Positions 1-51,523 of a DNA stretch of 51,523 nt are shown piece after piece. Position 1 is the stretch's first letter, and every line of letters begins with the position of its first letter. Origin of the DNA: Candidatus Paraburkholderia calva (GTDB lineage Bacteria; Pseudomonadota; Gammaproteobacteria; Burkholderiales; Burkholderiaceae); assembly GCA_001184395.1 (NCBI GenBank), contig LFLF01000009.1, positions 1 to 51,523 of the forward strand. The letters run 5' to 3'. Made by a program: the position numbers and the translations under genes. The notes under the pieces were generated by a model. It made no database searches, was not told where the DNA came from, and saw nothing but the letters and a program-made list of their open reading frames with translations.

Positions 1-69
1 TTCTTTCTGCTGATCCAGGCAGCTTACAACCTGACGCGCATGGGAACGCTGGCCGCTCGGGCGGCATGA
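1..69 (+). mobile_element. IS5/IS1182-type transposase, C-terminal end (partial)
   Basis: The reading frame entering at base 1 gives 22 residues ending in QAAYNLTRMGTLAARAA and a TGA at 67-69. An AAYNL-R motif near the C-terminus is typical of DDE transposases of the IS5/IS1182 (ISL2-like) group. Only the tail is in the window, so integrity cannot be judged. The noncoding part of the element appears to run on to about 207, where its terminal repeat abuts a CTAG. Confidence 0.7.
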
Positions 70-186
70 GAGCGACCGCCGAAAAGAATGCGACATTAGC
101 AGCACCTGAATCAACGAAGTCCGGCGTTAAATTAGTTGGGTCTGAACGTCGCGTTGGCTCTTTCGAATGAGTAGGCGCACGTTCAA

Positions 187-211
187 AAAGACTATTTCAA
201 CAGCTTGCTAG
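187..211. repeat. Right terminal inverted repeat of the left IS plus CTAG target
   Basis: Read on the minus strand from 207, the sequence begins CAAGCTGTTGAAATAGTC. It matches about 15 of 21 positions of the sequence beginning at 51220 in front of the second transposase (CCGGCTATTGAAATACCC). Both copies abut a CTAG (208-211 and 51216-51219), which fits the YTAR-type target of IS5-like elements. The match is by eye, so the exact terminus may be off by a few bases. Confidence 0.6.
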
Positions 212-694
<483 letters not shown>

Positions 695-695
695 C

Positions 696-1093
696 ATGCG
701 CGTCGGCATCATCTCCGATACTCACAATCTCGTGCGCCCCGAAGCGCTCGATGCACTGCGCGGCGTCGAGCATATCGTCCATGCGGGCGACATCTGCCGT
801 CGCGACGTACTCGACGCGCTCGCGTCGCTGACGGTCGTGCGCGGCAACAACGACGTCGATGAAACCGTCGCGTTCCTGCCGGAGCACGCGCGCGTGCAAC
901 TCGGCGGCGCGACCATCCACATCGTGATGATATCGCCGATGTCCCGGCGCCGCTCGATGGCGTCGATGTCGTCGTCACCGGTCATTCGCACAAGCCGCTC
1001 ATCGAACGACGGGACGGCGTGCTGTACGTGAATCCCGGCAGCGCGGGGCCGCGCCGCTTCAAATTGCCGGTCACGGTGGCGCTGCTCGCATAA
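696..1093 (+). pseudogene. YfcE/MJ0936-type metallophosphoesterase, one-base deletion
   Basis: The start MRVGIISDTHN carries the metal-binding D-x-H, followed by HAGD and GNND motifs of small calcineurin-like phosphodiesterases. Near 925 the frame is lost. Restoring one base gives HIVHDIADVPAPLDGVDVV, then TGHSHKP, VNPGSAGPRR and a TAA at 1091-1093, the expected end of a protein of about 132 residues. As it stands the product is a 111-residue protein lacking the TGHSH metal ligands. A single sequencing error could mimic this, but both neighbours are also broken. Confidence 0.8.
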
Positions 1094-1120
1094 AAAAAGC
1101 CGACGCGCGATGCGTCGGCT
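1092..1120 (-). terminator. Rho-independent terminator for the proP-like gene
   Basis: The arms AGCCGACGC (1098-1106) and GCGTCGGCT (1112-1120) form a 9-bp stem with a 5-base loop. The run of seven A at 1092-1098 reads as a U tract on the minus strand. It therefore serves the minus-strand transporter gene that ends at 1148. Confidence 0.8.
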
Positions 1121-1147
1121 TCGTCGAGCGCCGACTGCGCGGCTCGC

Positions 1148-2638
1148 TTAGGCGCGCGTCGTGCCTTCCAGCAGATGATCGTCCATCTCCGACACCACGC
1201 GATGGCCGCGCAACACCGCCGCGCTTCCGAATGCGAGGCCACGGCGGGCGGCGAACCCTTCAGCGGCTTCTTCGCGCTTTCGTGCAGCGCGATCACCGAA
1301 ACGATGCCGATGACCGACACGCCCATCAGATAGTAGGCGGGCATCATCAGCATGCCGGTCTTCTCGACGAGCCACGCGGTGACGAGCGGCGTCGTGCCGC
1401 CGAACAGCAACACCGAGACGTTGAAGCCGATCGCGAGCGCGCCGTAGCGGATCTTGGTCGGGAACAGCGCCGGCAGCGACGACGGCATCACGCTTGTGAA
1501 AGTCGAGAGCAGCGCGCCCAGAATCATCATGCCCGGGAAGATCGACGGAATCGTGCCCATGCGGATTAGCGAGAGCGCCGGAATCGACAGCAGCAATAGG
1601 CCGACGCAGCCCGCGAGCATCACCGGCTTGCGCCCGATCGCGTCCGACAGGCGGCTGCACAACAGCGTCAGCGGCATCATCAGCACCATCACGACGAGCA
1701 TGATGAACAGGCCGTGCATTTCGTTGAACTTGAGCGTCGCCGACAGATAGCTCGGCAGATACGACAGCGCCATGTAGTTGGTCACGTTGAAGATCAGCAC
1801 ACAGCACAAGACCGACGCATTGCAGCAGCGGACGCCATTGCTGAAGCAGCGTTTTGCGGAACAACTGCTGCTTGGTGGTTTCGTGCGAGACGGCTTCGGC
1901 CTTTTCGGCTTCGCGCTGGAAGGCGGGCGTTTCTTCGAGCTTCATCCAGATGTACAGGCCGATCAGACCCAGCGGACCCGCGATGATGAACGGAATGCGC
2001 AGCCCCACGACAGCAGATCGTCCTGCGACAGCACCGCCGTCAGCACCGCGACCACGCCCGCGCCGAGCACGTAGCCGACCAGCGTGCCGAATTCGAGGAA
2101 GCTCGCCATGCAGCCGCGGCGCTTGTCCGGGGAGAACTCGGCGATGAACGTCGCCGTGCCGCCGTACTCGCCGCCGGTCGAAAAGCCTTGCAGCAGACGC
2201 GCCGCGAGCAACAGGATCGGCGCGGCGCCGCCGATGGGTGCGTAGCTCGGAATCAGCTCGATACAGAATGTGCCAATGGCCATCATGATCATGTTCATCG
2301 CAAGCACGCGCTTGCGGCCGATGCGATCTCCCAGCGGTCCGAACACCATGCCGCCCAGCGGACGCACGAGGAATGCGGCCGCGAAAGTGCCGAAGGTCGC
2401 CAGCAACTGCGCGGCCGGGCTGCTCGACGGGAAGAAGACCTTGCCGAGCGTGACAGCGATGTAGCTGTACACGGCGAAGTCGAACCATTCCATCGCGTTA
2501 CCGATGGCCATGGCACCGACGGCGCGCTTGAGCAGCGATTGATTGATCGACGATGGTGATGTCGTCGATGGTGAGGTCTGGCTTCTGAGCCTGCGAATTG
2601 CGTTTGCGCTAAAGGTCCTCGTGATGAAGAGCGTTCAT
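1148..2638 (-). pseudogene. proP: ProP-type MHS-family proline/betaine:H+ symporter, multiply disrupted
   Basis: The combined frames give an MHS/ProP sequence: TIDDITIVDQS, LLKRAVGAMAIGNAMEWFDF, the cytoplasmic loop signature GDRIGRKRVLAM, STGGEYGG, and the second half-transporter from NVTNYMALSYLPSYL to ALHESAKKPLKG. Damage includes an in-frame TAG at 2611-2609 near the N-terminus, a GATT tandem duplication at 2537-2544 that shifts the frame, and further frameshifts near 1990, 1812 and 1235. No piece covers more than half of the twelve helices, so transport is surely lost. The family takes up proline and glycine betaine under osmotic stress. Its terminator (1092-1120) is still present. Confidence 0.85.
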
Positions 2639-3267
2639 GATCGAAACGACTCCGTATCCAGTCCCGAGCATCCGGGGAGGACGTCGGGCGCGCCGCCGGT
2701 GAGGACGGCGCGTATTGCCGGGATAGTGCAGTTTCGCGACGGTGCCGCCCGCCGGGAGAGCAGGGTGCGGCCATCATAGGCTCCGCGCCGCATGGTTCTT
2801 AAACCAATGCTGAAGATAGCCGTAGCAAACGCGGTGCCGATACTTCGCGCGCAGTGGAAACACGTCGCGAAATTGCACTGGTGAAACAAGCGAATTTGAC
2901 GTGCAGACGGCGAACTCGACGGAACCGTGAATTGCCGCGGGTGGGCCGCGACGGCGGCGGAAACTAATTGAGACGAAAAAGGCTAGCGTTGCTACTGGAA
3001 CCTACGCACCTCTTTGTATGAAAACTGTCACTGCCGGATGGATGCTGCGAATCTGGCGTTCGAAGCTTCAACCCGTGAATGAAGGTAAGTTACTGTCGAT
3101 AACCAACAAGATGATAACACGATGACAGAAGATGCGCAAACCCGGCTATCAGCCGCCGCACCCGATAGTGGCCCCAACCCTTGCCTAGCCTAGGATTCAC
3201 CCTAATTCGTCCGATGGTCCGCGGTCGTGAATTCGGGCCGGGAACAACAAAGGAAGCGACGCGGCAT
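2639..3267. other. Intergenic stretch without recognisable gene
   Basis: About 630 bases lie between the proP remnant start and the yggX terminator. Short open frames exist on both strands, but none shows a known family, a ribosome site or a signal peptide. It presumably contains the former proP promoter. I see no tRNA or structured RNA here. Confidence 0.5.
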
Positions 3268-3306
3268 ACAACAAAAAACCGGTCGCGAAGACCGGTTTTT
3301 TGTTGT
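3268..3306. terminator. Strong bidirectional terminator after yggX
   Basis: A perfect 17-bp stem pairs 3268-3284 with 3290-3306 around a GCGAA loop. It has a GC core (ACCGGTC) and a 6-base A/T tract on each side, so it works in both directions. On the minus strand it ends the argA-yggX transcript 18 bases past the yggX stop. Confidence 0.85.
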
Positions 3307-3323
3307 CGCCGAAAAGACTGCAA

Positions 3324-3596
3324 TCACGCTTGCGGCGGCACATAGCCCTGCGCGGTATCGGCGCCTTCGCCGAAGAAATACTTCTCCGTTTGCTTGACCA
3401 GATACTGACGCGCGCGCGGGTCAGCCATGTTCAGGCGGTTTTCGTTGATCAGCATGGTCTGCTGCTTGAGCCAGCCTTGCCAGGCTTCCTTGGAGATCGT
3501 TTCGTAAATGCGCTTGCCGAGTTCGCCCGGCAGCGGCGGGAAGTCGAGTCCTTCGGCTTCCTTGCCGAGCTTCACGCATTGAATCATTCGGGCCAT
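3324..3596 (-). CDS. yggX: YggX, Fe(II)-trafficking / oxidative damage protection protein
   Basis: The intact 90-residue protein starts [11 protein letters not shown] and contains [12 protein letters not shown] and [14 protein letters not shown], all characteristic of the YggX family (PF04362), and has the usual length. The family protects iron-sulfur clusters and oxidant-sensitive enzymes and is thought to handle labile Fe(II); Cys7 is the conserved cysteine. It lies 60 bases downstream of argA on the same strand, with a strong terminator right after it, so the two probably share a transcript. No defect is visible. Confidence 0.95.
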
Positions 3597-3656
3597 CTTG
3601 AGTTTCTCCTGTATCGGGGTAGCGTCGCGCTTCGAATCGCGCGCCGTAGATTCGTA

Positions 3657-5027
3657 TCAGAGCTGTTTCATCAGCACGAGCGACTTGCGCTGCCAGTTGT
3701 ACAGGCGGCGTCGGTCTTCCGGCAGGTCGTCCACGGTCACCTTGACGAAACCGCGTTTCAGGAACCAGTGCTCGGTGCGTGTCGTCAGCACGAAAATGCG
3801 TGTGAGGCCGCGCGCGCGGGCGCGTTGTTCGATGCGTTTCAGAAGGCGCTCGCCATCTCCCGAGCATTGCGTTTCCGACGCGACTGTCAGGCACGCCATT
3901 TCGCCGATCCGCTCCTGCGTGTACGGGTAGAGCGCCGCGCAGCCGAACAGCACGCCATCGTGCTCGATCACCGAGAAATGGTCGATGTCGCGCTCAATCT
4001 GGTGACGCCCGCGCCGCACGAGCGTGCCGTCGGTCTCCAGCGGTTCGATCAGCGTGAGAATGCCGCCGACGTCGTCGGGCGTGGCCTCGCGCAGACTTTC
4101 GAGGTTCTCGTAGGAGATCATCGTGCCGACGCCGTCATGCAGGAACAGTTCGAGCAGCATGCTGCCGTTGAGCGAGTAGGGAATGATGTGGCCGCGCGCC
4201 ACGCCGCCTCGGCAGGCACGGATGGTGTGCTTCAGGTAGAACGCGGTGTCGCCCTGCAATTCGCCGCTTTCCTGCAGGCGATAGGCGTCGTCGAGCGACA
4301 TTTCGCGGATCAGCTCGTTTTCGCCGTCGACGAGACCGGGAATCTCAGTCACGAAGATGATCTTGTCGGCGCGCAGCGCGATGGCGGCGGCGGACGCGAC
4401 ATCTTCCATCGACAGATTGAAGGCTTCGCCGGTCGGCGAGAAGCCCAGCGAGGAGAGCAGCACCAGTTTGTTCGACGCGAGCGACTGGCGGATCGAATCG
4501 CCATCGATTTTTCGCACGACGCCGGTATGCTGGAAATCGACGCCGTCCAGAATGCCGACCGGGCGTGCCGTCACGAAGTTGCCCGACACCACGCTGATGT
4601 GCGCATGCGCCATCGGCGTGTTCGGCAAGCCCTGGCTGATGGCGGCTTCGATATCGAGGCGCACTTCGCCGGCGGCTTCCTTCGCGGATTCGAGCGCGCG
4701 CGCGTCGGTGATGCGCAAGCCGTGCGAAAATGACGATTCGACGCCGTGCAGGCTCAACTGCTCGTCGAGCTGCGGGCGCGACCCGTGCACCAGCACGACG
4801 TGGATGCCCATCGCGTGGAGCAAACCGACGTCCTGGACCAGCGCGTTCAGGCGTCCTTCCTGCACCAGTTCGCCGCCGAATGCGACGACGAAGGTCTTGT
4901 TTCGGAACGCGTGGATATACGGCGCGACAGAACGCATCCAGTCGACGAACTGGGCGTGGGGATTCGGCGCTTCGGGTTCGGGCGGAATCGGTTGCGACGG
5001 GGTCGTGAGGTCGGTTTGGGAATTCAT
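3657..5027 (-). CDS. argA: Amino-acid N-acetyltransferase (N-acetylglutamate synthase)
   Basis: The intact 456-residue protein has the ArgA layout. An amino-acid-kinase-like domain (about residues 35-300; FVVAFGGELV, VLVHGSRPQLDEQL, FVTEIPGLVDGENELI) is followed by a C-terminal GNAT domain (about 310-456; CLTVASETQCSGDGERLL, the acetyl-CoA loop). It catalyses acetylation of glutamate, the first step of arginine synthesis, and the kinase-like domain normally binds arginine as feedback inhibitor. The gene diverges from hrpA with only about 22 bases between start codons, so the promoters must overlap the coding ends. Retention beside dead genes suggests arginine synthesis is still needed. Confidence 0.95.
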   Translation of the reverse strand: MNSQTDLTTPSQPIPPEPEAPNPHAQFVDWMRSVAPYIHAFRNKTFVVAFGGELVQEGRLNALVQDVGLLHAMGIHVVLVHGSRPQLDEQLSLHGVESSFSHGLRITDARALESAKEAAGEVRLDIEAAISQGLPNTPMAHAHISVVSGNFVTARPVGILDGVDFQHTGVVRKIDGDSIRQSLASNKLVLLSSLGFSPTGEAFNLSMEDVASAAAIALRADKIIFVTEIPGLVDGENELIREMSLDDAYRLQESGELQGDTAFYLKHTIRACRGGVARGHIIPYSLNGSMLLELFLHDGVGTMISYENLESLREATPDDVGGILTLIEPLETDGTLVRRGRHQIERDIDHFSVIEHDGVLFGCAALYPYTQERIGEMACLTVASETQCSGDGERLLKRIEQRARARGLTRIFVLTTRTEHWFLKRGFVKVTVDDLPEDRRRLYNWQRKSLVLMKQL

Positions 5028-5049
5028 GCCGGGATTATAATGTGACGCT

Positions 5050-8000
5050 ATGCCGAATGTTTCTCGACCCTCACGTCCCGATCAGGCGGACAAGTCCAAG
5101 TCTGCGGATAAATCCCTTGATGCTCAAGAGCAGTTGCGACAACTGCGTGAAAACCTGCGACGCGAATCGCGGGAAGGCAGCGGCGCGTCCGCCGAGCCCG
5201 AAGGTTTGGGCAAAAAGGAACTGGCCACGCGGCGGTTCGCGGGCGCGCAAGCTGGCGGTGCTAGGATGGTTGAGAAGCCCGCATCAAAACCTGCGTCAAA
5301 GCCGGCTTCGAATCCGGTTTCGAAGCCGGTGCCGGCGGCAAAACCCGTGCATCGTCCAGGTGCAGGAGCGCAGGCGGCCGAACACGTTCGTGGTGCGTCA
5401 CAGACAAGCGCGCAGACGGCGAAAGCAGCGCCCGCATCCGCACCGGATCGCCCGATGCAGCGCGCACCGAGTGCCGATACAACCGTGCCGTCGGGCCATC
5501 CGCCGCGCGAACGCAACAGCCAGCCACGTCCGGAAGCGCAGCGAGAGCGCGCACGTCCCAAACGTGAACCCGAACCGTCGACGCAGCGCCCGGACGGCCA
5601 ACGCGCGTCGCAAGGCCAACCGAAGCGCGCCGCTTCCACCCGCGCCGAACGCGTGCCTGCGCCAAAACAGCAGTACCAAGCACAACGCCCGGGCACGGCC
5701 GCGAACATCGGCATAACGCCACCGAAGCACGAAATGCGGCAGGAGCCGCGCGAGACTCGCCCGTCGCGTCCACCCCGCGCGCCACGCCTCGTCACCCCGA
5801 ACCCGATTCCGCCGATCACCTTCCCCGAAGCGCTGCCTGTGTCCGGCCGCCGTGAGGAAATCGCGCGTGAGATTCAGAACAATCAGGTGGTGATCGTCAG
5901 CGGTGAGACCGGCTCCGGCAAAACCACGCAGCTGTCGAAAATCTGCCTCGAACTCGGTCGCGGGCTCGGCGCGGGCGGCAGCGGCCTGATCGGCCACGCA
6001 GCCGCGCCGGCGCGGCATCAGCGACGGGCAAGCGGATCGCCGAAGAACTCGGCACGCCGTTCGGCGAAGTCGTCGGCTACAAGGTGCGTTTCACCGACAA
6101 CCTCGCGCCGGGTGCATCGGTCAAGCTGATGACGGACAGCATCCTGCTGGCTGAAACGACGTAGACCGATCCGCTGCTGTAAGCGTACGACACGATCATC
6201 ATCGACGAAGCGCACGAACGCAGCCTCAACATCGACTTCCTGCTCGGCTATCTGAAAGAAATCCCGCCGAAACGGCCCGACCTGAAGCTGATCGTCACGT
6301 CCGTGACCATCGATGCGGAACGCTTCGCGCACCATTTCGGCAGCGACGAGCGGCCCGCGCCGGTGATCGAAGTGAGCGGGCGGCTGTATCCGGTGGAAGT
6401 GCGCTATCGGCCGATCGAGGAAGAAAGCGTGGCAGTCAAGAACGCACAGGGAACCGCGCCGCAGCGCGACGATCGCAAAGCCGACCGCGATCTGATGGGA
6501 GCCATCGTCGATGCCGCCGACGAACTCTGCCGCGAAGGCCCCGGCGACGTGCTCGTGTTCCTGCGCGGCGAGCGCGAAATCCGCGATGCCGCAGAAGCCT
6601 TGCGCAAACATCATCCGCCGCATACGGAAATTCTGCCGCTGTTCGCGCCTCTCTCGGCGCAGGAATAGGAGCGCGTGTTCAAGCCGTCGAACGCGCGGCG
6701 CATCGTGCTGGCGACCAACGTCGCTGAAACCTCGCTGACGGCGCCGGGCATCCGCTATTTGGTCGATGCGGGCACCGCGCGCGTGAAGTGCTATTCGTAT
6801 CGCAACAAGGTCGAGCAGTTGCAGATCGAACCGGTGTCGCAAGTCGCCGCGAATCAGCGCGCCGGCCGCTGCGACCGCGTCGCCGACGGCATCTGCATCC
6901 GTCTCTACGACGAAGCCGATTTCCAGACGCGCCCGCGCTTCACCGATCCGGAAATCCTGCGCTCGTCGGGCGGTGGTCATCCTGCGCATGAAGTCACTGT
7001 ATCTGACGGCGATCGAAACCTTTCCGTTCATCGAGCCGCCGCCGGGCCGCACGACTGCGGACGGCTATCAACTGCTGAACGAACTCGGCGCCGTCGATGA
7101 CGACAACGCGCTCACGCCGCTCGGCCGCGAACTCGCGCGCCTGCCGCTCGATCGGCGCGTGGGCCGCATGATTCTCGCCGCGCGCGATCATCACGCGCTG
7201 AAGGAAGTGCTGATCATCGCCTCGGCCTTGTCGGTGCAGGATCCGCGCGACCGGCCGATCGAGGCGCAGTAGCAGGCGGATCAGGCGCATCGGCAATTCG
7301 TCGACGAGCGTTCCGAGTTTCTGCAATGGACGCGCATCTGGAAGTGGTTCGAGAAGCCGTCGCGCACAAGAAGTCGAATCGCCAGTTGACGGACGCGTGC
7401 CGCGCCAACTTCCTGTCGCACCTGCGTCTGAGCGAATGGCGCGATGTGCATTCACAATTGCTGACGGTCGTGCGCGAACACGAATGGCGCATCAACGAGT
7501 CCGATGCAACCTTCGAGCAGGTGCATCTGTCGCTGCTGACGAGCCTGCTCGGCAACGGCGGTCTCAAGGCCGACGACGAGCCGCTTGTATGTGCGCACCA
7601 TTACCAAGATAGAGCCGGAGTGGCTCGAAACGGTCGGCGCGTATCTGCTGAAGAAATCGATGTCGGACGCGCACTGGGAGAAGAAGGCCGTGCAGGTCGT
7701 CGCCTATGAGCGCCGCCACGCTGTACGGCCTGACGGTCTACGCACGCCGCCGCGTGAGTTTCGGCAAGCAAGACTCGAAATACCCGCGTTGTTCATCCGC
7801 GGCGCGCTGGTCGAGGGCGAATTCGACACGCGCCTGCCGTTCTTCGCGCACAACCGCAAGCTGGTCGCGGAAATCGAGCAACTGGAGCACAAGTCGCCGG
7901 CAAGACGTGCTGGTCGATGACGACCTCATCTACGGCTTCTACGATGCGCTGATTTCCGAAGGCATGTGGACGGGCGCGGTGTTCGAGCGCTAGTATCGCG

Positions 8001-9390
8001 ACGAGCAGAAGAGCAACGACAAACTGCTGTTCTTATCGGACGACCTGATGCGCCACGAAGCCGCCGGCGTCACGACCGACCTGTTCCCGAAGCGCATGAC
8101 GATGTCGGGCATCGAGATGTCGCTCGCGTACCACTTCGAACCAGGCGCGCCGCGCGATGGCATCACGTTGCAGGTGCCGCTCTACGGCCTGAATCAGATC
8201 GATGCGCGCCGCGTCGACTGGCTTGTGCCTGGCATGATCAAGGAAAAACGCAACTGCTGCTGAAATCGCTGCCGCAGAAGCTACGCCGTCACGTCGTGCC
8301 GCTGCCGGAGTTCGCAGCGGGTTTCGCCGAACGTCATGGGGGGCCGAAGTTCGGTGCGGGCGCGCTGGTCGATTCGCTTATCGCCGATATCCGCGAGCAG
8401 ACGCAGATCGCCGTGAATCGGCGGACAGGCGCAGCAGCAGTTCCAGAAGCTGACCGCGATCGCAGCTTTCGACGCGCTCTCCGGCGACGCCGACGCGCCT
8501 TCGCCCGCGCAACAGCCAACCGGCGAAGGCACCGCGCTATACGAAAACCTCACAACTTGGAATTTCGGCAAGCTGCCCGAGTTGCTCGAAATTCGCCATC
8601 GCGGACAGACGCTGTTCGGCTATCCGGCGCTGGTCGACCGGATCACGCATTGCGATGTCGAAGTCTTCGATGCGCCCGAGGAAGCGGCGCGCATCCATCG
8701 CGCGGGCTTGCGGCGGCTGTTCGCGTTGCAATTGCGCGAGCCGATCCGCTATCTGGAAAAGAATCTGCCGGGCCTGCGCGAAATGTCGATGCAGTTCCAT
8801 GGCGCTCGGCACGGCGGATGAGTTGCGCGATCAGATCGTCGAGACGGCGCTGGATCGCGCGTGTCTGCAAGACCTGCTGCCGGACGACGACGCCAGCTTC
8901 CACGCCCGACGCGATGCCGCGAAAGGGCGGCCTGACGCTGCTCGCGAACGAGATCGCGCGGCTGGTCGGCGCGATCCTCGCGGAATACGCCGCGCTCGCG
9001 AAAAAGCTCGCGCAGGCGAAGTCGTTCGCGCAGGCCTATGCGGACATGCAGGCGCAACTGAACGCGCTGATCGGCAAGCGCTTCGTGATCGATACGCCGT
9101 ATGCGCAACTGGCGCATTTCCCGCGCTATCTGAAGGGCATCGGCTTGCAGATCGACAAGCTCAAGGCCGATCCGTCGCGCGATGCGCGCCTCGCCGCCGA
9201 CATGCTGCTGCTCGCGCAGCACTATCAGCGCGCGACGACGCAGAGCGGCGGCGTCGCGGATGCGCGGCTCGCGGAATATCGCTGGCTGCTGGAGGAGTTG
9301 CGCGTGTCGCTGTACGCGCAGGAATTGCGCACGCCGATTCCGGTGTCCGTCAAGCGTCTCCACAAAGTCTGGGAATCGATGCAACGCTGA
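5050..9390 (+). pseudogene. hrpA: ATP-dependent RNA helicase HrpA, extensively degraded
   Basis: The gene spans the length of a roughly 1,400-residue HrpA. Recognisable are a low-complexity Lys/Pro/Ala N-terminus, the Walker A motif [10 protein letters not shown] (about 5900), DEAHERS (about 6200), the NVAETSLT and QRAGRCDR helicase motifs, and the DUF3418 C-terminus ending in VKRLHKVWESMQR. In-frame stops include TAG 6162, TAA 6180, TAG 6666, TAG 7270 and TAG 7991. There are frameshifts near 5985, 6965, 7700, 7900, 8240 and 8800. Two internal deletions, by comparison with the family, lie near 7590 (about 40 residues) and 8425 (about 45 residues). HrpA is a DEAH helicase acting on stalled ribosomes; here it cannot be made. 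Confidence 0.92.
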
Positions 9391-9530
9391 CGAATCCTGC
9401 TCACAGCCGCGTCTCGAATCCGGAATTTCTTGCGCCGATTCAAGCAATTGCGCAAAAAGAGGCGCGGCGGCAACGCGAGGACGAACGCAAACGTTCTATA
9501 ATGACGCTCACCCTCCGATCCAATTTTTTC

Positions 9531-10526
9531 ATGCGCACTAATTTCCTTTCCGGCCGCGTCCGCGCGATCGTCGCCGGCGTGGCACTCGTCGCCTCCGCCG
9601 CCTTCGCCAACAACGTCATCGTGCTCAACTCGGCCGAGGCCACGCTGAGCCTGATCGACGAAAACACGCATCAGGTCGTCGGCACCGTGCCGACCGGCAA
9701 AGAGCCGCATCATCTGATGCCCACGCCCGACAACTCCTCGCTGATCGTCGCGAATTCGGTGTCGAACAACCTCATGTTCGTCGATCCGAAAACCGGCGCG
9801 TTCCAGCGCTGGGTGCAGGACATCGAAGATCCGTATCAGATCGGCTTTTCGCCGGATCGCAAGTGGTTCGTGTCGACGGGCCTGCGTCTGGACCGGCTCG
9901 ACATCTACGGCTACGACGGCAAGAACCTGACGCTCGCCAAGCGCCTGCCGCTGGGCAAGATGCCGAGCCATATCGCCTATAGCAACGACAGCAGGACCGT
10001 GTTCATCTCGCTGCAGGTTTCGGGCGAGATCGCCGCCATCGACCTGCCGACGCAAACCGTCAAGTGGAAGATGAAAGTCGGCGAAGTGCTGGCGGGCGTG
10101 TGGATGACGCCAGGCGACAAGTACCTGCTGGTCGGCATGACCGGCGCGGATTACGTCGCGGTGGTGGACTGGCGCAACCAGAAGATCGTCAAGACCATTC
10201 CGACGGGAAAGGGCGCGCATAACTTCCGTTCGATGGTGGACGGCAAGCATGTGCTGGTGTCGAATCGCGTGGCGAATACTATTAGCATCATCGATGAAGA
10301 CTCGCTCACGAATGTCGGCAATATCACCGGCCTCCTGCCGGGGCCGGACGACATGGAACTTTCTGCCGACAAGAAGTATCTGTGGGTTACGTTCCGCTTC
10401 GCGAAGCACGTCGGCGTGATCGACCTTGCGGATCGTAAGCTGATTCAGACCATCAAGGTCGGCCGCTCGCCGCACGGCATCTACTTTTTCAACCGCGCAC
10501 CGGTGACAGCGCCGAACGGAGCGTAA
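9531..10526 (+). CDS. Periplasmic YVTN/YncE-type beta-propeller protein
   Basis: A 331-residue protein with a signal peptide (MRTNFLSGRVRAIVAGVALVA, cleavage probably after AFA) and about seven repeats of the VTN type, such as VIVLNSAEATLSLIDE, LIVANSVSNNLMFVD and VLVSNRVANTISIIDE. It is likely a seven-bladed propeller in the periplasm; substrate or partner is unknown. An upstream in-frame ATG at 9501 is possible, but it overlaps a TATAAT-like box (9497-9502), and starting at 9531 gives a cleaner signal peptide. It follows the hrpA remnant by 140 bases. No defect is seen. Confidence 0.82.
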   Translation: MRTNFLSGRVRAIVAGVALVASAAFANNVIVLNSAEATLSLIDENTHQVVGTVPTGKEPHHLMPTPDNSSLIVANSVSNNLMFVDPKTGAFQRWVQDIEDPYQIGFSPDRKWFVSTGLRLDRLDIYGYDGKNLTLAKRLPLGKMPSHIAYSNDSRTVFISLQVSGEIAAIDLPTQTVKWKMKVGEVLAGVWMTPGDKYLLVGMTGADYVAVVDWRNQKIVKTIPTGKGAHNFRSMVDGKHVLVSNRVANTISIIDEDSLTNVGNITGLLPGPDDMELSADKKYLWVTFRFAKHVGVIDLADRKLIQTIKVGRSPHGIYFFNRAPVTAPNGA

Positions 10527-10617
10527 CAGGGGCACGGGACGCGCGGCGCAGTCACGCGTCCTGTACTACGATTGAGGTTGATCCTCGACTTTGCCCGAGC
10601 AACACGCACGGAACACC

Positions 10618-11640
10618 ATGTTTCATTCGATTCTCTCGTCCCTCGACAGCTTCGTCTCCGCCATTCAGACGATGCTCTACGTCGACGTGGTTCAGCCGCT
10701 GCTGTTCAAGATCGGTATGATGGACTACGACGAAGATACGTACGACGCGCTCTACTGGGCTATCGTCGGCGTCCTTGAAGTGCTCGCAATATACGCGATC
10801 CTGCGGCCGCTCGAAGCCTTCCGTCCCGCGGAGAAGTGGCAGAACCGCAAGGGCGTGCGTGTCGATGTGCTGTACACGTGGATCGTCAAGCTCGGCATTC
10901 TCAATCTGTTCTTCTTCTTCACGTTCCAGCCGCTGTTCGATTCGCTACAAAGCTGGCTGCGTGTCAACGCTGTGCCAAGCCTCGATCCCGACAACCTGTG
11001 GCCCGGTGTGACCACGCTGCCCATCGTCACCTTCGTCATCTATCTGCTGGTGCTGGATATGGCGGGCTACTGGTATCACCGGCTAGAGCATCGCTTCGGC
11101 ATCTGGTGGGAGCTGCACGCGGTGCATCACAGCCAGCAGAAAATGTCGTTGTGGTCGGACGACCGCAACCATCTGTTCGACGACGTGCTGCAGGCGAGTT
11201 TCTTCGCGTGCATCGCGGTGGTGATCGGCGTGGAGCCGTCGCAGTTCGTGGTGCTCGTGGCCATCACCAATCTCATGCAGAGCGTGCAGCACGCGAATAT
11301 CCGCATGCATTTCGGCTGGTTCGGTGAGCGTGTGTTCGTGAGTCCGGCGTTTCATCGGCGTCATCACGCGATCGGCTACGGGCACGAAGGCACCGCTTAC
11401 GGTTGCAACTTCGGCGTGCTGTTTTCGTTCTGGGACATTCTGTTCCGCTCGGCCTCGTTCGACCGCACGGTCGAGCCGACCGGCATCCGCGACCAGCTCG
11501 GCGCGCCGGACGTCGCGCCCGTGCATTACGGCGATGGTTTCTTCGAGCAGCACTGGCTCGCGTTCAAGCGCATCGCCGTGCGCATCGCGACACGACGCGC
11601 CACCGCCGCGCCCGGCGACAATGGTCCCGCCACGGTCTGA
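10618..11640 (+). CDS. Sterol desaturase / fatty acid hydroxylase superfamily membrane protein
   Basis: The intact protein of 340 residues has about four to five hydrophobic segments. Its histidine clusters HRLEH, HAVHH and HRRHH lie in the order and spacing of the di-iron fatty-acid-hydroxylase superfamily (PF04116), which oxidises lipid C-H bonds at the membrane. The true substrate cannot be told; bacterial members act on sterol-like, hopanoid, carotenoid or ether lipids. I chose the ATG at 10618; a TTG at 10591 in the same frame would add nine residues. It lies 91 bases after the propeller gene and could be co-transcribed with it. Confidence 0.88.
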   Translation: MFHSILSSLDSFVSAIQTMLYVDVVQPLLFKIGMMDYDEDTYDALYWAIVGVLEVLAIYAILRPLEAFRPAEKWQNRKGVRVDVLYTWIVKLGILNLFFFFTFQPLFDSLQSWLRVNAVPSLDPDNLWPGVTTLPIVTFVIYLLVLDMAGYWYHRLEHRFGIWWELHAVHHSQQKMSLWSDDRNHLFDDVLQASFFACIAVVIGVEPSQFVVLVAITNLMQSVQHANIRMHFGWFGERVFVSPAFHRRHHAIGYGHEGTAYGCNFGVLFSFWDILFRSASFDRTVEPTGIRDQLGAPDVAPVHYGDGFFEQHWLAFKRIAVRIATRRATAAPGDNGPATV

Positions 11641-11721
11641 ACGTCCGCCCGCATTCGCTTCCAGCGCCCGTTCGCGGCGCTGGTTTATCCTGTCGTTTCC
11701 TCCTTTCGAGTCGAATCACGC

Positions 11722-12567
11722 ATGAGTGATCTGTTGCGTTCGTTCGTGCGCGCGCTGGCGAACGTGTTCCATCCGCGCATGCTCTGGCTCACGCTGATGC
11801 CGTTCGCCGCCGCGACCATCGTATGGGGCGCGCTGCTGTGGTTCTTCTGGCAGACGCTCACGGGCGCCGCCAATAGCTGGCTGAACGGCTGGGCGCTCAC
11901 CTCGACCATGTACCGCATGTTCGACGCGGTCGGCTTCTCGCCGCTGCACGCGGTGATCGCGCGGTTCCTGATCGTGATCGTGACGATTCCGCTGATCGTC
12001 GTGACCGTGCTGCTGCTGATCGCGACGCTCTCCATGCCCGGCGTCATCGCCTTGCTCACGCGCAAGCCGCGCGGACATTACGCGTCGCTGGAAGAGCGGC
12101 GCGGCGGTTCGTGGTACGGCAGCCTCGGCTATTCGGTAACCACGACAATCGTCTGCCTCATGCTGCTCGTGGTCACGTTGCCCTTGTGGCTGATCCCGCC
12201 GTTCTTCGCGCTAATTCCTCCGCCTCTGTGGGGTTGGCTCACGTATCGCGTGATGGTGTATACGACGCGCTCGCCGTGCACGCTAGCCCCGAGGAGCGTC
12301 AGCGAATCGCGCTGGTCGCTGCTCGCCATCGGCATCATCAGCGGCCTGCTCAGTTCGGTCCCGACCATGCTGTGAGCCTGGATCTGGCTTCTGCCGTTGT
12401 TCCCGGTCGTCGCGGCCGCGACGATCTGGGCGTATGCGTTCATTCTGGTGTTCTCCGCACTGTTTTTCGCGCATTACTGTCTGCATGCGCTGGAGCGGTT
12501 GCGTGCGAGCGAGCCGCAGTTTCCGGCGATCACCGTCGAAGCACGGGAAGTCTCACTGAAAGATTAA
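11722..12567 (+). pseudogene. EI24 (CysZ-like) membrane protein, frameshift and stop
   Basis: The start MSDLLRSFVRALANVFHPRM is followed by four to five membrane segments and resembles the EI24/CysZ family of Burkholderia. The frame is lost near 12264, where the correct product continues as DALAVHASPEERQRI in another frame, and is regained about 12305. A TGA at 12373-12375 then sits where a Trp (AWIWLLPLFP follows) is expected. The C-terminus continues to a TAA at 12565-12567. The truncated 217-residue product would lack the last helices. It precedes the CinA-like gene by 10 bases, so the two were probably one operon. Confidence 0.8.
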
Positions 12568-12577
12568 AGGGGCACGC

Positions 12578-13391
12578 ATGGGCATTGGCGTCATCATCGG
12601 CGACCAGATTCTGTCGGGGCGTCGCACGGACAAGCATCTGCCGAAAGTCATCGAACTCTTGAGTGCGCGCGGTCTGTCGCTCGACTGGGCCGAGTACGTC
12701 GACGACGATCCGGCGCGCATCACCGCGACGCTGGCGCGCACGTTCGCGTCGGGCGATATCGATTTTCCACGGGCGGCATTGGCGCGACGCCGGACGATCA
12801 CACGCGGCAATGCGCGGCCAAGACGCTCGGCGTGTCGCTGGAGCTGCATCCCAAGGCGGCGGAGCTGATTCGCGAGCGTATCCGCGATACGGCGCAACAG
12901 GCGGGCAAGCCGGTCGAGCTGGAATCGCCCGAAAACTTGCACCGGCTGAACATGGGCACGTTTCCGTAAGGCGCGCGCATCATCCCGAACAGTTACAACA
13001 AGATTCTGGGCTTTTCCGTCGGCGATCATCACTTCGTGCCGGGCTTTCCGGTGATGGCGTGGCCGATGATCGAGTGGGTGCTCGACAACCAGTACGCGCA
13101 TCTGCATCACGCGACGCCGCACATCGAGCGTTCGCTGCTGTGTTCGGGTTGCCGAGATCGCGCATCACGCCGCTGATGGTGCAAATCGAACGCGATTTCG
13201 AAGGCGTGGGGGCGTTCAGTCTGCCAAGCGGCGGCGATTCGGCGCGCGGGACGCTGTATGCGCGCTAGCATATCGATCTCGGTGTGAAGGGCGATCCGGA
13301 GCAGGCGAACGCCGCATTCGAGGTGCTGCGCCAGGGCGTGCTCGAACTGGGCGGCGAAGTGGTGGATGTGCCGGCGAAGGAAACGAAGTGA
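12578..13391 (+). pseudogene. CinA-like / molybdopterin-binding-domain protein, broken
   Basis: The start MGIGVIIGDQILSGRRTDKH is the MoCF-type domain of the competence/damage-inducible protein A family. After a frameshift near 12765 the sequence continues STGGIGATPDDHTRQ, the domain's conserved glycine-rich loop. A TAA at 12967-12969 interrupts MGTFP-x-GARIIPNSYN and a TAG at 13266-13268 interrupts YAR-x-HIDLGVKGDPE; Gln is the usual residue at comparable sites. Another frameshift lies near 13140. The family is linked to NMN deamidase or pyrophosphatase activity in other proteins; function here is unknown and lost. Confidence 0.8.
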
Positions 13392-13393
13392 TC

Positions 13394-14149
13394 ATGCTGC
13401 AAGTGATCGCGACGACGGTCGCGGATGCGCGTGCCGCCGAGCGGGGCAGCGCGAACCAGCTGGAGCTGATCACGGCGATGGGCGAGGGCGGACTGACACT
13501 GAGCATCGGATTGATCGAAGCGGTGACCGAGGCGGTCGGCATTCCGGTGAACGTGATCGTGCGGCCGCACAGCCGGTTTTTCGTCTACGATGCCGACGAC
13601 TATGCGGTGATGCTGCGCGACGTCCGTGCAATAGCGAAGACGCGCGCGAATGCGATCGTGATCGGCATGTTGAACGCCGACGGCGACATCGACACCGGCG
13701 GCCTCGCCCGCGCGATCGACGCCGCCGATGGCAAGCCACTCACGTTCCATCGCGCATTCGACGAGGCGCGCGACTTGAGCGCGGCGTTCGATACGCTGTT
13801 GCGCTTCGACGCCGTGACCAATGTGCTGACGTCGGGCGGAAAGCCTTCGGTGCTGGAAGCCGAGGCGGTGATCGGGAAACTCGTCGAGCGCTCAGATGGC
13901 GCGCGCTGCACGGTGCTGGCGGGCGCGTGCCTCACGATCGATGCCATCGCGCAATTCGTCGTGGTGACCGGTGTGCGCGCGGTGCATTTCGGCTCGGCCT
14001 TGCGTATCGACGGTAAAGGGCTCGCGCCGGTCGACAAGGCGCGGGTCAGGCGTGCGCGAGCGGCTCACCCACGGCAAGTCACGAAAACACCATCCCGATA
14101 CCGTTTTCCGATGCCCTTGGGCGTCCTTATCCCCTTCGAATCCTTCTAG
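13394..14149 (+). CDS. cutC: CutC-family copper homeostasis protein with altered C-terminal tail
   Basis: MLQVIATTVADARAAERGSA begins a TIM-barrel protein of the CutC family (PF03932), with NVIVRPHSRFFVYD, FHRAFDEARD and VLTSGGKPSVLEA in the right order. The core is open to VRRARA (about 14061). After that, some 30 residues (HPRQVTKTPSRYRF and on) are antisense to the converging rhodanese gene, so the native stop and intergenic terminator seem to be deleted. The tail is off the barrel, so the protein may still fold. CutC has been linked to copper tolerance in enterobacteria, although its role is disputed. An in-frame ATG two codons upstream (13388) is possible. Confidence 0.72.
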   Translation: MLQVIATTVADARAAERGSANQLELITAMGEGGLTLSIGLIEAVTEAVGIPVNVIVRPHSRFFVYDADDYAVMLRDVRAIAKTRANAIVIGMLNADGDIDTGGLARAIDAADGKPLTFHRAFDEARDLSAAFDTLLRFDAVTNVLTSGGKPSVLEAEAVIGKLVERSDGARCTVLAGACLTIDAIAQFVVVTGVRAVHFGSALRIDGKGLAPVDKARVRRARAAHPRQVTKTPSRYRFPMPLGVLIPFESF

Positions 14150-14521
14150 CAGGTCATAAGCCTGTTCGAAGCCATCTTTCTGCGCGACCACTGCCGCGAG
14201 CTTCGAGCGCGCGGCGCTGCGGCACAGAAAAAGAACCGGCGTATCCGGGGTGGCAACTTGTCGTATTTGTTGGATAAACTCGTCGTTCGGCACGGAGCCG
14301 GGGTAGCGGATCCACTCGACATGCGCGTACTGCGCCTGGTCAATGGCAGGACGCCCCACCCAGTCCAGTTCCGCACGGGTGCGCACGTCGATCAGGCGCA
14401 CGCGCGGGTCGAGTTGCAGCAATTCGAAGGCTTCCGCGGGAGCAAATGCGCCCGCGTAGGTCAGAGAGTTCTGGGCGGCGCGGTCGGCGGCCTGCTTGTA
14501 GAGTTGTTCGAGCGAGCTCAT
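13892..14521 (-). CDS. Rhodanese-like sulfurtransferase domain protein with foreign tail
   Basis: MSSLEQLYKQAADRAAQNSL opens a single-domain rhodanese: LLQLDPRVRLIDVRTRAELDW, then the active-site loop FLCRSAARS with Cys, and AYDLLEGFEGDKDAQGHR. The family moves sulfane sulfur; the physiological acceptor is unknown. The normal C-terminus (KTVSGWC..LPWV) ends near 14065, and about 57 further residues are translated from the antisense of cutC. The reading frame therefore overlaps cutC by about 258 bases, tail to tail. The fold and active site are complete, so activity is possible, but the long tail may destabilise it. Confidence 0.72.
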   Translation of the reverse strand: MSSLEQLYKQAADRAAQNSLTYAGAFAPAEAFELLQLDPRVRLIDVRTRAELDWVGRPAIDQAQYAHVEWIRYPGSVPNDEFIQQIRQVATPDTPVLFLCRSAARSKLAAVVAQKDGFEQAYDLLEGFEGDKDAQGHRKTVSGWCFRDLPWVSRSRTPDPRLVDRREPFTVDTQGRAEMHRAHTGHHDELRDGIDREARARQHRAARAI

Positions 14522-14595
14522 GGCGCGGTAGTCTCCGTGAAAAGCGCAAGCGACTATTCTAGCTTGGCGGTTGCCGGAGACTTTCGGAAACAGGG

Positions 14596-14614
14596 TGCGT
14601 GCAATGTTGGTGCA
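14596..14614 (+). promoter_or_regulatory. Possible NtrC-binding site upstream of glnA
   Basis: TGCGTGCAATGTTGGTGCA resembles the NtrC dyad TGCACC-N5-GGTGCA: the right half is complete and the left half is degenerate. It lies about 200 bases upstream of the sigma-54 promoter, a usual enhancer distance. A second TGGTGC half-site is at 14784-14789. Confidence 0.45.
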
Positions 14615-14793
14615 TAGACAAGTTAATGCACGAAAACTATGCGTGTCTCGAGCGGACCAATGGGGCGCGCACCTATACACCTATAAATAGTACATTCCGA
14701 TCGGGCAGCGAATCGTCAGCCGTCTTGCAGCACGAAGTCGTTTCACTCAAAATGCGCGCTGCTTCAATTGCTTAGGCGCGATGTTGGTGCGCT

Positions 14794-14812
14794 TGGCACG
14801 GAAGATGCTTTT
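14794..14812 (+). promoter_or_regulatory. Sigma-54 promoter of glnA
   Basis: TGGCACGGAAGATGCTTTT matches the -24/-12 consensus TGGCACG-N4-TTGC, with GG at 14795-14796 and GC at 14807-14808, exactly 10 bases between them. Transcription would start near 14820, about 75 bases before the glnA ATG. Sigma-54 promoters need an activator, here classically NtrC, whose gene in this window is broken. Confidence 0.8.
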
Positions 14813-14893
14813 TGATCCTCGATTGGTGTAGGTGGTCGAATTGGTCGAGGTGGCAAAGCGATTCGCCGACTTTTGTTAATCAGGAGATAGGTA

Positions 14894-16309
14894 ATGAGTA
14901 AAACCGTGGCCGACGTCATGCAACTCGTCAAGGACAAGGACGTCAAGTTCGTCGATTTCCGTTTCACCGACACGCGCGGTAAAGAACAACACGTTTCCGT
15001 GCCGGTATCGGCATTCCATGAAGACAAATTTGAAAGCGGCCACGCTTTCGACGGTTCGTCCATTGCCGGCTGGAAGGGCATCGAAGCGTCGGACATGCTG
15101 CTGATCCCGGACCCGGACACCGCGTTCATCGACCCGTTCTATGAAGAGTCGACCGTCGTGCTGACCTGCGACGTGGTTGAGCCGGCCGACGGCAAGGGCT
15201 ACGAGCCCGACCCGCGTTCGCTCGCCAAGCGCGCGGAAGCCTATCTGAAGAGCTCGGGCCTGGGCGATACCGCCTACTTCGGTCCGGAGCCGGAATTCTT
15301 CATTTTCGATTCGGTGCAGTGGAAGACGGACCAGTCGGGCTGCTTCGTGAAGATCGGTTCGGAAGAAGCGCCGTGGTCGTCGGAGAAGGAATTCGAAGGC
15401 GGCAACACGGGTCACCGTCCGGGCACCAAGGGTGGTTACTTCCCGGTCGCGCCGGTCGACACGTTCCAGGACATGCGTTCGGAAATGTGTCTGCTGCTCG
15501 AACAGATCGGTATTCCGGTCGAAGTGCATCACCACGAAGTCGCGGGCCAGGGCCAGAACGAAATCGGCACCAAGTTCTCGACGCTGGTTCAGCGTGCGGA
15601 CTGGCTGCAGCAGACCAAATACATCGTCCATAACGTGGCGCACACGTACGGCAAGACGGCGACCTTCATGCCGAAGCCGGTCGTCGGCGACAACGGTTCG
15701 GGCATGCACGTCCACCAGTCGATCTGGAAGGACGGCACCAACCTGTTCGCAGGCAACGGCTATGCCGGTCTGTCGGAATTCGCGCTGTTCTACATCGGCG
15801 GCATCATCAAGCATGCGCGCGCGCTGAACGCGCTCACGAACCCGGGTACGAACTCGTACAAGCGTCTCGTGCCGCACTTCGAAGCGCCGGTGAAGCTGGC
15901 TTACTCGGCTCGCAACCGTTCGGCATCGATCCGTATTCCGCATGTGAGCAACCCGAAGGGCCGCCGTATCGAAACGCGCTTCCCGGATCCGCTCGCGAAT
16001 CCGTACCTGTGCTTCTCCGCGCTAATGATGGCGGGTTTGGACGGCGTGCAGAACAAGATTCATCCGGGCGAAGCCGCGGACAAGAATCTGTACGATCTGC
16101 CGCCGGAAGAAGACGCGAAGATCCCGACCGTGTGCGCGGGCCTCGATCAGGCACTCGACGCGCTGGACGGCGATCGCGAGTTCCTGACGCGCGGCGGCGT
16201 GTTCACGGACTCGATGATCGATGCGTACATCGAACTGAAGACGAACGAACTGCAGCGCTATCGCATGGCGGTGCATCCGGTCGAATTCGAGATGTACTAC
16301 TCGCTGTAA
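14894..16309 (+). CDS. glnA: Glutamine synthetase type I
   Basis: The intact 471-residue GSI-beta protein has the beta-grasp N-terminus ([16 protein letters not shown]) and the latch [10 protein letters not shown]. It also has the ATP/metal motifs ([43 protein letters not shown]) and the adenylylation site NLYDLPPEE with the target tyrosine at about residue 400. It makes glutamine from glutamate and ammonia in the cytoplasm. A clear ribosome site (AGGAGAT) precedes the ATG. It is driven by a sigma-54 promoter and followed by a strong terminator before ntrB. Retention of the Tyr site suggests GlnE control still matters even though NtrBC is damaged. Confidence 0.97.
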
Positions 16310-16379
16310 GCAGCAGACCACGCATGCACGTCGCGCGTCTCGTCGATGGAAGTCGGATCGGGCGCGCAATGTATGTGTC

Positions 16380-16421
16380 GCGATTAAAAAAGGGACGGCG
16401 CGCCGTCCCTTTTTTAATCGC
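16380..16421. terminator. 42-base perfect palindrome terminating glnA
   Basis: Bases 16380-16400 are the exact reverse complement of 16401-16421, with a GGGACGGCGC core and a six-A / six-T flank, so the hairpin carries a U tract in either direction. It lies 70 bases beyond the glnA stop and separates glnA from ntrB, as in many proteobacteria where readthrough feeds ntrBC. Confidence 0.88.
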
Positions 16422-16490
16422 CGTTTCGACGCCGTATGTGTCATGAATCAGGAAGAAGATCGGTTCGACGAACGACCTCACTGATTGCCG

Positions 16491-17634
16491 ATGGTGCTAA
16501 AGAATCTCATCAAAGCGCGCCATGGCCATGCCAATTCGCTTTCCGACGACACGCAACTCGCCAGGACCGGTTTGCTGCCGGGACTCGAAGCGCTGCCCAC
16601 GGTGGTGCTCGTCTTCAACATGCGCAACCTGAAGATCGCCTACGCGAATCCTTCGGCGGAGCAGATGCTGGAGATGTCGCGCAAGCAGTTGACGCAGATC
16701 AACTGGCCCGAACTTTTCGCCAATTCGGATGAACTGGCGACGACCATCGCATCGATCGCGGAGAACCGCTTCAATGCCACGCGGCTCGACGCCGGGCTCG
16801 AGCGGCCCGGACGGGAGCCTGTGCATGTGTATGCGATCGTCAGCTATCTGGAAGCGGCCGACCGAATACGTGCTGCTCGAACTCTTCGAGAACGAGCGTT
16901 ACCTGCGCTCCGATCGCGAGGAGCGTATTCACGATCTGACGGCGGTCAACAAGCAGTTGATCCGCAATCTCGCGCACGAAATCAAGAATCCGCTGGGCGG
17001 CATTCGCGGGGCGGCGCAGTTGCTCGAATTCGAACTCAACGCACGCGAACACGACGAATTGTGCGAATACACGCAGGTCATCATCAAGGAATCGGACCGG
17101 CTGCAGACGCTGGTCGATCGCTTGCTGGAACCGCACCGGCATCTGCATATCGTGGGCGACGTGAATATCTACGAAGTCTGCGAGCGGGTGCGCGCCGTGA
17201 TTCTCGCGGAGTTTCCGCGCGGCCTCACCATCGAGCGCGATTACGACGTCAGCGTGCCCGACCTGCGCGGCGACAAGGAGCAGTTGATCCAGGCGCTGCT
17301 CAACATCGTGCGCAACGCGGCCGAAGCGCTCAAGGAGCTTATCTGGCAAGGCGATGCGAAGATCGAACTGTGCACGCGGATCGCGCGTAAGGTGACGATC
17401 GGCAAGAAGCTGCACAAACTGGCATTGGACTTGCATATCACTGACAACGGTCCGGGGATTCCCAGTGAAATCCGCGACCGGATTTTCTTCCCGCTGGTGT
17501 CGGGGCGGGAAGACGGCAGCGGGCTGGGTCTCACGCTCGCGCAATCTTTCGTACATCAGCACTATGGATTGATCGAAGTGGAAAGCCGGCCGGGCTGCAC
17601 CGAGTTCGCGATTTTGCTGCCGTTTGGTGGCTAA
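16491..17634 (+). pseudogene. ntrB: Nitrogen sensor histidine kinase NtrB (GlnL), frameshifted
   Basis: MVLKNLIKARHGH begins a PAS-containing N-terminus (LPTVVLVFNMRNLKIAYANPSA). After a frameshift near 16858 the sequence continues TEYVLLELFENERYLR, LIRNLAHEIKNPLGGIRGA (phospho-acceptor His), NIVRNAAEAL (N box), DNGPGIP and GSGLGLTLAQSF (G boxes), ending at a TGA. The gap is explained if one copy of an 8-base tandem repeat (CGGCCGAC) was lost: AADRPTEYV would then read through. As is, translation stops before the kinase domains, so NtrC cannot be phosphorylated by this protein. Confidence 0.85.
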
Positions 17635-17812
17635 CGAAGAAGCTGACGAGGTAGCTGAAGGCGTCGTGACCGAGGACACGACGCCGCCGGGCTGACGGCA
17701 AACCTTCACAGGCCGCAATGGACCGACATTCCGAGCAGTGCGCAATATGCCTTGACGTCTGACCGTTTCGACGGGTTCACACCGATCACACGAAGACATC
17801 TCGCCGAACGAT

Positions 17813-19310
17813 ATGAAGCCGATCTGGATAGTAGACGACGACCAATCCATCCGATGGGTGCTCGAAAAGGCTCTCGCACGAGAGAACTTCAGCACACGCA
17901 GTTTTTCCGGCGTCCGCGATGCGCTCGCCGCGCTCGAGCAGGAAAGCCCGCAAGTGCTGGTGTCGGACATCCGCATGCCGGGCGGGTCCGGGCTCGAATT
18001 GCTGCAAACCGTACGCGACCGCTTGCCCGGGCTGTCCGTCATCATCATGACAGCGTTCTCGGATCTCGATAGCGCGGTGGCCGCGTTTCAGGGCGGCGCA
18101 TTCGAATATTTCGCCAAGCCGTTCGATGTCGATAAAGCCGTCGAACTGATCTGCCGCGCCGTCGACGAAAGCATGCGCGGGGAAGCGGCCTACGACGAAC
18201 GCGTCACCGAAACGCCGGAGATGCTCGGTCAGGCGCCTGCGATGCAGGACATGTTTCGCAGCATCGGCCGCCTGTCGCATTCGGCGGCGACCGTGCTCAT
18301 CACGGGCGAATCAGGCACCGGAAAGGAGCTTGTCGTACGCGCCTTGCACCGACATAGCCCACGCGCAAACGGACCGTTCATCGCGCTGAACACGGCGGCG
18401 ATTCCGAAAGACCTGTTGGAATCCGAACTATTCGGACATGAGCGCGGGGCGTTCACGGGCGCGCAGTCGATGCGTCAGGGCCGCTTCGAGCAGGCCGAGA
18501 ACGGCACGCTGTTCCTCGATGAAATCGGCGACATGCCGTTCGACTTGCAGACGTGCCTGCTGCGCGTGCTGTCGGATGGGCAGTTCTATCGCGTCGGCGG
18601 TCACAATCCGCTAAAGGTGAACGTGCGCGTGATCGCGGCGACGCATCAGAATCTGGAGTCGCGCGTGCGGCAGGGCTTGTTCCGCGAGGACTTGTATCAC
18701 CGGCCTGAATCTAATTCGCCTGCGCTTGCCGGCCTTGCGCAAACGTAGCGAGGATATTCCGCTGCTGGCGCGGCACTTCCTGCAAAAGAGCGCGCGCGAT
18801 CTCGGCGTGGAGCCGAAGCGCGTGTCCGACGAGGCGCTCGCTTATCTCGCGTCGTTGCCATTTCCCGGCAACGTGCGGCAACTCGAAAACCTCTGCAACT
18901 GGCTGACCGTGATGGCGCCTGCGCAAGTGATCGAGCAGAAGGACCTGCCGCCCGATCTCACCCCGCGTCAGGACCATATGGCCGAGAGTCTGGCCGTATC
19001 GACCGGTGGCGCGGTGGTAGCCACACCCGCGTTGCAGAATGGTGCGGCGGTTGCATCGGCGTCTTTGGCTGGCGCGCCCGCGGGCTTGCCGGCAAGCGTG
19101 TGGGAGAACGGTTTGTGCACGGAAGTCGCGCGTTTGCTGCGCGAGAACTCCGCCGACGTGATGGATGAACTCGCACGCCGTTTCGAGGCCGCGGTGATTC
19201 GCGAAGCGCTCGATTTCACCCGAGGCCGCAAGGTGGAGGCAGTGGAGCGGCTGGGCATCGGGCGCAATACGATCACGCGCAAGATTCAGGAACTGCATCT
19301 CGACACGTGA
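17813..19310 (+). pseudogene. ntrC: Nitrogen regulator NtrC (GlnG), one-base insertion, loses DNA-binding domain
   Basis: The receiver is intact (DDD at residues 8-10, Asp52 in VLVSDIRMPG). The AAA+ domain has GESGTGKE (Walker A), the sigma-54 contact loop GAFTGA and [10 protein letters not shown]. At about 18704, after EDLYHR, one extra C shifts the frame and translation ends at residue 311. Removing it gives LNLIRLRLPALRKRSEDIPLLARHF and the complete C-terminal part, with FPGNVRQLENL and the Fis-type HTH VEAVERLGIGRNTITRKIQELHL. The truncated product has no DNA-binding domain and only part of the ATPase. A single-base error is the one alternative, but the partner ntrB is also broken. Confidence 0.85.
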
Positions 19311-19329
19311 GCGTCTCGCGGGGTGGGGA

Positions 19330-20118
19330 TCAGCCGAGATCGAGCGTCGCGATGACCGGCGTGTGATCGGACGGCTGATCCCATTTGCGCGGCGTCTTAT
19401 CCACTTCGCACTTGCTACACTGCGCCGTGAGTTCCGCCGACAGCAGAATGTGATCGATGCGCAGGCCCGCATTGTGGCGGAACGCCATCATTCGATAATC
19501 CCACCACGTAAAGAGTTTTTCCGGCTGCTCGAACTTGCGGAAAGCGTCGGTCAGGCCGAGCGCTTCGAGTTGCTGGAAATGCGCGCGCTCTTCGGGCGAC
19601 ACCAGATTCTGTCCTTTCCAGGCCTTGGGGTCGTGCACGTCGCGATCTTCTGGCGCGATGTTGTAATCGCCCAGTAGCGCGAGCTTAGGGTGACGCGTCA
19701 TGTCCTCGAGCAGCCATTCGCGCAGCGCATCCAGCCAGCGCATTTTGTATTCGAACTTCTCGGTGCCGGGAGCCTGCCCGTTCGGGAAATAGGCCGAGAC
19801 GATACGCACGCCGTCGATCGTCGCGGCGATCACGCGCTGCTGCAAGTCCTCGAAGCCCGGGATGTTGCGCACGACGCTGATCTCATCCACTTCGTAATCG
19901 GCGGCAGTGCGCACGAGGATGCCGACGCCGTTGTACGTCTTCTGGCCCGCGAACCAGCTTTTATAGCCGGCGGCTTCGAGTTCGGAGTGCGGGAATTTTT
20001 CGTCAGGCATTTTCAGCTCTTGCAGGCAGAGGACGTCGACCTGCGATTGCGTGAGCCAATCGATGACGTGCTGCTGACGGACTTTGAGAGAGTTGACGTT
20101 CCAGGTGGCGATTTTCAT
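19330..20118 (-). CDS. xth: Exodeoxyribonuclease III
   Basis: The intact 262-residue protein has the exonuclease III/APE fold signatures MKIATWNVNSLKVR, LCLQELKMPDE (metal-binding Glu), VSAYFPNGQAPG, LLGDYNIAPEDRD, and the terminal RIDHILLS and SDHTPV (catalytic His). It cleaves DNA 5' of abasic sites and removes 3' blocks in base-excision repair. I chose the ATG at 20118 because homology starts there; an upstream extension to 20316 lacks family similarity. It converges with ntrC, 19 bases from the ntrC stop. Confidence 0.95.
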   Translation of the reverse strand: MKIATWNVNSLKVRQQHVIDWLTQSQVDVLCLQELKMPDEKFPHSELEAAGYKSWFAGQKTYNGVGILVRTAADYEVDEISVVRNIPGFEDLQQRVIAATIDGVRIVSAYFPNGQAPGTEKFEYKMRWLDALREWLLEDMTRHPKLALLGDYNIAPEDRDVHDPKAWKGQNLVSPEERAHFQQLEALGLTDAFRKFEQPEKLFTWWDYRMMAFRHNAGLRIDHILLSAELTAQCSKCEVDKTPRKWDQPSDHTPVIATLDLG

Positions 20119-20354
20119 GGCGATTCGATCGAATTCGGGATGCGCGGCGAATGAAGGCTCGATTTTAGCGGAGCGGTGCGCGGGGCTCGTAACTTCCCAC
20201 AGGTTGATCCTCATTAACCGACATGATCCGCGAAGAGTCCATCGCGCAAGGTGATTCGATATCTTCGTAATCCAAACAAAAGTGAGAAACACGATCCAAA
20301 ATTCCTGAAATCGCACGCTTCCCCGACTGGCGCGCTTTGCCCGAACACACTACC

Positions 20355-20983
20355 ATGTCCCGATGGACACCTCACTCGATCGATCTTCAGCCGATCCTTA
20401 CTGGCGAGCGCGTGGAACTTCGCCCGCTGCAACGTGACGACGCGCCAGCGCTGCTTGACGCCGCCGACGGCGAACTCTGGAATCTACGCTGACGGTGGTG
20501 CCCGGCCCGGACACCGTGCAGCGATACATCGACACCGCACTCGCCGGGCGCGATGCCGGCACGGTCATGCCGTTCGTCATCGTCGATCGGAACAGCGGGC
20601 GGCCGGTCGGCAGCACGCGGTTCTGGAAGGTCGATCGCGTGAACCGCAAGCAGGAGATCGGCCATACGTGGCTGTCCGCGTCGATGCAGTGCTCGGGCAT
20701 CAATACGGAAGCGAAGTATCTGCTGCTCACGCATGCGTTCGAGGTCATGCAGTGCGTGCGCGTGCAATTCACCACCGACGAGCTCAACTAAAAGTCGCGC
20801 GCCGCGATTCTGCGCATCGGCGCGAAGCAAGAGGGCATCGTGCGGCACGAGCGCATCATGCCCGACGGTCGCAAGCGCAACTCGGTGCGCTTTTCGATCA
20901 TCGACGACGAATGGCCTGAGGTGAAGGCAATGCTCGAAGGCAGCCCACGCATCGCTGACCACGCGGCTACGCGGCTTTTCTGA
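20355..20983 (+). pseudogene. RimJ/RimL-type GNAT acetyltransferase, frameshift and stop
   Basis: MSRWTPHSIDLQPILTGERV leads into RVELRPLQRDDAPALLDAA. After a frameshift near 20488 it continues TVVPGPDTVQRYIDTALAG, VGSTRFWKVD, EIGHTWLSASMQ and the acetyl-CoA region INTEAKYLLLTHAFEVM. A TAA at 20789-20791 interrupts TTDELN-x-KSRAAILRIGAKQEGIVRHE, normally Glu at that place. The frame ends at a TGA at 20981-20983. This is a small cytoplasmic N-acetyltransferase of unknown target and is now inactive. Confidence 0.82.
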
Positions 20984-21024
20984 CTCGATACAATCGAAAC
21001 CAGATCAAGCCGAAAGGTTCACCC

Positions 21025-22300
21025 ATGGATCTCATCATTCGCCGCGCGGCGCTGGCGCACGCGCCGGGACTGGTCGATATCGGCATCGAGAACGGGCGCA
21101 TCGGTGCCATCGAGCTGCATCTGAACGCCCGTGCGCACGAGGAAATCGCCGCACGGTTTGCTCGTCACCGCGCCTTTCATCGATGCGCACTTCCACATGG
21201 ACGCCACGCTGTCCTACGGTCTGCCGCGCGTGAACCAGTCGGGCACGCTGCTGGAAGGCATCGTGCTTTGGGGCGAACTCAAGCCGGAACTGACACAGCA
21301 AGCGCTCGTCGAACGCGCGATGCATTATTGCGACTGGGCCGTCGCGCGCAGGCTACTCGCGATTCGCCCGCACGTCGATGTCTGCGACGAACGGCTGCTC
21401 GCCGTCGAAGCATTGCTCGAAGTGAAGCGCCGCGTGAAGCCGCCGTATCTCGACATGCAGCTCGTCGCGTTTCCGCAGGATGGCGTGTTGCGCAGCGCGG
21501 GCGCGTTCGACAACCTCAAGCGCGCGATCGGCATGGGTGTCGATGTCGTCGTCGGCATTCCACATTTCGAGCGCACCATGGCGGACGGCGCGGCATTGGT
21601 AAAATTGCTGTGCGAATTCGCGGCGGAAAAGAGTCTGCACGTGGACATGCATTGCGACGAATCGGACGATCCGATGTCGCGTCACATCGAAACACTCGCT
21701 GCGGAAACGCACCGGCTCGGCATGCAGGGACGCGTGACCGGCTCGCATCTCACGTCGATGCATTCCATGGACAACTACTACGTCGGCAAGCTGATTTCAC
21801 TGATGCGCGATTCCGGCGTAGCAGCGATCGCTAATCCGCTCATCAACATCACGCTGCAAGGACGCTCGGACACGTATCCGAAGCGGCGCGGCATGACGCG
21901 CATGCCCGAACTGATGGCGGCGGGCATCGACGTTGCCTTCGGCCACGATTGCGTGATGGACCGACCCATGGTACAGCCTCGGTTCCGGCGACATGCTGGA
22001 AGTCGCGTACATGGGTCTGCACGTCGCGCAAATGACCAGCGTCGATGCGATGCCCGCATGCTTCGGATGACGACGAAGCCCGCGAAGATTCTCGGGCTGG
22101 AAGGCTACGGCATCGAAGTGGGTTGCCACGCCGATTGCGTGATCTTCGACGCACGCGATCCCATCGAGGCGATTCGTCTGCGCGCGGTGCGCACGGCGGT
22201 CATCCGGCGCGGCAAGGTGATCAGCCGCAGTCCGGCGGTGCGGGCAGCATTGTCGCTGGAAGGGCGCCCGGCGGAAGTGAACTTTCGTATCGAGCGATAA
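21025..22300 (+). pseudogene. codA: Cytosine deaminase / amidohydrolase family enzyme, three frameshifts
   Basis: The pieces together give a CodA-like amidohydrolase: the metal motif PFIDAHFHMDATLSYG, HVDMHCDESDDP, VTGSHLTSMHSMD, IDVAFGHDCV, then ILGLEGYGIEVGCHADCVIFDA and KVISRSPAV. Frames break near 21160, 21967 and 22065. The longest open piece (21131-about 21965) holds most of the active site but lacks the C-terminal part of the barrel and sandwich. The family converts cytosine or related amines to the keto form in pyrimidine salvage. Substrate assignment to cytosine is from overall resemblance only. Confidence 0.8.
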
Positions 22301-22331
22301 AAAAACGCCGGCTCGAAAGCCGGCGTTTTTT
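22300..22331. terminator. Bidirectional terminator between codA remnant and prlC
   Basis: A 14-bp stem pairs 22300-22313 with 22318-22331, with a CGAA tetraloop, GC core CGCCGGCT and A6/T6 flanks. It serves both converging transcripts. Confidence 0.87.
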
Positions 22332-22361
22332 CATGAAAGCGGCGAATGCTCAGTGCGCCGC

Positions 22362-24470
22362 CTATCCCGACATGCCGTTATGACGTAGCAGCGCTTCGAT
22401 ATCCGGCTCGCGGCCGCGGAACGCCTTAAAGGAATCCATCGCCGGGCGGCTGCCGCCCACCTCCAGAATCTCGCGGCGGTAGCGCATGCCCGTTTTCGCG
22501 TTCAGCACCGAGCCGTTGGCGGCCTTGGCGGCTTCCTCGAAGGCGGTGTAGGCATCGGCGGACAGCACTTCAGCCCACTTGTAGCTGTAATAACCCGCCG
22601 CATATCCGCCCGCGAAAATATGGCTGAAAGTGTTCGGCCAGCGGGAGAACGACACCTGCGGGATCACGTGGAATTTCTCGTTGATTTCACGCGCGAGGTC
22701 GTTCACGTTCTGCGTCGGGCTTGACGGATCGTAGGATGTATGGAGCACGATGTCGAACATCGAAAAGACGATCTGGCGCAGCGTGCCGAGACCGCTCTGG
22801 AAGTTCTTCGCGGCGAGCATCTTGTCGAACAGTTCGCGCGGCAGCGGCTTGCCGGTCTCGACATGCGCGGACATGTCCGTGAGCACATCCCACTCCCAGC
22901 AGAAATTCTCCATGAACTGCGACGGCAATTCGACCGCATCCCATTCCACGCCGTTGATGCCCGACACGCCGAGTTCGTCGATGCGTGTGAGCATGTGATG
23001 CAGCCCGTGCCCGAATTCGTGGAACAGCGTGATCATTTCATCGTGCGTGAAGCAGGCGGGCTTGCCGCCGACCGGCGCCGAGAAGTTGCAGGTGAGATAG
23101 GCGACCGGCGTCTGCACGCCGCCTTGCGCGCGCTTGTGACGCGAACGGGCGTCGTCCATCCACGCGCCGCCGCGCTTGCCTTCGCGCGCGTAAAGATCGA
23201 GATAGAACTGCGCGACCAGCGTTCCGTCCTTGTTTTCGACGCGGAAGAAACGCACTTCGGGATTCCACACGGCGGCTTCGTCGCGGCGGATCGACACGTT
23301 GAAAAGCGTCTCTGTGACCTTGAACAGGCCTTTCAGCACGGCTTCCTGCGGGAAGTACTGCTTCACTTCGTTCTCGGAGAACGAATAACGCTTCTGACGT
23401 AGCTTTTCCGCCGCATAGGCGATGTCCCACGGTTGCAGCTCGGGCATGCCGAGTTCCGTCGCGGCGAACGCGCGCAACTCCATCCAGTCGTTTTCGCCGT
23501 AGGAACGCGCGTGCGTGGCCAGGTCTTCGAGGAACGCGATGACTTGCGTGGGAGACTCCGCCATCTTCGGTGCGAGCGAAACTTCCGCGAAGTTCTGATA
23601 GCCGAGCGTCTGCGCTTCTTCACGACGCAGCTTGAGCGTCTCGACGACGTTCGCCGTGTTGTCCCACTCGACCTTGCCACCGCCGTAAGTGGTGCCAAGT
23701 TCGGACGCGCGCGTGACATACGCGCGATACATGGCCTCGCGCATCGGGCAATGCTCCGAATACTGCAGCACCGGGAAATACGAAGGGAAATGCAGCGTGA
23801 ACTTCCAGCCTTCCTTGCCATCGCGCTGGGCGGCTTCGTGCGCGGCTTCGATCACGTCGTCGGGCAGCCCCGCGAGTTCGTTTTGCTGCGTGACTAAGTA
23901 CGCGTAGGCGTTGGTCGCATCGAGCACGTGATCGGTGAAGGCCTTCGCGAGCGCCGCCTGTTCTTCCTGCAATTGTGCGAATCGCGGCTTGCGGTCTTCG
24001 GGCAGCTCCGTGCCCGAGAGGCGAAAGTCGCGCAGTGAGTTTTCGAGGATCTTCTTGCGTTCGGACGAAAGGCCGGCGAATTCCGGACTCGCGGCGATGG
24101 CCTTGTACTTTTCGTACAGTGCCAGATTCTGGCCGACGCTCGCGGAGAATTCGGTGACGTGCGGCAGGTTTTCGGCATGCGCGGCGCGCAGTTCGGGAGT
24201 GTCGGCGACGGCGTTCAGATGGCCGACCACGCCCCATGCGCGCGACAGCTTTTCCGATTCGAGTTCGACCGTTTCGACGATATCAGCCCAGGTCGTGGGC
24301 GTGTCCGGTGCGGCCGCGCGATCGACGGCGGCTTTCGCGGAGGCGAGCAGCACGTCCATTGCGGGCGTCACGTGTTCGGGCTTGATCTCGCCGAAACGCG
24401 GCAAGTCGGAGAAATCGAGCAGCGGGTTGGTTGCTGCGGTGGCAGACGTGGCTGCGGTGGTATTGCTCAT
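22362..24470 (-). CDS. prlC: Oligopeptidase A (M3 family metallopeptidase)
   Basis: The intact 702-residue M3 peptidase contains the zinc motif HEFGH (residues about 484-488) in ITLFHEFGHGLHHMLT, with the downstream FMENFCWEW and FSHIFAGGYAAGYYSYKW segments. It degrades short peptides, including signal-peptide fragments, in the cytoplasm. The ATG at 24470 (MSNTTAATS) has a good ribosome site (GGGAGAG); an upstream extension has no family match. The gene ends at a TAG followed by three codons and a TGA, so the protein may have lost about four residues by a Gln-to-amber change (see findings); the active site is unaffected. Confidence 0.94.
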   Translation of the reverse strand: MSNTTAATSATAATNPLLDFSDLPRFGEIKPEHVTPAMDVLLASAKAAVDRAAAPDTPTTWADIVETVELESEKLSRAWGVVGHLNAVADTPELRAAHAENLPHVTEFSASVGQNLALYEKYKAIAASPEFAGLSSERKKILENSLRDFRLSGTELPEDRKPRFAQLQEEQAALAKAFTDHVLDATNAYAYLVTQQNELAGLPDDVIEAAHEAAQRDGKEGWKFTLHFPSYFPVLQYSEHCPMREAMYRAYVTRASELGTTYGGGKVEWDNTANVVETLKLRREEAQTLGYQNFAEVSLAPKMAESPTQVIAFLEDLATHARSYGENDWMELRAFAATELGMPELQPWDIAYAAEKLRQKRYSFSENEVKQYFPQEAVLKGLFKVTETLFNVSIRRDEAAVWNPEVRFFRVENKDGTLVAQFYLDLYAREGKRGGAWMDDARSRHKRAQGGVQTPVAYLTCNFSAPVGGKPACFTHDEMITLFHEFGHGLHHMLTRIDELGVSGINGVEWDAVELPSQFMENFCWEWDVLTDMSAHVETGKPLPRELFDKMLAAKNFQSGLGTLRQIVFSMFDIVLHTSYDPSSPTQNVNDLAREINEKFHVIPQVSFSRWPNTFSHIFAGGYAAGYYSYKWAEVLSADAYTAFEEAAKAANGSVLNAKTGMRYRREILEVGGSRPAMDSFKAFRGREPDIEALLRHNGMSG

Positions 24471-24686
24471 GGCTCTCCCGTTCTCGTATCGGATGAAGCG
24501 CGGGCGGCCGATGACTACGCCGTGCCGGCTATGTTCGCTTGCTCTATCCAAACATTATTGGGCGGCGACGCCAAAATCCAATGGATTGTTTTTAAGGTGA
24601 CGATTGACGCGCAGAATTTTGCGCTTCTGCGCGTGAAAACAGCGCGATTCGTGCGCATCCGGCACAAAAATCGCGTGTGGCGGCAA

Positions 24687-25541
24687 TCAGCTTCGGGCCG
24701 CGCGCTCGGCTGCCTCGATCGTGTTGACGAGCAGCATCGTGATGGTCATCGGGCCGACGCCGCCGGGCACCGGCGTGATGTAGCCGGCCACTTCCTTCAC
24801 GGCCGCGAAATCGACGTCGCCGCACAGCTTGCCTTCCTCGTTGCGATTCATGCCGACGTCGATCACCGTCGCGCCCGCTTTCACCATGTCGGCGGTGAGG
24901 ATGTTGCGGCGGCCGGTCGCGGTGACCACCACGTCTGCGTCGCGCGTGTGCTTGCCGATATCGCGCGTCTTGCTATGGCAGATGGTGACCGTCGCGCCCG
25001 CTTCGAGCAGTAGCAACGCCATCGGCTTGCCGACGATGTTCGAGCGGCCGATCACCACCGCGTTCGCGCCTTTCAGATCGATGCCGTGCGCCTCGAACAT
25101 TTTCACGACGCCATAGGGGGTGCACGGGCGGAACAGCGGCTGGCCGGTCATCAGCGCGCCCACGTTGGCGACGTGAAAGCCGTCGACGTCCTTCTCTGGC
25201 GCGATCGCCTCGATCACCTTATGGCTGTCGATATGCGTGGGCAGCGGCAGTTGCATGAGGATGCCGTGGATCGCCGGATCGGCGTTGAGCTTCGCGATAT
25301 GCGCGAGCAGATCGGCTTCGGTCAGCGTGGCGGGGAAGCGGTCCATCACCGAATGCAGGCCGTTGTCCTGGCACGCCTTCACCTTGTTGCGCACGTAGAC
25401 CTCGCTCGCGGGATTGTCGCCAACCAGCACGACGGCGAGCCCCGACTTGTGCCCACGGGCGGTGAGGGCGGCGGCGCGGGTGGCGACATCGGCGCGGAGA
25501 GTCTTGGAAAGGGCGTTGCCGTCGATGAGTTGGGCAGTCAT
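24687..25541 (-). CDS. folD: Bifunctional methylenetetrahydrofolate dehydrogenase/cyclohydrolase
   Basis: The intact protein of 284 residues, the family's usual length, has the folate-binding Y-x-x-x-K motif ([11 protein letters not shown]), [20 protein letters not shown], the NADP loop [13 protein letters not shown] and the terminal [15 protein letters not shown]. It interconverts methylene-, methenyl- and formyl-tetrahydrofolate for purine, thymidylate and formyl-methionine synthesis. It is separated from prlC by 216 bases with no gene. It is a core gene, and no defect is seen. Confidence 0.97.
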
Positions 25542-25773
25542 GGCGAGTCGAATCGAGGATGAGCGATGGGGTGAAGCGGTGCGGCAGTCGCCAAGGGAAG
25601 CAGGCGGAACGAGATACCGCTGGCCTGGCGCTGCGCGTCGTGTTTTGGCGTTTTTACGCCATCAAGAAGCCTGAAATTATACCGCCCGGAGAAGTCGGGC
25701 GTTGGCGATGAGGCGTTTTCGCGCATGCGCGCGCCGCTCCAGACGAACGGCGCGCGACGGAAGGGTTACGACA

Positions 25774-26697
25774 TCAAGGCGTGACGGCAGTCCACGACGC
25801 ATCCGGATCGAATGATTTGAGCGATGCCGCGGCCGCCGCCAATTTCGGGCCGAGGTTCTTCTCGTAGAGCTGGCCGCTCTGGTCGATCATGAAGGACATC
25901 ACGTCGGTTTTGCCGTACTTCGCGGGCCAGGCTATCAGCCCGAAGCCTTGCGTCATCTGGCCGCGCTCGATGTAATTCTTCGCGCCGCCATTCGCGTGCG
26001 GACTCTGCGCCGTCAAAATGCGGTAGTGATAGCCGTAGTAACCGCCCGATGCCGTCGCCTTGTCGGGCATCGCCGCCGCGAGCGAACCGAGCGGGTTTTC
26101 CGGCTCGCCGGGCGCGGTGTCCCAGTAAAGGCCGTCATGCGTGCCGGGCGTGCTGACGAAGCGCGGCGCGCCTTAGTCTTAGTAGTTCATCTGCTTGCGG
26201 TAGTCGTTCTGCGCATCGACGTAGGCGAGCGCGACCTGCATCACCGAGCGCTCGTTACGGCCGATGCGACGCGTCAGCACTTCGTCGCGTGCGGCGGGCA
26301 TGTCGAAGCGCCAGCCTTGCGGACTCTGGACGATCGGAATCGGCAGCGTCCAGCCGCTGTTGCCGACTTCGACATGCACGCGCTGGTGGCCCTTGCGTTC
26401 CGTCTCATCCTCGACGATGCGGTGCCCCTGCGCCTACGAGCCGAGGTACTGGTAGATATCCTGTTCGCCGATGTTGTCGGTCGGTACATAGCGGGCATGG
26501 TCGCGCCCGAGCACCTTGGACAGCGCGGCTTCGTCGTTGCTGGCGATGGCGTCGGTCAGCGCCTGCGCCGCAGCCTCGGGTGTGGGGTAGGCGGCTTGCG
26601 CGTGCGCGAGCGATGCCATGAGCGAAAGCAATGCGGCCGCGATCGCGGCGAGCATCGCGCGTTTCAGAGTGGGGTTGGTGGCTTGCGTATGCGTCAT
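25774..26697 (-). pseudogene. DUF2950-family exported protein with three premature stops
   Basis: The start MTHTQATNPTLKRAMLAAIA is followed by a signal peptide ending SLAHAQAAYPTPEAAAQAL, the DUF2950 opening. The frame is otherwise continuous to the natural TGA at 25774 but is cut by a TAG at 26436-26434 (after DIYQYLGS) and two TAA at 26181-26179 and 26175-26173 (MNY-x-D-x-GAPRF). The C-terminal half keeps the conserved GGYYGYHYRILTAQ and YGKTDVMSFMI. Three stops with no frameshift make it a clean example of decay by substitution. It lies 57 bases downstream of the DUF3300 gene, the usual partner. Confidence 0.85.
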
Positions 26698-26754
26698 CTT
26701 GGGTTCCTGATCGGGCGTGCGCCATGTATTCGGCGCTGAAGGTTGATGGGTGGG

Positions 26755-28117
26755 TCAACGGCGATGAATTCTACCGCCGCCTCCAAAACCTCCGCTGCCA
26801 CCGTGGAAGCCGCCACCACCAAAGCCTCCACCCTGCCGCTGCACACCGCCGCCGTTCGCCCCCATGCGATTGCCCTGCTGATTCTGGAACGACTGCTAGC
26901 TCGCCTGTCCGCGCTGCACATCCTGCCGGGCGGTCTGGCCATCGCCCGCGCCGCGCAATGCGTTGTCGCGATTCACGTCCTGCGCGCGCTGATTCAGATT
27001 GCCGGTGGTGCGCGCATTCTCGCCGCCGCCTGAGCGAATGTTCTGCGCTAGTTGGGCCGCAATCTGGTTCATGTTCTGCCCGGTGCGCTGCTGCAAGGTT
27101 TGCGCAGCTTGCGCGCGCTGCTCTTCGCGGCCGCGGGACTGATCGCGGTTGGCGTCGCCCAGATTCTGGTTGTTGAAGTTGTTCTGCCGGTTGGTGAGAT
27201 TGCTGTTGACGTTATTGCGATTGAACTGCGGATCGTTGCAGTTCCAGCGCAGTTGCGGTTCCAGCGCACGTTGTTGCTGTTCGCATTGAGCCGGTTGTTC
27301 ACGTTGATGTTGTTGTACCGGTTCACGTTGACGTTCATGTCGCCGTGATTCCAGTTGCAGTTGCCCCAGAGCGAATTGGCGACGGCCACGCCCGCGCCGA
27401 ATGCGAGACCGGTGGCGAATCCGGTCGCGATGGCATAGCCCGTAGGCGGCGGCACATAGACCGGCGGATATGCCGGATACGGCCAGGTGCCATAGAGGAC
27501 CGTTGGGTTATAGCTCGGCACGTAGACCACTTGCGGATTGGCCGGCTCGATCTGGATGGTCGTCACGCTCGTGCTCGGCGCCTGCTGCACGACCACCTTC
27601 TGCTGCTCGGTGGTCTTCAGATTGCCGGCGCTCTGTGCAGAGCGGCGCAGCCGCTGCACGGAGTCCATCACGTCGCCCGGCTGCGCAACGAAGGCGTTGC
27701 CGAGTTGCGTCATCCAGTCGGGCTTGGAGGCCATGGTCGCGAGCGCCTGCGGGAACGCGACGAGCGATTGCACGCTCGGATCCAACAGCTGCGACTGCAC
27801 GGCCTTGACGGCGTCGTCGCCTTTCAGGTTCGGGTTCTGCTGCGACCATTGCGCCGCCTGCTCGACTTCCTGCGGATAGGTCGATGCCATCAGGACCTGC
27901 GCGAGCAATGCATCCGGATAAAGCGCGATGGGCGCCGTGAGCAAATCGAGTTGCTGATTCGTGAGTTTCTGGCCCGACGCAACCGCGCCTTGCGCCTGCG
28001 CATGATTGGGCGGCGCATGGAGCGTCACGAGCGGACGGCGGCGAGCGCGGCGCACAGGGCAAGCACGCGCGCCGGGCGCGTGCGAGTTAGTGGGGCGGAG
28101 TGGGTGTTTATTTTCAA
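26755..28117 (-). pseudogene. DUF3300-family exported protein, frameshifts and one stop
   Basis: After an AGGAGG ribosome site, a TTG start at 28117 gives a signal peptide (LKINTHSAPLTRTRPARVL). The frame then shifts near 28025 into the DUF3300 domain: KLTNQQLDLLTAPIALYPDALLAQVLMASTYP, VYVPSYNPTVLYG, and an Asn-rich region (VNVNRYNNINVNNRLN). A second shift near 27250 leads to a Gln/Asn-rich segment (QTLQQRTGQNMNQIAAQLAQ). A TAG at 26898-26896 interrupts QAS-x-QSFQNQ before a Gly-rich tail (GGFGGGGFHGGSGG). The role of this envelope family is unknown. The natural stop is the TGA at 26757-26755. Confidence 0.83.
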
Positions 28118-28599
28118 GATTTGATCCTCCTGTACCTCACGCTCAGAACATGCGGACGAGCGGACACGGCGCACCAGGCGCGGCCTCGCATCCCGGAATG
28201 AACGGAGAACGACGGCATCGTTAAGCAAACCGAAACAAACCGGACTTACCCGCCGATGCACGCGTGACCCTTGCACGGCTAAGTACGCTCAGACCGCGCA
28301 TTCGACGTGAAACGTTTGCCCGTTGGCGCGGATCGCCTCGAATACCGGATCGCCCGTGATCGGCATCGCAAATCAGGATCTGGTGACGTTACGAGGCATG
28401 GCATGCCGAGTCAACGTGATCAACGCAATATCACGTTTCGTCACGGCCGACAACGAGGGTGGGGCACCAAGCGAGACGCGCTCGACCCGAAGCTTACGAT
28501 CGAGGCAGAAAACATTTACTGAATGCGGACGCGGCCGGGAAGATCCCCCGGCCGCGCGGAGAAGAGCACAAAAATGCGCGAAAGCGTGCTCGTGCAGCG
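28118..28599. other. Noncoding stretch between DUF3300 and the response regulator
   Basis: No frame of recognisable family occurs in these 480 bases. They hold the upstream region of the DUF3300 gene (ribosome site at about 28126-28131) and the hairpin at 28529-28555 behind the response-regulator gene. The remainder shows nothing I can name. Confidence 0.5.
28529..28555. terminator. GC-rich hairpin downstream of the FixJ-type regulator
   Basis: CGCGGCCGGG (28529-28538) pairs with CCCGGCCGCG (28546-28555) around a 7-base loop, 45 bases past the regulator's stop on the minus strand. There is no U tract, so it may be a weak or Rho-assisted terminator, or may only protect the 3' end. Confidence 0.45.
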
Positions 28600-29235
28600 T
28601 TATTGCTGCGGCTTGTTCGACAGTGCGAGACGCAGCAGATCGGCGACGGTATTCACGGACAGCTTTTCCATGATGTTGGCGCGATGCGCTTCCACCGTCT
28701 TGATGCTGATGCCGAGATCGTCCGCGATCTGCTTGTTCAGCCGGCCCGCGATGATGCGCTCCAGCACCTGATGCTCGCGCGCAGTGAGCTTGCCGAGCCG
28801 TTCGGCCGCGGCGCGCTGCTGCTGCACGCTGGTGCTTTCGGTGCGCGCCTTCTCGAGCATGCGCTCGACCAGCTTGCGCAGTTCGGCTTCGTCGAACGGC
28901 TTCTCGATGAAATCCATCGCGCCTTTCTTCATCGTGGAAACGGCCATCGGCACGTCGCCGTGACCTGTCACGAAGATGATCGGCAGGAGCGAGTTCTCGG
29001 CGATCAGCTTTTCCTGCAGTTCGAGCCCCGTCATGCCGGCCATGCGCACGTCGAGGATCAGGCAGGCGATTGCACCGGAATGCGCAATCGGCAGATAGAC
29101 GTCGAGGAACGATTCCGCGCTGGAGAAACATTGAACGCGGTAGCCGTTCGCTTCGAGCAGCCAGCGCAAGGAATCGCGCACGGCTTCGTCGTCATCAACG
29201 ATGAAAACGGTTTCCTGAGTGATGACAGTGCTCAT
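28600..29235 (-). CDS. FixJ/DctR-type LuxR-family response regulator
   Basis: The intact 211-residue protein has a receiver domain with acidic residues at 14-16, the phospho-acceptor Asp62 in LILDVRMAGM, and Lys in IEKPFDE. The C-terminal LuxR/GerE helix-turn-helix reads LTAREHQVLERIIAGRLNKQIADDLGISIKTVEAHR. Its ATG overlaps the stop of the kinase gene (ATGA), so the two are translationally coupled. FixJ-type pairs control oxygen or dicarboxylate responses; DctS/DctR is the closest analogy in layout. The target genes cannot be told from this window. Confidence 0.93.
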   Translation of the reverse strand: MSTVITQETVFIVDDDEAVRDSLRWLLEANGYRVQCFSSAESFLDVYLPIAHSGAIACLILDVRMAGMTGLELQEKLIAENSLLPIIFVTGHGDVPMAVSTMKKGAMDFIEKPFDEAELRKLVERMLEKARTESTSVQQQRAAAERLGKLTAREHQVLERIIAGRLNKQIADDLGISIKTVEAHRANIMEKLSVNTVADLLRLALSNKPQQ

Positions 29236-31787
29236 AGTTCTCCCGTTACTGTTTGTTGTCTCGTATGTTCGTCTTTTGCGTCGGTGCCGCCGGAGTCGGA
29301 TGAATCGTCAACTTCGCCGATCGGCAGGCTGCAATGGAAGGTCGCGCCCGTCACGTTGCCGTCCGCTTCGACGTTGTTGACCACCCAGAGCCGGCCGCGG
29401 TGCGATTCGATGATCGAGCGGCAGATATTCAGGCCCATACCCATTCCATCAGATTTCGTGCTGTAGAACGGTTCGAAAAGCCGCTCAGCGGTGGCTTCGT
29501 CGACACCCTGTCCCTGATCCACCACGCTGATGCAGACAAAGCCGCCGTCCATGCGCTGCACTACCAGCCGAATTACCGGGTCGACGGCGTTCGGTTTCGC
29601 ATCATGCATGGCTTCGGCGGCGTTTTTCAACAGGTTGACCAACACTTGCTCGATCAAAACCGGATCGACGTAGATCACCGGCATGCGCGAACGGATTTCC
29701 GTCACGATGCGGATCTTGCGTTTGCGTGCCTCTATCTCGGCGAGACCGACCGCATCCGCGACGATATCCGATACGCGCGTGGCCTGGCGCTTGGGTTCCG
29801 AGCGCTTCACGAACTCGCGGATGCGCTTGATGATCATTCCCGCGCGCACCGCCTGCTGGGCGGTTTTTTCGAGCACCAGCAGCAGCGTTTCCTGCGTCAT
29901 GCGCCCGGACTTCACGAGCGCGACGCAGCCGGAGCAGTAGTTGTTGATCGCGGCGAGCGGCTGATTCAGTTCGTGCGCGAGGGACGACGCCATTTCGCCC
30001 ATCGTCATCAGGCGGCTGGTGAACTGGAGCTTTTCCTCTTGCTGGTGCGCGAGTTCCTGTGCCTGCTTGCGCTGCGTGATGTCGGTCGCGATCTGCATCT
30101 GCGCGAGATGGCCATCCACCCACTGAATGTACTGGCGGCGCGCCTCGAACCATTTCTGGATGACTTCGACATAGACTTCCTGCGCGTCCGCCGAGCTTTC
30201 GGTGAGCACGGCGGCGGGCAGACCCGCGTAGGTATCGACCATGTCGATGGTGTCGGAGGACGAACTTGGCACACCGCTGTCGAAGCCCATGCCCGCCAGT
30301 TGCAGATGCCCGTCCGGGCGAATGCCGAACAGGTGGCGGTAGTAGCGGTTGGCGAACAGCAGTTCAGCCTCGTCGTCGGCGAGCACGGAGACAGCGGCGT
30401 CGAGGCTCTCCAGCACCGTCGTGAAGCGTTCGTGCGCGGCGGCGAGTTCCTCGCGCGCGCGCTTCGGTTCGGTGATGTCGGTCATCGACGACATCCAGCC
30501 GGTCTGGCGGCCCGAACTGTCGATCAGCGGTGACACGTACAGCCGCGCGTGGAAGAACGAACCGTCCTTGCGACGCACGCGCAACTCGAAGCCCGAAGAG
30601 GGCGCCTTGCCGCGCAAGGTCATGTTGAGCTGGCGCTGCATTTCGGGATACGCGTCGCGCGGCCAGTACGGGAACGGCGCGTTTTTGCCGACCAGATCGC
30701 TTTCGTCCCAGCCCGTCATGCGGCAGAACGCCGGATTCACGTGCGTGATGCGGCCGTGCATGTCGAGCACGCGCATGCCGATCAGCACGGAGTTTTCCAT
30801 TGCGCGGCGGAAGAAGGCTTCGGCGTACAGCGCCTGTTGTGCCTCGAAGCGCTGGCGCGTATGCTTCCAAAGGCTCCACAGGCTCCACAACACGAAGCAC
30901 GACAAACCGGCGACCAGCCAGACCAGCGTGTTGTTGGTGAAGTTGGTCAGCTGCGGATAGGAGTACACACGCACCGACAAACCCTGACCGGGCGGGTCGA
31001 GCGGCAGGTCGTAGAACATGTCGCGCAGCAGGCGCGGACGGCTCGATGTGGTCGCTAGTTCGCGGTTGTTCAGGTCAATGATGGAAATCTTGTATTTCGC
31101 TGACAACTCGCTAGGAATATCGTGCTTCAGTATTCCTTCGACCGAGAACACTGCCGTGATCGATCCGAGGAATTCGCGGTCCCGGAACACCGGCGCGCGG
31201 TCCCGGAACACTGGCGTCTGCAGCGTGATGTAGCCGTTGCCGAGATCGTCGTAGAGCAGCGGGGAATAGACCTGACGGCGCGTGCTACGCGCTTCGTCGA
31301 AGGCGGCCTGCACGGCCTCGTCCATTTGCCTGTCGTTGGGCTTGGCGAGGCGGGAACCGAGCACCGGCAGCGGTGTATTCGGCCAGTGGGGCTTGTGCTC
31401 GCTGGTGTGCCAGTTCATGTAGAGGATCTCGGGATGCCCCTGCATGATATCGGTGGAGGACGTCTGGAAGGTCTGCGGGTCGCCGTGACCGCCTGCGCTG
31501 TCGCGCGACAGCGCCTGAATTTGCTCCTGCGCGCCGGTCATAGACAGGCGGATTTGCTGCTGCGCCCACGCGACGTTGCGGTACAGCGTGTCTTCCTGTT
31601 GCTGCTGTTCCCGCCGGTTGAGGTTCCACAGAATCAGACTCATCACTACCAGGAAGACTAGAATGGAGATGAGCGGCGTCAGCAAATAAGAATTCGACCA
31701 CCACGGTCCGTGGTGCCAGCGGGAAGGCGACGCGTCGGTCGGCTTGCGCGGGACCCGTGCCGAGCGTTTGAGCCGGTTAGTCAACAT
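29232..31787 (-). CDS. Membrane PAS-domain sensor histidine kinase (DctS-like)
   Basis: An 851-residue protein from the ATG at 31787. Membrane helix 1 spans about residues 27-50 (YLLTPLISILVFLVVMSLIL), followed by a periplasmic region of about 230 residues and helix 2 near 290-310. Two PAS regions (ENSVLIGMRVLDMHGRITHV; ESLDAAVSVLADDEAELLFA) precede the HisKA box SSLAHELNQPLAAINNY with His605. The ATPase motifs are NLLKNAAEAM, DQGQGVDE and GMGMGLNICRSII. This is the DctS/FixL type of kinase, probably sensing a small molecule in the periplasm. A 21-base in-frame tandem duplication at 31175-31216 repeats VFRDR-containing residues in the periplasmic domain. An upstream extension to 31883 is not supported. 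Confidence 0.9.
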   Translation of the reverse strand: MLTNRLKRSARVPRKPTDASPSRWHHGPWWSNSYLLTPLISILVFLVVMSLILWNLNRREQQQQEDTLYRNVAWAQQQIRLSMTGAQEQIQALSRDSAGGHGDPQTFQTSSTDIMQGHPEILYMNWHTSEHKPHWPNTPLPVLGSRLAKPNDRQMDEAVQAAFDEARSTRRQVYSPLLYDDLGNGYITLQTPVFRDRAPVFRDREFLGSITAVFSVEGILKHDIPSELSAKYKISIIDLNNRELATTSSRPRLLRDMFYDLPLDPPGQGLSVRVYSYPQLTNFTNNTLVWLVAGLSCFVLWSLWSLWKHTRQRFEAQQALYAEAFFRRAMENSVLIGMRVLDMHGRITHVNPAFCRMTGWDESDLVGKNAPFPYWPRDAYPEMQRQLNMTLRGKAPSSGFELRVRRKDGSFFHARLYVSPLIDSSGRQTGWMSSMTDITEPKRAREELAAAHERFTTVLESLDAAVSVLADDEAELLFANRYYRHLFGIRPDGHLQLAGMGFDSGVPSSSSDTIDMVDTYAGLPAAVLTESSADAQEVYVEVIQKWFEARRQYIQWVDGHLAQMQIATDITQRKQAQELAHQQEEKLQFTSRLMTMGEMASSLAHELNQPLAAINNYCSGCVALVKSGRMTQETLLLVLEKTAQQAVRAGMIIKRIREFVKRSEPKRQATRVSDIVADAVGLAEIEARKRKIRIVTEIRSRMPVIYVDPVLIEQVLVNLLKNAAEAMHDAKPNAVDPVIRLVVQRMDGGFVCISVVDQGQGVDEATAERLFEPFYSTKSDGMGMGLNICRSIIESHRGRLWVVNNVEADGNVTGATFHCSLPIGEVDDSSDSGGTDAKDEHTRQQTVTGEL
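31175..31216. repeat. 21-base tandem duplication inside the sensor kinase gene
   Basis: Bases 31175-31195 and 31196-31216 are identical except for one C/T. On the minus strand they encode TPVFRDRAPVFRDREF, seven residues repeated in frame. The frame survives, so the kinase remains open. Confidence 0.9.
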
Positions 31788-31919
31788 GGGACCGATTGTA
31801 ACGCAGCGTCCGATTGTTAATTGGCGTAAAAAGACGGTAAAGAAGCGCGAATGACAGCAAAAGGAGATACGTCTGACCAACAAGCCCTTATCGGACGGTG
31901 CATTGCAACAATTTTCCGT

Positions 31920-31942
31920 ATTATGAGATTAACTCTCATAAT
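31920..31942. promoter_or_regulatory. Perfect inverted repeat upstream of aceE, probable operator
   Basis: ATTATGAGA (31920-31928) and TCTCATAAT (31934-31942) are perfect reverse complements separated by TTAAC. The arm TGAGA-N5-TCTCA has the geometry of a Fur-type box, but the core differs from ATnAT. It is 13 bases upstream of a possible -35 (TTGCTT, 31955-31960). The cognate regulator is unknown. Confidence 0.6.
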
Positions 31943-31954
31943 TTGAAAAATTCC

Positions 31955-31984
31955 TTGCTTCAGCCTCAGGACCCTCTTTAGAAT
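31955..31984 (+). promoter_or_regulatory. aceE: Possible sigma-70 promoter of aceE-aceF-lpdA
   Basis: TTGCTT (31955-31960), an 18-base spacer and TAGAAT (31979-31984) would start transcription near 31991, about 74 bases before the aceE ATG. The inverted repeat just upstream fits a regulated promoter. Confidence 0.45.
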
Positions 31985-32064
31985 GCCGGCACGCAGCCCG
32001 TGTCCGCTTTCGTTCGAGTGTGCGCTGGCGGTTCCCAGAGTGTTCCTCACATCAGGAGACGAGC

Positions 32065-34761
<2,697 letters not shown>

Positions 34762-34837
34762 AGGCATTGCCCCCGTGTGTTGTGACGCGTCTCCGTTTCG
34801 GAGAGAGGCCGCGTGCAACCCAGGAGATACTAATATA

Positions 34838-36142
34838 ATGAGTCAAGCGATCGAAGTCAAAGTGCCGGACATCGGCGATTTCAAGGACATCCCCGTGATC
34901 GAAGTGCTGGTCAAGGTGGGCGACAAGGTCGAGAAGGAACAATGGCTCGTCACGCTCGAATCCGACAAGGCGACCATGGATGTGCCGTCGCCCGCAGCGG
35001 GCACGGTCAAGGAACTGAAGGTCAAGGTCGGCGACAACGTCTCCGAAGGTTCGCTGATCCTCGTGCTCGAAGGCGGTGGCGGCGCGGCCACTCCCGCACC
35101 AGTGCCGGCGGCGCCTGCCAAGGCCGAAGTGCCTTCCAATGCGCCGGCCAAGCCCGCGCCCGAAGCGCCGTCTACGCTCGCGCAAGCGCCTGCGATGCTC
35201 GCAGGCGATGGCTCGCGCACGTCGAGCCACGCATCGCCGTCGGTGCGCAAATTTGCTCGCGAACTCGGCGTCGATGTATCGCGTGTGCAGGGCACGGGGC
35301 CGAAGGGCCGCATCACGCAGGAAGACATCACCGCGTTTGTGAAGGGCGTGATGACGGGCCAGGGCGCGAAGCCCGCGGCAGCTGCACCTGCCGGCGGTGG
35401 TGAGAACGAACTCGGCCTGCTGCCGTGGCCGAAGGTCGACTTCACCAAGTTCGGTCCGGTCGATCCGAAACCGTTGTCGCGTATCAAGAAGATCTCGGGC
35501 GCGAACCTGCATCGCAACTGGGTGATGATCCCGCACGTCACGAACAACGATGAAGCGGACATCACAGAGCTCGAAGAACTGCGCGTCAAGCTCAACAAGG
35601 AACACGAGAAGGTCGGCGTGAAGTTCACGATGCTGGCGTTCGTCATCAAGACGGTGGTCTCGGCGCTGAAGAAGTTCCCGGACTTCAATGCGAGCCTCGA
35701 CGGTGACAACCTCGTCTTCAAGCAGTACTACCACATCGGTTTCGCGGCTGATACGCCGAACGGCCTGGTCGTTCCGGTGATCCGCGATGCAGACAAGAAG
35801 GGCCTCGTCGATATCGCCAAGGAAATGGCGGAACTGTCGAAGCTGGCGCGCGATGGCAAGCTCAAGCCCGATCAGATGCAGGGCGGCTGCTTCTCGATTT
35901 CGTCGCTGGGCGGCATCGGCGGCACGCACTTCACGCCGATCATCAACGCGCCCGAAGTCGCGATTCTCGGCCTGTCGCGCGGCTATCAGAAGCCCGTGTG
36001 GGACGGCAAGCAGTTCGTGCAGCGCCTCACGCTGCCGATGTCGCTGTCGTACGACCATCGCGTCATCGACGGTGCGGCGGCCGCGCGCTTCAACGCGTAT
36101 CTGTCGGCGATTCTGGGCGATTTCCGTCGCGTCATTCTGTGA
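34838..36142 (+). CDS. aceF: Dihydrolipoamide acetyltransferase E2 of pyruvate dehydrogenase, single lipoyl domain
   Basis: The 434-residue protein has one N-terminal lipoyl domain (about 4-78, lipoyl Lys44 in ESDKATMDV) and an Ala/Pro-rich linker. These are followed by a peripheral-subunit-binding domain (about 131-168, [20 protein letters not shown]) and the catalytic core ending in [15 protein letters not shown] (catalytic His near 407). It transfers acetyl from lipoate to CoA. Many Burkholderiaceae E2 proteins carry two lipoyl domains and are around 550 residues, so this one is short, while LpdA here carries two. The ATG at 34838 follows CAGGAGATACTAATATA; 76 bases separate it from aceE. 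Confidence 0.95.
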
Positions 36143-36155
36143 TCGTTTGATCGTG

Positions 36156-36225
36156 GCGCGCGCTTCGCTTCGAAAGGCGAAGCGCGCGCTTCCGGCCGAC
36201 GGTGGAACCGGATGTGTCCGGTTCC
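36156..36225 (+). promoter_or_regulatory. Two hairpins between aceF and lpdA
   Basis: The first hairpin pairs GCGCGCGCTTCGC (36156-36168) with 36177-36189, a perfect 13-bp stem. The second pairs GGAACCGGA (36204-36212) with TCCGGTTCC (36217-36225) around TGTG. Neither has a U tract, so full termination is unlikely; they may stabilise the aceEF mRNA end or attenuate lpdA expression. lpdA starts 25 bases later. Confidence 0.6.
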
Positions 36226-36250
36226 TATCGCTCTTCTTCTAGGGGACAAC

Positions 36251-38290
36251 ATGAGTCTCGTCGAACTAAAAGTACCCGACATCGGCGACTTCTCCGATGT
36301 CGATGTCATCGAAATCCATATCAAGGTCGGCGACGCCATCGAGAAGGAACAGGGCGTCATCACGCTCGAAACCGACAAGGCGACGATGGAAGTGCCCGCG
36401 GACGTCGCGGGCACAATCAAGGAAGTGAAGGTCAAGCAAGGCGACAAGGTCTCGCAAGGTTCCGTCATCGCGATGATCGAAACCCAAGGTGCGGCTGCTA
36501 CTCCCTCGCCTACGCCCGCACCGGCTCCCGCCACTGCACCGGCGCCGGCTGCCGCGCCTGCTTCGGGTGGCGGCGTGCAGGACGTGAAGGTGCCGGATAT
36601 CGGCGACTTCAAGGACATTCCGGTCATCGAAGTGCACGTGAAGCTGGGCGACAAGGTCGAGAAGGAGCAGTCGCTCGTCACGCTCGAGTCCGACAAGGCG
36701 ACAATGGATGTGCCGTCGCCCGCCGCCGGCACCGTCAAGGAGCTGAAGGTCAAGGTCGGCGACAACGTGTCCGAAGGCACGCTGATTCTGACGCTCGAGG
36801 GCGGTGCGGCGGCTGCATCGCCCGCGCCGCAGAAAGCGGCTCCGGCGCCCGCGCCGAAGGCCGGCAGCTACTCCAATTCTGCCGATGTCGAATGCGATAT
36901 GCTTGTGCTCGGCGCCGGTCCCGGCGGTTACTCCGCGGCTTTTCGCGCGGCCGACCTCGGCATGAAGATCGTGCTGGTCGAACGGTATTCGACGCTCGGC
37001 GGCGTGTGTCTGAACGTCGGCTGTATTCCGTCGAAGGCGCTGCTGCATACCTCGCTCGTCATCGACGAAGCGGCAGCGCTCGCCTCGCACGGCATCAGCT
37101 TCGGCGAGCCGAAGGTCGATCTCGACAAGCTGCGTGGCTTCAAGGAAGGCATCGTCAAGAAGCTGACGGCCGGTCTCGCGGGCATGGCGAAGGCGCGCAA
37201 GGTCACGGTGGTGACGGGCGTCGGCAACTTCGTCGATCCGAACCACATGGAAGTGCAGGGTCCGGACGGCAAAAAGGTCGTCAAGTTCAAGCAGGCGATC
37301 ATCGCGGCGGGTTCGCAGTCGGTGAAGCTGCCGTTCTTCCCGGACGATCACCGCGTGGTCGATTCGACCGGCGCGCTCGAACTGCGTCAATTGCCCAAAC
37401 GCATGCTGGTGGTAGGCGGCGGCATCATCGGCCTGGAAATGGCGACGGTGTACTCGACGCTCGGCGCGGAAATCAATGTCGTCGAAATGCTCGATGGCCT
37501 GATGATGGGCGCGGACCGCGATCTCGTGAAGGTCTGGGAGAAGTTCAACGCCAAGCGTTTCAAGAACGTGATGCTCAAGACCAAAACGACCAAGGCGGAA
37601 GCCAAGGCCGACGGCATCTACGTCACGTTCGAAGGCGAGCAGGCGCCGGCCGAGCCGCAGCGCTATGACCTCGTGCTACTCGCGGTGGGACGCAGCCCGA
37701 ACGGCGGCAAGATCGGCGCGGACAAGGCTGGCGTGGCGGTGACGGAGCGCGGCTTCATCAACGTCGACAAGCAGATGCGCACCAACGTGCCGCACATCTT
37801 CGCCATCGGCGATCTCGTCGGCCAGCCGATACTCGCGCACAAGGCGGTGCACGAAGGCCACGTCGCGGCGGAAGCGGCGCACGGCGAGAAGGCTTACTTC
37901 GACGCGATGCAGATTCCGTTGGTGGCGTACACCGATCCGGAAGTGGCCTGGGCGGGCAAGACCGAAGACCAGTGCAAGGCCGAGGGTATCAAGTATGGCA
38001 AGGCGGTGTTCCCATGGGCCGCATCGGGTCGCGCGATCGTCAACGGCCGCGATGAGGGCTTTACCAAGCTCATTTTCGATGAGACCACGCATCGTGTGAT
38101 CGGCGGCGGCATCGTCGGCCTGAACGCGGGCGATCTGATCAGCGAAGTGTGTCTCGCAATCGAAATGGGCGCGGACGCGACGGATATCGGCAAGACGATC
38201 CATCCGCATCCGACGCTCGGCGAATCGGTCGGCATGACGGCGGAGTTGTACGAAGGCGTGTGCACGAATTTTCCGCCGCAGAAGAAGTAA
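36251..38290 (+). CDS. lpdA: Dihydrolipoyl dehydrogenase E3 with two N-terminal lipoyl domains
   Basis: The 679-residue protein has lipoyl domain 1 (about 2-76, Lys43 in ETDKATMEV), a Pro/Ala linker, lipoyl domain 2 (about 110-184, Lys149 in ESDKATMDV), another linker, then a flavoprotein disulfide reductase. The reductase has VLGAGPGGYSAAF (FAD), the redox pair GGVCLNVGCIPSK (Cys253/Cys258), GGGIIGLEMA (NAD) and the C-terminal HPHPTLGES. It reoxidises dihydrolipoamide with NAD+. Lipoyl domain 2 is almost the same as that of AceF and unlike domain 1. The ATG at 36251 follows AGGGGAC. Confidence 0.95.
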   Translation: MSLVELKVPDIGDFSDVDVIEIHIKVGDAIEKEQGVITLETDKATMEVPADVAGTIKEVKVKQGDKVSQGSVIAMIETQGAAATPSPTPAPAPATAPAPAAAPASGGGVQDVKVPDIGDFKDIPVIEVHVKLGDKVEKEQSLVTLESDKATMDVPSPAAGTVKELKVKVGDNVSEGTLILTLEGGAAAASPAPQKAAPAPAPKAGSYSNSADVECDMLVLGAGPGGYSAAFRAADLGMKIVLVERYSTLGGVCLNVGCIPSKALLHTSLVIDEAAALASHGISFGEPKVDLDKLRGFKEGIVKKLTAGLAGMAKARKVTVVTGVGNFVDPNHMEVQGPDGKKVVKFKQAIIAAGSQSVKLPFFPDDHRVVDSTGALELRQLPKRMLVVGGGIIGLEMATVYSTLGAEINVVEMLDGLMMGADRDLVKVWEKFNAKRFKNVMLKTKTTKAEAKADGIYVTFEGEQAPAEPQRYDLVLLAVGRSPNGGKIGADKAGVAVTERGFINVDKQMRTNVPHIFAIGDLVGQPILAHKAVHEGHVAAEAAHGEKAYFDAMQIPLVAYTDPEVAWAGKTEDQCKAEGIKYGKAVFPWAASGRAIVNGRDEGFTKLIFDETTHRVIGGGIVGLNAGDLISEVCLAIEMGADATDIGKTIHPHPTLGESVGMTAELYEGVCTNFPPQKK

Positions 38291-38327
38291 GGTTCGATCG
38301 GTGCAGAGTATCGCGCCGATCGATGCG

Positions 38328-38360
38328 AAAAGGCGCGCTCGCCATGAGCGCACCTTTTTG
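38328..38360 (+). terminator. Terminator of the pyruvate dehydrogenase operon
   Basis: AAAAGGCGCGCTC (38328-38340) pairs with GAGCGCACCTTTT (38346-38358), with one mismatch, around GCCAT, and ends in a run of five T. It lies 38 bases past the lpdA stop. Confidence 0.78.
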
Positions 38361-38392
38361 TTTATCTGGTTGCGGAGATCCGTTGCCGCAAA

Positions 38393-38425
38393 ACAAAGAA
38401 CCCGGCGCAAGGCCGGGTTCTTTGT
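38393..38425. terminator. Terminator shared by the phasin gene
   Basis: ACAAAGAACCCGGC (38393-38406) and GCCGGGTTCTTTGT (38412-38425) form a perfect 14-bp stem with a 5-base loop. It is placed between the converging lpdA and phaP genes, 61 bases past the phaP stop. Confidence 0.75.
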
Positions 38426-38485
38426 GATCTTGGTGACTTGAGCGCCATACGCCCGGGCTTGACCGGGGAAACCCTGGCGGCAAAC

Positions 38486-39061
38486 TTACGCAGCAGCCTT
38501 CTTGGCCGTACGCGTAGCTTGTTCCGTGGCTTGCGCCGCAGCCTTCGTCGCGGCCGTAGCGGCGGCGTTGGAGTTGCTCTCGGCGATTTCGACGGCTTGC
38601 TTCGTTGCCTTGTGAACCGTTTCGTACGTCGTGTTGGCGGCGGTGATGGCCGACTTCATAACGGCGACAGCGGTTTCCGAACCGGCCGGCGCGTTCTTCG
38701 CGGCGTTGTCGACGAGCGTTTGCACCTTGCGGTTCTGCTCTTCGTACTGCACTTCCGTGACGCGGGCGAACTCGGCTTGCGTGGCCGACGCGATTTCATA
38801 CAGGTGATGGCCGTACGACAGCACCTTCTCAGCGACCGGCTGGGACAGGCTGGCTTGCAGCGCGAGCAGTTCCTGAGCATCCTTCACCGACAGAGCGCGC
38901 TGAACGTTTTCCTGGCTTTCCGCGAGCGTCGACTTGACGACTTGCAGATTCAGTTCGACCAGCTTTTCGATACCTTCGAACGCCTTGTTCGTGAGGCCGA
39001 ACAGCGTGTCGAAGTTGGCTTTCTGTGCGGCTGCGATTTGCTCGGGGGTCAACAGGGTCAT
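38486..39061 (-). CDS. phaP: Phasin, PHB granule-associated protein
   Basis: The intact 191-residue protein starts [30 protein letters not shown], the phasin_2 opening. It is all-helical and ends in a Lys/Ala-rich tail ([25 protein letters not shown]). Phasins coat polyhydroxybutyrate granules and limit their coalescence. An AGGAG ribosome site precedes the ATG. The gene is retained while a PHB oligomer hydrolase in this window is a remnant (see 49295). Confidence 0.95.
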
Positions 39062-39223
39062 CTCAGGCTCCTGATAGCCGACCCATCAATGCGGGTCGTG
39101 GTTTGGTAGAACCGGGGCAAATCGGGCTGCCGGTAGGTGCTAACGTGTTTGGTGCGTCGCAATATGAAGGCCATTTTCGAGAGATTACTATGGATGTCAA
39201 GGAATTTTTGTGTGCCGCACAAA
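39062..39223 (-). promoter_or_regulatory. phaP: phaP promoter with inverted repeat
   Basis: On the minus strand, TTGACA (39200-39195), a 16-base spacer and GAAAAT (39078+95, that is 39178-39173) form a sigma-70-like promoter about 110 bases upstream of the phaP ATG. Just upstream of the -35, TTTGTG (39207-39212) and CACAAA (39218-39223) form an inverted repeat around five bases, which may be the site of a granule-responsive repressor such as PhaR. The repressor assignment is a guess from position. Confidence 0.5.
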
Positions 39224-39513
39224 TACAGAAAAGCTTTTTTAAACAATAGCTTAACGGTATAAAAAAGACTTCGGAAGGATGCGGGCTAACCCTATGCACC
39301 AAGTTGGAACGAGCGTTTGTGCGAATCGGACATGTCTTCAAATGGCCGATGAGAACACGCGCCGGTGAAGTTTTGATGTTGCGAAGCGCGTGGCGTGCGT
39401 CGGAAATCCTGGGCCGAAATAAGATGTCGTGCTAGGCGTCTTATTTGTAAGACGGCACCGTACACCAAAATGTGGCAGAAACATTCCGTCCGGAGGGCTT
39501 TTTTGTTGCCGCG

Positions 39514-39663
39514 TCAGGAGCGCTTGCCGAAGTCGGGGCGCACGAGATCGAAGCCTGCGAGCATCAGCACGCCGGACAATGCGATCAGCGCCGCCGAATG
39601 TCGGCCGAAATAGAGCAAGGCGGCGGACCACGCCGAAAGGCAGAGTGCTGCGAAGCGTTTCAT
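39514..39663 (-). CDS. Small hypothetical membrane protein (49 residues)
   Basis: An ATG at 39663 gives MKRFAALCLSAWSAALLYFG and continues with a second hydrophobic stretch (SAALIALSGVLMLAGFDLV) to a TGA. Third-position GC is high, as in real genes here, and two membrane helices are plausible. I see no strong ribosome site and recognise no family. It could equally be a relic. The surrounding 39062-39850 holds no other gene. Confidence 0.45.
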   Translation of the reverse strand: MKRFAALCLSAWSAALLYFGRHSAALIALSGVLMLAGFDLVRPDFGKRS

Positions 39664-39815
39664 GATGAGATGTGGAGTGAGCGTGGTGCGGCGGTAGAAG
39701 GCTATTTTAGAGGTTTAGTGGAGGGGGTGCTTGGGTGGTGGCGCGCCGAGCCAGTTCATGGAGGGTCGCGTGGATTCAACTGATAATCAGCAGCCAAGTT
39801 TCAGACGAAATCTCG

Positions 39816-39872
39816 TTGCCCCTACATGACGAGGTCGATATACTCTGGCCGTTCGAATCGATCATCGATTCG
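39816..39872 (+). promoter_or_regulatory. Promoter of the xdh leader with palindrome at the transcription start
   Basis: TTGCCC (39816-39821), a 17-base spacer and TATACT (39839-39844) form a good sigma-70 promoter, with start near 39851. A perfect inverted repeat, CGAATCGAT-C-ATCGATTCG (39854-39872), sits at the start of transcription and could be a repressor site or the first hairpin of the leader. Confidence 0.6.
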
Positions 39873-39879
39873 ACGGAAA

Positions 39880-40005
39880 AACTACGTAGAAAGCGAGTGA
39901 AGAAAGCGTAGCGCCGCCCCGGCAACCGGGTCTCACCTGGAGTGGGAGTTCTGCCGAAAGGTGGATAGAGAATCGCGCATCCGTGACGGCTGCCGAAAGG
40001 CACCT
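39880..40005 (+). ncRNA. Structured 5' leader RNA, probable riboswitch (xanthine-I/NMT1 type?) of the xdh operon
   Basis: Several helices can be drawn. CTACG (39882-39886) pairs with CGTAG (39907-39911), and CCCGG-CAA-CCGGG spans 39918-39930. CUGCC-GAAA-GGUGG (39951-39964) has a GNRA loop; GGAT pairs with ATCC (39963-39982); UGCC-GAAA-GGCA (39991-40001) has a second GNRA loop. CACC at 39934-39937 could pair with GGTG at 39960-39963. A leader this dense in a promoter-proximal position before xanthine dehydrogenase genes suggests a riboswitch. The NMT1/xanthine-I class is known upstream of xdh genes in beta-proteobacteria. I cannot confirm the class from memory; a molybdenum-cofactor-type RNA is the alternative. 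Confidence 0.55.
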
Positions 40006-40022
40006 GTTTATTTATCTGCGTT

Positions 40023-40413
40023 ATGGACGGATTTTTTGCCCTTCCAAGACCGCAAGCAAAATGCTTCGATTCCGACATTTCCGCCGTCTACGCCGCGTAT
40101 TCGTTCATCGCGGATGGCGAGGCGATCCGCGAGCCGCGTCTGGTCTACGGCGGCATGGCCGCGACACCAGCGCGCCTCGCACGCCGAAGCCGTTCTGGCG
40201 GACGCCCACTGGCACGAAGCCACCGTGCAGGCCGCGATGATCGCGCTCGGCAACGACTACGCGCCGCTCACCGACATGCGCGCGAGCAGCGACTATCGCC
40301 TCGATACGGCGAAGAGCCTGCTGTACCGCTTCTGGCTGGAGACGCGTCCGCGCAATCCGCTGGACAAATCGAAGCTGGATGTGCGCGCAATCGAACTGGT
40401 CGACGCGAAGTAA
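40023..40413 (+). pseudogene. xdhA: Xanthine dehydrogenase small subunit XdhA, only the C-terminal quarter left
   Basis: The fragment CFDSDISAVYAAYSFIADGEAIREPRLVYGGMAATP, continued after a frameshift near 40165 by HAEAVLADAHWHEATVQAAM and SLLYRFWLETRPRNPLDKSK to a TAA, is the end of the FAD-binding subunit. The [2Fe-2S] domains and most of the FAD domain (about 370 residues) are absent. The leader RNA is joined almost directly to the fragment, implying one large internal deletion with its left end near 40020. The gene for the large subunit follows after 15 bases. Confidence 0.82.
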
Positions 40414-40428
40414 GAGAGGACACCACCA

Positions 40429-42776
40429 TGAATCAGCAAGCCGAAGCCTTTCTCGCCGAAGCACAATCGCTCGCGAACGACGTCGACGACTTCAAGCAGG
40501 TCCACGTTTCGCGTCCGCATGAATCGGCGCATCTGCATGTGAGCGGGCGCGCGAGCTATACCGACGACATTCCGATCGTCGCGGGCACGCTGCACGCCGC
40601 GCTCGGCACCAGCCCGAAAGCGCATGCCAAGATTTCTCGATGAATTTCGACGCCGTGCGCGCGACGCCCGGCGTCGTCGCCGTATTCACCGCCGAGGACA
40701 TTCCCGGCGTTAACGATTGCGGCCCGATCATCCACGACGATCCGGTGCTGGCGCAGGACATCGTGCAGTTCGTCGGCCAGCCGATGTTCATCGTCGTCGC
40801 GACATCGCACGATATCGCGCGGCTTGCTGCGCGCCGCGCGACCGTCGAGTTCGAAGACCTCGTGCCGGTGCTCACGCCGGCGGATGCGCGCCGTGCCGAA
40901 TCGTAAGTTCTCAATCCGCTGAAGCTCTCGCGCGGCGATGCCGAAAGCCGCATGTCGAAGGCCGCGCATCACTAACACTAACGCGGCGCGATCAAATTGG
41001 GCGGGCAGGAGCAGTTTTATCTCGAAGGTTAGATCGCTTACGCCGTGCCGAAGGACGACGACGGCATGCACGTCTATTGCTCGACGCAGCATCCGACCGA
41101 AATGCAGCATCTCGTCGCGCATGTGCTCAACGTGCATTCGCACAACGTGCTGGTCGAATGCCGCCGCATGGGCGGCGGCTTCGGCGGCAAGGAATCGCAG
41201 GGGCATTTTCGCGTGCTGCGCGGCGCTTGCCGCATGGAAGCTGCTGTGTCCGGTCAAACTGCGACCGGACCGCGACGACGACATGATGATCACCGGCAAG
41301 CGCCACCACTTCATTTACGACTTCGAAGTCGGCTACGACGACGGCAAAATCGACGGCGTATCCGTCGACATGACCTCGCGTTGCGGCTTCTCGGCGGACC
41401 TGTCGGGTCCTGTGATGACTCGCGTCGTCTGCCACTTTCGACAACGCGTACTGGCTCGCGAACGTGAAGATCGAAAGCTATTGCGGCAAGACCAACACGC
41501 AGTCAAACACCGCGTTTCGCGGCTTCGGCGGGCCGCAGGGCGCGTTCGCGATCGAATACATCATGGACACGTGGCGCGTTCGGTCGGACGCGATTCGCTC
41601 GACGTGCGCCGCGCCAATCTCTACGGCAAGACGGAGAACAACCAGACGCCGTACGGCCAGACAGTCGAAGACAACGTCATTCATGAACTGATCGCGGAAC
41701 TCAAAGAGACGAGCGAATACCGCAAACGTCGCGCGGCCATCGACGAGTTCAACGTGGACAACGAAGTGCTGAAGAAGGGCCTTGCGCTGACGCCAGTCAA
41801 GTTCGGCATCGCGTTCAACGTGACGCACTTCAATCAGGCGGGCGCGCTGGTCCACATCTATACCGATGGTTCGATGCTCCGTGAATCACGGCGGCACCGA
41901 AATGGGCTAGGGCCTGAACACGAAGGTCGCGCATGAACTCGGCGTGAATTTCGAGCACGTGCGCGTGACGGCGACCGATACCAGAAAGGTCGCGAACACG
42001 TCGGCGACGGTGGCATCGACCGGCACCGATCTGAACGGCAAGGCCGCGCAGGATGCCGCGCGCCAGTTGCGCGAACGGCTCGCGAAGTTCACGGCGGAGA
42101 AATTCGGCGGCAGCACGGTGACGCCGGATCAGATGCGCTTCGCGAATGACCGCGTGATCGTCGGCACCGATGTGATTCCGTTCGGCGAAGTTGTGCAGAA
42201 AGCGTACCTCGCGCGTGCAATTGTGGTCCGACGGTTTCTACGCGACGCCCAAGCTCTACTGGGATAAGGCGACGATGCAGGGCCGCCCGTTTTTCTATTA
42301 CTCGTACGGCGCGGCGTGCTCGGAAGTCGTGATCGACACGCTGACCGGCGAAATGCGCGTGCTGCGCGCGGATGTGCTGCATAACGTGGGCGCGTCGCTG
42401 AATCCGGCGCTGGAGATCGGTCAGGTCGAAGGCGCGTTCGTGCAGGGCATGGGATGGCTCACGACGGAAGAGCTGTGGTGGAACGACAAGGGCAAGCTGA
42501 TGACGCACGCGTCGTCCACCTACAAGATTCCGACCATCAACGACATGCCGGCGGATTTCCGCGTGAATCTGTCCAAAAATCGCAACATGGAGGACAGCAT
42601 CCATCGCTCGAAGGCCGTGCGCGCCGCCGCTGCTTTTGCCGTTCTCGGTGTTCTTCTCGATCCGCGATGCCGTTTCCGCAGTCGGCGATCACAAGGTCAA
42701 TCCGCCGCTGAACGCGCCCGCCACGGCGGCGGAAATCCTGAAGTCGGTGAATGCGGTGAGGGGCGCGCGCTCATGA
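40429..42776 (+). pseudogene. xdhB: Xanthine dehydrogenase molybdopterin-binding subunit XdhB, heavily decayed
   Basis: MNQQAEAFLAEAQSLAND leads into HVSGRASYTDDIPIVAGTLH and, through many frames, GGQEQFYLEG, HVLNVHSHNVLVECRRMGGGFGGKESQ, NTAFRGFGGPQGAFAIEYIMD, YATPKLYWDKATMQGRPFFYY and ADVLHNVGASLNPALEIGQVEGAFVQGMGW, all XdhB/molybdopterin-domain motifs. Stops include TAA 40904, 40973 and 40979 and TAG 41030. Frameshifts occur near 40640, 41205, 41430, 41580, 41875, 42215 and 42625. The enzyme oxidises hypoxanthine and xanthine to urate. The TGA at 42774-42776 overlaps the start of the xdhC remnant. Confidence 0.9.
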
Positions 42777-43278
42777 TGCACGTCGTCCTGTTCGGCGCGG
42801 GTCACGTCGGCCACGCTCTCGTGAAAGTGCTCGGCACGCTGCCGTGCGTCATGCAATGGGTCGATGCGCCCGACGAATTGTTCCCCGACAAGTCCCGGCG
42901 AACGTGCAGATCGAAGCCACCGATCTGCCCGACGTGATCGTGGATCAGGCGCCGGCGGGCGCGTACTTCATCGTGACGACGCACGATCACTCGCTTGATT
43001 TTTCGCTCGCGCAGCGCATCATGCGGCGCGACGACTTCGCGTACTTCGGGCTGATCGGCTCGAAGACCAAACGCGTGAAGTTCGAGCGGCGGCTGATCGA
43101 GCACGGCGTCGCGGCGGACCGTCTGCCAGAGATCACATGTCCGATCGGCGTGGAAGGCATCGTCGACAAGGCGCCGTGGTCGATCGCGCTGGCGGTGACG
43201 GCGCAACTGCGGCGCGTGCGGGAGATGACGGCGTGGCTAGGCACGCCGTCGGTGAAGTGGCTTCGGGCGGCGGCGTGA
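42774..43278 (+). pseudogene. xdhC: XdhC molybdenum-cofactor insertion factor, N-terminal half missing and frameshifted
   Basis: The piece MMHVVLFGAGHVGHALVKVLGTLP is the Rossmann domain that normally begins about 160 residues into XdhC; the preceding XdhC_CoxI domain is absent. After a frameshift near 42890 the sequence continues PANVQIEATDLPDVIVDQAPAGAYFIVTTHDHSLDF and FGLIGSKTKRVKFERRL to the TGA. XdhC loads sulfurated molybdenum cofactor onto xanthine dehydrogenase, so its loss follows that of its client. Because the xdhB stop overlaps this frame, the missing half may have been deleted at that junction. Confidence 0.82.
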
Positions 43279-43282
43279 GCGC

Positions 43283-44160
43283 TTACTGCTGCACGTTCAG
43301 AAACGGCACCGGCGCGCCCGCACCGAGATAAGTCGGCAGCACCCCGTTCCACCTGTTGATCGCCTGCAAGCGCAGATACTGCTCGCCGCCGTTCGTCTTC
43401 ACGGCCTGCGCCTGAATCGCGATCGATTCCGCTTTGCCGCGGGCCTTTTCGATCTACTGCTCGGCTTCGAACTTCAAGCGCGCTAGTTCGCGTTCCGCCT
43501 GTTCAGTGCGCTGGTTCGCGGTGACTTTCGCTTCAATGGCTGCTTCGAATGCCTGACTGAACTTGAAGTTCGTCATGTTGATGTCCTAAATCAACAGTCC
43601 GTAGCCCTGCAGCTTCGTGCACAATCCCGCGAGAATGCCTTCCGATACTTGCTGACGCTTCGTCACGAGTTCTTCCGCCGTATAGCGCGCAACCACCGAT
43701 TTGAACACTTCGAACATGGCGGGCTGGACATAGCTCGCTTCGTATTCGAGCGTCGGCGAGTTGCGATACAGCGCGATTACGCGCGCCGGGTCCACACGGT
43801 AGTTCATCGTCAGATCGGTATGCACGGATTGCAGATCGCGCGCCGCCGCCTGCGGGCCCGTGATGCGGGCCACGTCGAGCCCGACGAACACCTCGTGTAC
43901 CTTCGCCATCGGCGATACGAGATGCGGGCTTTCGGGAAGCGTATTGGCTTCGACGTGTCCCCACGTCGTGACCACACCGATCTTCGACGGCGCGACTTGC
44001 GTAAAGCACGCGGAGAGCGCTGCGATTGCCGCGATGGCGAGGCCCACGCCGGCGACTGTCGGTACATGCCCGCGGGCCTGGGATTGCGTGTCGAGTAGAA
44101 GAAGACGACCGCCGCCATGGCGATCAGCGCAGGCAGCACGATGAGAACGATCGGGCCCAT
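43283..44160 (-). pseudogene. SPFH/prohibitin-like membrane protein, frameshift and two amber stops
   Basis: The N-terminus is MGPIVLIVLPALIAMAAVVFFYSTRNP. After a frameshift near 44055, a second membrane segment and the SPFH domain follow (SKIGVVTTWGHVEANTLPES, DLTMNYRVDPARVIALYRNSP, ARYTAEELVTKRQQVSE). TAG codons at 43588-43586 (GYGLLI-x-DINMTNFKF) and 43456-43454 (KFEAEQ-x-IEKARGKAE) replace what should be Gln, and the reading then runs to NVQQ and a TAA. Proteins of this family scaffold membranes or modulate proteases. A coiled region between the two stops is typical of the family. Confidence 0.83.
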
Positions 44161-44337
44161 TTTGATGTCCTTTTCGATTGAGGGCTGAAGCCGTTCTGGC
44201 CCTTCCGGAACGCGCGAATAAGCATTGTGCAGCGCAAACGCAACGGAATGTTGGAAGTGTGGGTGTGGAAAAACGAAGGGTATGGATGCTGGTGCACGCA
44301 GCGGTTCGAAGCGTGGCGCGCCTCGGGAGTAATTCGA
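44161..44337. other. Short intergenic region, no gene seen
   Basis: The stretch lies upstream of the SPFH gene and downstream of the AraC remnant. It should contain the SPFH promoter, but no convincing -35/-10 pair or hairpin is visible. Confidence 0.4.
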
Positions 44338-44867
44338 TCAGCTCAGCCCGTTCGTCGCGCGAAAGCGCCCCGGCGCGACGCTATATAACTCTTTGAAGCG
44401 CTTGGAAAATGCCGCTTCCGACTGGTAACCGACATTTGCCGCGCCATTCGCGATGCTCTTCTTCGTGCGGGTGAGCATGGTGCTCGCGAGTTGCATGCGT
44501 ACGTGACCGAGCAGCGCGCGAGGCGAGCTGTCCGAATGCGCGGAGAACGCGCGCATATACGCGTGGCGCGCGCGCACCGCGGCCGGCTTTGCGTCCTTAG
44601 CCGATGTCGTGACGGCGAGTACATGCGCGTCGCCGCGCGGCAGGACGAAGATATCGCCCGCCCTGAGCGTGAGCGCGGGCTGTCCTTTGCGCTGCACGAC
44701 GCACGAGCCCTCGAGCACGACGTGGAAGACCGCCTTGCCGGCGGGCGCGGGCGTGTGATCCAGTTCCAGCGGTCCGCGAAACAGGCAGCGCAGATCGAGC
44801 GCACCGGCAAGGTTCGCGAGTTGGATCAGGCGGTCGAGGGCATCAAATGCGCGCGATCGGTAGTGGA
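44338..44867 (-). pseudogene. AraC-family regulator with internal deletion
   Basis: An N-terminal cupin-like sensor (DALDRLIQLANLAGALDLRCLFRGPLELDH, VVLEGSCVVQRKGQPALTLRAGDIFVLPRGDAHVL) is joined directly to the last part of the helix-turn-helix domain (RHAYMRAFSAHSDSSPRALLGHVRMQL, NVGYQSEAAFSKRFKELYSVAPGRF). About 130 residues that normally link the two are missing, including the first recognition helices. No start codon fits upstream of DALDRL; the codon there is TTT. The piece is open and follows the LysR gene by about 30 bases, but it is unlikely to bind DNA. Confidence 0.7.
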
Positions 44868-44876
44868 TTCGACCGG

Positions 44877-45782
44877 CTATTCGGTGACGATATTGACGTT
44901 GTCGGCGTCGCGCTCGTCGCTCGCCGGCATGCCCTTCTTGCGCGTGAGCGTGTTCGACACGCTCGACATCAGTTCGCGCAGCCACGCGATGTCGGTCGGC
45001 TGGTCGGGCTGCGGCAGCGAAAGCTGATAGCACTTGATGCGCGGAAACGGCACTGGCGAATCTATCACCGCGAGCGGCAGCATCGACGCGTAATGCTGGG
45101 CGAAGCGGCGCGGTGCGGTGAAGATCAGATCGGACTGCATTAGCACCTGCGGCACCAGCCCGAAGTAGGGAATCGTCGTGACAATGCGCCGCTGGATGCC
45201 CGCGCGAGCCAGCCCCACATCGATTAGATGACGCTTGCCGCCGCTGTACGGCGTCGGCGTGCATCAGGCAGACGAAAAGATCCTGCCGCTCGAAGCGCGG
45301 TTCCGGTTTGGTCCAGTTGGCGACCATCAGATCGATCTCGCCGCCATCGAGCGCGTTTTCGTGGTCGCGCATCGGATTGAGCGATTCGATCTCCAGACGC
45401 GCGTTCGGCGCGGTGTCACGGAAAGCGGCGACCAGCGTCGGCATGAAGAAATCGTTCAGATAATCGGGGCGGCGATGCGGAAGGTCCGGCGGGAACTCGC
45501 GGCGTCGAAATCGCCGTGCGGCGTCGCGACGAACTCGGCTTCCCGCAGCGCGCGTTGCGCGGGCGCGAGCAGGGATTCGCCGTATTCGGTGGGCATCATC
45601 TCCTGCTTACCATGTACCAGGATCGGGTCGCTGAGGCTCTCGCGCAGGCGTCGCAGCGCGGTGTTGATCGCCGGCTGCGTCTGGTTCAGCCGCTGCGCGG
45701 TCTGCGTCACGCTGCGCTCGAGCAGCAGCGTGCGCAGCACACGGATGAGCCAGATATCGAGTGAGTTGGCGGGGTCGGTCAT
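44877..45782 (-). pseudogene. LysR-family regulator, two frameshifts
   Basis: MTDPANSLDIWLIRVLRTLL begins a LysR HTH (RSVTQTAQRLNQTQPAINTALRRLRESL). After a frameshift near 45465 the effector domain continues PTLVAAFRDTAPNARLEIESLNPMRDHENALDGGEIDLMVANW. After another near 45240 comes GLARAGIQRRIVTTIPYFGLVPQVLMQSDLIFTAP, ending at a TAG. The layout and length of about 300 residues are normal for LysR-type regulators. The original target was perhaps the isomerase gene upstream. The N-terminal piece shares an open frame with that isomerase remnant. Confidence 0.83.
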
Positions 45783-45959
45783 ATCGGTCGAGCGGTTGAA
45801 AACGGGCGGCCGCGACCTTCGCCGCACACGCGCCTGCTCTCCAGCTTCCCACGCGCATGCGGACGGGCCGTACGCATGCGCGTCGCCCGCCAACAAAAAG
45901 TCACACACCTGCCCCGAGGTTAAACGCTTTCCGCTTTTTGACGCCATAGCGCATGCCCT

Positions 45960-46672
45960 ATGCACGGCATCACCGGCATGCTGGTACTCGTTTTCGCACG
46001 CCCCGCGCGCGTCTCGTCCGGTGAAATCGGCGTCGCGCGGGGCCATCGGCATACTGATGCGCTTGACCTCGGCGGCGTCCAGCCAGTTCGGCGAGCGTGC
46101 CACGTACAGCACCATCGGCAAGGTGTCCTCGCCCCAGAAAATCTGCTCGTTGACGACGAAAGTCGGCACGCCGAACACGCCTATCGACACGGCGCGCTCG
46201 TTGTTGTCGCGCAGGCGCGTCTTGATGCCCTCGTCCTCGATGCGCTGCACCGCATCCGGCAGGCCGACGCGCTCGCACAGCGCGGCGAAACCTTCCGGCG
46301 AGGAGCAGTCGCGCCCTTCGCGCCAGATGTAGCCGAAGATCTCGCGCATGACATGGATGTCGCCCTCGGCAAGCACGGCCAGCCGCAACGCCTTTTGTTA
46401 GGGTCGAACGGATGCACCGGCGGCATTTTGAACGGAATGCCGAGTTGCTCGGCGCGGAACAGCGCATGCCGGTACGTGAAGATACGCTTCGACGGAATCG
46501 TGGTGGCGTGCGGCTGGCCCCAGCGGTCGAGCAGCTTCATCAACTGGACGGGTCTTAGCGCGAACGGCATGTCCGGCCATTTGTCGTGCTGCTCGAGCAG
46601 CAAGTACGAGAACGGCGAGATAAAATCGAAAAAGAAATACGGCTGACCGAGGGCGGCCGAGTGGGCGTTCAT
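45960..46672 (-). pseudogene. 2-hydroxychromene-2-carboxylate isomerase family (DsbA-like), frameshifted and fused
   Basis: MNAHSAALGQPYFFFDFISPFSYLLLEQ begins a DsbA/HCCA-isomerase fold with the SPFSY-type active-site serine loop, then KMPPVHPFDPNK. A frameshift near 46395 leads to ALRLAVLAEGDIHVMREIFGYIW, VGLPDAVQRIEDEG and GVFGVPTFVVNEQIFWGED. After VARSPNWLDAAEVKRI the natural end (near 46040) has no stop, and the frame runs on without interruption into the LysR gene below. The family handles glutathione adducts of aromatic catabolism in related bacteria. The end coordinate given is the point where family similarity has clearly ended. Confidence 0.8.
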
Positions 46673-46820
46673 GTTCGTTTCTCCCTTCCTTGAGCCGCGC
46701 AGCGGGCGCTTGGGCCTCATCGTGTGCTTGCCTATGGTTCGTTGCCTGGGCCGGACGTTCGTGCGCGTCCGTTCGCATGCGTCGTTCTATCGATATTACG
46801 TGTTGCGCCGCTTGTGTGCT

Positions 46821-48302
46821 TCAGGTGCTGCCCTGTGGATGTTCTGCAGGCGGTTCGGCGTGCGTTCCGCCGTAACCGGTGTCGTCGTGCGCAGTGTGCC
46901 CGGCATCCGTGGTGTGCGTCGTGGCAGGCGCCTGCGCGAGCCGCTGCCGCACGAAGCCGATATGCTCCAACACATAGAACTGATCGGCGAAGACGAGCGG
47001 CATTTTCATGCGATTCACCGACGTTTCAATGACGTCGATGCGCTCCAGCAACGCGTCGCGCTGCGACGTGTCCGGCCCGCTGATCGCTTCGCGTTCGATC
47101 GCGATCAACACGCCGTACCAGCGATAGATGCGCGATTTCACGCCCCACCGGTACAGGCCCGACATGAGCCGCAGGCCGGGAGGAATTAGCACGACGATCA
47201 GCGGCACTAGCACGACTAGCATGCGATCCGCGAGACTCGCGACCCAGAACGGCAGCGTGCGATAAAGAAAGCTCTTGCCCGACTTGTAATAGCGCTCGGC
47301 GTTTGTCGCTGATGCGAAATTCATGCGCGAGCGGCGCGGGAAACTCGTTGGTGCGCTGGAGCAGGTTGGCACGGCTGTGCATCTCGCGCGCGGCTTCGAT
47401 CAGTAGATCCGACAACGCCGGATGCAGGCTGTCGCGCGCGACGAGTTCGGCCGTCGGCGTGACCGTATGCGGCGGCAGATTGCTCGCAAAGTCGAACGTG
47501 CCCATCGGGAAGTCGATGGTCGTGAGGAAGGGGACGCGGCGCGCGTAGGCGTCGGCCTGCGCGAAATCCATGAACCGCACGTCCGGCGAGCGCAACAGCT
47601 TGGCCATGGTCGGCGGCTGGGCGGAGTCGCCGGTCAGGAACACGGCGTCGGTCTTGCCGGATTCGAGCGCGTCGGCGGCCTGATCGCCGGCGAGCGGCAG
47701 CAGATCGGTGTCGCCGGCTCGATACCGTTCGCCTTCAGCAGTTGAGGCGACAAGACGCGCGTGCCGCTGCCTTCCGCGCCGATCGCGAGCCGCTTGCCCT
47801 TCAGTTCCGACAGCCGCGTCACCAGCGGACCGCGATAAAACACCGCGAGCGGCACGTACGACACACTGCCGAGCGATTCCGGATGTTCGTGCGTGGTGCC
47901 GGGCTGGGTCATGCCGCCCTGCACGAAGCCGACATCGACGTCGGAATGCGGATCTTCCAGACGCGTGAGGTTGTCGAGCGAGCCTTGCGTCTCCAACACA
48001 TTGAGTGTGACGCGGTTGCACGCGAGGATTGCCTTGTACTTCTGCGTGCTGTTCCAGAAGAAGCTGCCCTTGGGGCCGGCCGCAATGGTGAGCATGCTCG
48101 GCGGCACGGGCTGGATGAGCCGCACGGCCAGCCACAGCGCGACGATGCAAATGAGCAAGATCGGGCCGAAGGTCAGCGCGAGATCGCGCCAGGAGATCGC
48201 GACGAAGCGGGCGAAGATGCGCGGCTGAGGGCGCCGCCGCCAGCTTTGTTCCGGCTCGTCCGACGGACGCGGTTCCGGTTCGTTTCCTGAGGGCTGGGTC
48301 AT
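46821..48302 (-). pseudogene. TAXI-family TRAP transporter solute-binding protein with C-terminal membrane segment, frameshifted
   Basis: MTQPSGNEPEPRPSDEPEQS is followed by a membrane helix (LALTFGPILLICIVALWLAV) and the TAXI domain: MLTIAAGPKGSFFWNSTQKYKAILA, GSLDNLTRLEDPHSDVDVGFVQGG, LKGKRLAIGAEGSGTRVLS. A frameshift near 47710 leads to DLLPLAGDQAADALESGKTDAVFLTGD and HPALSDLLIEAAREMHS. A further one near 47310 leads to a membrane part (YRTLPFWVASLADRMLVVLVPLIVVLIP) and a Pro/His-rich end. The gene is the binding subunit for a dicarboxylate-type solute, stranded without transporter genes here. Two frameshifts disable it. Confidence 0.82.
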
Positions 48303-48904
48303 CTCGGTTGTGATCGTGAAGCTTTGAGACCGCGAGCTTACCCGAACGCGGTGGGCTGCCGATGTCCGGCACGGTGGGCGCAGTGTCGGCTCGCCGCGAT
48401 GGCGTCGCGTGCCATGCTGTCGATGGTACATGACTTCGCGCAGGCTTCGGCTCGCAAGAAAACCGCGCTCGCAGCGAGTGTGACAGCCATGTGTGCGTCG
48501 ATCCATGTTGTTGCGCGCATGCGGAGCTATCGATGCCGAATGTTAAAAGTTTTGCGCTAATGGCCGCGCTGGGCTAAATTGACGTTCACCGCCCTATGAC
48601 AGGCACGCATCACCGGAACATCAGGCGTCGCGCCAGCACCGCGTCAGCAACAATTCCGCGCCTGCAGCAGAATATGAGACATAGAAACTAGCCGACGGGC
48701 GCCGCGCCCGGCCAAATCGGCCGATGTTTGTTCATTCGCCAGCCTCTGCAGTACCGCATCGCAGCAACGGCCGCCCTGGGCGGTCCGTTAGCCGCCGCTG
48801 TATGCAGTCCGTTTTGAAGTGCACAAGGAAAGTAAAAACCGAAAGTGCAAAGCGAGCGAAGTAGCAACTGTGCGAAGTCAACAAACGTATCAAAAGAAGA
48901 AGTC
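48303..48904. other. Noncoding 600-base stretch upstream of the BON protein
   Basis: No frame of recognisable family occurs. The region is mixed in composition, with a purine-rich segment at 48829-48900 just before the BON gene. A 60-codon minus-strand frame (48338-48520) has a start but no family or ribosome-site support. It probably contains divergent promoters and decayed sequence. Confidence 0.45.
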
Positions 48905-49273
48905 ATGAAAGCAGTCGATCTGTTGAAGGCGCTGGGCTTGGCGTTGTGCGTGACGGTGGCATCGAGTGCGTATGCTCAGTCGAGCGACGCGGCCGCCACC
49001 GATTCCACGGTTGCACCGACCAAGGCGCAGAAATCCACGACTAAGACGGCCGATCGCAAGCTCGGTTACGACGTCCGCCGCGCGCTGTCGAAGGCGCAGG
49101 GCTTCGACGTGTCCAATGTCTTCGTGCGCTCGCGCAGCGGTGCGGTGACGCTCACGGGCACGGTGCCGGAAGGCGGCCAGATTGCTCAGGTGTGTGAAAT
49201 TGCCAAGGGCGTGCCAGGCGTGAAGTCGGTGAGCAACAAGATCACCCTCGGCACGCAAGGCGGCGGCCAGTAA
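48905..49273 (+). CDS. Exported BON-domain protein
   Basis: A 122-residue protein with a signal peptide MKAVDLLKALGLALCVTVAS, cleaved probably after AYA, a Ser/Thr/Lys-rich segment and one BON domain (YDVRRALSKAQGFDVSNVFVRSRSGAVTLTGTVP; VPGVKSVSNKITLG). BON proteins act in the periplasm or at the outer membrane, often in envelope stress. The ATG has a purine-rich GAAGAAG site before it. No lesion is found. It stands alone, followed after about 20 bases by a hydrolase remnant. Confidence 0.85.
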   Translation: MKAVDLLKALGLALCVTVASSAYAQSSDAAATDSTVAPTKAQKSTTKTADRKLGYDVRRALSKAQGFDVSNVFVRSRSGAVTLTGTVPEGGQIAQVCEIAKGVPGVKSVSNKITLGTQGGGQ

Positions 49274-49294
49274 GTCGGACGCGACGTCCGGCGC

Positions 49295-49771
49295 GAGCCG
49301 GGCCCGGGCAATCCGAACATGACGGCGAGCGTCAACGCGATCCGTGTGAACGCCAATCTGCGCGGCAAGCCGGCAATCATCGTGCAGGGCCGTTCGGATG
49401 CGCTGGTGCCGATCAATCATGCGTCGCGTCCGTATCTCGGCGCGAATCGCGTGGCGGAGGGGAACAAGAGCCCGTTGTCGCTCTACGAGATCATGAACAG
49501 TTAGCACTTCGACGCGTTTTTGAGCGTGGCGGGCTTCGACACGCGTTTCATCCCGGTTCACTACTACAACATTCAGGTGCTCAATCTGATGTGGGTGCAT
49601 CTGAAGAACAATGCGCCCTTGCCGCCGTCGCAGGTAGTGCGCACGGTCGCGCGCGGCGGCACGCCGGGTTCGGCGCCCGCGCTGACGACGGCGAATCTGC
49701 CGGCGATATCGCAGCGTCTCGGCTCGGATGCGATTCAGGTGAATGGTAGCGTAGTGAACGTGCCGAAGTGA
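49295..49771 (+). pseudogene. D-(-)-3-hydroxybutyrate oligomer hydrolase, C-terminal remnant
   Basis: GNPNMTASVNAIRVNANLRGKPAIIVQGRSDALVPINHASRPYLGANR and, after a TAG at 49502-49504 (MNS-x-HFDAFLSV, Gln expected), AGFDTRFIPVHYYNIQVLNLMWVHLKNN match the end of the 3HB-oligomer hydrolase family (PF10605). The full enzyme has about 700 residues; here about 155 remain and no upstream part is visible. The BON gene abuts its 5' side, so the rest was deleted. The enzyme splits PHB oligomers to monomers in PHB mobilisation. Confidence 0.82.
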
Positions 49772-49781
49772 CGGCGCGGCG

Positions 49782-50558
49782 TTATTTGACCGTCGGCTGA
49801 GCGGATACGGAGGCCGACACTGGCATTTTCGCCGGTGGCGCGCTCGCGGCGGCCGCTTGCGCTTTCTTGCGCGTCTCGGTGGCGGCATCCGATGCCTGGA
49901 TCGCCGTCGCGGCGGCCAGGTTCGTCACGACGATCGGCGTTGGCTTCAGTTCCGGCGAACTCACGACGAGCGACGGCGCGAGCGGCTTGCTCTTCACCTC
50001 GTCGGCCGCCACAGGTGGGCTGCGCGGCACGGTGTTCAGGTAGTGGCCCATCAAACCGAAGAAGCGGTCGTAGAACTTGCCCGCCGGCACTGTCTCACTC
50101 GATACCTTGACCATCGCGTCGTTGTTCGAACGGATCGGCAGCGACAGCGAGCCGAACACGCTCAGGCCCACGCTCGCCGAGGTGTTACTCTTTTTGAGCG
50201 CGTAGCCGTCTTGCACGGCGTTCACATAGGCGATGCTGGTGTTCGTTGCGTTCTCGCCCGGCATGCAGACCACGTGGAACGACACGACTACGTGCGAATC
50301 GGCGGTCGGCTGGAAATTCTTGGTGGCATCGACGGTATCCGGCTGGCCCATCGTCGTCAGGAAGCCTTGCGATAACAGCGCTCGGCGCGCCGCTTCGCAG
50401 GTTTCGTTGACGGTGGCGTCGAAGTTGTGCGCGAATGGGTTCGCGCCTGAATTGAACAGTTCCTGCTGATAGCTCGGCGCGGTCGAGGCGCGGCCTCCGC
50501 AGGCGGCGAGGGCCGCGAGCGCGAGTGAAGAGAAAGCGAGACGCAACGAATTGGGCAT
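49782..50558 (-). CDS. DUF2242-family lipoprotein
   Basis: The intact protein of 258 residues starts MPNSLRLAFSSLALAALAAC, a type II signal with a lipobox LAAC that would be lipid-modified at Cys20. The DUF2242 domain (ANPFAHNFDATVNETCEAARRALLSQGF, FFGLMGHYLNTVP) follows, with an Ala/Pro-rich end. Its function is unknown; it should be anchored at the outer or inner membrane. It converges with the hydrolase remnant, which ends 10 bases away, with no terminator between. Confidence 0.85.
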   Translation of the reverse strand: MPNSLRLAFSSLALAALAACGGRASTAPSYQQELFNSGANPFAHNFDATVNETCEAARRALLSQGFLTTMGQPDTVDATKNFQPTADSHVVVSFHVVCMPGENATNTSIAYVNAVQDGYALKKSNTSASVGLSVFGSLSLPIRSNNDAMVKVSSETVPAGKFYDRFFGLMGHYLNTVPRSPPVAADEVKSKPLAPSLVVSSPELKPTPIVVTNLAAATAIQASDAATETRKKAQAAAASAPPAKMPVSASVSAQPTVK

Positions 50559-50712
50559 AGGCGCAGCAAAAAAACGAGATGTGAGATGCGGCAAACGCAA
50601 ATTGTCGTGCTTGTAGTGCCGTCGGACCTGCCGAGGAAAAAGGAGGTTCCGGAAAACATCGTCGAATCCGTGCCTTACAGGGTGATGAAAACGTGGCGGA
50701 TCAACATGCGAC

Positions 50713-50736
50713 AAGCCCGGCGCGCGGGCCGGGCTT
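50713..50736. terminator. GC hairpin between two genes (weak)
   Basis: AAGCCCGG (50713-50720) pairs with CCGGGCTT (50729-50736) around an eight-base loop. There is no U tract on either side. It lies 47 bases past the DUF4148 stop on the minus strand and may end that transcript. Confidence 0.35.
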
Positions 50737-50782
50737 CGATTCTGGCGGCGTCAGCGTTGCCCTCGCGACTACTTTCCGATGC

Positions 50783-51126
50783 TTACGGACGGTTAAAGTC
50801 GACCGGGTTCGCGTCGGTGGCGGGCCGCACGACGCGGCTCAGAAAGTTGGAGTGCAGTGCGGGACCCGAAGCCTGAGCGCCGTCGCTCACGCCGCTGTAC
50901 GAAGCGGTCGCGGCGCCTTGCTGCGCATCGACGCGCGTTTCGGCGGCCTGGATGTTGGCCGGATAGGTCGTGTGGTCGCTTGACGGTCGTAGCCGGCGCG
51001 TTCGAGTTGAACCAGTTGCACTTTCACTTCGGCACGGGTGACAGGCGCGTTGTCGGCGGCTTGCGCGAAGGAGGGAACAGCGAGTGCGGAAGCGATGACA
51101 AGAGCGGGAACGATTGACTTGAACAT
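50783..51126 (-). pseudogene. DUF4148-family small exported protein, frameshifted
   Basis: MFKSIVPALVIASALAVPSFAQA is a signal peptide followed by NAPVTRAEVKVQLVQLERAGYD, the DUF4148 core. Near 50985 the frame is lost. The alternative frame reads SSDHTTYPANIQAAETRVDAQ and ends VRPATDANPVDFNRP with a TAA at 50785-50783, giving the family's usual length of about 110 residues. The expressed frame would stop at 79 residues. These small periplasmic proteins are numerous in Burkholderia; their role is unknown. Confidence 0.78.
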
Positions 51127-51215
51127 GATGAACCTCCGAAAACAGTTGACTGCTTGAGGGGAACGTTGCGGCTGGAGAAGTTGTCTCGCTGGTCGCTTCG
51201 TCGTTGAAAAGCAGT

Positions 51216-51240
51216 CTAGCCGGCTATTGAAATACCCTCT
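51216..51240. repeat. Left terminal inverted repeat of the right IS plus CTAG
   Basis: CTAG (51216-51219) is followed by CCGGCTATTGAAATACCC, the complementary end to the repeat at 187-207. The distance to the transposase ATG is 117 bases. Confidence 0.6.
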
Positions 51241-51336
51241 ACGCGGGTCATCTTACGCGGATCATCTGATTGGAAGGGGCAAACTGGGCGGGGCAAACGT
51301 TGAATCAAGGAATCGAACGACACTGAGACCGAAACG

Positions 51337-51523
51337 ATGCGCAGAGCGGACGGCTACACCGAATTGATGTTCATGATGACCACGCTGGATAACTTGGTTC
51401 CGGCCAATCACCCGCTGCGACCGATTCGGCTGTGGTTGAACGAGGCGCTCACTCGCATGGACGCGGTCTTTTCGCGGATGTATGAGAGCGCCGCGAGGGG
51501 GGTCGTCCGAGCTTCGCGCCGGA
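51337..51523 (+). mobile_element. IS5/IS1182-type transposase, N-terminal part (partial, frameshift)
   Basis: MRRADGYTELMFMMTTLD continues NLVPANHPLRPIRLWLNEAL and MDAVFSRMYESAAR, the start of this transposase group. At a run of six G near 51506 the frame breaks: the family sequence GGRPSFAP is encoded one base off. This copy therefore seems to carry a one-base deletion, unless the run is misread. It belongs to the same group as the element at the left edge, in the same orientation, and the window ends inside it. Confidence 0.75.

Follow-up and report, generated by a model that had tools for sequence, protein, structure and literature searches.

Broken ntrB and ntrC genes downstream of an intact glnA in Candidatus Paraburkholderia calva, with recurrent ntrBC breakage in reduced genomes of the genus

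The glnA-ntrB-ntrC locus

The window, a stretch of 51,523 nucleotides from Candidatus Paraburkholderia calva (genome G000; other G numbers denote relatives of the same genus), retains the gene order glnA-ntrB-ntrC, which places its broken ntrC where NtrC is expected. The glnA gene encodes a product of 471 amino acids in an open frame, with both Gln-synt domains detected by domain scan and an NLYDLP motif whose tyrosine, residue 400, we take to be the adenylylation site; an intact glnA with this tyrosine was part of the original prediction, and both are present. The neighbouring rhodanese-like gene is divergent and intact, so glnA transcription must start within the 372-bp gap that separates the two. 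This gap contains no insertion element, and no Rfam family reaches its gathering score within 14100-19400. The features of the locus are as follows.

14066..14521, minus strand: rhodanese-like domain gene, divergent, intact (gene survey)
14598..14614, plus strand: what is left of NtrC operator 1, matching the consensus at 8 of 12 positions and degraded in its left half (alignment)
14627..14643, plus strand: what is left of NtrC operator 2, matching at 8 of 12; the right half reads ATGC where G042 and G015 have GTGC (alignment)
14668..14694, plus strand: NtrC operator 3, interrupted by 10 inserted bp and with GTAC in place of GTGC in its right half (alignment)
14762..14774, plus strand: IHF-like site, TCAA-N4-TTA, between operators and promoter (pattern match)
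14794..14809, plus strand: sigma-54 -24/-12 element, TGGCACGGAAGATGCT (sequence, alignment of 55 genomes)
14851..14868, plus strand: glnA leader hairpin, present in relatives, weakened in G000 (alignment with relatives)
14894..16309, plus strand: glnA, glutamine synthetase, intact, NLYDLP tyrosine present (reading frame, domain scan)
16491..16859, plus strand: ntrB piece 1 (PAS part), residues 1-123 (alignment, domain scan)
16861..17634, plus strand: ntrB piece 2 (HisKA, HATPase_c), other frame (alignment, domain scan)
17813..18703, plus strand: ntrC piece 1 (receiver, most of AAA+), residues 1-297 (alignment, domain scan)
18705..19310, plus strand: ntrC piece 2 (AAA+ lid, HTH_8), other frame (alignment, domain scan)
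19345..20118, minus strand: Exo_endo_phos-domain (exonuclease III-like) neighbour, intact (gene survey)

Disruption of ntrB and ntrC

Compared with close relatives, each regulatory gene is interrupted by a single frame change, near 16860 in ntrB and near 18704 in ntrC. Reference residues 124-379 of NtrB align at 16861-17628, in the second frame. The first ntrC frame stops at 18748, corresponding to residue 311, with just residues 1-297 aligning to NtrC; residues 298-497 align at 18705-19304, and the receiver, the AAA+ module with its lid and the HTH are not found in one frame. Against the NtrC profile TIGR01818 (cut-off 558.6 bits) the two pieces score 485.8 and 138.5 bits, compared with 672 for the intact protein of the G001 relative. 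Alignment to the reference, which places each gene in two frames, bears out both the predicted pair of frameshifts and the expectation that NtrC would end at residue 311 ahead of its DNA-binding helices.

At positions otherwise invariant among the compared relatives, the four ntrB and ntrC pieces of G000 carry 3, 6, 8 and 4 amino-acid changes, where the next highest genome has 2, 3, 4 and 1; for glnA the same count is 5 in G000 and 6 in the highest genome. Amino-acid changes fall on the G000 and G015 sides in the proportions 37:18 for the ntrB and ntrC pieces, 16:9 for rpoN and 46:27 for glnE, a comparison that leaves out glnD. As rpoN and glnE are also skewed towards G000, this genome is fast in open genes too. 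Since the split from G042, the two genes have acquired 18 nonsynonymous and 39 synonymous codon changes in G000, against 8 and 34 in G042, a weak excess, and the substitution data do not amount to proof of relaxed selection on ntrB and ntrC.

The glnA upstream region

Within TGGCACGGAAGATGCT, the GG (14795-14796) and the GC (14807-14808) are both intact, exactly as had been predicted from the sequence. The GG-N10-GC arrangement, with a TGGCACG-like context, lies at a conserved place and matches a sigma-54 promoter in sequence; its core occupies the same position in 54 of the 55 genus genomes with readable glnA upstream DNA, including G000, in which the A at -15 is unique. An IHF-like site with the pattern TCAA-N4-TTA, called on the IHF consensus, lies upstream of glnA in 50 of the 55.

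In the relatives, glnA is preceded by a phased array of three NtrC-like operators, each of which is damaged in G000, the insertion in the third consisting of a tandem duplication of CACCTATA. Operators were scored over the 12 positions of TGCACC-N5-GGTGCA, the NtrC consensus, in 55 of the 58 genomes (G002 and G016 have no glnA upstream DNA on the contig, and G055 has no glnA on the contig). The best match in G000, 8 of 12, compares with a mean best of 7.9 and a maximum of 10 in 200 shuffled sequences, and two or more phased 17-bp operators of the form TGCAC-N-GTGCA were not found above chance upstream of its glnA. The NtrC-like site originally proposed here is therefore no better than shuffled sequence, and what the locus holds is three operator remnants. 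Most relatives have an operator scoring 10-12, with 9, 9 and 10 in the sister genome G042 and 9, 9 and 9 in G015; at the fixed operator spacing used, the first site scores low in G004, G011 and G051, of which G004 and G011 have a good first site at another spacing. The array score of G000, 21, is the second lowest of the 55, the two lowest being G071 and G000. Operator decay is not, however, invariable after ntrC loss, as G066 has normal operators (10, 9 and 9) despite its broken ntrC. The statement that glnA keeps a sigma-54 promoter is thus overstated; the -24/-12 core and the IHF-like site persist, but the NtrC operators are damaged.

Remaining nitrogen-control genes

GlnD acts by uridylylation, GlnE adenylylates glutamine synthetase and GlnB belongs to the same enzyme-level arm of control. 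In G000, glnB, glnD, glnE and two rpoN genes have open frames, and glnK is split across two frames. One NtrC-like site is kept at glnK (9 of 12); a shortened NtrC-like site also occurs there in G018, whose ntrBC is open. The genome search for a second NtrC-like activator, which had been proposed as a check, found no second NtrC above the 558.6-bit cut-off among the three whole candidates scanned, which score 380.1, 304.0 and 292.5 bits; three further AAA matches, on C246, C130 and C112, are weak, at no more than about 30 bits. Two whole activators with GSFTGA loops lie on C236, at a distance of about 5-8 kb from the second of the rpoN genes, and the activator-domain matches on C253, C251 and C246 fall in adjacent partial stretches. 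The activator on C100, considered as a nitrogen regulator near glnK, was rejected on its neighbours, which suggest DctBD, a name we presume from gene context. NtrX was likewise rejected as a substitute, the activator on C1 having no GAFTGA-type loop and scoring 258 bits where the cut-off for NtrX is 600.

Genome erosion and host association

G000 is an eroding Caballeronia-type genome of 4.2 Mb in a draft of 301 contigs. In a rough, automatic survey with a codon-position filter, 10 of 26 window genes were broken relative to G012 and 13 of 27 relative to G021. On the rpoBC contig none of the 12 genes found was broken, 10 being intact and 2 truncated where the contig ends, and comparing G021 with G012 gave a background of 2 in 36. 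Reference genes without a match made up 16 of the 42 G012 genes for the window and 40 of 52 for the rpoBC contig, and the two genes falsely broken in the G021 control are among the ten window calls, one of them reflecting an over-long ntrB start. The ntrB gene of the window is broken by frame as well, beyond this artefact. On its window genes, G000 shows the eroded genome expected of a leaf-nodule Caballeronia symbiont.

A gene of the DHQ-synthase family resembling cyclitol synthases is shared, with at least 87% identity, by 5 of the 58 genomes, including G000; it scores below every NCBIfam cut-off, and its likeness to cyclitol synthases is one of family. Leaf-nodule Caballeronia symbionts, published as Candidatus Burkholderia, are described (PMC8599487, PMC8362603) as sharing such a gene and as having, like G000, a reduced genome with many broken genes. 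The eroding genome and this gene make it very probable that the G000 lineage is host-bound, in keeping with the original suggestion that such a loss would be natural in a lineage fed by a host, and the bacterium probably lives inside plant leaves.

Recurrence across the genus

Full-length genes in one frame, with no stops, are found in 53 of the 58 genus genomes for ntrC and in 54 for ntrB. Both are broken in G000, G055, G066 and G071, at differing positions; G065 has in-frame gaps in ntrC, and the ntrC of G066, with 4-5 stops, looks to have been dead for longer than that of G000. Three of the four have intact sisters in the tree (G000/G042, support 1.0; G071/G046, 0.99; G055/G014, 0.998), and G066 branches outside the clade of G015, G042 and G000. 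Breakage of ntrBC is confined to small genomes: it affects 4 of the 9 of at most 4.2 Mb (a set that includes G003, 60% complete), whereas all 49 larger genomes are free of it (Fisher p = 0.0003). Judged from these sequences, ntrBC would have been lost independently in at least three reduced-genome lineages beside G000. Whilst ntrC is clean in most of the genus, ntrBC thus appears to have been lost on at least four occasions, each time in a reduced genome. Events of this kind are known; the repetition within one genus is the notable part. The affected genomes offer a natural series for the order in which such a circuit decays, possibly beginning with the activator pair, followed by the operators and GlnK and later by GlnD or GlnE. 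The series also bears on how expression of an essential target is maintained once its activator is gone.

Probable expression of glnA without NtrC

It is likely, in our assessment, that G000 records a recent erosion of ntrBC, recurrent in the genus, with glnA kept at a low, NtrC-independent level and its sigma-54 core left as a relic. The NtrB-NtrC switch would have been pseudogenised recently as part of general erosion in a host-associated Caballeronia lineage, and glnA retained because glutamine synthetase is still required. Transcriptional nitrogen control (NtrB, NtrC, the three operators and GlnK) would then be gone or going, and the enzyme-level arm, comprising GlnB, uridylylation by GlnD and adenylylation of the kept tyrosine by GlnE, remains open-framed. 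We infer that ntrB and ntrC are pseudogenes in vivo, and that glnA probably runs on low NtrC-independent transcription together with enzyme-level control; such expression may suffice in a nitrogen-rich niche where ammonium or amino acids are plentiful. The core is most simply a young relic, surviving mainly through too little time for decay; as the ntrBC break is recent, on the short G000-G042 branch (dS 0.11-0.17), its survival needs no selection.

The Burkholderia cenocepacia study (PMC5491218) reports that an ntrC mutant grew at a rate similar to wild type on 15 mM ammonium, and that its glnA mRNA fell by log2 4.8 under nitrogen limitation. Loss of NtrC is accordingly tolerable without rewiring wherever ammonium is plentiful. 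Growth of B. cenocepacia on nitrate and urea does require NtrC (PMC5491218), and the genes for assimilating them are predicted to be lost or disrupted in G000. The original prediction, which offered either another promoter or activator for glnA or a locked nitrogen control, had missed this simpler case.

Handover of the sigma-54 promoter to a different enhancer-binding protein, for example a member of the C236 pair acting from solution or weak sites, is improbable. The GG/GC core is kept in all four readable NtrC-damaged genomes (G000, G065, G066 and G071), as are the IHF-like site, two open rpoN genes and two whole C236 activators in G000, and the operators of G066 despite its long-broken ntrC. 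Against this, the C236 activators, at 380 and 304 bits, fall well short of the NtrC equivalog cut-off, the glnA operators of G000 are damaged, retention of the core is expected without selection over so short a branch, and almost all genomes with open ntrBC have the core too, which makes its presence uninformative. One of the two surviving sigma-54 activators might nevertheless cross-activate glnA. That the new activator would make glutamine synthetase responsive to a signal from the host or the symbiosis, in place of nitrogen status, is doubtful, but, if true, would explain both the kept core in the four NtrC-damaged genomes and the operators of G066.

A new or hidden sigma-70 promoter is also a poor prospect. 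The tandem TATA-rich insertion at 14670-14685 yields TATACACCTATAAATA, which could supply a -10 element, and E. coli glnA can reportedly gain new promoters that bypass sigma-54 (Reitzer 1987). Rescue of Caulobacter ntrC mutants by an IS3 insertion at the glnBA promoter (PMC10274813) lends the idea a precedent. Yet the region upstream of G000 glnA yielded no sigma-70-like promoter that outscored shuffled sequence, the consensus scan being empty and no pair scoring above the shuffle median; the best pair, at 14812, is also present in G015 and G042, which have open ntrBC, so it is no new gain.

That the frame changes are sequencing or assembly errors, leaving NtrB and NtrC intact in the living organism, is unlikely and carries only a slim chance. 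There is one frame change per gene in otherwise near-normal coding sequence from a 301-contig draft, and with so weak a nonsynonymous excess an assembly error could still account for one indel of the two. The two indels, however, lie in adjacent genes, neither in a same-base run longer than two; glnK is split and the activator-domain matches on C253, C251 and C246 are fragmented too, whereas none of the 12 genes found on the rpoBC contig is frame-broken; substitutions and an insertion of 10 bp have damaged the three operators; and three other reduced genomes show the same loss through other lesions. It is barely conceivable that the second ntrB frame and each half of ntrC give rise to functional proteins of their own, for although a 301-aa open frame starts upstream of the ntrB break (ATG at 16729) and from 16864 contains HisKA and HATPase, ntrC is cut inside its AAA+ module before the lid, the longest listed second-half ntrC frame starts with TTG, the operators are damaged, and the remaining broken lineages have their breaks at other places or contain stops.

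Comparison with known systems

The glnA-ntrB-ntrC operon of B. cenocepacia H111 (PMC5491218) has the same gene order, families and -24/-12 element, with an NtrC-activated sigma-54 promoter; G000 differs in its damaged operators and in the broken frames of ntrB and ntrC, and its relatives keep the operators. In the rice weevil symbiont SOPE (PMC3914690), rpoN is pseudogenised, so that in both symbionts a regulator of nitrogen genes is inactivated under host restriction with much metabolism left. Unlike SOPE, G000 keeps two sigma factor genes and loses the activator pair, and the loss is repeated within its genus. Deletion of ntrC in Caulobacter (PMC10274813) demonstrates both the effect of NtrC loss on glnA and rescue by a new promoter; the G000 gap has no such insertion element, and Caulobacter NtrC has no GAFTGA loop. 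No report of NtrBC loss in leaf symbionts was found in the full-text literature searched, which does not take in key subscription-journal papers and so leaves absence unproven. Such loss bears on the nitrogen supplied by the plant to leaf symbionts. The Erwinia dacicola symbiont is reported to retain ntrC (PMC6205999).

Recurrent loss of ntrB and ntrC

As originally predicted, glnA of the genome under study (G000) is intact and is followed by ntrB and ntrC genes that each carry one frame change, placed, relative to the congener G001, between residues 123 and 124 of NtrB and between residues 297 and 298 of NtrC. Pfam assigns the PAS part of NtrB to one frame and HisKA and HATPase to the other, and likewise the receiver and most of the AAA+ domain of NtrC to one frame and its lid and HTH to the other. 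Both genes are open and free of stops in all 24 congeners G001-G024. Amino-acid changes at otherwise invariant positions are most numerous in G000 in every ntrB and ntrC piece; the open genes of this genome are also fast-evolving, and the excess of ntrB and ntrC over the sister genome G042 is weak. Such a substitution pattern is what a very recent break would leave, but an error in one gene would fit it too.

The strongest evidence that the G000 breaks are real comes from sequence comparison across the genus. Of the 58 genomes searched, 53 have a clean ntrC of full length and 54 such an ntrB. Frame changes affect both genes in G000 and G071, a frame change in ntrB accompanies stops in ntrC in G055 and G066, and the break positions differ among these four genomes. 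In G065, ntrB is open and ntrC has in-frame gaps where the reference has residues 107-128 and 410-423; the first gap falls at the end of the receiver, dN/dS to relatives is low (sequence L218), and this ntrC may be a functional variant. A phylogeny built from glnA, ntrB and ntrC places the intact sisters G042 by G000 (support 1.0), G046 by G071 (0.99) and G014 by G055 (0.998), with G066 branching outside the group that G015, G042 and G000 form (0.989). A tree of glnA only (57 sequences, without G055) gave the same four groupings, those being the ones asked of it. As an intact relative lies beside each broken genome, the genes must have been lost independently at least four times. Both genes are broken in four of the nine genomes of at most 4.2 Mb, one of which (G003) is 60% complete, and in none of the 49 of at least 5.1 Mb (Fisher p = 0.0003). 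The finding is real and belongs to a recurrent pattern extending beyond the original prediction, and regulator loss in a shrinking symbiont genome is a kind of event already known.

The glnA promoter region

The claim that glnA keeps a sigma-54 promoter must be cut back to the promoter core, which survives; the NtrC enhancer is gone. The -24/-12 element is present where it had been predicted, and its GG and GC occupy the same place in 54 of the 55 genus genomes with readable DNA upstream of glnA, G000 included; an A at -15 is found in G000 alone of the 55. The sole exception, G050, has AG for the -24 GG, a different spacer, good glnA operators (11, 10 and 9 of 12 positions matching the NtrC consensus, TGCACC-N5-GGTGCA) and open ntrB and ntrC frames (L223); it is the mirror image of G000, in which the activators went first.

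In relatives, three 17-bp NtrC-like sites stand at a fixed spacing (29 and 41 bases between starts), their usual positions relative to the glnA start being about -285, -256 and -215. In most relatives a site matches 10-12 of the 12 positions, while G015 scores 9, 9 and 9 and G042 scores 9, 9 and 10. The corresponding places in G000 score 8, 8 and 5: operator 2 has lost its GTGC half, and operator 3 is interrupted by a 10-bp insertion and has an altered GTGC half. The NtrC-like site reported upstream of glnA is not upheld, since the best match anywhere upstream in G000 is 8 and shuffled sequence reaches 7.9 on average. When the array is scored at fixed spacing, G071 (19) and G000 (21), both with ntrB and ntrC broken, rank lowest of 55; by post hoc arithmetic, the probability that the two lowest ranks both fall to broken genomes, of which the set holds three, is 3 in 1,485. 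Contrary to a simple story, G066 (broken, 28) and G065 (gapped ntrC, 29) have normal arrays. With four to five stops in ntrC, a frame change in ntrB and a split glnD, G066 (L217) retains glnA operators (10, 9, 9) and the -24/-12 core, and is the best place to seek residual selection on the glnA promoter.

Fifty of the 55 genomes, including G000, have an IHF-like motif, TCAA-N4-TTR, between the operators and the promoter; the motif is absent from this location in both Paraburkholderia compared. A glnA leader hairpin directly before the ribosome-binding site (window 14851-14868) is present in relatives, with letters changed in some, and weakened in G000: folding over about 50 bases gives -11.7 kcal/mol versus -15.3 in G015 and G021, with weak z-scores (-0.9 vs -1.7). 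No Rfam family matched this hairpin.

Remaining nitrogen control and expression of glnA

The two rpoN genes, glnB, glnD and glnE are all open in G000, and glnK is in two frames. The glnD domain is spread over two stretches in G066 and the main glnE match is partial in G055, which suggests that later loss of the enzyme-level arm is possible. The sigma-54 activator domain has 14 matches in the G000 genome. Besides NtrC, three strong matches lie in whole proteins that also carry an HTH in frame. Two of them, each with a GSFTGA loop, are on contig C236 at a distance of 5-8 kb from the second rpoN; the third, on contig C1, has no loop of this type. The search of G000 for a second NtrC-like activator, as originally proposed, found none of these three reaching the NtrC cut-off.

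An ntrC mutant of Burkholderia cenocepacia is reported to grow on 15 mM ammonium at a rate similar to wild type, to make no use of nitrate or urea and, under nitrogen limitation, to have glnA mRNA lowered by log2 4.8 (PMC5491218); residual glnA expression thus suffices there when ammonium is available. Caulobacter ntrC mutants, in contrast, reportedly fail to grow on ammonium until transcription of glnBA has been restored by an insertion element (PMC10274813). Neither an insertion element nor a clear sigma-70 promoter was found upstream of glnA in the G000 window. Given these absences and the residual expression in B. cenocepacia, the favoured reading is that glnA would be expressed at a low, NtrC-independent level, with glutamine synthetase controlled via GlnB-GlnD-GlnE. 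The -24/-12 core would be a young relic, as dS between G000 and G042 (0.11-0.17) is too small for reliable decay of a 16-bp element.

Upstream of glnK-amtB, compared in five genomes, G000 retains a -24/-12 element, has lost one base of spacing in two NtrC-like sites and keeps a third at 9 of 12; G018, with open ntrB and ntrC, also has a shortened site here. G000 also carries a 17-base tandem-repeat insertion upstream of glnK, missing from all four relatives compared. On contig C100 (L180), the two-frame glnK adjoins an open amtB at about 5.6-6.2 kb. At about 10.0-12.9 kb lie the broken genes of a kinase and an activator; G018 has this pair broken too, and in G015 the kinase has a frame change. 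The pair adjoins a transporter-type gene in G012 and looks like DctBD.

Host association and genome context

One further gene bears on the lifestyle of G000:

L215 407-1612 (G000 contig C20), cyclitol-synthase-like gene of the DHQ synthase family

This gene (401 aa) is shared at 87% identity or more by five of the 58 genomes (G000, G003, G015, G018 and G050). The G071 homologue is at 39%, and searching the 58 genomes found no close homologue (at least 87%) in G055, G065 or G066. It scores under all NCBIfam cut-offs. Cyclitols in leaf-nodule symbionts are reported to be made via EEVS, a DHQ-synthase homologue (PMC8599487), and the gene is therefore read, by analogy, as a putative leaf-symbiont mark. 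In Psychotria and Ardisia, amino acids are reported to be generally higher in leaf nodules than in lamina, with polyamines raised (PMC8362603); amino-acid-rich nodules would be consistent with weak selection on the response to nitrogen scarcity.

The G000 assembly comprises 4,198,526 bases in 301 contigs (completeness 99%), and the window is its contig C291 (51,523 bases). The genus is probably Caballeronia, C. temeraria being one of the top named glnA relatives (95%). In an automatic gene survey of the window, 10 of the 26 genes found with G012 as reference were called broken, as were 13 of the 27 found with G021. The same survey called none of 12 broken on the rpoBC contig (10 intact, two cut by the contig end), with a background of 2 of 36 for G021 against G012. 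A large helicase gene (window 5310-9387; HrpA-like, with DUF3418 in the G012 relative) is spread over many frames with about nine stops, and further broken genes (an amidohydrolase and relatives of DUF2950 and DUF3300) lie beside intact ones at 21068-28064.
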